DNA of 40,524 nt from Reinekea marinisedimentorum (GTDB lineage: Bacteria > Pseudomonadota > Gammaproteobacteria > Pseudomonadales > Natronospirillaceae), in the NCBI RefSeq assembly GCF_004341165.1, contig NZ_SLZR01000025.1:1-40524 (forward strand). The letters run 5' to 3'. Both the position numbers and the translations under genes were made by a program. The notes under the pieces were generated by a model, which worked only from the letters and a program-made list of their open reading frames with translations, had not been told where the DNA came from and ran no database searches. Positions 1 to 40,524 of this stretch are shown here, in pieces (position 1 is the stretch's first letter; every line of letters starts with the position of its first letter).

Positions 1-1
1 A

Positions 2-70
2 TTTAGAAGTGAGACACGCTACAAAACCGCGATAATGTTCTATCTGGGTGGACTAACTCTGAAACATTAA
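2..70 (+). CDS. 3' end of an unidentified gene entering from the left
   Basis: An open frame runs from the window edge to TAA at 68-70, giving a 22-residue tail ending in GGLTLKH. It stops 27 bases before the next start, on the same strand, so it could be the last part of a gene co-transcribed with the signal-peptidase-like gene. The visible part is too short to assign a family, and an open frame of this length can also occur by chance. Confidence 0.4.
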   Translation, partial: FRSETRYKTAIMFYLGGLTLKH

Positions 71-97
71 CCCACCGTAAAAGGTGAAGACCCTTTT

Positions 98-568
98 ATG
101 GCAGGGGTATGGAATTATCGATTAAGTTTAGGATTCGATTTATTCCAAGTTCAATCTGTTTCCATGCATCCTGCTTTACATGAAGGAGACTTGGTTGTAG
201 TTCGATTAAATAAAGCAAACAGCCATCATTCTTTTAACAAAGGCGACATAATCGTTTTCAACGACCCAAATGTTAAAAAAATGAAGCTAATAAAGCGTAT
301 CGCTTATGTGCCCGGTGAATCAGTGACCTATTCAAAACTGATTACCGTAATGGATGATAAAACACATAGGCCCGTTGCATACCGAGAGCAACAAACCCTA
401 GAACATATAAACGGTTACTTTGTATTAGGCGATAACCCCAAGCACAGTACCGACAGCCGAAACTTTGGCCCAATAGACCCTAGCCAAATAGTCGGCAAAG
501 TTTTTTTTACCATCCCAAAAGAAAACCTGGGCTGGTTGTATTCAATGGCGGCCTGGTTAAAAAATTGA
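98..568 (+). CDS. S26-family signal peptidase-like protein (156 aa)
   Basis: The protein has the three signatures of S26 (LepB/TraF-type) serine peptidases. The catalytic serine box QSVSMHPAL has Ser22, the general-base lysine region is KLIKRIAYVPGE with Lys66, and the C-terminal box is GYFVLGDN followed by STDSRNFGPI. It is much shorter than E. coli LepB (324 aa) and has no clear N-terminal membrane anchor: only about 20 residues precede the catalytic Ser. It resembles compact conjugation/TraF-type or accessory peptidases. The ATG is preceded by AAGGTGAAG at about 8 bases, and an in-frame stop at 68-70 excludes a longer N-terminus. The next gene encodes a broken secreted protein, a possible former substrate (inference). 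The family is secure; the substrate is unknown. Confidence 0.8.
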   Translation: MAGVWNYRLSLGFDLFQVQSVSMHPALHEGDLVVVRLNKANSHHSFNKGDIIVFNDPNVKKMKLIKRIAYVPGESVTYSKLITVMDDKTHRPVAYREQQTLEHINGYFVLGDNPKHSTDSRNFGPIDPSQIVGKVFFTIPKENLGWLYSMAAWLKN

Positions 569-665
569 CCAGGAAAAACTATTGATTCATTAAGAGTAGT
601 AAGAAACTTGCGACCCGGTAGTTTTTTTATAAGGAAACTGCCAAAAAACGAAAAAGGAACACATC

Positions 666-1475
666 GTGATTCGGCCTATAGCATTTATAAGTGCGTTGTT
701 ATTAGCGAGCCCGGTTTTTGCCACTGGCGATATAGACATCCGTGCAGACCAGGTACTTACCGATACAGTACAGGAGGTTAACTTCCGCATAGCGGTTGAA
801 GACTGTACCCAACTGGCAGATATTTCTGTCAGCGGGCTATCGTTGAGTTTGGCCGATGCCATCCGCTCAACCGAAGGCAACAGTTGTGAATTTGCCGTAT
901 TGTTAGACAGCAGCTATGCAAACTCACCTTCGGTCACCGCAACCGACATCAGCGGTGAGCATTATTACCACAGCGAATTCTTTTCGGTTGAATTCACCAA
1001 CCCAACCATCAGCTTTAACGGAGTCTCAGTTACTGGTTCGTCGCAAGACCAGTACCTGCAGTTTTCTGGTACTGCTAATGGTGATGTTGATATTCCCAAG
1101 AATTAACTTTTAAATAGCTTAAGTGCAGACGTATTAGGCCTGCGCGCATCAGCCCTAACCGAAGCGGGCGGCGTAGTCGATATCGCCGCAGAAAAAGCCT
1201 TCGCCAATACCGATGGCTACACAACTGTTTACCCAAGCAAAGAAGACCAAACCGAATTTGTTATTAGTGTGCCAGTAGAAGGTACACTCAGTGCATCTGA
1301 AATTATGTACGACGGCGTTGTACTAATGGATGTAAACGTCGTAGACGCCAGCGGCAACAGCGCTAGCTTTAACCAGTTGGCCTTTACCGGTAGCGATGTA
1401 AATGAAAACGTAAAAGGTATGCGCGTATCTCCGGAAGCGATGGTGCTGGTGATTGTTGAATCTATGATCTGGTGA
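666..1475 (+). pseudogene. Broken secreted-protein gene with an in-frame stop
   Basis: The ATG at 666 begins a clear signal peptide (MIRPIAFISALLLASPVFA) and an acidic, Ser/Thr-rich mature region typical of extracellular beta-sandwich proteins. The frame meets TAA at 1104-1106, yet the same frame continues with similar composition (LLNSLSADVLGLRASAL onward) to 1475. The simplest reading is one secreted protein interrupted by a nonsense codon, with the 3' end lost or altered around 1430-1475. Alternatives are a genuine 146-residue protein followed by a remnant, or a sequencing error. No family was recognised. It is preceded by a GGAAC-type weak ribosome site and lies directly after the S26 peptidase gene. 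Confidence 0.55.
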
Positions 1476-1552
1476 GCACTTAGCAGTAACATCCGAGGTA
1501 GGCTGACTGCGAATCCCTATGGCAGAATAGATCCTCTGCCCGGTGCCCATAG

Positions 1553-2635
1553 GTGCTGAGCAGCCTTATTCACATGGTCAGCTGGAGGCCTACAATTTTG
1601 CCGCTATTGATCACCCGTACCTTAAAAACTGCTGCTATCTGCTTGCTGGCCGCAACACAGGTGCTGGCCAACGATTGGCAGCAGCTGATTCGCAATGCGC
1701 CCTACAGCTATTCGCAGGGCATGACCGGAAATTTTCAAACCCTCCGACGCTGGGTGCTGTTCAATGAGGGCTACTGCGAGCAGCCTGAACGCCATATTCT
1801 GTTTGATCTCAGAGGCCGTTTCCTGGCCTGGATGGATAATGCTCCAGACCCTGAGCAAATGCAGTCTGCGCTCAATAGCGTGCGGGAATCGCTCTATGAG
1901 CAGCAACGGACCGACCGTTGGTTGCCCGGTAGTGAGGGCGTGCCGGGCTATCCGTTTTCTTTTTCGTGTGACCAACCGCATGTAGAAATTGACGCCGCTA
2001 TTGATCGGTTGAATGAAAAATCTGTTTGGGGAACCTGGGATGGTTTAACCGCCGGCAGTCAGGATCAGCCTGTTTCTTTAGTTGAAACCGCAAAGATCGT
2101 GTTCGACCACCGACAGAGCCAACTGGAAAATGCCTTAACCGAGCTCAGTTTTAACTTGTTTCTGGCGCAGATGGTGATTGAAAGTGGCGCAGTAAAGGGG
2201 GCTACCTCGCGCGATAATGCCATTGGTATTCTGCAATTGCGCCAGGAAGCACTCATGGATTGCGCTATTTCTGAAGCATTCTATCGGCACCGCATGGCAC
2301 AGGTCGATTGTGCCTTTCGTTTGTATGTGCTCAACCGGCGCAATCTGGAACCGGTGTTTATGAGTCGCTTCGGGCATCTTGAAGCGCACAAACGCCAGCG
2401 TCTTTTGAACCTGCTACTGGTGCAAACCTACCACAGTGGCATTGGCAATATGCAGCGCCTGTTGGGTGATGGTGAGCAAGGCAATGCGGCCACCTATTTT
2501 GCCGAGCATCACCAGCTTTATTCAGCGGAAGATATTCTCACCGGCATGCTGTTTCACAATATTGGCCGCACGCCCTGGGGCTGGGAATCGCTGTTTTACC
2601 TGATGGATATTCAGCTGGTTGAGCAGCGCATTTAA
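1553..2635 (+). CDS. Periplasmic protein with a lytic-transglycosylase-like (SLT) fold
   Basis: The N-terminus carries a hydrophobic export signal ending AATQVLA before NDWQQ. The C-terminal half has an SLT-like pattern: IESGAVKGATSRDNAIGILQL, with Glu210 at the catalytic position and the usual downstream GIxQL, then a YHSGIGN segment resembling the Y-x-x-G motif of lysozyme-like transglycosylases. The canonical ES-x-F-x-P-x-A-x-S box is not exact, so activity is uncertain. The longest frame starts at GTG 1553; ATG 1574 is an alternative and neither has a strong ribosome site. It could cleave peptidoglycan or be a non-catalytic relative. The nearby pbpC supports an envelope role only weakly. 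Confidence 0.6.
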   Translation: MLSSLIHMVSWRPTILPLLITRTLKTAAICLLAATQVLANDWQQLIRNAPYSYSQGMTGNFQTLRRWVLFNEGYCEQPERHILFDLRGRFLAWMDNAPDPEQMQSALNSVRESLYEQQRTDRWLPGSEGVPGYPFSFSCDQPHVEIDAAIDRLNEKSVWGTWDGLTAGSQDQPVSLVETAKIVFDHRQSQLENALTELSFNLFLAQMVIESGAVKGATSRDNAIGILQLRQEALMDCAISEAFYRHRMAQVDCAFRLYVLNRRNLEPVFMSRFGHLEAHKRQRLLNLLLVQTYHSGIGNMQRLLGDGEQGNAATYFAEHHQLYSAEDILTGMLFHNIGRTPWGWESLFYLMDIQLVEQRI

Positions 2636-2766
2636 CGCGCCCGCTAAGTGCAGGGTAAGACCATCCCTTCAGTTTTATGCAAAACGAGATACGTTGGGTA
2701 AGTTTTTGCTTCAGTCAAAGCTACACTGAATATCAAGTTATATATGCACCTGAAAGAGGCCGCCAA

Positions 2767-4029
2767 ATGCCCGCGGTTCAATTGAGAGGTCTCAATGCAT
2801 CAGGGTTACTTATGAACAACAACCCCAATTCAGCAAAGCGATCAATCGTCTCGCTGTACGTTGCAAATTCGCTGTCGTTAATTGGCAATGTGTTGTCAGA
2901 ATTGGCGGTGCCCTGGTTTGTTTATGAATTGACCGGCAGCGCAACGGCGACCGCCGGGGTGATGATTGCAGGCCAATTGCCAAACATTCTGGTTGGCCTG
3001 TTCAGCGGCCAGTTTATTGACCGGTTCAGCGCTAAGGCGGTTAGCTTGTTTACCGATGCGGTAAATTTTATGGCCATTGCGCTGATCCCGTTGCTGTTTC
3101 ATTTGAATGCCCTGGATATGCTTTGGCTGGGCATGCTGGTGTTTTTTAGCAAGGTATTTGATACCCCGGGGCACACGGCCAGACACGTCATGCTGGCAGA
3201 GCTGATTGAAAAACATCAACTGCCGCGCGACAGGGTGAATGGCCTTTATTCGTTGCTCGATACCATTGCCGATTTGATAGGGCCGATCATCGCCGGCCTG
3301 CTGTTAACCCTGATTGGGGCTGTTTACCTGATGGTGATTGATGCCATAACCTTCGGTTTGTCCTTTTTGATCATTGCATTGGGTTTCGGTCTCAAAAAAC
3401 ACAGCCATCATGAGCGCCGGCCTGTCTCGGTCTGGGTGGCCTGGCGTTGGTTGTTTCGAACCCCCATTGTTAGAAAGCTGGCCATTTACGATGCCGTACT
3501 CAACACAGTTGCCACGGCGCTGCTGGCCGTTGCCTTGCCGGTGCTGGCGAAAAATTTCTCGGGCAACGGTACCCTCTATGGGCTGTGGATGTCTGGCTTT
3601 GCATGCGGCACAACACTCACCGCAGCACTCTATTCCTGGCTCGGCCATCGCCTAAACCCTATAACCCTGCTGAAAATAACGCCGATTGGGCAGGTAATCG
3701 GTTTGTTGATCATCGTTACCGTGCTGGTGATGGGATGGCCATTGATTCTGGTCGCCGGCGGCCTTTTTCTGTTCGGTGCGAATTTGGGTGTTGGCAGTAT
3801 GATGGATGCGAAATTGCTGCAGACTTATGTACCTGAAAATATGCGGGGCAGTATTTTTGCCGCCTTTTCATCAACCCGCTTTGTGGGCGTGCCGTTTGGA
3901 TTGTTTATTGCGGGTTGGTTGTTAGATTCAATGGCGGTGAACACTTTGTTCGGGTTCTTTATGGTTTTGTGTTTCTTCGCCAGTGTTTTGTGGTGGGGTA
4001 GAGAGCCACTCAATAACCCATCAGCCTAA
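2767..4029 (+). CDS. Major facilitator superfamily transporter, EntS/MFS_3-like
   Basis: About 420 residues with some 12 hydrophobic segments. The first pair holds an MFS-type loop after helix 2 (GLFSGQFIDRFSAKAV, a variant of GxLaDrxGrk), and a long central loop around KKHSHHERRPVSVW separates two six-helix halves. This matches MFS exporters of the EntS/macrolide-efflux type that act by proton antiport in the inner membrane. The start was set at ATG 2767 because GAAAGAGG lies about 7 bases upstream; the frame extends back to 2677 but those residues are not membrane-like. A third option is ATG 2812. The gene is convergent with pbpC, 24 bases apart. The substrate cannot be inferred; there is no local siderophore synthesis to make it EntS itself. 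Confidence 0.8.
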   Translation: MPAVQLRGLNASGLLMNNNPNSAKRSIVSLYVANSLSLIGNVLSELAVPWFVYELTGSATATAGVMIAGQLPNILVGLFSGQFIDRFSAKAVSLFTDAVNFMAIALIPLLFHLNALDMLWLGMLVFFSKVFDTPGHTARHVMLAELIEKHQLPRDRVNGLYSLLDTIADLIGPIIAGLLLTLIGAVYLMVIDAITFGLSFLIIALGFGLKKHSHHERRPVSVWVAWRWLFRTPIVRKLAIYDAVLNTVATALLAVALPVLAKNFSGNGTLYGLWMSGFACGTTLTAALYSWLGHRLNPITLLKITPIGQVIGLLIIVTVLVMGWPLILVAGGLFLFGANLGVGSMMDAKLLQTYVPENMRGSIFAAFSSTRFVGVPFGLFIAGWLLDSMAVNTLFGFFMVLCFFASVLWWGREPLNNPSA

Positions 4030-4053
4030 CCGCTCGAAAATGTTTTTTTAGAG

Positions 4054-6435
4054 CTACTGGCCAAGTACGAGGAAACTTCGACTCACGCTATTGCCTGTTT
4101 CATCGACCAGCGTAACGGTATGCCACCCCGGTGATATCGTTACACCCACCTGATGAAAACCACGCGTTTGCTTTAAGTAGTGATTATCCAGGTGCCAGTA
4201 CATAATCGCGTTGTCATTACGATGGACAGCATCAAAAACGATCGCGCTTTGGTTGCCATCTAAATCGGTTGGAATATAAATTTCTGCATTCGCTTCCGGA
4301 TAAATAAGCCCGATAGGGTTGTCATCACTGGTGCTGTTATTAACGCAGTCTGAACGGTAGGGGGGCAATGGCCGATAATCATCGTGAGACTGTTGGTAAA
4401 AGTGTTCCAACGCCGGGGGTAAAACAAACCAGTTTTGACTGCGCATATTGCTGACACGTTCGCACTGATTGTGTACCCGTACCCGCTTGGTGGCATCCAG
4501 ATGAATGGTTTTATGAAAGGGTGTGGCTTTTTCAAAATAGCTGTCACTCGGTGCATTGACTGGCTGGCTAGCGCATTTACCGTTGGCTAAATAGCCATCT
4601 TTTTCGCAAATAATAACGGTTTTAAGGAATCGCGACGGTGCGCTAAGCCAGGGGTGATTTCCCAGTCTGTTGAAGGCATCGAACATGATTGGGGCCGCGG
4701 CCTGCAGCCCGGTTAATTGAGCATTGCCCTGGCCGGTTGCATTGCCAGCCCACACCGCGACAGTGTACTGACCATTATTGCCAATGGCCCAGGCGTCCCG
4801 CAGCCCATAACTGGTACCGGTTTTCCAGCTGATATTCTGGCTGGAACTGAACTGTCGCCAGTGATGATCAAGCCCCGGTCGTTTTACATCCAGCAGGGCG
4901 TTCAGCGTCAGCCAGGCAGCCCCCGGCCCAAAGGGCATGGTTTTCTGGCTGGCGAGAGGCTCTGCGCTGGCGTCCGTTGTGCCGGTGGGTTTCATAATTT
5001 GTATCGGCTCAACGTAAGGTCGCAGGGTATTGGCCTGGCTTGCCTTGGCCAGGTTGGCGTACATCTGGCTGATGTCCCAGAGCGTGCCCTCTGCACCGCC
5101 CAGAATAAGCGGTAGCCCATAGTCTTTTGGCGCACGAAACAGAGTGGTCATGCCCATGGTTTTCAAATCGTCGTAAAAGGTCTCAGTGCCGTATTCCAGC
5201 AACATGCGTACGGCCGGGATATTCAGCGATTGAGTGAGTGCTTCGTTGGCCGGAACAATACCCCGGTAAAGCCGATCGTAATTTTCTGGCCGGTAGCCCT
5301 TAAAAACCGACGGGCGATCTTCGACTAGCGTTGACGGTAGAATTTGTCCGCTTTGCAGCATACCTGCATATAAAAACGGTTTAAGAATACTGCCCGTACT
5401 GCGTTTCGCCTGTACCAGGTCTAATGCGTAACCCTGGTCACCGGTGCTTTGCCAGCGGCTGTTGCCGATGTAGGCGACAACTTCCATGGTGTCGCGATCT
5501 ATCGCGATTAGGGCGGCATTGTGAATGCCTTTCCTCAGCAACAGTTCGCTTTGGTAGTCCATCACTTCTGTTAATGATGCCTGAATCTCCGCATCCAGAG
5601 TGGTTTCAATGCGGTGCCCTGTATTGGATTGTGCTAAGCGGTCAAACAGGTGCGGTGCTAATCTTGGCAGCGGCTGAGGTTCCGCAGGAAGCGGCTCCAG
5701 CAGAGCCAGTTCATATTCAATCTGATCGAATCTGCTCTGTGCGTATAAATCTGCCAACAGTTCATCGCGCTTTTGTTTTAAGCGTTCGCGGTTGCGGCTC
5801 AGGTGAATCAGGCTGGGTTGGTTTGGCAGTACCGCCAGCGTGGCCGTTTCTGCCCAGCTGAGGTTAGCCGCCGGGCGGCCAAAATACCGCCAGGCCGCGG
5901 CTTCAATCCCTACCACATTACCGCCGAAGGGCGCATGGTTGGCATACAGCGTCAAAATTTCTTCTTTGCTGTAGCTGGCCTCTAAGCGCACAGCCAGCAG
6001 GGCTTCTTTAGCCTTATTCCAGTAGGTTCGCGATGGGTTGTTTTTTGAAAGCCGAATAACCTGCATGGTCAGCGTGCTGGCACCACTGACCACACGTTTA
6101 TTGGCAAGGTTTGAATAGATTGCGCGCAGCACCGCGATAGGGTCAACGCCAACGTGCCGATAAAAGCGCCGGTCTTCATAGGTGGTAATGGCGATTTTAA
6201 AACGTTCAGGCACCGCGTTGCCCTCAGGGAAACGCCATTGTTCATCGGCAGAAATTTTTGCACCCAGCAGGTGATTGTTTTTATCCAGCAGAATGGTGGA
6301 GTAGGGTGTGTTAAATAAAGGCTCTGGCAATGAAAACCAGAACCCTAAAAGGCACAAAACAACGATTGGAATGAACCAGAAGCGCCGTTGTGAAAACCGG
6401 CGCATCCGTGCATTGATGTATGGCAACAACCTCAT
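4054..6435 (-). CDS. pbpC: Penicillin-binding protein 1C (bifunctional peptidoglycan synthase)
   Basis: A 793-residue class A PBP, close to E. coli PBP1C in length. An N-terminal cytoplasmic tail and one membrane helix (about residues 18-36) lead into a GT51 glycosyltransferase with YEDRRFYRH (catalytic Glu87) and GASTLTMQVIRL. The transpeptidase domain has SILK (Ser349/Lys352), SLN in TQSLNIPAV, and KTGT (Lys538). The C-terminus matches the BiPBP_C domain characteristic of PBP1C. All catalytic residues are present, so both activities are plausible. The start lies 3 bases after the stop of the upstream macroglobulin gene, giving the conserved yfhM-pbpC operon. Family knowledge links PBP1C with the macroglobulin as a repair and protease-trap pair. 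Confidence 0.95.
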   Translation of the reverse strand: MRLLPYINARMRRFSQRRFWFIPIVVLCLLGFWFSLPEPLFNTPYSTILLDKNNHLLGAKISADEQWRFPEGNAVPERFKIAITTYEDRRFYRHVGVDPIAVLRAIYSNLANKRVVSGASTLTMQVIRLSKNNPSRTYWNKAKEALLAVRLEASYSKEEILTLYANHAPFGGNVVGIEAAAWRYFGRPAANLSWAETATLAVLPNQPSLIHLSRNRERLKQKRDELLADLYAQSRFDQIEYELALLEPLPAEPQPLPRLAPHLFDRLAQSNTGHRIETTLDAEIQASLTEVMDYQSELLLRKGIHNAALIAIDRDTMEVVAYIGNSRWQSTGDQGYALDLVQAKRSTGSILKPFLYAGMLQSGQILPSTLVEDRPSVFKGYRPENYDRLYRGIVPANEALTQSLNIPAVRMLLEYGTETFYDDLKTMGMTTLFRAPKDYGLPLILGGAEGTLWDISQMYANLAKASQANTLRPYVEPIQIMKPTGTTDASAEPLASQKTMPFGPGAAWLTLNALLDVKRPGLDHHWRQFSSSQNISWKTGTSYGLRDAWAIGNNGQYTVAVWAGNATGQGNAQLTGLQAAAPIMFDAFNRLGNHPWLSAPSRFLKTVIICEKDGYLANGKCASQPVNAPSDSYFEKATPFHKTIHLDATKRVRVHNQCERVSNMRSQNWFVLPPALEHFYQQSHDDYRPLPPYRSDCVNNSTSDDNPIGLIYPEANAEIYIPTDLDGNQSAIVFDAVHRNDNAIMYWHLDNHYLKQTRGFHQVGVTISPGWHTVTLVDETGNSVSRSFLVLGQ

Positions 6436-6438
6436 GTA

Positions 6439-9400
6439 TTAACGAATAACCTCGACCCACTGGCCAACAGTGGATGCCTGATAGGTATTATCGTACATGG
6501 CTTCTACATGAACGCCCGGCAGGTAGAAAATACCGGCGTAGGTGCTATGCAGGGCGACGTTAAAGCTGCGTTGTTCGCCGGCCTTTAAGCTAAAGTAGGT
6601 ATGAACCCGATCATCCCGAATATCCTGATAATCGAATGCATCATCGCTTAGTTCGCCTTCAAAACGCTTGTTTTCGATCTCCCAGCCGGATGGGAACGCC
6701 TTGGTCAGCGCTAAGTTATCGACATCACGATCGGTGTCATTACTGACGGTCACGATGAGTCGAATATCATTCCCTTGCGTTAATGATTGCACGCTTTCTA
6801 GCGGGTTCCCATCGCTGTCGAGCCATTCAAGGTTGAGTGAAAGCTTATTCGCAACGGCCACTTCATCGCCCGCCTCAGGCAGGCCCTCTATCAGGACAGA
6901 TGCGTAAAGCGGGCGCTTCATGTTATTGGATATTTCAACCTGAGCCGGCTCATCCTGCACTGCATTTAAATCTGTCGTGTTAACCGGTTTCTCGGATTTA
7001 ACATCAAACGGTTTCGCAGTATTAATGCGCACCCTGGCATCAACACCCACACCGCCGCCTTCCAGGTACTCACTAAAGGCAAGCAGGGTGTAGGCGATGG
7101 TTTGCGTGCTGTACCATTGGTTGCTGGCCATGGCTTCGCCTAGCTGTGTTGCAAGCTGTTCGGCTTCCTGGTCTTTACCACGCACAACCGCGCTGCGTAA
7201 TGCAATGGCCTGATTACGCACAGATGAACCGTAAGTGCTGTTGTCGGATGCCTCGGTAAAGTCGCTGGGTAAATGGGTGTTGAGCGATGCCGCAGCATTG
7301 GCCAGACCATAGCGATGGTAGCCTTCCGCCAATATTAACGCCGCCGTTTTACTCAGACCCGGAACCACACGCAGCCGGTTCATTGCGGCAAGGTCTGGCT
7401 CGTTGGCAAGCACCAGCGTATACAGGCGGTAAGCCTGGCTGGTCATTGAGCGCTCCTGGTTTGATGCCGTCCAGTTATTCGCCTGTTCTGCCTGATAGTC
7501 GAGCCAGTTGCTGAAAAGCTCGTTGGGTACCGAATAACCAGCGTCAATCGCTTCAATCATAAAGTGACCGGCATAATTGGTGCCCCATTCGTTAGCTTCG
7601 CCCTGGCCTGGCCAATAGGCAAAGCCGCCATTGCTGGTCTGGAAGGAGGTTAGCCGAACCAGCGCTTTTCGAATGTTGTCTTCGGTTTGTGCAATCTCTT
7701 CTTCTGTCAGGTTTGTTAAGCCGTTCAAATAGAGCTGCGGGAAGGCGGCAGACGTTGTTTGTTCAATACAACCGTGGGGGTAGCGAATCAAATAGTTCAA
7801 GCGGCTGTCCAGGTTAAACGGCAGAGCCCCTGAAAGCATCAGTGAGGTATGGTTCGTGCCGGCCAGACCGTGGGGTTCGGCGCTGAAGCTCCACTGCTCA
7901 CCGCCCTCGATTTTTTGGTTGATCACCTGAGTTGTGGTTGACGTGGCCGCAACGATCGGTAAATCGACCGTGGCAACGGCCTGGTTGTCACCTGCTTCAG
8001 CAGTGACTTTGATTTTTGCCCAGCCGACAGAGTTGCCAACGTTTAGGTTGAATAAGGCTATTTGCTCATTGGATTCATCAAAATGAATCTGCATAGTCGG
8101 TTCACCGGCAACCGTTGCATCGCCTTCCAGTACTTCAATGGTCATGTTGGCGGTATCGAAAGACGGGTCATTTCGGAAGATCAGTGTCGGTACGGCGATT
8201 TGCTCGCCAGGGCTGACCGCACGGGGTATTGAAGGCAAAATGTTGAGTGCCTCCCGCACGTAAACCTGCTCACTGGCCGATCCATAGGCCCGGTCTTGAC
8301 TGGCAACGACCATCACCCGAACCTGCCCCAAATACTCGGGCATATCAAAGCTGTGCGTCTGGCTTTCGTTTGCGGCCAGCGTAAACGGCCCTAAAACACG
8401 AACCACCGGCGGGAAACGTTTCTTGCGGGTTTCGGCTTCGGAATCCTCTTCAGAGTCGCCACCGCCCAGTGCCAGCAGGCGCTCTAATTCTCCGCCGTAA
8501 GCACCGACCACGTCGTCAAACATATCCCAGCTGGTAACGCCGAGCGCTTCTTTCTTGTAAAAGTCGCTGTGCAGATCTGGTGTGCGGTAACGGGTTAACC
8601 CGAGCAGACCTTCATCGACGACCATAAGCGTATAGGCCATGGGTTTACCGTCCTGTTCTGCAACGGTGATCTCCGCCTGCTTATTCGAGCCCCAAACTTC
8701 TGGCACCACTAAGGTGGGGGTTAGCCGGGTCTCTGGGTTTTCAACCAGCAACGGCACAATGCCATACATGCGAATAGGGCGATCGTTGGTTTTACCGCTG
8801 TGGGGTTGAATGAGGGTGACATTGACATAAACATTCGGTGCCATCTCTTCGGTAATCGCAATATCGAGAGTGGTGTTGTCTTCAGTAAGTTCATGCCAGT
8901 ACTGGTCAACAATACCGCTGCCATTTTCAATGGAGACAAGCGCTCGGCCCTGTTGTGCCGCAGGCACCGTTACCTGCGCGGTATCGCCCACGCTGTAATT
9001 GGTTTTATCGGTTGTTAAGGTCAGAGCAGAAGCACCCACACCTTTCGATTCCTGAGCGCGGCCAGCCCAGCCGGGCCAGTCGATGTAGACAACTTTTGAG
9101 GTGCAGTGACCGCCTTCTAAGTCGCAGGCACGAACCAGAAAACGCCCCCAGGTTGGGTAGCTGACATTAAAGCTCCACGAACCAAGGCCCTGTTTATTGG
9201 TTTTAACAACCCCGTGAGCCATGCCTTGCTTGTAATCGCGCGAGTTGTACTGGCCGAGATCGTCGGTGCCTTTTTCCCACCACCAGCGCCAGCTGATTTT
9301 ATGCAGGCTAACCGCAACCTCCTCTAAGGCGACGGGTTGCCCCTCGGCATCTAAAGAGACGATATCAACGGTATGGTCAACATCTGTAAGCAACATACCG

Positions 9401-11955
9401 CGGGCGGCGTCGCCTTTTGGCAGTTTAATGCCAACATAGTGATCGAATGGAGAGAAGCGCTCGCTTTGCGTGGCCATTGAAAACTGGCCGCTGCTTTCAT
9501 AAACGCGGGTGGTGAAGTTGGCATTCATCATACCGGGTGCGTTGGCAGGGCGGTTGATCTCGGCTTCAAATTGCAGGTGGCCTTCGGCATCCAGTGTGCT
9601 GTCTACTAAGTACTGCTTATAACCCCGGTACTGGCGGGTGGCATCATCAAAAATAAAATCGGCACCGCGATCGAAATGTGTTTTCTGTGAGGAAAGTGAC
9701 ACGGCGACATCCGTGCTCAGTTCGGCTGCGGTGGCACCATGCAGCCATTGAGAAAAAACATGCCCTTTGATGGTTTGGTTTGCATACAGCAAGGTGTTTT
9801 CGTCACCAAAATCGAGTTCTACCTTCAGGCGATTCGGCTGCACGGTTTCAATTTTAAGTTTCTTACTGAATGTTGCACCGCCAACCTGCGCACGAACCTC
9901 CCAATTGCCGGTAATGGCTTCCTCTTCCGTGGCGAAATTAAAGCGGTAAAAGTTACCCACCGGGGTGTTATTGGTTTGTGTATCCACCAGACGGTTTCTT
10001 GCATCGTACAGGCGCATCGTAACCGGGTGGTTTTCCGGCAGGCTGCTTTCTTCATCGGAGAGGACAAAGGTTAGGAAGATATCGTCACCCGGACGCCAAA
10101 CACCACGCTCACCAAATATCGTCCCTTTCAGGCCATCGGATATCTGTTGCCCACCGACATCAAAATGGCTGACCGGTAAGCTGGCATTGGTTTCCAGCCT
10201 TAATACACCTCGCTCTTTACCGTACTTTGCAAGCAGATAAAAAGGTTTGGCCGGTAATGAAATACTGGCAAAGCCTTCATCATCTGTCTTGGCGGTTGCG
10301 ATCACCTGGTTCTGGAAATTATAGAATTCAAGTTCGGTGTTGTTGAGCGGCGCAGACGAGGCAATATCGGTGGTAATAACGCTGTAACGGTTTGAGCTAT
10401 CGCCTTTGGCGATTAGACCAATATTCGACGCCATAAAGTTTTTGCTGGCTTGTGTGTTTTCAGACCAGCGGTAGTAGCTGTTTTCGCACGGGTCATTGGA
10501 ATTGCCCGAATTGCCATTGATATTGAAATAATCCTCGGCGAAGTCCCAACTGCTGGCTTCAACCATATAATCTGAATCGTAATTTTTGAAGTTCTGCTCT
10601 TTTACCACAGGCGCCTGAGTTTGTTCCTCAGTACAGCTGAGCATGGCATTGCCGCGGTTGATTGAAAGCGTCAGCCGGAACAGTGAACCCGGGGATTGCT
10701 CGAATAACTCAGTGGCATCCAGACTGAAGTTTTGCCATTCCTCCGGCGTGACATTTGGCAATCGAATGGTTTTACGCCACAAGTAACGGCCAACACGGTG
10801 CATGTTTTCGCTGCTGGTGAGTTGATTACTTTGCAGAAACTGCCCGATGTTGTTATCAAACACCTCAAACGCGGTTACCTGAACAGAGTGCGCGTTGATG
10901 GTTTTAAACGGAATGCTCAGGAACTCGTTATCCGGCAGAATGACGCCCGAGCCAATAAACGCAACCTGGGGTTTTTCGCGGCTGATATTCAGCACCTTAG
11001 AAACCGGGTTCTGCAGTGCTTTGCCATATTCGTCTTCAATGCCCGCGGCCAGCGTGACCTCCGCCCGGCCTTTAAATTGAGCTGGCAAGTTGAGTAAGAG
11101 GGCGTTTCCATCGGCTTTTGCTTTAAAGTTTTTGCCGTTCAGTTTCACCAGCCCGTTCAGGTTCTGATCAGCTGCCAGCACATTGGTGAAGGTCACTTTA
11201 ATAATGGGGTAGCCTTCGCGGTACTGGTGGATGGATGAAATAGCAAAATGGTTTTTAACAGGTATGGTGATGTCGCGTGTGCCCGTCTCGTTCAGACCAA
11301 TGGTCTCGGTGTTCCAGGAGAGTCTGAGCGTCTGTTGAGCATCGGTTTTTTCTATGCGGTTAATGTAGAAATCATGCGCCCGGCCATTGGCACTGTGTTG
11401 CCATTGAATCGCTATGGGTTGGTTATCCAGCGTGGCCTTCAGTACGGCTTCAGCATGGATGGCGGTTTCGGAATCCGACGTTGAGAGGGTTCCGCTAAAG
11501 TTGGCCAGGCTGGGGGCTTGTGAACTGACCGTGAGGCCATTCAGCTGAATAGCGTAGGTTTGCTCAATAACGTTGACACGGAACTGATAGTCTTTCAGGT
11601 TCTGGTGTTGTTCAGGCAACGCTGAAGCTCGCAGGGTAATTTCAATTTCTTCGCCACTGACCCAGGCTGTTTTTGGCGATATCTCTATTTCACGCGGTGA
11701 AATAAAGGTCGCAGACCAGGGCGCTTGGCTATTTACACTGACCAGGCTGCTTGCGTCTTGTCCGGCCTGATGGGTGCGGGTGACATCTTCCTGAAAACGG
11801 ATACGAACCGGTTTGGTTCTCGATTGTGCCAGAATGCTGTGTTCCAGAAGAATCTCAGACCAGGCATCTGAAAAGCCTGTTACTGAAAACGAATAACTGC
11901 TGATACCAATGGCCAGCAGCGTGGTGAGCCAAAGCTGAAGAAATCGCTTAATCAT
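6439..11955 (-). CDS. yfhM: Bacterial alpha-2-macroglobulin (ECAM/YfhM-like)
   Basis: A 1838-residue exported protein made of serial macroglobulin-type beta domains. A central A2M segment includes the conserved WRPGDD box (FGERGVWRPGDDIFLTF), and the thioester site is RYPHGCIEQTT (Cys1396/Gln1399 side) before an alpha-helical terpenoid-cyclase-like domain with repeated YHRYG/YxLYTL helices. Family role: a covalent trap for host or competitor proteases in the periplasm. It is longer than E. coli YfhM (about 1650 aa) owing to extra N-terminal domains. Unlike that lipoprotein, no lipobox Cys appears in the first 40 residues; the export signal is followed by YSFSVTG, suggesting a soluble or signal-anchored form. 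A Lys/Arg-rich stretch, EAETRKKRFPP, may be protease-sensitive. Co-directional with pbpC. Confidence 0.95.
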   Translation of the reverse strand: MIKRFLQLWLTTLLAIGISSYSFSVTGFSDAWSEILLEHSILAQSRTKPVRIRFQEDVTRTHQAGQDASSLVSVNSQAPWSATFISPREIEISPKTAWVSGEEIEITLRASALPEQHQNLKDYQFRVNVIEQTYAIQLNGLTVSSQAPSLANFSGTLSTSDSETAIHAEAVLKATLDNQPIAIQWQHSANGRAHDFYINRIEKTDAQQTLRLSWNTETIGLNETGTRDITIPVKNHFAISSIHQYREGYPIIKVTFTNVLAADQNLNGLVKLNGKNFKAKADGNALLLNLPAQFKGRAEVTLAAGIEDEYGKALQNPVSKVLNISREKPQVAFIGSGVILPDNEFLSIPFKTINAHSVQVTAFEVFDNNIGQFLQSNQLTSSENMHRVGRYLWRKTIRLPNVTPEEWQNFSLDATELFEQSPGSLFRLTLSINRGNAMLSCTEEQTQAPVVKEQNFKNYDSDYMVEASSWDFAEDYFNINGNSGNSNDPCENSYYRWSENTQASKNFMASNIGLIAKGDSSNRYSVITTDIASSAPLNNTELEFYNFQNQVIATAKTDDEGFASISLPAKPFYLLAKYGKERGVLRLETNASLPVSHFDVGGQQISDGLKGTIFGERGVWRPGDDIFLTFVLSDEESSLPENHPVTMRLYDARNRLVDTQTNNTPVGNFYRFNFATEEEAITGNWEVRAQVGGATFSKKLKIETVQPNRLKVELDFGDENTLLYANQTIKGHVFSQWLHGATAAELSTDVAVSLSSQKTHFDRGADFIFDDATRQYRGYKQYLVDSTLDAEGHLQFEAEINRPANAPGMMNANFTTRVYESSGQFSMATQSERFSPFDHYVGIKLPKGDAARGMLLTDVDHTVDIVSLDAEGQPVALEEVAVSLHKISWRWWWEKGTDDLGQYNSRDYKQGMAHGVVKTNKQGLGSWSFNVSYPTWGRFLVRACDLEGGHCTSKVVYIDWPGWAGRAQESKGVGASALTLTTDKTNYSVGDTAQVTVPAAQQGRALVSIENGSGIVDQYWHELTEDNTTLDIAITEEMAPNVYVNVTLIQPHSGKTNDRPIRMYGIVPLLVENPETRLTPTLVVPEVWGSNKQAEITVAEQDGKPMAYTLMVVDEGLLGLTRYRTPDLHSDFYKKEALGVTSWDMFDDVVGAYGGELERLLALGGGDSEEDSEAETRKKRFPPVVRVLGPFTLAANESQTHSFDMPEYLGQVRVMVVASQDRAYGSASEQVYVREALNILPSIPRAVSPGEQIAVPTLIFRNDPSFDTANMTIEVLEGDATVAGEPTMQIHFDESNEQIALFNLNVGNSVGWAKIKVTAEAGDNQAVATVDLPIVAATSTTTQVINQKIEGGEQWSFSAEPHGLAGTNHTSLMLSGALPFNLDSRLNYLIRYPHGCIEQTTSAAFPQLYLNGLTNLTEEEIAQTEDNIRKALVRLTSFQTSNGGFAYWPGQGEANEWGTNYAGHFMIEAIDAGYSVPNELFSNWLDYQAEQANNWTASNQERSMTSQAYRLYTLVLANEPDLAAMNRLRVVPGLSKTAALILAEGYHRYGLANAAASLNTHLPSDFTEASDNSTYGSSVRNQAIALRSAVVRGKDQEAEQLATQLGEAMASNQWYSTQTIAYTLLAFSEYLEGGGVGVDARVRINTAKPFDVKSEKPVNTTDLNAVQDEPAQVEISNNMKRPLYASVLIEGLPEAGDEVAVANKLSLNLEWLDSDGNPLESVQSLTQGNDIRLIVTVSNDTDRDVDNLALTKAFPSGWEIENKRFEGELSDDAFDYQDIRDDRVHTYFSLKAGEQRSFNVALHSTYAGIFYLPGVHVEAMYDNTYQASTVGQWVEVIR

Positions 11956-12330
11956 AAAAACATCCGAAAGGGTTAATGTTTATGCGGAGGTGGCTCAGCC
12001 AGACTGCCTTGCGTGCGCAGTTGAGTTTATTTTGCCGGATCCTTCCACGAAATATTGATGAGTTGCCCGAGTAGCTCCCTTGGTACCGGCCAGATCAATC
12101 AGTAATCCACTAAGTCATTACAAATAAATAACACATCAGTACGGTGATAGATGGTAGAGGAAGGGCTTGTGCTGATCAAATTTACAAGGTGATAAATGAA
12201 GGTTATTTGTCAGTTTGAGAAATGCGTGGTGTTTTTTTGCGGCTTGGGTGAGTGGGTAGGGTGACCAGATGGCGGCTTTCAAACAGATCGGGGCGACCTG
12301 TTTGAAAGCCCGGTGAACCGTTAAGCCCGA
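11956..12330. other. Intergenic region upstream of yfhM, downstream of preA
   Basis: 375 bases without a convincing gene. It should hold the yfhM promoter (minus strand); a GGAT ribosome site lies about 8 bases from the yfhM ATG. Near the preA end is a 13-bp perfect inverted repeat, listed separately. No tRNA, riboswitch or clear -35/-10 pair was recognised. Confidence 0.6.
12274..12310. repeat. Perfect 13-bp inverted repeat after preA
   Basis: The arms are GGCTTTCAAACAG (12274-12286) and CTGTTTGAAAGCC (12298-12310), with an 11-base loop. It lies 20 bases beyond the preA stop on the minus strand, so it could stop transcription or protect the preTA mRNA 3' end. It is not followed by a T-run on either strand, so a standard intrinsic terminator is not supported. 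Confidence 0.6.
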
Positions 12331-13626
12331 TTAGGCTTCGTGGGTCGATTCTTCGGTCACTTCGCGATGCGGGTTGCGCGGGTCTTGCGTCCAGTTCATG
12401 TAAGGCTGGCCAACATCTCTGCGCTCCATGGTGATGCAATCATCGACCGGGCAGGTAATCTGGCACAGGTTACAGCCAACGCATTCTTCTTCAATAATCT
12501 CGAACTTGTTGGTGCCATCGGCCTGTGGTTTCAGGTCAATCGCCTGGTGCGAGGTATCTTCACAGCCGATGTAGCAGCGGCCACAACCGATGCACTTATC
12601 TTCATCGATAGATGCCACCACCTTGTAGTTCATGTTCAGGTACTTCCAGTCGGTGGTGTTGGGCACCGCCAAGCCACGGAAGTCTTCAATGGTCTCAAAG
12701 CCTTTGCTGTCCATCCAGTTGGCCAGGCCAGTCTTCATTTCTTCAACAATGCGGAAGCCGTAAATCATGGCCGCCGTGCACACCTGCACACAGCCAGCAC
12801 CGAGCGAGATGAACTCGGCCGCATCACGCCAGTTGCTGATACCGCCAATGCCGGAGATGGGCAGGCCCATGGTTTCCGGGTCGCGGGCAATTTCACTGGT
12901 CATGCTCAGGGCAATCGGCTTAACCGCCGGGCCACAGTAGCCGCCGTGGGTACTCTTGCCGTCAACTATCGGCCGGGCAACCATGTTATCCAGATCAATA
13001 CCGGTAATGGAGTTAATGGTGTTGATCAGCGATACCGCATCGGCGCCGCCACGTTTTGCCGCACGGGCCGGGAAACGGATGTCAGTGATATTGGGCGTCA
13101 GTTTTACGATGACCGGCATCTTGCAATACATTTTGCACCAGCGCGCCACCTGTTCAACGTACTCGGGCACCTGGCCAACGGCCGCACCCATGCCGCGTTC
13201 CGGCATGCCGTGCGGGCAACCGAAGTTCAGTTCCAGGCCATCGGCACCGGTTTTTTCGACTTCTTTAACAATGGTTTTCCACGCCTGCTCTTCACAGGGC
13301 ACCATCAGCGAGACCACCAGAGCGCGATCGGGCCAGCTCTTCTTAACGGCTTCAATTTCGCGCAGGTTTACTTCCAGGCTGCGGTCGGTAATCAACTCAA
13401 TGTTATTGAAGCCGGATACCTCGCCGTAGCTGTCGTAAATAGCGGAATAGCGCGAAGAAACGTTCACCGCCGCCGGGTCTTCACCCAGGGTTTTCCAGAC
13501 AACGCCACCCCAGCCCGCTTCAAAGGCGCGCTCTACGTTATAGGCTTTGTCTGTCGGTGGGGCCGAGGCCAGCCAGAATGGATTCGGTGATTTAATGCCT
13601 ACAAAATCAATCGATAAATCTGCCAT
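12331..13626 (-). CDS. preA: NAD-dependent dihydropyrimidine dehydrogenase subunit PreA
   Basis: The FMN/iron-sulfur subunit that reduces uracil or thymine to the 5,6-dihydro form in the cytosol. A dihydroorotate-dehydrogenase-like barrel opens the protein (NPFWLASAPPTD near the N-terminus, ELNFGCPHGMPERGMG, a typical substrate/FMN loop). It is followed by two ferredoxin-type 4Fe-4S motifs: CIGCGRCYIGC from Cys345 and CVGCNLCQITCPVDDC from Cys382. Length 431 aa versus about 411 in E. coli. The gene follows preT with one base between the stop and the next ATG, so the two are translationally coupled and form the PreTA complex. The RutR box upstream of preT would control both. Family assignment is very secure. 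Confidence 0.97.
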   Translation of the reverse strand: MADLSIDFVGIKSPNPFWLASAPPTDKAYNVERAFEAGWGGVVWKTLGEDPAAVNVSSRYSAIYDSYGEVSGFNNIELITDRSLEVNLREIEAVKKSWPDRALVVSLMVPCEEQAWKTIVKEVEKTGADGLELNFGCPHGMPERGMGAAVGQVPEYVEQVARWCKMYCKMPVIVKLTPNITDIRFPARAAKRGGADAVSLINTINSITGIDLDNMVARPIVDGKSTHGGYCGPAVKPIALSMTSEIARDPETMGLPISGIGGISNWRDAAEFISLGAGCVQVCTAAMIYGFRIVEEMKTGLANWMDSKGFETIEDFRGLAVPNTTDWKYLNMNYKVVASIDEDKCIGCGRCYIGCEDTSHQAIDLKPQADGTNKFEIIEEECVGCNLCQITCPVDDCITMERRDVGQPYMNWTQDPRNPHREVTEESTHEA

Positions 13627-13627
13627 G

Positions 13628-14974
13628 TTAGTTGCCCTCAGTTTTTAGTTGTTCGTCAATGGCGATCGCCGCCAGTTTGCCCTGCTGAACGGCTTCAACG
13701 GTTAAGTCTTCGCCAACGCCAGTGCAGTCGCCGCCGGCGTATACCTTCTCGATGCTGGTTTTGAAGTTTTCTGCCGTGGTAATTTTGCTGCCGCTATCCG
13801 GTGTTGTCGGTTCGCTGGCCGGGTAGGTGAGTGTTTGGCCAACGGCTTTGAATACGGCTTCACAGGGCACATCAAATTGCTCGTCGGTATCAATCAGTTT
13901 GCCGTCAACCGTTTCGGTTTTCTGGAAGCGGATGCCGGTCAGTTTGTCGTCTTCATCAAACAGCAGGGCTTCAGGGCGGCTCCAGGTTTTAATGCGAACC
14001 TCGTGGTCTTTGGCGATCTGCTGCTCGTGTTTAGTGGCACTCATGTCTTCAGTGCCGCGTCGGTAAACCAGGGTGACTTCTTCGGTCCCCAGTCGTTTCA
14101 GCTGGCAGGCCATATCGATTGCGGTGTTACCTGCACCAATCACCACGGCGCTTTTTTCAGGCACAACCAGTTGATCTGCGGTTTCTGCCTGACGCAGTTC
14201 ACTGATGAAATCAACCGCGTTATAGATGCCCGGTTTGTCTTCGTTTTCAATGCCCAGGTCGCGAACGCCCTGTAAACCGATGCCCAGGAAGACTGCATCA
14301 AACTTCTCAGTCAGTTCCTCCAGGTGAATGTCTTTACCCAGTGCTTTATTGGTGTGCAGGGTGATGCCGCCCACTTCCAGAATAAAGTCGATCTCTTTCT
14401 GTGCGAAGTTGTCGGTCAGTTTGTATTTGGCGATGCCGTATTCATTCAGGCCGCCAGCCTTGCTTTGTGCTTCAAAGATTTCCACGTTATGACCCAGCAG
14501 CGCCAGACGGTGCGCGCAGCTTAAACCGGCCGGTCCAGCGCCAACCACGGCAATGGTTTTGCCGGTAGAGGGGGCTCTTTCGAACGGATGGTCAGCGAAT
14601 TGGGCATTATCTGTTGCATGCCTCTGTAGTAGTCCTATTAGAACGGGTGAACATTCAGCTTCTTTATTGCGTACGCAGGCCTGCTCACAAAGTATCTCGG
14701 TTGGGCAAACGCGTGAGCAGCTGCCACCAAGGATATTTTCGCTGTAGATGGTTTCTGCTGCGCCTTCAATATCGCCATTGTGAATACTGGCGATAAAGCT
14801 CGGAATGTTGATGTCTGAAGGGCAAGCCTTAACGCACGGGGCGTCGTAGCAGTAGTAGCAGCGAGAACTCTCATAGCTCGCTTGGCGCTCGGTCAGGGCA
14901 GGCTTAATGTCGCTGAACATTTCATCCAGCACACTCACCTGCGAAGCTTCCACAACCTTATTTTGAATATTCAT
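13628..14974 (-). CDS. preT: NAD-dependent dihydropyrimidine dehydrogenase subunit PreT
   Basis: The electron-input subunit of the PreTA complex, passing NADH electrons to PreA. N-terminal cysteine clusters CYYCYDAPCVKAC (Cys39 on) and CSRVCPTEILCEQAC bind Fe-S centres. An FAD dinucleotide fold follows (VVGAGPAGLSC), then an NAD fold (VVIGAGNTAIDMA) and a C-terminal FAD-contact segment (VYAGGDCTG). The 448 residues fit the glutamate-synthase small-subunit-like family. It is the first gene of the preTA operon; the ATG is preceded by GAGAGAAAC at a suitable distance. A near-perfect RutR box lies 64-85 bases upstream. It is divergent from the rutR-like gene across a 269-base gap. Confidence 0.96.
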   Translation of the reverse strand: MNIQNKVVEASQVSVLDEMFSDIKPALTERQASYESSRCYYCYDAPCVKACPSDINIPSFIASIHNGDIEGAAETIYSENILGGSCSRVCPTEILCEQACVRNKEAECSPVLIGLLQRHATDNAQFADHPFERAPSTGKTIAVVGAGPAGLSCAHRLALLGHNVEIFEAQSKAGGLNEYGIAKYKLTDNFAQKEIDFILEVGGITLHTNKALGKDIHLEELTEKFDAVFLGIGLQGVRDLGIENEDKPGIYNAVDFISELRQAETADQLVVPEKSAVVIGAGNTAIDMACQLKRLGTEEVTLVYRRGTEDMSATKHEQQIAKDHEVRIKTWSRPEALLFDEDDKLTGIRFQKTETVDGKLIDTDEQFDVPCEAVFKAVGQTLTYPASEPTTPDSGSKITTAENFKTSIEKVYAGGDCTGVGEDLTVEAVQQGKLAAIAIDEQLKTEGN

Positions 14975-15037
14975 TAGGTTTCTCTCTTCCCGGTTTGTTG
15001 TAGTCGGTACGGATTTGTTTGCATCGGTTATGCCAAT

Positions 15038-15059
15038 CTTCTGACCAGATGGTCAGAAG
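15038..15059. promoter_or_regulatory. RutR-type operator 1, preT/rutR intergenic region
   Basis: Perfect 10-bp arms CTTCTGACCA and TGGTCAGAAG with a 2-base GA centre. The core TGACCA-N2-TGGTCA equals the known E. coli RutR consensus (TTGACCA-N2-TGGTCAA). It lies between divergent preT and the RutR-like regulator, and the same core recurs at the two other pyrimidine-gene promoters of the window. Confidence 0.85.
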
Positions 15060-15143
15060 GTTAAGGTTTTTTTATCAATCAAATTCAAATCAACAAGTTA
15101 TGCGGGCCCGATAGATTTTCTTTATACTGCGACGATAAGAGAG

Positions 15144-15156
15144 TTAAGTGACTTAA
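15144..15156. promoter_or_regulatory. Small palindrome upstream of the rutR-like gene
   Basis: TTAAGT-G-ACTTAA is a perfect 13-base palindrome in an AT-rich stretch about 90 bases before the regulator start. It differs from the RutR box, so if functional it would bind another factor or mark a promoter element. It is AT-rich and short, so chance is possible. Confidence 0.3.
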
Positions 15157-15243
15157 ATAGTCATATAAAATATAAGTGCATTTGGGGTTTAAATTTCGCA
15201 CTGAAAAAAAGCGTAGAGATACACAAGAGTGCAAAAAACAGCC

Positions 15244-15897
15244 ATGAAAAACGAGAAAGCAACGAAGAAACCGGTACGCAGAAAGCTGGCGGATATTCGA
15301 AAAGATAATTCAGATCAGATTCTGCTGGTGGCCGAAAAGGTATTCGCAGAGCGTGGTTATCGTGGCAGCACTATTGCGGCTATTGCAGAAGAAGCCGATT
15401 TGCCCAAGGCAAACATTCTCTATTACTTCAAGACCAAAGAGATTCTCTATAAAGCTGTTCTGGGCCGGCAATTGGGTATTTGGATGCAGCACATGGATGC
15501 CATGACAGTAGATCAGCACCCACGCGATGCACTGCGCGATTATGTGCGCAACAAAATTAAGCAATCGAAAGATCATCCAAACTCTTCACGCATTTTTGCA
15601 GCTGAAATTCTGCATGGTGCTGAATTCTTGCAGGAAAAATTAAGAACCGATTTGAAGGATCAGTTTGATCGCACCTGTGAAGTATTTCGCGGTTGGATAG
15701 CCAAGCGCTGGATGGACCCGGTTAGCCCGGAGCACCTGATGTTCATGATCTGGTCTTCCACGCAGGCCTATGCCGATTACAGCTTTCAAAGCAGCATAAT
15801 GCTGGAAAAACCCGAGATGACGGAAGAAGACTACGAAGCGGGTGTTGAGTTAATCACCCGCCTGGTATTAAAAGGCTGCGGTATCAGCCTGTTGTAA
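15244..15897 (+). CDS. rutR: RutR-like TetR-family regulator of pyrimidine catabolism
   Basis: A 217-residue TetR regulator. The N-terminal helix-turn-helix reads AEKVFAERGYRGSTIAAIAEEADLPKANILYYFKTKEILYKAVL, with a C-terminal ligand domain like that of RutR/YcdC (GIWMQHMD, FAAEILHGAEFL, RGWIAKRWMDP). RutR senses uracil/thymine and releases DNA. Three matching operators next to pyrimidine genes in this window support that role here. The start is set at ATG 15244; GTG 15229 in the same frame is also possible and would add five residues. The gene is divergent from preTA and convergent with codA, with only nine bases between their stops. Confidence 0.9.
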   Translation: MKNEKATKKPVRRKLADIRKDNSDQILLVAEKVFAERGYRGSTIAAIAEEADLPKANILYYFKTKEILYKAVLGRQLGIWMQHMDAMTVDQHPRDALRDYVRNKIKQSKDHPNSSRIFAAEILHGAEFLQEKLRTDLKDQFDRTCEVFRGWIAKRWMDPVSPEHLMFMIWSSTQAYADYSFQSSIMLEKPEMTEEDYEAGVELITRLVLKGCGISLL

Positions 15898-15906
15898 TGT
15901 GCGCGT

Positions 15907-17148
15907 TCAGAGCATGGCTTTAGTCAAAATTTTTGCCGGTTGCCGCTGCAGTAAGACTTCACCCTGACGAACAGACAGCAATACCTCACCTTGCTTGCGC
16001 AGCACCGAATAGTCATCTTCACCTTCAACCACAATAAAGTTTGCAGGGTTGCCCTGTTTAATTCCGTAGTTCTCCAGTTGCATGGCCTTTGCGCCATTAT
16101 CTGAAATAAAAGACAGGGCTTTGGTGAAGTCATCGTAGCCCATCATCTGGCAGATGTGCATGGCAGCATCGAGTATGCGCAGCATTTTTCCGTTCCCTAA
16201 TGAGTACCAGGGGTCAAAGATAGAATCCTGCGCCAGAGCGACATTCATGCCGGCTGCGGTCAGTTCTTTTACCCGGGTAACGCCCCGGCGTTTTGGAAAG
16301 GTATCAAAACGGCCCTGCAGATGAATGCTTTCGGTAGGGCAGGAAACAAAGTTAATGGCCGATTTCTTCAGCAGCCGGAACAGCTTTGAGCAATAGGCGT
16401 TGTCGTAGCTGTGCATGGCGGTGGTGTGGCTGGCGGTTACGCGCTCGCCCATATCGTTGAACAGCGCCTCACTGGCCAGCACCTCTAAAAAGCGCGAGTT
16501 CGGGTCATCAATTTCATCGCAATGCACATCAACCAGGCGGTCGTAGCGTTTAGCCAGTTGAATTACCCACTTCATGGATTCGGCACCCAGATCGCGGGTG
16601 TATTCAAAATGCGGAATGCCACCGACCACATCGGCGCCGATCTCCATGGCTTGTTCCATCAGGGCCTTACCATTCGGGAACGACAAGATGCCTTCCTGAG
16701 GAAAGGCAACCACCTGAATATCAATGCTATCTTTCACGGCATCGCGAATATTACAGATAGCTTTAAGCGCGGTTAAATCCGGGTCGGTGGTATCAACATG
16801 GGTGCGAACGTGCTGAATGCCGTTGCTCATCAGCAGATCCAGAGTTTTATAAACCCGCGTGTGTACGTCGGTTTCGGTGAGCATCGGCTTACGCTCAGCC
16901 CAGCGCTCAATGCCTTCAAACAGGGTGCCGCTTTTGTTCCAGTTAGGTTCGCCGGCGGTCAGTGCAGCATCCAGATGGATGTGCGGCTCAACAAACGGTG
17001 CGCACAGCAGATTGCCGGCAACGTTGTAATCTTCTGCCTGTGCGGGCAGCTCGGTCTGTTGTTCGGTAATGGCGGAAAACTTACCGTTTTCAGTGGTTAG
17101 GGTGAACAGTTTTTCACTATGGCGCAGGCGTGCGTTTATCAGTTTCAT
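15907..17148 (-). CDS. codA: Cytosine deaminase homologue (CodA) with altered active-site residue
   Basis: Very similar to E. coli CodA over its whole length (PFVEPHIHLD, SGTLFEGIERWAERK, IVAFPQEG/VVAFPQEG, DVHCDEIDD, ASHTTAMHSY, IHLQGRFDTFPKRRG). Metal and catalytic residues are kept: the HIH pair, the HCDE His/Glu, the His of ASHTTAMHS, and Asp308. The E. coli segment FGHDDVFDPW reads LAQDSIFDPW here, so the residue after the metal Asp (E. coli Asp314) is Ser309. The E. coli ANPLVNIHLQ also reads SCPTESIHLQ. This position affects tolerance at ring carbon 5, so a 5-substituted cytosine such as 5-methylcytosine is a candidate substrate (inference). ATG 17148 was chosen because AAGGA lies 6 bases upstream; it overlaps the pucR stop as TGATG. 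Cytosolic. Confidence 0.93.
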   Translation of the reverse strand: MKLINARLRHSEKLFTLTTENGKFSAITEQQTELPAQAEDYNVAGNLLCAPFVEPHIHLDAALTAGEPNWNKSGTLFEGIERWAERKPMLTETDVHTRVYKTLDLLMSNGIQHVRTHVDTTDPDLTALKAICNIRDAVKDSIDIQVVAFPQEGILSFPNGKALMEQAMEIGADVVGGIPHFEYTRDLGAESMKWVIQLAKRYDRLVDVHCDEIDDPNSRFLEVLASEALFNDMGERVTASHTTAMHSYDNAYCSKLFRLLKKSAINFVSCPTESIHLQGRFDTFPKRRGVTRVKELTAAGMNVALAQDSIFDPWYSLGNGKMLRILDAAMHICQMMGYDDFTKALSFISDNGAKAMQLENYGIKQGNPANFIVVEGEDDYSVLRKQGEVLLSVRQGEVLLQRQPAKILTKAML

Positions 17149-18371
17149 CAACATTCCTTATGAGCAGTGTCTGTCGACTTTGCAGGTATTAAAATGCATT
17201 CGATGATTAATGCGTTTTGCAGGTTTAATCGCTGCAGGGGATTGTTCAGATCCTTATCCAGCAGCTGTTCTAATTTTTTAATTCGTTGGCTGAGTGTATT
17301 GCGGTGTATGCCAATGTGCTCGGCTGCTTTCTTACTGGAGCCGGAATAGTCCAGATAGCAGCGCAGCGTTCGCTTCAGTTCCAGGCTCTGACTGGACTCA
17401 CAAAAGCACAGGCTTTGCAGTTGATCCTGGCAGAACTCCAGCAGCAGTTTTCTGTTGGAGATTTGTGAAAACAGTTGCGCAATACCAATCTGGTCGTAAC
17501 GGCAGATCGGCTCATTCTGGTAGAGCTGAGTCAGGCTTAGTGCCTTCCGCGCCTGTTCTGCTGCTTCACTGATCTTGCTCAGGTGATGAAATGAGTTGCT
17601 CACACCCACCTGAAACGTACACTGCGGGAATTGCTTGGTCAGGCTTTCCAGCAGTGCTTCCAGATCTGCAATCATCTCTGGAAACTGCCCGTGTATTGCT
17701 GGCCAGAATATCAGCCAGTCCTGGCCTTCATTCAGTATTGGCAGGTTCACTCCGCGGTCGGGCAAGCGGGATTCAAGCCAGTGCTCAATGCGCAGGCGTT
17801 CTGCCAGCCATTTGTTATCGGCCATCTGCGTTGCCACCCGGCTGCGCAGGCAAACGCTGACCATCGATTCATCCGCGTGAATGCCAAGCTCTCTGGCGCG
17901 CAGTTCGACAAGCTCGGGTGCCTCGGTAAAGCTGTTGACCAGCCGGCTTAAGAACAACCTCAGTGATTGGCCCATCAGTCTGTCCTGAACCAGCGTGTTA
18001 CTGAGGATCTCAGTTACTAAAACCATCTTCAGGTTATAAGGCTGTTCCAGAATGGGAATAGACAGGTCATTGGCTTTTTTCAGCACGGAGGCCGGTATTT
18101 TTTTAATAAATTCGTGGCCAGTTAAAATAACAAAACCAGATACCTGCGCCCGGTAGCCTTCTTCAATAAGCTGGATCAGGTTTTTTTCATCACGGGTGTG
18201 GTTGATGCCGGTGACGAATATCAGTTCGCCACCCATAATCCACGGAGAGATGGATTCATTTTCAGCAACATACGGCCAGCGTATCTGTGCAGATGCGCCC
18301 TGAAATCCAGCCCGGAAACGAATACTTTCCAGGCCGGGAATATTGGGCACATCTGCAACACAAATGCTCAT
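17148..18371 (-). CDS. PucR-family transcriptional regulator inside the cod operon
   Basis: A 407-residue protein. Its N-terminal PucR-type domain (SPWIMGGELIFVTGI, then VSGFVILTGHEF) is followed by a GGDEF-like fold region and a C-terminal PucR helix-turn-helix, LDYSGSSKKAAEHIGIHRNTLSQRIKKLEQLL. This architecture belongs to activators of purine and nitrogen-compound catabolism that sense the substrate. The gene sits between codB and codA, with TAATG overlap at its start and TGATG overlap at its end, so it is made together with the permease and deaminase. It probably regulates this operon (inference); the 17-base palindrome upstream of codB is a possible site. The E. coli codBA operon has no such gene. 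Confidence 0.88.
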   Translation of the reverse strand: MSICVADVPNIPGLESIRFRAGFQGASAQIRWPYVAENESISPWIMGGELIFVTGINHTRDEKNLIQLIEEGYRAQVSGFVILTGHEFIKKIPASVLKKANDLSIPILEQPYNLKMVLVTEILSNTLVQDRLMGQSLRLFLSRLVNSFTEAPELVELRARELGIHADESMVSVCLRSRVATQMADNKWLAERLRIEHWLESRLPDRGVNLPILNEGQDWLIFWPAIHGQFPEMIADLEALLESLTKQFPQCTFQVGVSNSFHHLSKISEAAEQARKALSLTQLYQNEPICRYDQIGIAQLFSQISNRKLLLEFCQDQLQSLCFCESSQSLELKRTLRCYLDYSGSSKKAAEHIGIHRNTLSQRIKKLEQLLDKDLNNPLQRLNLQNALIIECILIPAKSTDTAHKEC

Positions 18372-19627
18372 TAATTCCCCGCGGTGCTCAGTTGTGGCGC
18401 TTTTTCAGCAATCTTGATTGCCACGCCGTAAGTCAGTGCCGCAACAATAACGCCGGTCACCGGTGGCATAAAGGGCAGGAAGTAAGCACACAGGCAGGCT
18501 AAAACATACGCTCCCAGGCCGATGAAGTTGAATGCCGGTATTTGTGCGTCAGCCAACAGCGGGTACTGGCCTTTATGGCGTATCCAGAAGTCGGCCATAA
18601 TGACGCCACCGATCGGTGGAATGAAGGTGCCGAGCAGAATCAGGTAAGGGATCAGATAGTTGTACATGCCACCGAGTGCAAGCAGGGTGCCGATGGCAGC
18701 GCCGCAAACTGTTACGATTTTACGTTTATCGGTACGCAGCAGGTTGCAGCCGGCTACGGCAAAGTTGTAAATGGTGTTGTCTTGCGTGGTCCACAAATTA
18801 AGAAACAGCATCAGGATAGCCAGCGTGATAGAGCCCTGTGCGATCATCACATCCACAATATCTGCCTGCTGGTAAATCAGTGTGCCGATTGCACCGGTGA
18901 AAACCATTAAACCATTACCGACAAAGAATGCGGCCATGGTCGCAAACACCGCTATTTTGCCACTGCTGGCAAAGCGACTCCAATTGGTTGCCTGCGTGCC
19001 ACCGCTGACAAAGGTACCAATGACCACGGTAATGGCAGCGGTTAGGCTCATGCTGCTGGTGGGTTGAGTGGCTGTCAGTTCGCTGAAGCCGCCTACATCG
19101 ATCATGCCTTTATACAGGCTGATGATGATAAAAATCATCATGGCCGGTACGGCAAAACGGGAAAGCCAGTCCAAACCCTTGTAGCCAATCATGGCTGTAA
19201 AGCAGAACGCAAAGCCAAAAAAGATGGTCAAAGGAATGGTGAGCGCTTCGCTTAACCCCAGTGTTTTTACCAGTACGATTGCGATGGTGGCAGTGCCCCA
19301 TGCGTACCAGCCAACCTGGGTAAAGCCAAGAATAAAATCAGATAGCTTGCTGCCTTTTTCACCGAAGCAGAAACGCCCCATAAGAATGGAATTTAATCCG
19401 CTTTTATAAGCGATATAGGCAAGTGCGGCTGCATAACTGCCGAGCAGCAGGTTACCGATCACAATCGCAACCAACAGGTTAGGAAAGGTGAACGCCGTAC
19501 CTAGGCTGCCACCGGCAAACATGGTTGCGGTGAAGAAGGTAAAGCCAAGAAGCACCATCGAGGTGGAGAGCACCCCTTTACGGTCTGAAGTGGGCACTTC
19601 GCTGAGTGGATAGTCTGAAGCTTTCAT
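18371..19627 (-). CDS. codB: Cytosine permease (NCS1 family, CodB-like)
   Basis: A 418-residue inner-membrane symporter with about 12 hydrophobic helices, close to E. coli CodB throughout. Examples are RKGVLSTSMVLLGFTFFTATMFAGG, IGNLLLGSYAAALAYI, LGFTQVGWYAWG, DVMIAQG, LNLWTTQDN and PPIGGVIMADF. It imports cytosine with a cation and probably the substrate of the linked deaminase. The frame extends 24 residues upstream, but ATG 19627 is preferred because AAAGGAAA precedes it at about 7 bases. It is the first gene of codB-pucR-codA; its TAA shares a base with the pucR ATG. The upstream region has no RutR box but has a palindrome and GC-rich repeats. Confidence 0.93.
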   Translation of the reverse strand: MKASDYPLSEVPTSDRKGVLSTSMVLLGFTFFTATMFAGGSLGTAFTFPNLLVAIVIGNLLLGSYAAALAYIAYKSGLNSILMGRFCFGEKGSKLSDFILGFTQVGWYAWGTATIAIVLVKTLGLSEALTIPLTIFFGFAFCFTAMIGYKGLDWLSRFAVPAMMIFIIISLYKGMIDVGGFSELTATQPTSSMSLTAAITVVIGTFVSGGTQATNWSRFASSGKIAVFATMAAFFVGNGLMVFTGAIGTLIYQQADIVDVMIAQGSITLAILMLFLNLWTTQDNTIYNFAVAGCNLLRTDKRKIVTVCGAAIGTLLALGGMYNYLIPYLILLGTFIPPIGGVIMADFWIRHKGQYPLLADAQIPAFNFIGLGAYVLACLCAYFLPFMPPVTGVIVAALTYGVAIKIAEKAPQLSTAGN

Positions 19628-19753
19628 AGAACATTTCCTTTCGCAGTAGTGGGTGATCGGCCTGAGCCGCCGGAAACATCGGAGCAACAGCGGTGCCAAA
19701 TAAATTGAACGCCTGTGTCACTGTTCGGGGTGCTGATAATTTGATTGCAATTT

Positions 19754-19770
19754 ATGTGCACTTTGCACAT
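19754..19770. promoter_or_regulatory. Palindrome upstream of codB, candidate PucR-family operator
   Basis: ATGTGCA-CTT-TGCACAT: perfect 7-bp arms and a 3-base spacer, about 127 bases upstream of codB. Another small palindrome, ATTGCAAT, lies 3 bases away (19744-19751). The position and the presence of a regulator gene in the operon make this a plausible operator, but no other copy was found in the window to support it. Confidence 0.45.
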
Positions 19771-19891
19771 TCATTGCGGCGTCGCTGTTGAGCAGAGGGA
19801 AAGAGGCTGGTGAACGTCGGGAAAAATGCGCGGTAACGGTTGGTGGTGTTTTTATTTTGCAAGTTTGTGGTGCATAAAACAGATGTGTGGA

Positions 19892-19966
19892 ATGCGGGCG
19901 GGGACGCCCGCGGTCCAGATGGGGCAATTGATGGTGAGCTTGTGGAACGCGGGCGTCTCGCCCGCA
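19892..19966. repeat. Double-hairpin GC-rich repeat, copy 1
   Basis: Two stem-loops about 45 bases apart. The first has arms GCGGGCG/CGCCCGC around GGGA; the second has the same arms around TCT. The sequence between includes GGTCCAGATGGGGCAATTG. It is almost identical to copy 2, 167 bases away. This is a REP/MITE-like non-coding element; whether it has copies elsewhere in the genome cannot be seen here. Confidence 0.8.
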
Positions 19967-20058
19967 CGGAGTGATGCCTATGTAATGACAGCATCGCGAA
20001 GCATTGTGTGTCAGGGAAATAGTAGCAGAGGGCAGGAAGTAGAATGTAGCGGAGCGGT

Positions 20059-20135
20059 ATGCGGGCGGGGACGCCCGCGGTCCAGATGGGGCAATTGAAG
20101 GCGAGCTTGTGTGGAACGCGGGCGTCTCGCCCGCA
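20059..20135. repeat. Double-hairpin GC-rich repeat, copy 2
   Basis: Same orientation and structure as copy 1. The differences are two substitutions after CAATTG and an extra GT before GGAACGCGGGCG. The close match between tandem copies points to recent duplication or repeated insertion of the same element. Confidence 0.8.
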
Positions 20136-20155
20136 TAGAATTAATCCGGTCCAGG

Positions 20156-20178
20156 AGGATCGGGCCGAGGCCCGACCT
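20156..20178. repeat. GC-rich hairpin after the amidohydrolase gene
   Basis: Arms TCGGGCC and GGCCCGA around GA, extended by AGG/CCT with one bulge. It lies 6 bases beyond the hydrolase stop on the minus strand and may act in 3'-end formation. No T-run follows, and it resembles dispersed REP-type palindromes more than an intrinsic terminator. Confidence 0.5.
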
Positions 20179-20183
20179 GTAGT

Positions 20184-21452
20184 TTAAATAACAGCTTCTT
20201 CTTTCACGGTTTCAGGTGCTTCAGCAACCTCGGCCATGGTCAGCATCGCATTCAATAAAACCGAGCAACCCGCTTCGCATTCTTCCGGAGTGGTACTTTC
20301 AATTTCATTGTGGCTGATGCCATTCAGGCAAGGGGTAAAGATCATGCTGGTTGGCGCAAAATCTGAAACATAGCAGGCATCGTGTCCGGCACCGGCGATG
20401 ATATCCATGTGTGAATAGCCCAGTGCCTGAGTCGCATTGCGCACCGCGCTGATGCAGTTTTCATCGAACGGAATCGGCTCGTAATACCAGAATGGGTCAA
20501 GCTGAATTTCAACACCGTCTTCCGCGGTTAACTGTTCCACATAGGCTTTCAGTTCGCTATCCATTTGGGTTAGTTCATCATCGTTTGGGTGGCGCATATC
20601 GATGCTGATGGAAACCTCACCGGGAATTGTATTGCGGGAGTTGGGGCCAACCTGAACAAAGCCGACGGTGCCGCAACCCGGTGGGTGTGCTTTGGCAATA
20701 GCTTCGATCTTTTGAATCAGTTTCGTGGTCGCCAGCAGGGCATCGTTACGCAGATGCATCGGTGTAGTGCCGGCGTGCGATTCGCGGCCGGTGACAGTTG
20801 CATTAAACCAGCGCTGGCCCTGGCCACCGGTCACTACGCCAATCTGTTTGTTTTCGGCTTCAAGGTAAGGGCCCTGTTCAATATGGGTTTCAAAGAAGGC
20901 ATGGTAGGCACGGTTGCCTGCTGGTTCGCTGCCGGCAAAGCCAATGCGTTCCAGTTCATCACCGAGGCGCACACCATCGACATCGGTGGTATCCAGAATT
21001 TCCTGCAGAGAAAAACGGCCGGAGACCACACCGGAGCCCATCATCGCCGGTGCAAAGCGAGAGCCTTCTTCGTTGGTCCAAACAGAAATTTCGATAGGGT
21101 GTTTTGTTTTAATGCCATGGTCATTCAAGGAGCGCACAACTTCCAGGCCAGAGAGTACGCCAAACACGCCATCGAACTTACCGCCGGAAGGCTGGGTATC
21201 CAAATGGCTGCCGGTGCCTACCGGTGGCAGGCTGTTGTCTGTTCCCGGACGGGTACAAAAAATATTACCCACCTGATCGACTTTCACCGTGCAGCCGGCT
21301 TCTTCGGCCCACTTGATATAAAGCTCACGGCCCTGCTTGTCTAAATCAGTTAATGCCAGCCTGCGACAACCGCCTTTTTCGGTGCCGCCGATCTTGGCCA
21401 TTTCCATCAGGCTATTCCAAAGACGGTCGCTGTTGATATTAAAAGTTTTCAT
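20184..21452 (-). CDS. Zn-dependent N-carbamoyl amidohydrolase, probable beta-ureidopropionase
   Basis: A 422-residue M20-family amidohydrolase of the hydantoin/allantoate/beta-ureidopropionase group. Metal and substrate signatures are present: GSHLDTQPSGGKFDG, WTNEEGSRF, FETHIEQGP, GRESHAGTTPM, and near the C-terminus GISHNEIES. In reductive pyrimidine breakdown it would hydrolyse N-carbamoyl-beta-alanine (or the methyl form from thymine) to beta-alanine, CO2 and NH3. The dihydropyrimidinase gene across the divergent promoter region supports that reading over allantoate or L-amino-acid carbamoyl hydrolysis. ATG 21452 was preferred over a longer frame because AAGGAG lies 8 bases upstream. A RutR box lies 62-77 bases upstream of the start. 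Confidence 0.88.
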   Translation of the reverse strand: MKTFNINSDRLWNSLMEMAKIGGTEKGGCRRLALTDLDKQGRELYIKWAEEAGCTVKVDQVGNIFCTRPGTDNSLPPVGTGSHLDTQPSGGKFDGVFGVLSGLEVVRSLNDHGIKTKHPIEISVWTNEEGSRFAPAMMGSGVVSGRFSLQEILDTTDVDGVRLGDELERIGFAGSEPAGNRAYHAFFETHIEQGPYLEAENKQIGVVTGGQGQRWFNATVTGRESHAGTTPMHLRNDALLATTKLIQKIEAIAKAHPPGCGTVGFVQVGPNSRNTIPGEVSISIDMRHPNDDELTQMDSELKAYVEQLTAEDGVEIQLDPFWYYEPIPFDENCISAVRNATQALGYSHMDIIAGAGHDACYVSDFAPTSMIFTPCLNGISHNEIESTTPEECEAGCSVLLNAMLTMAEVAEAPETVKEEAVI

Positions 21453-21513
21453 TCTGGTGGCTCCTTGATTAGTCCTGAGCGCATAGCGCTGGTGGGAAAT
21501 TATTAGCAATCCT

Positions 21514-21529
21514 CTGACCAATTGGACAA
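21514..21529. promoter_or_regulatory. RutR-type operator 2, amidohydrolase promoter
   Basis: CTGACCA-AT-TGGACAA fits the RutR pattern TTGACCA-N2-TGGTCAA except for the outer C and one T-to-A change. It sits at the same distance from its gene as operator 1 from preT, and is an inverted copy of operator 3. Confidence 0.75.
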
Positions 21530-21790
21530 AAGGTTAAATTTTTTTTGTTAAGTGTTTGTTTATAAAAGAAAACAATTAGCAAAAGGGAATGCTTCTCAGG
21601 CCGTAAGTTGGCACAGGAGAAAAATAAATTCGAAGGCTGTGCACCAGAATGTAAAAAGTTCGCTCTATGTTGGTTCAGAAGTGAACACTTTGTCAGACAA
21701 GCGACAAATTGTCGGCCCAAAAAGAAAACCAAGTTAAATCAATTTTTTAGCGTTGCTTATAAAGCAGGAGCAGAAATATTTTTACACCTT

Positions 21791-21806
21791 TTGTCCAATT
21801 GGTCAG
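21791..21806. promoter_or_regulatory. RutR-type operator 3, dihydropyrimidinase promoter
   Basis: TTGTCCA-AT-TGGTCAG is the exact reverse complement of operator 2 and fits the RutR consensus with the same deviations. It lies 85-100 bases upstream of the dihydropyrimidinase start and would control that gene and the ABC importer behind it. Confidence 0.75.
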
Positions 21807-21818
21807 CGGATTGCATAG

Positions 21819-23330
<1,512 letters not shown>

Positions 23331-23369
23331 ACGCCGCCCCGCTAATCAGGATTACTAAGAGAGCCGACT

Positions 23370-24212
23370 ATGTACGCTGTTGAAAACTCTACAGTGGCGG
23401 AAGAGAGCGTGTCGCCACAAAGCCCGTCATCAAACAAGCGTGTGATGATTGATGTTAAAGATCTTTCGCTGGTGTTTCAGACCAACGATGGCCCGGTAAA
23501 TGCACTTTCAGATATTAATCTGAAAATTGGTGAAGGTGATTTCGTTTCGTTTATCGGGCCTTCCGGCTGCGGTAAAACAACCTTGCTGCGTGTGATCGCC
23601 GATCTGGAAAAGCAAACCGCCGGTTCAATCAGCGTGAACGGCACAACGCCGGAAGACGCGCGTTTAAACCGTCTTTATGGCTACGTTTTTCAGGCGGCAG
23701 CCTTGCTGCCGTGGCGAACCATTAAAAAGAACTGTGCAGTCCCGTTGGAAATTTCCGGTCACTCGCAAGCGCACCAGAATAAGCAGATTGATAAGTATTT
23801 AAGAATGGTTGGCCTGCAGGATTTTCACGAAAAGTATCCATGGCAGCTTTCCGGTGGTATGCAGCAGCGCGCTTCGATTGCACGCGCCCTATGCATTGAG
23901 CCAGACCTTCTGTTGATGGACGAACCCTTCGGCGCGTTGGATGAAATTACCCGTGACCACATGAACGTTGAGCTGCTGAAAATTTGGGATGAAACTAAAA
24001 AGACAGTGGTCTTTGTAACGCATTCCATCTCTGAAGCGGTGATGCTTTCAACCCATATCGTGGTCATGTCGCCACGGCCGGGTCGAATCACCAAGGTCAT
24101 TGAAAGCCCACTACCGCGCATGAAAGACCTGGCGCTGCGAGATACCGAAGCCTTCCATGCGTTGGCAGCAGAAATACGTGCAGCACTGGCAGAAGAACAT
24201 GCCATTGATTGA
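23370..24212 (+). CDS. ABC importer ATPase (NitT/TauT type)
   Basis: A 280-residue ATPase with Walker A GPSGCGKT (residues 63-70), a Q-loop in YVFQAAALLPW, signature LSGGMQQR (from about 160), Walker B LLLMDEPFGALD and the switch His in VFVTHS. It belongs to the SsuB/TauB/NrtD/ThiZ group. The first 25 residues are Ser/Glu-rich and not part of the fold. Its stop overlaps the longest frame of the permease that follows, and the linked permeases and NMT1-type binding protein complete the importer. The position behind dihydropyrimidinase suggests uptake of a pyrimidine, dihydropyrimidine or hydantoin (inference). Confidence 0.92.
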   Translation: MYAVENSTVAEESVSPQSPSSNKRVMIDVKDLSLVFQTNDGPVNALSDINLKIGEGDFVSFIGPSGCGKTTLLRVIADLEKQTAGSISVNGTTPEDARLNRLYGYVFQAAALLPWRTIKKNCAVPLEISGHSQAHQNKQIDKYLRMVGLQDFHEKYPWQLSGGMQQRASIARALCIEPDLLLMDEPFGALDEITRDHMNVELLKIWDETKKTVVFVTHSISEAVMLSTHIVVMSPRPGRITKVIESPLPRMKDLALRDTEAFHALAAEIRAALAEEHAID

Positions 24213-24232
24213 GCCCAGAGCAGGGAGCAAGC

Positions 24233-25114
24233 GTGAAAGAATCTATTTTTGATAAGAAGTGGTTTGCCATTGTTGTTTTTATCATCGCGATTACTGCACT
24301 GTGGTATGCAGCCGCCTTGTGGATGAACGGCAACCAGCTGGTTAAAACCTACGAACGTAAGAACCAGGAATGGACTTACAGCACCATTATTGCCGAGGCC
24401 TATCAGGTTAAACGGCCCATGTTGCCGCCGCCACATCAGGTGTTTGCGCAGTGGTATAAAACAGTTTTTGATACCAAGGTAACCTCTAAGCGTTCTCTGG
24501 TGTATCACACCATGGTGACGTTGCAATCCACCATGCTCGGTTTTGTATTAGGTACGGTACTGGGCGTTGCGATCGCCATCGGTATTGTTCACAACCGCAC
24601 CATGGAAATGAGCTTTATGCCGTGGGTGATTGCGTCGCAGACCATTCCGATTCTGGCCATCGCACCGATTATTGTCGTGGTGTTAGGGGCCATCAACCTC
24701 ACTGGTGTGGTTCCGAAGGCGATCATCTCGATGTACCTGTCGTTCTTCCCGGTCACCATCGGTATGGTTAAGGGCTTGCGTTCGTCCGACAGAATGCACC
24801 TGGAATTAATGCAAACCTATAACGCCTCTAATTCTCAAACCTTTTGGATGTTGCGCTGGTATTCGGCTCAACCCTTCCTGTTTGCCAGCCTCAAGGTTGC
24901 TATTGCAGCGGCGCTGGTCGGCGCGATTGTGGCCGAGCTGCCAACCGGTGCGCAGGGTGGCTTGGGTTCACGCTTACTGAGTGGCTCTTATTACGGGCAG
25001 ACGGTACAGATTTGGGCCGCGTTATTTATGGCTGCCTTATTGGGCCTGTCTCTGGTCACTGTGGTCAGTCTGTTTGAAAAAATTCTGTTACGCCGTCGAG
25101 GAGTCAGCGTATGA
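24233..25114 (+). CDS. ABC importer permease 1 (NitT/TauT type)
   Basis: A 293-residue inner-membrane protein with about six to seven helices and the permease coupling segment (EAA-like, LELMQTYNASNSQTFWMLRWYSAQPFLFASLKVAIAAALVGAIVAE). An unusually long loop of about 60 residues follows the first helix. GTG 24233 was chosen because AGGGAG precedes it; the frame continues upstream only to a TTG within the ATPase gene. Its last four bases overlap the next permease ATG (ATGA), so the two are coupled and likely form a heterodimeric channel. Confidence 0.88.
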   Translation: MKESIFDKKWFAIVVFIIAITALWYAAALWMNGNQLVKTYERKNQEWTYSTIIAEAYQVKRPMLPPPHQVFAQWYKTVFDTKVTSKRSLVYHTMVTLQSTMLGFVLGTVLGVAIAIGIVHNRTMEMSFMPWVIASQTIPILAIAPIIVVVLGAINLTGVVPKAIISMYLSFFPVTIGMVKGLRSSDRMHLELMQTYNASNSQTFWMLRWYSAQPFLFASLKVAIAAALVGAIVAELPTGAQGGLGSRLLSGSYYGQTVQIWAALFMAALLGLSLVTVVSLFEKILLRRRGVSV

Positions 25115-26067
25115 ACCAGACGCCTAAATTACTGATTTATGCAGCCGTACTGTTCGCTCAGGTAGCATTGGCTTTTTTTACCGAGCCGGGTTTCTACGAG
25201 CGCGCGCCGCTGTTGCTGTTCCTTCTGCTGGCTTCGTTCTTTGCCGCTGCTGGTATGATGTCTGCCTGCACTGCGCTGGTCGATGCGAATCATCCGTTTA
25301 AAAAGTCGCTTAAGATTGCAGTACCCTCTGTTTTTGCACTGGTCGTTGTCGTCAGCTGGCAAGCACTGACCCAGGGTTACGATGTGCCGCAGGTGTTACT
25401 GCCGGCACCGAGTGAAATCATCGTCGCCTTCTTCAGTAACCTGCCAACACTGTGGGCCGACTTCCGTCAAACCTTTTTAAAGGCGGTGATCGCCGGGTAT
25501 CTGATGGGCTGTATCTCTGGCTTTATTGTTGCGCAGTGGGCGGTTAAAAGTCGCTTCCTGCAGAACGGTTTGTTGCCACTGGGTAACTTTGTTTCTGCCA
25601 TTCCTATTGTCGGTATCGCACCCATTATGGTGATGTGGTTCGGCTTCGACTGGCCATCTAAAGCCGCCGTTGTTGTGGTGATGACATTCTTCCCCATGTT
25701 TATTAATACGCTTGCCGGTTTGCAATCGGTTGATGCGCTGCACAAAGATTTAATGCATACCTATGCGGCAAAGAAATCTCAGACGTTTACTAAAAGTCAG
25801 CTGCCACAGGCAATGCCATTCATTTTTAACGCCCTAAAACTTAACTCTACTCTGGCCCTTATTGGCGCCATCGTGGCGGAGTTTTTCGGCACACCCATCG
25901 TTGGTATGGGTTTTCGAATTTCGACCGAGGTCGGTCGAATGAATATGGAAATGGTTTGGGCGACGATTCTGGTCGCGGCCCTGGCCGGCTCCATGAGTTA
26001 CGGTGCTTTAGCTCTTTTAGAGCGAGCGGTTTTATTCTGGCATCCGTCTGTAAGAAGCGGCAGATAA
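25111..26067 (+). CDS. ABC importer permease 2 (NitT/TauT type)
   Basis: A 318-residue permease with three helices before the usual domain and an EAA-like loop (DLMHTYAAKKSQTFTKSQLPQAMPFIFNALKLNSTLALIGAIVAEFFG). It has the same fold as permease 1 but low similarity, so the importer probably uses a pair of unlike subunits. The ATGA overlap with permease 1 and 43 bases to the binding-protein gene fit one operon. Confidence 0.88.
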   Translation: MNQTPKLLIYAAVLFAQVALAFFTEPGFYERAPLLLFLLLASFFAAAGMMSACTALVDANHPFKKSLKIAVPSVFALVVVVSWQALTQGYDVPQVLLPAPSEIIVAFFSNLPTLWADFRQTFLKAVIAGYLMGCISGFIVAQWAVKSRFLQNGLLPLGNFVSAIPIVGIAPIMVMWFGFDWPSKAAVVVVMTFFPMFINTLAGLQSVDALHKDLMHTYAAKKSQTFTKSQLPQAMPFIFNALKLNSTLALIGAIVAEFFGTPIVGMGFRISTEVGRMNMEMVWATILVAALAGSMSYGALALLERAVLFWHPSVRSGR

Positions 26068-26110
26068 ACCCAAAGTGCCTTTTGTTAGGCGAATCTACGA
26101 GGAAATCTAA

Positions 26111-27112
26111 ATGAAGAAATACGTTGCTTCTCTAGCAGTTGGCGCAGCTCTTTTTGCGTCCAGCTTAACTGCACAAGCGGCTGATGAACTGACACTGCAG
26201 TTGAAATGGGTAACCCAGGCGCAGTTTGCCGGTTACTACGCTGCGCTTGAACAGGGCTTTTATGAAGACGAAGGTTTGGATGTCACCATCAAACCGGGTG
26301 GCCCGGATATCGCGCCCGCTCAGATATTAGCCGGTGGCGGCGCAGACATCATTGTCGACTGGATGCCTTCAGCACTGGCAACGCGTGAAAAGGGTTTGCC
26401 TCTGGTGAATATTGGTCAGATCTACGATAAATCCGGCATGATGCTGACTTGTCTGAAATCAAGCGGTATTTCTACACCGGCTGATTTTGGCGGCAAAACA
26501 CTGGGTGTTTGGTTCTTTGGTAATGAATATCCCTTCCTGAGCTGGATGTCTAAACTTGGTTACGAAACCACGGGCGGCAGCGGTGTTACGGTTCTTAAGC
26601 AGGGCTTTAACGTCGACCCAATCTTCCAGGGGCAGGCTGATTGTGTTTCCACCATGACGTACAACGAATACGGCCAGGTTCTGGATGGCGGTTTAACGCC
26701 GGAAGAACTGCAACTGTTCAAATATGAAGACGAAGGTGTAGCTACGCTGGAAGACGGTCTGTACGTTATGGAAGAAGATTTGGCCGACAGCAAAATGGTT
26801 GAAAACTACGCCAAGTTCCTGAAAGCAACGATCAAAGGCTGGGAATGGGCGAAAGAAAACCCAGTAGATGCGGCCATGATCATTCTGGATTACGATGACA
26901 CCGGCGCACAAACCGAAGAGCATCAAATTCGTATGATGACTGAAGTAGCCAAACTGTTGAGCTCTGAAGGCAAAGGCATTGGCTACCTCGACCCTGCTGA
27001 TTATCAGCGTACTGTTGATGTCTTGCTGAGCAGCGAATCTGCGCCGGTTATTACCAAGCAGCCTGAGGGTGCTTACAGCCACGTTGTCTTTGAAAAGGCG
27101 ATGTCACTCTAA
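26111..27112 (+). CDS. NMT1/THI5-like periplasmic binding protein of the pyrimidine-linked importer
   Basis: A 333-residue exported protein with signal peptide MKKYVASLAVGAALFASSLTAQA, then the NMT1/THI5 opening pattern LKWVTQAQFAGYYAALEQGFYEDEGLDVTIKPGGPDIAPAQ. That family binds pyrimidine precursors of thiamine (ThiY), riboflavin or related heterocycles. Here, between dihydropyrimidinase and a terminator, the ligand is more likely uracil, thymine, a dihydropyrimidine or hydantoin (inference). GAGGAAA precedes the ATG. A strong terminator follows 23 bases after the stop, closing the operon. Confidence 0.92.
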   Translation: MKKYVASLAVGAALFASSLTAQAADELTLQLKWVTQAQFAGYYAALEQGFYEDEGLDVTIKPGGPDIAPAQILAGGGADIIVDWMPSALATREKGLPLVNIGQIYDKSGMMLTCLKSSGISTPADFGGKTLGVWFFGNEYPFLSWMSKLGYETTGGSGVTVLKQGFNVDPIFQGQADCVSTMTYNEYGQVLDGGLTPEELQLFKYEDEGVATLEDGLYVMEEDLADSKMVENYAKFLKATIKGWEWAKENPVDAAMIILDYDDTGAQTEEHQIRMMTEVAKLLSSEGKGIGYLDPADYQRTVDVLLSSESAPVITKQPEGAYSHVVFEKAMSL

Positions 27113-27135
27113 GCCGTAACAGCTTAAAACCCCTG

Positions 27136-27165
27136 AAAGGCTGATCATGTGATCAGCCTTTTTTT
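27136..27165 (+). terminator. Intrinsic terminator of the dihydropyrimidinase-ABC operon
   Basis: Arms AAAGGCTGATCA and TGATCAGCCTTT pair perfectly over 12 bp around TG and are followed by seven Ts. It directly follows the binding-protein gene on the plus strand, marking the end of the pyrimidine island. Confidence 0.93.
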
Positions 27166-27189
27166 ATTGCAAAGCAGAAAGGAGTATTT

Positions 27190-27603
27190 GTGAACATTGA
27201 GTATTTTTCTGACCGTCAGATAACCGTAGATCAGTTTGTGACGCTTCTTAAGAAGACTACTTTGGGCGGCCGACGCCCGGTTGAAAACCCAGCCTGTATG
27301 TCTGCCATGCTAGAGCATGCCGACTTGCTGGTAACCGCATGGTTGGGTAATGAGCTGGTTGGGGTTGCACGCTCAGTCACCGATTTTCATTTTTGTTGCT
27401 ACCTTTCTGACCTGGCGGTTTCTAACGAACATCAGGGGCAGGGCATTGGAACCGGCCTGGTGCAAGGCACACTGGAACGCCTGCAACCGGGGTGTTTATT
27501 AACGCTGCTTTCTGCTCCACAGGCTGTTAATTATTACCCGAAGATTGGTTTTGAAAAACATGAAAGCAGCTGGTTTATGTTTAAGGATGATCAGGTTTCT
27601 TAG
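27190..27603 (+). CDS. GNAT-family N-acetyltransferase
   Basis: A 137-residue acetyl-CoA-dependent acyltransferase. The core reads LVTAWLGNELVGVARSVTDFHFCCYLSDLAVSNEHQGQGIGTGLV, with the Q-x-x-G-x-G/A acetyl-CoA loop as QGQGIG, then AVNYYPKIGFEKH typical of the family's C-terminus. It starts at GTG 27190, about 7 bases after AAAGGAG. It lies alone between the terminator and the iron-regulated genes. The substrate is unknown; the short form resembles small-molecule or protein N-acetyltransferases of the YhbS/ArsN type. Confidence 0.9.
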   Translation: MNIEYFSDRQITVDQFVTLLKKTTLGGRRPVENPACMSAMLEHADLLVTAWLGNELVGVARSVTDFHFCCYLSDLAVSNEHQGQGIGTGLVQGTLERLQPGCLLTLLSAPQAVNYYPKIGFEKHESSWFMFKDDQVS

Positions 27604-27668
27604 GGCCTGTAACGGGTCGTTGTTCGCAGGTACGAAAAAATCGATGCTGATGTTCGGTTTTAGTTGCT

Positions 27669-27687
27669 AATGATAATTATTCTCATT
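27669..27687. promoter_or_regulatory. Fur box upstream of the flavodoxin gene
   Basis: AATGATAATTATTCTCATT is a near-palindrome matching the Fur pattern (7-1-7 style TGATAAT-N-ATTCTCA). It lies about 33 bases before the flavodoxin start and 66 bases after the acetyltransferase stop, so it should repress the flavodoxin-hypothetical pair when iron is plentiful. Confidence 0.8.
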
Positions 27688-27719
27688 AAAATCAAGGTTA
27701 TCTTTAATGGGGGGTGATT

Positions 27720-28256
27720 ATGGAATTATTCCAACTGAATATCGGTCTGTTCCTTAGCAGCAATATTGAGACGTTCGAAAAGGTCGGTTCCCGTATTCAA
27801 CAGCAAATGGCAAAGCACGGTATAGATGTTGATGTGCTGGATATCGCAGATGCTAATTCAAAGGTCTGTGAGTCTTACGACTTCTTTATTTTTGCTATTC
27901 CTGCATGGGATTACCATTACACTCAGCATTGCTGGGAAGGAATAGAACCCCAGTTCGCCTGCAGTAATCTGTGCGGAAAAATAGCCGCCATCTATGTCAT
28001 GGCCGAATCGCCAAAACTGGAAGGTTACTTTCTCCATGCCATGAGCTGGCTTTCGCAATGTGTCACCAAAACCGGCGCTACCGTTGTGAACCTTTGGCCA
28101 TCCAATGCCTGTAACCGGGCCTGTCCATTTGCGGCAGATAAACTTGCTGTTACAAAAGCAGATCACGGCTCTATCGTAACAGACCATCAAATAGCAAGCT
28201 GGACAGAGCACCTCATTGCCGAGTGCAGTCAATTGGTCAGCGAACTTTCGGTATAA
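27720..28256 (+). CDS. Divergent long-chain flavodoxin, Fur-linked
   Basis: 178 residues aligning along the whole length of FldA-type flavodoxins: NIGLFLSSNIETFEKVGSRIQQQM, SYDFFIFAIPAWDYHYTQHCWEG (E. coli [22 protein letters not shown]) and GKIAAIYVM. The FMN phosphate loop, normally S-D-T-G-N-T, reads S-S-N-I-E-T, so the Gly and Asn are lost; FMN binding may be weaker or altered. Aromatic residues near the isoalloxazine site (Trp in PAWDYHY) remain. ATG 27720 follows a GGGGGG-type ribosome site; GTG 27714 is in frame. Iron-repressed flavodoxins replace ferredoxin or deliver electrons to ferric-siderophore reduction; the neighbours support the latter. Confidence 0.8.
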   Translation: MELFQLNIGLFLSSNIETFEKVGSRIQQQMAKHGIDVDVLDIADANSKVCESYDFFIFAIPAWDYHYTQHCWEGIEPQFACSNLCGKIAAIYVMAESPKLEGYFLHAMSWLSQCVTKTGATVVNLWPSNACNRACPFAADKLAVTKADHGSIVTDHQIASWTEHLIAECSQLVSELSV

Positions 28257-28284
28257 GCATCAGCCAGTATTAGTGGGAAAAACA

Positions 28285-28677
28285 ATGAAATTTCTATGTG
28301 ATCATCATCGCTCTATTTTAATGGCCTGCACCAAACAGGCTAAAACGTCCTGGCATAAAACCCTTCAGCTTGCTCAGTTTTATGCGGTCAACGATGATCT
28401 GGGCAGGGCAGTGTTGTATGGCGGTAATGCATTGGAAATTGCTGAGATCGTGCTCAGCAATCAACCCGTTTACGAAAACGCCAGTCGCTATGTAGAAACG
28501 GCTGTTGAGTTTGCCGGTGCGCTGGTGCGTTACGATTCCAGCTGTAATTTGCTGGCGGTTTATAATGAGGTTTACTTCCGCCTGATGAGCGTATCTGCCG
28601 TCAACAATGTAGAAGCTGCAATGCAGCCGTTAAAAGATATTCTGCTGCGCTCCACGACAAACCAGCCATTAAGCTAA
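28285..28677 (+). CDS. Hypothetical small helical protein in the iron island
   Basis: A 130-residue soluble protein without a signal peptide or membrane segment. It looks all-helical (KTSWHKTLQLAQFYAVNDDLGRAVLYGGNALEIAEIVL, then a second helical half) and has a TPR-like rhythm. A CDHH segment near the N-terminus might bind metal. It begins 28 bases after the flavodoxin stop at ATG 28285 (GGGAAAAA upstream) and is convergent with the ABC ATPase 7 bases beyond. Position under the Fur box suggests an iron-starvation role; the family was not recognised. Confidence 0.7.
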   Translation: MKFLCDHHRSILMACTKQAKTSWHKTLQLAQFYAVNDDLGRAVLYGGNALEIAEIVLSNQPVYENASRYVETAVEFAGALVRYDSSCNLLAVYNEVYFRLMSVSAVNNVEAAMQPLKDILLRSTTNQPLS

Positions 28678-28684
28678 TGGCTGC

Positions 28685-29443
28685 TTAACTGTAGTAAAGA
28701 CAAAGCGGCTGGCCATTGATGGTTTGAACATGCAATGGCATGTCGTACAACGCCTGCAGTATGTTGTCCTGCATGATTTCTTCCGGTGAACCAATCTCGA
28801 AAACCCTTCCGTTGTGCATCGCTATAATTGAGTCGCTGTAACTGGCGGCAAAGTTAATATCGTGCAGCACCACAATAATGCTCTTATTCAGGCTGTCGCA
28901 GGCCAGACGCAACTGCTTCATGATCGATTGGCTGTGCTTCATATCCAGGTTGTTCAGCGGTTCATCAAAGCACACGTATTTTGTATCCTGCGCCAGCACC
29001 ATGGCTATAAAGGCGCGTTGCCTTTGACCCCCGGAAAGCTGATCCAAAAAGCGGTGTTGGAATTCATTCAGCCCTAAAAATTCAATCGCAGTGGCAATCT
29101 TTTGTGCGTCTTCTTTTGTCGGTCTGCCTTTGTGGTAGGGGAATCGACCGAAGGTGACCAGATCTTCCACCGTCAATCGTGCTGTTAGGTGGTTATCCTG
29201 ACGCAGAATGGACAGCGTGCGCGCCAATTTGTTTTTTTCGTAAGACTGAATCGGCTTGTCATCGATCAGAATCTCTCCGGCGCTGGTTGGAACCGTTTGG
29301 GTGAGTGCTGAAAGCAGGGTCGATTTGCCAGCACCGTTCGGCCCAATCACCGAGGTTAATCCGGTTTCAGGAATGCTGAAACTGATGTCCTTTAAAATAG
29401 GTGTGGAGCGAATATCAACAGAAACGTTATTAAATTGAATCAT
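28685..29443 (-). CDS. Ferric siderophore ABC importer ATPase (VctC/YclP/FepC-like)
   Basis: A 252-residue ATPase with Walker A GPNGAGKS (34-41), Q-loop ILRQDNHLTARLTVEDLVTFGRFPY, signature LSGGQRQRAFIAMVL, Walker B YVCFDEPLNNLD and switch His in VVLHDINFA. It powers FecCD-type siderophore import through the inner membrane. It is the last gene of the SIP-binding protein-permease-permease-ATPase operon; its ATG overlaps the permease stop by four bases. Order and sequence flavour resemble the catechol-siderophore systems VctPDGC and YclNOPQ. Confidence 0.93.
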   Translation of the reverse strand: MIQFNNVSVDIRSTPILKDISFSIPETGLTSVIGPNGAGKSTLLSALTQTVPTSAGEILIDDKPIQSYEKNKLARTLSILRQDNHLTARLTVEDLVTFGRFPYHKGRPTKEDAQKIATAIEFLGLNEFQHRFLDQLSGGQRQRAFIAMVLAQDTKYVCFDEPLNNLDMKHSQSIMKQLRLACDSLNKSIIVVLHDINFAASYSDSIIAMHNGRVFEIGSPEEIMQDNILQALYDMPLHVQTINGQPLCLYYS

Positions 29444-30438
29444 GCTTTACCCTGTCGAATAATGAGGACTAAAAAGAAAACACCGCCAATAAACTCGATG
29501 ATGATGCTCAACCGGGTTTGAAAGCTGAGCAGGTGTTGAAGCACAAACTCGCCGGAAACCAGCGTTAATATGCCAAGCACCGTTGCAAACGGAATCATAA
29601 TGCCGTGCTTGTAGCTGCCACACAGGCGGTAAGTGAGGTGGGCGACCAGCAGGCCGAAAAATGAAACAGGCCCAACCAATGCGGTTGAAAGCGCGATCAG
29701 CACAACGGTAACAAAAAGTGTTTGGAGTGTACGTCTGGAAAAATCGACACCTAGATTCAGGGCAGACTGCCTTCCCAGCAACATAACATCCAGCTCTGCA
29801 TGTATGCGAAACAAAAATAGCGCTGTTGCCGTAAACACAAAACCGGATATCAGCAGCAGGGCAGGGTCAACGGAACCGAAAGACGCGAACATTGAATCTT
29901 GCAGTACCGAGAATTGAGTTGGGTCGAGCATGCGGCTGAACAGATAAGAAAGGCTGGTGAAGAGCACACCAAAAATAATACCGACCAGAATCAGGTAGTG
30001 CAGCGATTGCGAGGTTCCGCGGAACAGCATCCACGCCAGCAGCAATACACAGCCGAGCATCACGGCCGTTTCCAGAGCCCACTTCAAATAGGGGCTCATC
30101 GATGAAAAACCAACAGAGCCCAGCGAAAATATCAGGATGGTCTGAATTAAAATATACATCGAATCAAACCCCATAATGCCGGGCGTTAAGATTCGGTTAC
30201 CACAAATAGTCTGGAATAACAGTGTGGCGATGCTGATAGAAGCCCCAACGATTACCAGGCTGAGCAATTTCATGCCCCGGTACTCCAGGGTAAATGCCCA
30301 GCTGGCTTTTACGTTCCAGGTTAAAAACAGGGTGACAGATACCAGCAGAAACGCGCACAAAATGGCCAGCCGAATGCCGGTGCTGGAAAAGCTCAATCGG
30401 GGTTTTGTGGCTGTAAAGGGTAAAGCGCTACTATGCAT
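29440..30438 (-). CDS. Ferric siderophore ABC importer permease 2 (FecCD family)
   Basis: 332 residues with about nine to ten helices and family motifs: GMKLLSLVIVGASISIATLLFQTICGNRILTPGIMGFDSMY and ALVGPVSFFGLLVAHLTYRLCGSYKHGIMIPFATVLG, the latter being the ATPase-coupling region (GPVSFFGLLVPHxxR in relatives). Its start overlaps permease 1 by eight bases and its stop overlaps the ATPase start by four, so translation is coupled. Pairs with the other permease as the channel. Confidence 0.92.
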   Translation of the reverse strand: MHSSALPFTATKPRLSFSSTGIRLAILCAFLLVSVTLFLTWNVKASWAFTLEYRGMKLLSLVIVGASISIATLLFQTICGNRILTPGIMGFDSMYILIQTILIFSLGSVGFSSMSPYLKWALETAVMLGCVLLLAWMLFRGTSQSLHYLILVGIIFGVLFTSLSYLFSRMLDPTQFSVLQDSMFASFGSVDPALLLISGFVFTATALFLFRIHAELDVMLLGRQSALNLGVDFSRRTLQTLFVTVVLIALSTALVGPVSFFGLLVAHLTYRLCGSYKHGIMIPFATVLGILTLVSGEFVLQHLLSFQTRLSIIIEFIGGVFFLVLIIRQGKA

Positions 30439-31381
30439 GTTGGTTTTGCTTATGAATAAGAATCAGAAAAATAATACTGCCGATAACACCCATGACCGTG
30501 GCGACAGGTATTTCGTAAGGGAAGGCCAGCACCCGGGCCAGAATATCGCAGGTCAAAACCAACCCGGTGCCAATCACTGCCACCCAGGGCAGGGTTCGCC
30601 GGTAATTGTCACCAAACAGCAGGCTGACAATATTTGGAACAACCAGACCAACAAACGGAATGATGCCCGAAATAACCACGGTAATGCCGGAGATCATGGC
30701 AACAATGGAAACACCCCAGAACAGCGTGAAGCGATAGTTCAGCCCCAGGTTCAGCGCCGTGTGCTTCCCCATGCTGGCCAGCGTAAACTGGTCTGCCGTA
30801 AAGTAAGCCAGGCCGCACAGCGCCGCGCTGATCCATAATAATTCGTAGCGGCCTTTTAGAATCATGGAAAAATCGCCCTGAATCCATGTCCAGACCGATT
30901 GCATCAGATCAAACCGGTAGGCAATAAAGGCCAGCACCGAGCTGATAACACCGGCATACATAATGCCGGCCAGCGGAATAATCAGGCTGCTCTGCAGTTG
31001 AATACGGCTGAGAATAAACAGAAAGCTGCTGGCGCCGATAAGTGAAAACAAACTGGCGACAATCAGCTTGGTTGTCATAGATGCCTGCGGCCAAAACAGC
31101 AGCAGCAGTAAAATACCCAGCGCCGCCCACTCAACTGTACCGGTGGTGGTGGGCTCGACAAATTTATTGCGGGCCAGCGATTGCATAACAACACCGGCGA
31201 CCGAAAGCGACAGGCCGGTGAGTATAACGGCCAGCGTTCTTGGCAGCCTGGTAAGAAAAACCAGCGACCAGAATTCGTCAAACGAATTGATATCTGCTAC
31301 GCCAATAAACAGGCTGACCACGGCCAGGCCGGTCACAGCGGCGATAGCCAGCATTAGCGTTACAGGTGTCGTTAGCCTCAT
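30431..31381 (-). CDS. Ferric siderophore ABC importer permease 1 (FecCD family)
   Basis: 316 residues, multiple helices, with FecCD signatures LPRTLAVILTGLSLSVAGVVMQSLARNKFVEPTTTG and VVISGIIPFVGLVVPNIVSLLFGDNYRRTLPW. The PTTTG variant in place of the P-x-x-L-G of BtuC/FhuB is as in the YclN/CeuB/VctD branch. It lies 20 bases after the binding-protein gene and overlaps the second permease by eight bases. Confidence 0.92.
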   Translation of the reverse strand: MRLTTPVTLMLAIAAVTGLAVVSLFIGVADINSFDEFWSLVFLTRLPRTLAVILTGLSLSVAGVVMQSLARNKFVEPTTTGTVEWAALGILLLLLFWPQASMTTKLIVASLFSLIGASSFLFILSRIQLQSSLIIPLAGIMYAGVISSVLAFIAYRFDLMQSVWTWIQGDFSMILKGRYELLWISAALCGLAYFTADQFTLASMGKHTALNLGLNYRFTLFWGVSIVAMISGITVVISGIIPFVGLVVPNIVSLLFGDNYRRTLPWVAVIGTGLVLTCDILARVLAFPYEIPVATVMGVIGSIIFLILIHKQNQHA

Positions 31382-31401
31382 GAGATTTGTCGTATCCTGG
31401 T

Positions 31402-32307
31402 TTATTGATCAATGCCGAGTGCGGTTTCGATCTCATCGAGCATGTTGTTCATCGCGGTCAGACCATAAGCCACCATGTACCATGAATAGCCGTTCAGGAA
31501 GGTGATGTCGTCATTTTTATAGGCCGTCAGCTGATGAACCAATTCGTTATCCAGCAGGGCTTTAGCGGCTTGTGAATCTTGCCCAATGGCGGCATCTCTG
31601 TCCATTACAAAGATCATGTCCGGGTTGACCTTCTGCAGAAACTCAAAGGAGATTGGGTCGCCATGTGTTTCTGTTTCAACATCTTTAACCGTTGGTTCAA
31701 TACCGAGTTCATCATGAATCCAGCCAAAACGGGAGCCTGGGCCAAATGCCGAAATCTTGCCGCCGGAAGTTAAAATAAACAGGGCATTCTTGTTGTTCTG
31801 TGGTGCGGTTTTAATCTGTTCTACGCGTGCTTTAATGGCTGCCAGTTCAGCTTCGGCCTGTGCCGATTTATCAACGCTATCGGCCAGCATTTCGGTAACA
31901 CTGTAGAATTGATCCAGGAACGGCTCGTTCCAAACGGTGGCATCGACAGTAGGCGCAATCTTACTCATCGCTTTGTATTGTTTTTGGCTGCGGCCGCCAA
32001 TGACAATTAGATCGGGTTGCAATGCAGCAATGGTTTCAAAATCCGGTTCCCAGAATGACCCGACAGAGGTGTACTGATCACCGGTGAACTTTTCCAGATA
32101 ATCGTAAGCGTGTGGTTTAGGCAGGCCGGTAATTTCTACCCCCAGGGTGTTTAACGTATCTACTGCAGCTAAATCCAGAGCGATAATTTTTTCAGGCACC
32201 GCGTCTATTTCGGTAGTGCCTTGTGCATGAGTCACTGTTTTTGCCTGTGCCAGAGGAAGCAGGGCAGCGAACGTCACTGCCAGGCCGGCGGTTTTAAGCT
32301 TAATCAT
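31402..32307 (-). CDS. Periplasmic siderophore-binding protein (VctP/YclQ/CeuE-like)
   Basis: A 301-residue exported binding protein with signal peptide MIKLKTAGLAVTFAALLPLAQA. Class III features follow: VPEKIIALDLAAVDTLNTLGVEITGLPK, FETIAALQPDLIVIGGRSQKQYKAMSKIAPTV, a long connecting helix, then SFEFLQKVNPDMIFVMDRDAAIG. The strand-helix IGGRSQKQ and the DLAAVDTL box are shared with CeuE/YclQ, which bind catechol and tetradentate ferric siderophores. No lipobox Cys, so it should be soluble. Iron-repressed through the Fur box upstream of the operon's first gene (inference). Confidence 0.92.
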   Translation of the reverse strand: MIKLKTAGLAVTFAALLPLAQAKTVTHAQGTTEIDAVPEKIIALDLAAVDTLNTLGVEITGLPKPHAYDYLEKFTGDQYTSVGSFWEPDFETIAALQPDLIVIGGRSQKQYKAMSKIAPTVDATVWNEPFLDQFYSVTEMLADSVDKSAQAEAELAAIKARVEQIKTAPQNNKNALFILTSGGKISAFGPGSRFGWIHDELGIEPTVKDVETETHGDPISFEFLQKVNPDMIFVMDRDAAIGQDSQAAKALLDNELVHQLTAYKNDDITFLNGYSWYMVAYGLTAMNNMLDEIETALGIDQ

Positions 32308-32370
32308 GGTGTCTCCGAATTTGTCTGGTTAAATATGGGGTGTCGGTTTAAGGGGTTATCAGTTTAAGGG

Positions 32371-33183
32371 TTACAGTTCGTTATCCATGGTGTCGTGACG
32401 CATCTGGTGGTAACCCTCTTCGGTAAATTCTTTACGCCAGTAGGGCACGGCGTAGATGAATTCTTTAGGAATTTTCTTTTGCGAAAGGTGCTTGCGTAAA
32501 TCGACGACGGTCTGGTGTTCGCCAGCAAGCGTAAAGCTCCAGTCTGAACTTTCGTCGGGTATAGCAAGCTGTTCCAGCAATGGTGTCAGCGTTTCTGCAG
32601 GGCTAAAGCGTTGCGGAACAAAGGTGACGCTTGCAGACGTTTCAGAAAAATAAGTCCGTTGAATCTCTTCAATTTCTGTCAGTTCTTCCAGCTCAATAAA
32701 AATGTGAACCGTTGCCGAAGTAGGTATGTGTGCAAGTACCGCAGAAAGCGCCGGTACGGCGGAAGCATCACCGACAAGCAGATGATTTTTTACGTCAGGA
32801 ATGATTAATTGTTTTAAACCCGGGCCGCTGAAACCTATTTCATCACCCACGGCGCAGTGGGTTGCGAAATCGCAGGCGATGCCAGCAGGGGTGTGCTTAA
32901 CGAAATCTACCGTCAGTTCTTTCCGGGTGGCATCGAAACCTGCAATGGAATAGGTGCGGGCAACAGGCTTTTTATCGGGTGCTGGCCACTTCAGTTTTCC
33001 ATGGGTGTATTCGGGCAATTCAAGCTTGGCTTGTGTCTTGGTTTTAAAAAGCAGCTTGATGTGTAAACCGCCGTAATTGGCGGGGATTCTTTCTTCTGTC
33101 AGCCCCGGGCCGGTTAAAACCAGCCGGTGCATCGAGGTGCCAATAGGGTAGGTTGCTGAAACATTCAGTTTGAGTGGTTGCAT
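32371..33183 (-). CDS. Siderophore-interacting protein (SIP/ViuB-family flavin reductase)
   Basis: A 270-residue cytosolic ferric-siderophore reductase. The flavin-binding domain has RTYSIAGFD (the R-x-Y-S/T box) and HTPAGIACDFATHCAVGDEIGFSGPG. The NAD(P)H domain has LLVGDASAVPALSAVLAHIP, and the C-terminus has YWRKEFTEEGYHQ as in SIP proteins. It releases iron after import by reduction or by hydride-linked chemistry. It is the first gene of the importer operon, 57 bases downstream of a Fur box and divergent from the receptor gene. A 63-base spacer follows before the binding protein. Confidence 0.93.
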   Translation of the reverse strand: MQPLKLNVSATYPIGTSMHRLVLTGPGLTEERIPANYGGLHIKLLFKTKTQAKLELPEYTHGKLKWPAPDKKPVARTYSIAGFDATRKELTVDFVKHTPAGIACDFATHCAVGDEIGFSGPGLKQLIIPDVKNHLLVGDASAVPALSAVLAHIPTSATVHIFIELEELTEIEEIQRTYFSETSASVTFVPQRFSPAETLTPLLEQLAIPDESSDWSFTLAGEHQTVVDLRKHLSQKKIPKEFIYAVPYWRKEFTEEGYHQMRHDTMDNEL

Positions 33184-33239
33184 AGAGTCACCTTTTTGAA
33201 GCTGCGGCGATGCTATCGAATAGAGCCTTGGTTGTAAAT

Positions 33240-33258
33240 GCCAATGATTATCATTTGC
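33240..33258. promoter_or_regulatory. Fur box for the SIP/ABC operon
   Basis: GCCAATGATTATCATTTGC contains the 13-base core AATGATTATCATT, a full match (reverse strand AATGATAATCATT) to the centre of the Fur consensus. It lies 57 bases upstream of the SIP start, minus strand. Confidence 0.9.
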
Positions 33259-33359
33259 GATGTAATTGTGTTCGAAATACCCCTTCTAAACATAAGGAAA
33301 CTTAATAACCGGTCGCTCAAGTTATAAAAAATTGTAAATAACTTGTTGAGATTGTATTT

Positions 33360-33378
33360 GATAATGATTATCGTTTGC
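33360..33378. promoter_or_regulatory. Fur box for the TonB-dependent receptor
   Basis: GATAATGATTATCGTTTGC matches the left and central part of the Fur consensus GATAATGATAATCATTATC closely. It is 33 bases upstream of the receptor ATG. With the box at 33240 it makes the 227-base divergent region a two-site Fur control region. Confidence 0.9.
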
Positions 33379-33410
33379 ATCCCTTCACAGGTGTACAAAG
33401 GTAAATATCA

Positions 33411-35498
33411 ATGCCCTTAACTCAATTTAAACGCAAGGCGCTTGTTGTTGCGCTGGTTAGCCAGGCCGGTTTAACAGCAACAAATGTTGCCGTTGCAAAC
33501 GACTCAACCGAAATAGAAACAGACACCATTGTCATTTCAGGTGAAAAGATTGAACGTAGCCTGAAAGAGGCGACCACTGCGGTTACCGTGATTACGGAAG
33601 ACCAGTTACAAACCACTGAAACGCAAACCATCAACGAAATTGCTGCCAGCACACCCAATGTCATTAACGGCGGTTTTGGTGCGGTTAGTATTCGCGGTGT
33701 AGACGGTACCGGCGCAGCGACCGGTGGTTACGCTTTTTACAGCGGCGCGCGTGCCCGTGTTTCCACCATAGTGGACGGGGTAAGCCAGTCCTGGTCGGGC
33801 TATAACTTCACGCCTTCAAAATCGTGGGATGTTAAACAGGTCGAGGTATACCGTGGCCCGCAATCAACCACGCAGGGTACTAACTCTATCGGTGGTGCCA
33901 TGGTTGTTGAATCGAACGACCCTACCTATTACCAGGAGGCGGCCATTCGCCTGGGTACCGAGGTTTATGAAAACGGCAACACGCTGTCTAACCTTGCAGT
34001 TATGGCATCCGGCCCGTTGATTGAAGATGAATTGGCGTTCCGCCTGGCTGTTGATGGCAGCACCGGTGAAAGCTACATCACTTACGAGCAGGCAGCCACC
34101 GAGCTGGACGATTCACCCGATTTAGATAACACCACCAACCTGAATTTGCGTTCCAAACTGCTCTGGGAGCCTGGTTTTCTTCCTGAGTTAAGCGCCAAAG
34201 CCACCGTTAATTACAGCAGCTTTGACGGCAGTTACCTGAACTGGGCGAACGATACAGACGAGGACTATTCCACCCAAACCTTTACCGTAAGCAGTGCGGA
34301 TCGGGATTACACCCGTATTCAGGATTCCACAGTGAAATCGGTTGCCGGTGATGCGGATTATCAGCTGACAGATCAGATATCTAACAGCTTCCAGATTGTT
34401 TATGCCGAGACTGATGTTGAATTTAACGAATACACATCTTCGCGTACGGTGATTTCGGATGTCGATAATGTAACCGTTGAGAATCGCCTTAACTTCCGCG
34501 CAAGCGATGACAGCGCAACCGCGTTTGTTGGTGTGTATCTTTCTAACACCGAAACCACGCAGGATATCTTTAGCGTTATCGATGTTGAAAGTGATGTCAC
34601 CACAGCTGCCGTGTTTGGTGAAGCCTCGTATCAGCTGCTTGACGAATTAAGCCTGATTGCCGGTTTGCGCTATGAAAATGAATCGACCGACAGAATGCTG
34701 GATCACGCCAGTAACACCAATTACAACTTCGATGAAAGTGTCTCTGAAGATGTTCTGCTGCCGAAAATTGCCGCCATTTATGAGCTGACCGACAACACAG
34801 TTGTCAGCGCCTCGGTGCGTAAAGGCTATAACGCCGGCGGTGGTGCCGTTAACTGGGCATCGGATACCGATAACATCGGCTACTACACCTACGATTCTGA
34901 AACCGTTTGGGCCTATGAAGCTGCGTTGAAAACCAGCATTGCCGGCGCTAACGTGGCTGTCAGCGCCTTCATTAACGACTACGCAGATTATCAGGCCTTT
35001 GTTTCTGAATACGACAGCAGCCTGGACGATACCCTTCAGTACATTGAAAACGTTGAAGATGCTCTGACCTACGGTGTAGAGCTGGAAGGCGATAAATGGC
35101 TGACCGATTCCACATCACTGCGTGCATCCGTTGGTTATACACAAACTGAAGTCATCAGCGATGATGACACTATTGACGGTAACGAGCTGCCAAACGCACC
35201 TGCATTCAATACCAGTGTGGGTGTCACTCAGTACTTCAGCGACCGCTTCTCGGTAGGTGCCGATGTGGTTTACGTGGGCGAATACTATTCAGATTTGGAT
35301 AACACCAGTGACTACAAAGCCGGAGATTATGTGACTGCTGATATCCGCGCTAACTATGTTATTGGCGATTTCACCCTGGATGCCTACGTTAAAAACCTGA
35401 CCAACGAAGACATCGTGTACTGGGATAATGGCGCAATCGAGCGTGTTTCTGTTGGCCAAACCCGCACCATCGGTTTTAACGCCACGTTCAGAATGTAA
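33411..35498 (+). CDS. TonB-dependent siderophore receptor
   Basis: A 695-residue outer-membrane receptor. The signal peptide ends about Ala29, the TonB box DTIVISG lies at residues 38-44, and the plug domain has the usual ITEDQLQTT, SIRGVDGTG, STIVDGVSQS and VKQVEVYRGPQSTTQGTNSIGGAM. A long beta-barrel ends FNATFRM, with an aromatic residue before the last strand's end. Acidic external loops rich in Asp/Ser are common in marine receptors. Neighbours indicate a catechol or related ferric siderophore as ligand; no synthesis genes are present. A Fur box precedes it and a terminator follows at 35540. Confidence 0.94.
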   Translation: MPLTQFKRKALVVALVSQAGLTATNVAVANDSTEIETDTIVISGEKIERSLKEATTAVTVITEDQLQTTETQTINEIAASTPNVINGGFGAVSIRGVDGTGAATGGYAFYSGARARVSTIVDGVSQSWSGYNFTPSKSWDVKQVEVYRGPQSTTQGTNSIGGAMVVESNDPTYYQEAAIRLGTEVYENGNTLSNLAVMASGPLIEDELAFRLAVDGSTGESYITYEQAATELDDSPDLDNTTNLNLRSKLLWEPGFLPELSAKATVNYSSFDGSYLNWANDTDEDYSTQTFTVSSADRDYTRIQDSTVKSVAGDADYQLTDQISNSFQIVYAETDVEFNEYTSSRTVISDVDNVTVENRLNFRASDDSATAFVGVYLSNTETTQDIFSVIDVESDVTTAAVFGEASYQLLDELSLIAGLRYENESTDRMLDHASNTNYNFDESVSEDVLLPKIAAIYELTDNTVVSASVRKGYNAGGGAVNWASDTDNIGYYTYDSETVWAYEAALKTSIAGANVAVSAFINDYADYQAFVSEYDSSLDDTLQYIENVEDALTYGVELEGDKWLTDSTSLRASVGYTQTEVISDDDTIDGNELPNAPAFNTSVGVTQYFSDRFSVGADVVYVGEYYSDLDNTSDYKAGDYVTADIRANYVIGDFTLDAYVKNLTNEDIVYWDNGAIERVSVGQTRTIGFNATFRM

Positions 35499-35539
35499 GT
35501 TCATACAGAATCTAAGTTCATAGTTGGTTGGTCCTTTTC

Positions 35540-35564
35540 AGCCTGCCTTGCGCAGGCTTTTTTT
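35540..35564 (+). terminator. Intrinsic terminator after the receptor gene
   Basis: Arms AGCCTGC and GCAGGCT with a CTTGC loop, followed by seven Ts, 42 bases beyond the receptor stop. This separates the receptor transcript from exbB. Confidence 0.88.
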
Positions 35565-35590
35565 GATCTGAATCCAATTTATAATTTTTT

Positions 35591-35609
35591 GATTTGAGAA
35601 TCATTCCTA
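35591..35609. promoter_or_regulatory. Probable weak Fur box upstream of exbB
   Basis: GATTTGAGAATCATTCCTA contains TGAGAATCATT, a good half of the Fur 7-1-7 pattern; the outer bases match poorly. It is about 90 bases before exbB and agrees with iron control of the TonB system genes. Confidence 0.5.
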
Positions 35610-35695
35610 TATGCAATAGGATCTCATTACATTGAAAATGAACTACGTTTTTCGTCGTTATCACTCAGTAAACTCAATATCGTTAAGGATTTTCC

Positions 35696-36349
35696 ATGCA
35701 GACTCTCATTGAATACGGCCCGATTGTATGGATTCTTTTATCTATGTCGGTGCTGGCACTGACCATCTTTTTTATCAAGGTTTGGCAACTGCTGTACAGC
35801 GGCGCAAACCGCACGGCCGATGTTGAAACCTGTTTGCAGCACTGGCAAAAAGGTGACGTTGCCAAAGCCATCGCGGCGTTAAAAACCTCGCGCCCGGTAT
35901 CGCATGTTGTGCAGGTGGCGGTGCAGGGTGTAGAACAGAAAAATTTACCGGAAGATCGCTTAACACAAGAGCTTAACCGCATAGCGCAGCTGAAAATGCT
36001 TTCGTTGCGCAGCCTGTTACGGCCATTGGAAGTGATAGCAACCTTAGCGCCGCTGCTGGGTTTGTTAGGCACGGTACTGGGTATGATAACCGCCTTTCAG
36101 CAAATGGAAATCGCCGGTGCCAATGTTGACCCATCGGTATTATCCGGTGGTATCTGGCAAGCGCTGCTGACGACGGCAATGGGGCTCTCTGTCGCCATAC
36201 CTGTGGTTGCCATGCACACCTGGCTGGAGCGCCGGGTCGATTCTGTCGCAAGTAAAATGGACGATGCCGTGACCCGCGTCTTTACCCAGCTGCCGGAAGC
36301 GCTGAAATCTAACGTCACGGCTTTGGGTGCCAACCAGCGTGTTGCTTAA
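35696..36349 (+). CDS. exbB: ExbB-family proton channel subunit
   Basis: A 217-residue MotA/TolQ/ExbB protein with a first helix (YGPIVWILLSMSVLALTIFFIKVW), then a cytosolic loop, and two further helices containing LRPLEVIATLAPLLGLLGTVLGMITAFQQMEIAG and LSGGIWQALLTTAMGLSVAIPVVAMHTWLERRV. Family motifs and length fit ExbB of the short TonB2/TtpC-associated kind. It forms the pentameric channel for ExbD and drives TonB. Its last 23 bases overlap the next gene, so exbB and exbD are translationally coupled. Confidence 0.94.
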   Translation: MQTLIEYGPIVWILLSMSVLALTIFFIKVWQLLYSGANRTADVETCLQHWQKGDVAKAIAALKTSRPVSHVVQVAVQGVEQKNLPEDRLTQELNRIAQLKMLSLRSLLRPLEVIATLAPLLGLLGTVLGMITAFQQMEIAGANVDPSVLSGGIWQALLTTAMGLSVAIPVVAMHTWLERRVDSVASKMDDAVTRVFTQLPEALKSNVTALGANQRVA

Positions 36350-36731
36350 TTTACCTGCTAAGCCAAGCAGAAAGGCCATTAGCCTGACGCCCTTGATCGA
36401 TGTGGTGTTTATTCTGTTGCTGTTTTTTATGCTGTCTTCCAGTTTTGTGACCTACCGGCAGCTGCCCGTACCCTTGCCGGATGCCAGCCCGAATGCCGGG
36501 CCGGTGTTGTTGAGTGTGCAGGTAGAAACGGGTGGCTCGGCCATTACAGTTGCCGGAAAGACCGTATCTATAGAGCAGGGTGCAGCCTTGCAGAGCCTGG
36601 TTGCAGTGCAGCCCGATGCGGTGTATCTGGTTTCGGTGACGGATGCTGTGACCACCCAACAACTTGTAAAAGTGATGGATGCCTTAACCCACGCCGGTGC
36701 CGAGCACGTTTCCCTGCAGGGGCTTGAATGA
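36327..36731 (+). CDS. exbD: ExbD-family proton channel subunit 1, with the conserved Asp
   Basis: A 134-residue protein with a short cytosolic tail, one helix and a periplasmic domain. The helix reads LTPLIDVVFILLLFFMLSSSF, with Asp25 at the essential proton-carrying position. The start is one of GTG 36327, GTG 36339 or TTG 36342; all lie within exbB, and 36327 is the longest. Its stop overlaps the next ATG by four bases (ATGA). It acts with ExbB and TonB at the inner membrane. Confidence 0.92.
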   Translation: MPTSVLLNLPAKPSRKAISLTPLIDVVFILLLFFMLSSSFVTYRQLPVPLPDASPNAGPVLLSVQVETGGSAITVAGKTVSIEQGAALQSLVAVQPDAVYLVSVTDAVTTQQLVKVMDALTHAGAEHVSLQGLE

Positions 36732-37152
36732 TGCTGAATGTTTCCGCCAATAAACCGAAACCCCTGGGCGACGATGACAACATGATCCCGCTCATCAACA
36801 TCGTTTTCTTAATGCTCATCTTCTTTATGGTGGCCGGGCATATAGAAAAAACCGACAACATTGATGTAGAGCTGCCACTCTCTGTCAGTAACGATGAAAT
36901 ATCAGAACAGGTTATAAAACTGTATATCGATAACACCGGCCAAATGCAGCTGGATGCTCAACCCATAGCCCAAGCGGTATTAACTGAAACGTTGGCAACG
37001 ACGCTGGAATCGAGCCCGCAACCTGCGTCTGTGCACTTGCTGCTGCAGGTAGACGCCGATTTTTCAGCGGTTGAACTGCAACATATTTTATCGGACGTTA
37101 AAGCCAGCGGCATTCGCCGGGTCAGCCTGGCGACTCTACTGAAAAATATCTG

Positions 37153-37153
<1 letters not shown>
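36728..37153 (+). CDS. ExbD-family subunit 2, with Asn replacing the conserved Asp
   Basis: A 141-residue ExbD paralogue: cytosolic tail rich in Asp (LGDDDN), one helix [21 protein letters not shown] and a periplasmic domain ending [12 protein letters not shown]. The residue equivalent to E. coli ExbD Asp25 is Asn24 (codon AAC at 36797-36799), while exbD 1 keeps Asp. In E. coli, replacing Asp25 abolishes function. This subunit may pair with the first ExbD as an asymmetric dimer in the ExbB pore. It overlaps both neighbours (ATGA before, one base into tonB after). Confidence 0.9.
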
Positions 37154-38037
<884 letters not shown>

Positions 38038-38134
38038 ACTATGCCGGCTGGCAGGGCGCAAGCCTATGGCCAGCGCAAGCTGACTAATCATTAAGACAAC
38101 CTATACTTACCCTAAACAGTAAGCAGGAGCCGAT

Positions 38135-39097
38135 ATGATTAAGCCAGAACTACCGGCCAATGAAGCCGAAAGGCTTCATGCCTTAAGGACACTCCAAATA
38201 CTCGATACCTCTCACGAAGAACGGTTTGATCGCGTTACCCGCATGGCCAAACGTATGTTCGGTGTCGAAATATCGCTGGTCAGCCTTGTTGATGAAGACC
38301 GTCAATGGTTTAAATCCGCTCAGGGCTTAGATGCCACAGAAACACCACGGGACATCTCTTTTTGTGGCCATGCCATTAACAAAGATGGTTTGTTTATTAT
38401 TCCTAACGCGATTGACGATGAGCGGTTCTGTGATAATCCGCTGGTGACCGATGCACCCAATATCCGCTTTTATGCGGGCTATCCGCTGAAGCTCAGGCAA
38501 GGCATAAATCTGGGCACGCTGTGCCTGATAGACTCCAAACCCAAGTACCTGGATGAAGAAGATAAGCAACTGTTAAACGACCTGGGCGCAATGATAGAGC
38601 AAGAAATCAGGTCCATTCAGTTTGCAACGCTGGATGAATTAACCCTGATATCGAACCGCAGAGGCTTTATAACGCTGGCTGAACACAGCCGTAATGTTTG
38701 CCGGCGCAACTATATCGATATGTCTGTGATTCTGTTTGATCTGGATGACTTTAAACCGATCAACGATAACTTCGGCCATCACGAGGGTGATTTTGCGTTA
38801 AAGCAGTTTGCCGAGGTCATGCGCAAAGTATTCCGCGAAAGCGACGTAATTGGCCGGCTCGGTGGCGACGAGTTTGTAACCATGCTGACCGATGCCAGTG
38901 GCGAACAAATCTCGGCGGTTCTGGATCGTATTAAGGCAGAAATGGATGCCATGAACAAAGCGATTAATAAACCTTATACCATCGAATACAGCGCTGGCCT
39001 GGCCAGCTTTCCCTACGATACCGAACTTTCGCTGGAAGAAATGATTGCCAATGCAGATGCCGCTATGTACAAAAATAAGAAAAACAAAGCGCGTTAA
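38135..39097 (+). CDS. GAF-GGDEF diguanylate cyclase
   Basis: A 320-residue cytosolic enzyme. An N-terminal GAF domain (RLHALRTLQILDTSHEERFDRVTRMAKRMFGVEISLVSLVDEDRQWFKS, PRDISFCGHAI) is followed by a GGDEF domain with DLDDFKPINDNFGHHEGD and the intact GGDEF at residues 243-247. The inhibitory I-site RESD (234-237) lies exactly five residues before it. All catalytic features are present, so it should make cyclic di-GMP in response to a GAF ligand and be product-inhibited. It sits alone after tonB, with AGGAG before the ATG. No c-di-GMP effector is in the window. Confidence 0.94.
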   Translation: MIKPELPANEAERLHALRTLQILDTSHEERFDRVTRMAKRMFGVEISLVSLVDEDRQWFKSAQGLDATETPRDISFCGHAINKDGLFIIPNAIDDERFCDNPLVTDAPNIRFYAGYPLKLRQGINLGTLCLIDSKPKYLDEEDKQLLNDLGAMIEQEIRSIQFATLDELTLISNRRGFITLAEHSRNVCRRNYIDMSVILFDLDDFKPINDNFGHHEGDFALKQFAEVMRKVFRESDVIGRLGGDEFVTMLTDASGEQISAVLDRIKAEMDAMNKAINKPYTIEYSAGLASFPYDTELSLEEMIANADAAMYKNKKNKAR

Positions 39098-39237
39098 ACC
39101 GGGCGTGACAGGGCCATAGATTCGCTTAATCGGCCTCACCCCTGTGTGTATATTTGCAGGATTACCGCTGGGTGGGCCTATGCAAGGCATTCACCACTAC
39201 TTTTCAGCGAGTTGGCTGGTAACCGCTAAGGTAATAA

Positions 39238-39333
39238 ATGTACGAACAGGAAGTTAAAATTCGAGCGGGTAACGTGGTGCTTGCCGGTACAGTTTGCCGC
39301 CCCAAAAAGGCGGGTGAATTCCCGGCGGTGCTT
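39238..39333 (+). pseudogene. 5' remnant of an alpha/beta hydrolase gene
   Basis: From ATG 39238 the first 32 residues (MYEQEVKIRAGNVVLAGTV then CRPKKAGEFPAVL) match the N-terminal strand pattern of secreted-peptidase-like alpha/beta hydrolases, in which the next residues would be LIHGSG. Instead the sequence changes abruptly to unrelated DNA. The longer open frame to 39645 is therefore not a real protein. The gene was cut by a deletion or rearrangement. Confidence 0.6.
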
Positions 39334-39452
39334 TCTTCGATATTCAATTTGACAGGCATAGCTCACAGCGCGAATATAATCGCAGTAAAGGAGGAGCCGC
39401 TAAGGACTTCAACCCGAAAAAGCGCTCCGCAACGCCGCCCCGCGGTATGTGA
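39330..39452 (+). pseudogene. 3' remnant of another gene fused at the scar
   Basis: In a different frame, codons from 39330 to TGA at 39450-39452 read AFFDIQFDRHSSQREYNRSK followed by GGAAKDFNPKKRSATPPRGM, a plausible charged C-terminal tail of a cytosolic protein. No start or ribosome site precedes it; an in-frame stop lies at 39315. It begins just where the hydrolase similarity ends. The family was not recognised, and a chance frame cannot be excluded. Confidence 0.4.
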
Positions 39453-39472
39453 CATTCAGGTGAGTGTGAGCG

Positions 39473-40243
39473 ATGGATTACTCCCCAATCATCAACCAGG
39501 TTTTCAAACTGTGGTGGCTTCTGCCCATCATGTTCATTATTGGTTTCTTCAAAACCCCCTGGTTCAAAGGGCAGGTTGGCGAAGCATTGGTGAGGTTTGC
39601 CGCAAAGCTGAGGCTACCGGAAGAAACTTACCAGCGAATACATAACGTCACCCTGCCAACACCCGATGGAACCACGCAAATAGACCACATCTTTGTATCC
39701 CCGTTCGGCATCTTTGTTGTAGAAACTAAGAACATGAAAGGCTGGATTTTCGGTAATGAAAAACAAGCCCAGTGGACGCAGAAAATATACAAAAAATCGT
39801 TCAAATTCCAAAACCCGCTGCGGCAAAACTACAAACATGTAAAAGCACTGGAAGCCGCATTAGATTTACCGCCAGAAACCATTCATTCCGTTGTAGTGTT
39901 CACCGGAGAAAGCACCTTTAAAACCCCCATGCCTGCCAATGTAACCGCAGGCATGGGGTACATCCGGTACATCAAATCGTTCACGAAACCCGTCCTTAAT
40001 GAAACTCAGGTTACAATGGCTGTATCGCAAATAGCATCCGGCAGGCTAGCGCCAACGTTGAAGACGCATCGTCAGCATGTGCAGCAGCTGAAAACGCGGG
40101 CGGATAAAAATGCAGAGCGGAAGTGCCCTAAATGCGGTAGCAGTATGGTACTTCGCACGGTTAAGCGTGGCGAGAATGCAGGGAAGGAGTTTTGGGGGTG
40201 TTCGGGGTTTCCGAAATGTAGGGTGGTGCAGGATATTCATTAA
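39473..40243 (+). CDS. NERD-domain protein with C-terminal topoisomerase-type zinc ribbon
   Basis: 256 residues: one N-terminal membrane segment (LWWLLPIMFIIGFF), then a NERD nuclease-related domain (GQVGEALVRFAAKL, GTTQIDHIFVSPFGIFVVETKNMKGWIFG with the Asp and E-x-K pair of the PD-(D/E)xK-like fold), and a C-terminal zinc ribbon CPKCG ... FWGCSGFPKCR, as in topoisomerase I. This architecture suggests a membrane-anchored nucleic-acid-binding or -cutting protein; the exact role is unknown. It lies between a recombination scar and an IS element, a mobile or accessory position. Catalytic residues appear intact. Confidence 0.88.
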   Translation: MDYSPIINQVFKLWWLLPIMFIIGFFKTPWFKGQVGEALVRFAAKLRLPEETYQRIHNVTLPTPDGTTQIDHIFVSPFGIFVVETKNMKGWIFGNEKQAQWTQKIYKKSFKFQNPLRQNYKHVKALEAALDLPPETIHSVVVFTGESTFKTPMPANVTAGMGYIRYIKSFTKPVLNETQVTMAVSQIASGRLAPTLKTHRQHVQQLKTRADKNAERKCPKCGSSMVLRTVKRGENAGKEFWGCSGFPKCRVVQDIH

Positions 40244-40308
40244 TTAAATTGAGGTTGATGAATATCGATGACACTGGCCTTTTTGATTCTTTTGATTAGG
40301 GGAATGAA

Positions 40309-40440
40309 ATGAGTCAATATCAGGCTAAATACTGGAGCCTTCTTAGAGAGTTAAAAACCCATGTGATCTATTTGCACAAATACGCTGCTGAGTCAGAGTG
40401 GAATGATAAAGCAATCAATATATTCCTAGGGCACCTCTGA
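40309..40440 (+). pseudogene. Small gene cut short by an IS element
   Basis: ATG 40309 follows GGGGAA and begins MSQYQAKYWSLLRELKTHVI, an amphipathic helical start. The frame enters the IS end at about 40430 and stops at TGA 40438-40440, adding Gly-His-Leu from IS sequence. The original protein probably continued beyond INIF. Its family is unknown; the N-terminus resembles small membrane proteins with a predicted membrane part farther on, but that part is missing here. Confidence 0.55.
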
Positions 40441-40524
40441 AAAATACAACAAATTAAGCGATAATAGCCAAAATCAAACTAACGGACTCAATCATGTCTC
40501 AGCTCAGTTTTTCAGACGCCGAAG
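40430..40524 (+). mobile_element. Left end of an IS5-family insertion sequence
   Basis: The element appears to begin at 40430 with GGCACCTCTGAAAAATAC, directly after CTAG (40426-40429), which fits the YTAR target preference of IS5-group elements. Its transposase starts at 40494. The right end lies outside the window, so the target duplication cannot be confirmed. Confidence 0.6.
40494..40524 (+). CDS. IS5-family transposase, N-terminus only
   Basis: The last ten codons of the window read MSQLSFSDAE, the usual opening of IS5-family (DDE) transposases of the MSQL(S/T)F-x-(D/E)AE type. The ATG lies 64 bases inside the presumed IS end. The remainder is outside the window, so integrity is unknown. 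Confidence 0.7.
   Translation, partial: MSQLSFSDAE

Follow-up and report, generated by a model that had tools for sequence, protein, structure and literature searches.

A layout with two ExbD genes, exbD1 and exbD2, is known from the Ton systems of Xanthomonas and Stenotrophomonas, and the products of both genes carry Asp in these bacteria. In the E. coli motor, five ExbB subunits surround two ExbD helices and one TonB is bound at the edge (PMC12215075). Asp25 of ExbD sits by Thr148 and Thr181 of ExbB (PMC6778125). In the proposed rotary model the two Asps are protonated in turn, each giving a step of 36 degrees (PMC9022066), and ExbD(D25N) is reported to be inactive in E. coli (PMC11658791). 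The flagellar stator MotA5MotB2, another 5:2 motor of this family, depends on an Asp carried by its inner dimer, and Asp22Asn in MotB has been used in the laboratory to imitate the protonated state (PMC9022066). The nearest precedent for a motor combining an Asp and an Asn ExbD is the Myxococcus AglR-AglQ-AglS system, in which one MotA/ExbB-like protein is accompanied by two different ExbD/TolR-like proteins, and mutants of each are defective (PMC9389320, PMC3858216, PMC3169522). The replacement D28N in AglQ stopped its motor (PMC3858216). AglS is said to keep its Asp, and PMC9389320 calls the formation of an AglQ/AglS heterodimer unknown. No description of a natural Asn at the ExbD Asp site was found in the ExbD, MotB and Agl motor literature, as far as the sources cited here and others of their kind extend, most subscription journals lying outside the scope of the search.

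The stretch of DNA analysed here (the window) comprises 40,524 nucleotides of contig NZ_SLZR01000025.1 of Reinekea marinisedimentorum. It carries the gene order exbB-exbD1-exbD2-tonB downstream of a gene for a TonB-dependent receptor on the same strand (Table 1), and the Ton-system families PF01618, PF03544, PF00593 and PF07715 are all present together, each of the four proteins ExbB, ExbD1, ExbD2 and TonB scoring above its Pfam cut-off. ExbD1 and ExbD2 overlap by 4 bases and ExbD2 and TonB by 1 base. The stretch of ExbD1 around Asp25 reads PLIDVVFILLLFFM; the number 25 depends on the GTG start chosen by the ORF tool. Thr126 and Thr160 of ExbB align with Thr148 and Thr181 of E. coli, and a Trp is present at position 154. 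The receptor scored 154.7 bits against the NCBIfam model TonB-siderophor, below the cut-off of 223.5, and is likely a client of the Ton motor. Within TonB, the long Pro-Glu run of the linker (37400-37575) appeared by eye to be coded by near-perfect short repeats. Elsewhere in the window, a cluster resembling those for pyrimidine or hydantoin breakdown was recognized by eye at 12331-27112, with a dihydropyrimidine dehydrogenase-like pair, a dihydropyrimidinase, a deaminase, a permease and an ABC importer.

Table 1. Features of the Ton locus and its surroundings in the window
Feature	Position	Strand	Basis
Iron-siderophore import genes: ATPase, two permeases, binding protein, siderophore-interacting-protein-like gene	28685..33183	-	ORFs, by eye
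TonB-dependent outer-membrane receptor, siderophore type	33411..35498	+	Pfam Plug and TonB_dep_Rec_b-barrel
ExbB, two-ExbD type	35696..36349	+	PF01618
ExbD1, Asp-type (Asp25)	36327..36731	+	PF02472, 73.5 bits
Codon GAT, Asp25 of ExbD1	36399..36401	+	Sequence
ExbD2, Asn-type (Asn24)	36728..37153	+	PF02472, 79.2 bits
Codon AAC, Asn24 of ExbD2	36797..36799	+	Sequence; alignment to 6TYI chain Y
TonB, Pro-Glu-rich periplasmic linker	37153..38037	+	PF03544 TonB_C; linker by eye

The locus shares with the E. coli 5:2:1 TonB-ExbB-ExbD system, as published, the protein families, the Asp (in ExbD1) and the two channel threonines of ExbB. It differs in that E. coli has one ExbD in two copies, each with Asp25, whereas here two different ExbDs are encoded, of which one has the Asp. 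The AglRQS type, with two different subunits that both have the conserved aspartate according to the description in PMC9389320, is therefore not what was found. MotA5MotB2, as presented in PMC9022066, has a single kind of MotB, and its protonated-state mimic was a mutant, while ExbD2 seems to be permanently in such a state.

The first-pass annotation had placed Asp25 of ExbD1 and Asn24 of ExbD2 at the site of E. coli Asp25. This was confirmed by the sequence and by alignment to 6TYI, in which Asn24 pairs with Asp25 of chain Y. ExbD2 thus lacks the transmembrane Asp typical of ExbD and TolR, which ExbD1 has. Both proteins passed the Pfam PF02472 cut-off of 25.4 bits. Neither reached the NCBIfam cut-offs for the ExbD equivalogs TIGR02803 (ExbD2 32.1 and ExbD1 40.4 bits, cut-off 152.95) and TIGR02804 (22.3 and 19.8 bits, cut-off 123.45) or for the TolR equivalog TIGR02801 (46.0 and 45.3 bits, cut-off 127.3). 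The structure model of ExbD2 was confident in the periplasmic half, where the predicted ExbD fold is kept, and gave TM scores of 0.83-0.86 by target length against 8vgd, 8vgc and 8p9r. The top structural matches of the model were ExbD bound to TonB D-box peptides. Judged by sequence and predicted fold, ExbD2 is a relative of ExbD/TolR minus the key Asp, and the family match and the modelled fold agree with the earlier statement that the rest of the protein is intact.

Relatives of the operon were gathered from Alpha- and Gammaproteobacteria in surveys that were mostly anchored on ExbB, so that the residue in ExbD2 would not pick the matches; part of the two-ExbD operons were found with ExbD2 itself as the query. 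The order-wide ExbB search covered 293 genomes. Divergent Asp/Asp operons may be under-sampled by it, because its ExbB profile was built solely from Asp/Asn operons. A scan of named genomes with the ExbB alignment contributed 80 loci, taken from among 574 relatives listed, and a phylum-wide ExbD2 search of 398 genomes contributed 30 loci and 19 further regions read among its matches. The plasmid search yielded 14 Leisingera records and one from Vibrio, and no relatives were found in the viral contigs searched. After removal of duplicates at least 191 distinct operons remained, of which 156 have two ExbDs, 34 a single ExbD and one no ExbD in reach. Two of the 34, L125 and L135, stop at the contig edge directly after ExbD1.

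Co-conservation of the Asn-type ExbD with an Asp-type partner, the test set beforehand, was present: 150 of the at least 156 distinct two-ExbD operons were Asp/Asn. The remaining six comprised one broken ExbD1 with an Asn-type ExbD2, four Asp/Asp and one Asp/Ser, which gives Asn 151, Asp 4 and Ser 1 at the ExbD2 site. Every Asn-type ExbD2 adjoined an ExbD1, and all 34 single ExbDs had Asp. When the set was thinned by ExbB identity, with exceptions retained first, the Asp/Asn share was 61 of 67 (below 60% identity) and 27 of 33 (below 50%). In the 22 genomes of the family to which the window belongs, the tandem pair was present in at least four other genomes, each time with Asp first and Asn second, and the Asp/Asn tandem pair also occurs on a Leisingera plasmid, at a locus for siderophore genes. 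Among the 293 genomes of the order, two ExbDs followed each of the 58 ExbBs scoring above 140.5 bits, with Asp/Asn in 57 of these loci. The eight lower-scoring loci of the order that were read (L098-L105) each had a single ExbD with Asp. In the remaining high-scoring locus, L074 (1628-2800), ExbD1 is apparently interrupted by a transposase-like ORF, while ExbB, an Asn-type ExbD2 and TonB remain. The only two-ExbD operon with Ser at the ExbD2 site was found at L150 (7046-7516), in an alphaproteobacterial MAG from Baikal.

The Asn was invariant in all 38 rows of the ExbD2 alignment A5, in which the other 37 rows are 21-40% identical to the ExbD2 of the window; the Asp was equally invariant in the 38 rows for ExbD1. 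Across 145 two-ExbD operons the Asn column of ExbD2 was 96.6% conserved, against 32% for the median column. Both Asn codons occur (AAC 81, AAT 58), each one transition away from Asp. A residue about 97% conserved in a fast-evolving protein, with both codons in use, is held by selection and not merely inherited, and the Asp/Asn pair is, as far as comparison of sequences goes, a widespread class and not a local oddity. Free variation at the site, which would have spoken against a role for the Asn, was rejected, as only Asn, Asp and Ser occur in the 156 operons.

A tree of ExbDs calculated with the Asp/Asn column removed fell mostly into two groups, holding 29 of 32 ExbD2 rows and 30 of 32 ExbD1 rows, with no strongly supported branch. 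The Asn-type ExbD2s of L032, L087 and L088 and the ExbD1s of L158 and L165 were placed outside their own groups, and the Asp-type ExbD2s (L037, L154, L158, L205) and the Ser-type (L150) fell in the ExbD2 group. These weakly supported trees suggest that ExbD1 and ExbD2 are two separate paralogue groups. Constraining all ExbD2s (p-AU 0.73) or all Asn-type ExbD2s (p-AU 0.61) to one clade was not rejected, so that on a weakly resolved tree a single origin is permitted but unproven. On an ExbB tree of 116 rows the ExbD2 residue required at least five changes, gains and losses not being distinguished. Both channel threonines of ExbB were kept in all 145 two-ExbD ExbBs. Position 154 of ExbB was Trp or Tyr in all 156 two-ExbD operons and in 7 of 34 single-ExbD operons, where it was mostly Ser. 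The aromatic residue is a better marker of the two-ExbD clade of ExbB sequences than the Glu that follows it. It has no explanatory value for the Asn, because Asp/Asp operons carry it too. Loss of the Glu after Trp154 as a partner change was considered and rejected; 139 Asp/Asn operons had Glu 56, Gln 52, Val 23, Leu 4, Lys 3 and Gly 1 at this position.

With a profile made from five TonB sequences, TonB was found downstream of 103 of 139 Asp/Asn operons; of the rest, 23 loci break off too early and 13 showed no TonB with this profile. The next gene appeared unlike TonB by eye in L155, L160 and L180. In L160 (7444-8583) and L180 (7472-8638) the Asp/Asn operon is followed by a long membrane-anchored protein unlike TonB, as judged by eye, which is perhaps another output of the same motor. 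A further arrangement was seen at L037 (2816-5958) on a Leisingera plasmid, where an ExbB-ExbD-ExbD-DUF4384 operon neighbours genes for type VI secretion. Both of its ExbDs have Asp, and the five-sequence profile detected no TonB. The operon suggests a relative of the two-ExbD motor that serves a different output.

A second unequal module was found in the genome of R. marinisedimentorum, on contig C10 (L236, 4753-6440). This ExbB-ExbD-ExbD module is only distantly related to the Ton operon and has the reverse order, the first ExbD carrying Asn and the second Asp. By eye, the genes that follow it encode a small exported protein, a long protein whose end is TonB-like, a protein of outer-membrane type and one rich in repeats, a layout that recalls the AglRQS-Glt core complex as described in PMC3169522. 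Loci of this type were collected from the order (30 of the 43 matches listed, from 39 of 244 genomes) and from the phylum (11 loci, from 10 of 299 genomes). Among these 41 loci, 39 distinct pairs were counted, 37 Asn/Asp and two Asp/Asp; the module profiles A9 and A10 were made from 17 loci chosen for Asn/Asp, and their own invariance was not used in this count, which covers all 41. In profile comparisons ExbD2 was nearest to ExbD1 (E 1.1e-23) and second nearest to the Asp subunit of the C10 module (E 1.4e-11), and it matched the Asn subunit of that module only at E 0.0017 with a probability of 15%. The Asn subunit of the C10 module was closer to ExbD1 (E 1.9e-8) than to ExbD2. Neither Asn subunit therefore has the other as its closest relative, which makes two separate origins of the unequal pair probable.

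The explanation preferred here, with a probability of roughly 0.55, is that the shaft of this Ton motor is an ExbD1:ExbD2 heterodimer within the ExbB pentamer and that only ExbD1 carries protons. ExbD1 and ExbD2 would pair up as the central shaft inside five ExbBs, with the proton-accepting Asp supplied by ExbD1 alone. The Asn of ExbD2, unable to be charged, would resemble a permanently protonated Asp, and the motor would have one proton-carrying site instead of two. ExbD2 would contribute a neutral face and a periplasmic dimer partner, and possibly a contact to TonB. If the motor is rotary, as proposed for ExbBD, one proton would be used per 72 degrees, or 5 per turn, compared with 36 degrees each and 10 protons per turn for two alternating Asps. 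Alternatively, a motor with one site might not be a two-stroke rotor at all. The heterodimer, the stoichiometry, the one-site coupling and the step size are what we infer. In favour of this explanation are the conserved Asp/Asn pair, the intact ExbD2 whose predicted periplasmic domain resembles D-box-bound ExbD, the channel threonines retained in ExbB, the close gene spacing, the more basic segment ahead of the helix in ExbD1, the two tentative paralogue groups and the second unequal module. Since the D25N form of E. coli ExbD has no activity (PMC11658791), an Asn-type ExbD is unlikely to function by itself. The first-pass annotation had held that overlapping genes ensure equal supply of the two ExbDs. 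Counting from the candidate ExbD2 start nearest the ExbD1 stop, the genes overlapped or were separated by at most 10 bases in 128 of 138 Asp/Asn operons, 61 of them with a 4-base overlap. Such spacing suggests translational coupling; equal supply is not proven by it. A mixed ExbB5-D1-D2 motor with a single proton site, proposed at that stage, is plausible; for the altered coupling direction suggested along with it, the analysis offers no support.

Several observations count against a heterodimeric shaft. Asn is not strictly required, because four Asp/Asp operons, two of them with TonB downstream (L158 and L205), and one Asp/Ser operon exist. The single-ExbD operons L117, L118, L120 and L132 share a similar ExbB, and three of these four have TonB downstream. 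In the unconstrained ExbD tree, three Asn-type ExbD2 rows and two ExbD1 rows strayed from their groups. The charge of the segment before the helix counts on both sides: ExbD1 is usually the more positive, but the two ExbDs are only partly opposite. Over eight residues the means were +2.3 for ExbD1, -0.7 for ExbD2 and -1.7 for 25 single ExbDs; ExbD1 exceeded ExbD2 in 138 of 143 pairs, and a positive ExbD1 met a negative ExbD2 in only 76. Over twelve residues the means were +3.3, +0.4 and +0.9, with ExbD1 more positive in 129 of 143 pairs and opposite signs in 49. In the eight-residue stretch single ExbDs are as acidic as ExbD2 or more so. A one-site motor is also in conflict with the rotary model, whose published form requires the two Asps to act alternately (PMC9022066). 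In Myxococcus, D28N in AglQ halted the motor (PMC3858216) even though AglS is described as keeping Asp (PMC9389320).

ExbD1 homodimers could, moreover, do the work themselves. The main rival to the heterodimer is built on this: ExbD1 homodimers would be the working motors and ExbD2 a brake or regulator, forming inactive homo- or heterodimers that tune Ton activity, for example when no receptor is loaded. ExbD2 would then be a natural analogue of the inactive D25N subunit described in PMC11658791. Asp-only shafts can evidently work with such ExbBs, given the Asp/Asp and single-Asp relatives, and the gene spacing predicts co-expression of ExbD2 with exbD1. The same spacing argues in the other direction, since exbD2 adjoins exbD1 with little or no gap (128/138) and a constant brake made with each motor would presumably be costly. 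Furthermore, ExbD1 without ExbD2 beside such ExbBs was seen only at the contig ends of L125 and L135 and in L117, L118, L120 and L132. Restraint of ExbD1 homodimers by ExbD2 is considered unlikely, though it deserves to be taken seriously.

A different role for the Asn would be as part of an ion site, in which the Asp/Asn pair and the ExbB threonines coordinate an ion, perhaps Na+, in place of two independent proton sites. The occurrence of Asn and one Ser, apart from the four Asp, points to a need for a side chain that is both polar and neutral, and not to a mere loss of charge. Many carriers in the named-genome scan (80 of 574 relatives listed) come from genera that we take to be marine or haloalkaline. 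The four Asp/Asp operons do not fit such a site, and this explanation is regarded as improbable. Deamidation of Asn24 to Asp after translation, which would leave both subunits with Asp in the cell, is very improbable. In the 38 rows the Asn is followed by Ile, Val or Leu, which disfavours spontaneous deamidation, and both Asn codons have been kept although an Asp codon is one base away. Decay, a relic or a sequencing artefact in this genome, the first of which had been thought unlikely from the outset, was rejected on the deep conservation of the Asn (151 of 156 distinct two-ExbD operons) and the intact predicted fold.

It is possible, though somewhat doubtful, that the proposed heterodimeric Ton motor represents a class of asymmetric 5:2 motors with a single proton site and a neutral Asn shaft subunit. 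Such motors would have arisen at least twice, in the Ton-type and the Agl/Glt-like C10 modules, and been kept for a long time. They would spend about half as many protons on each turn, without need for alternation of two Asps, perhaps as an adaptation to weak marine proton gradients. Tandem genes of the Asp/Asn type should not be annotated simply as two ExbDs. If the preferred explanation is true, a natural motor with one Asp would set a hard limit on the two-Asp rotary model of ExbBD. Its two shaft positions could be distinguished and changed singly without further engineering, and the step size and the proton cost per turn would become directly testable.
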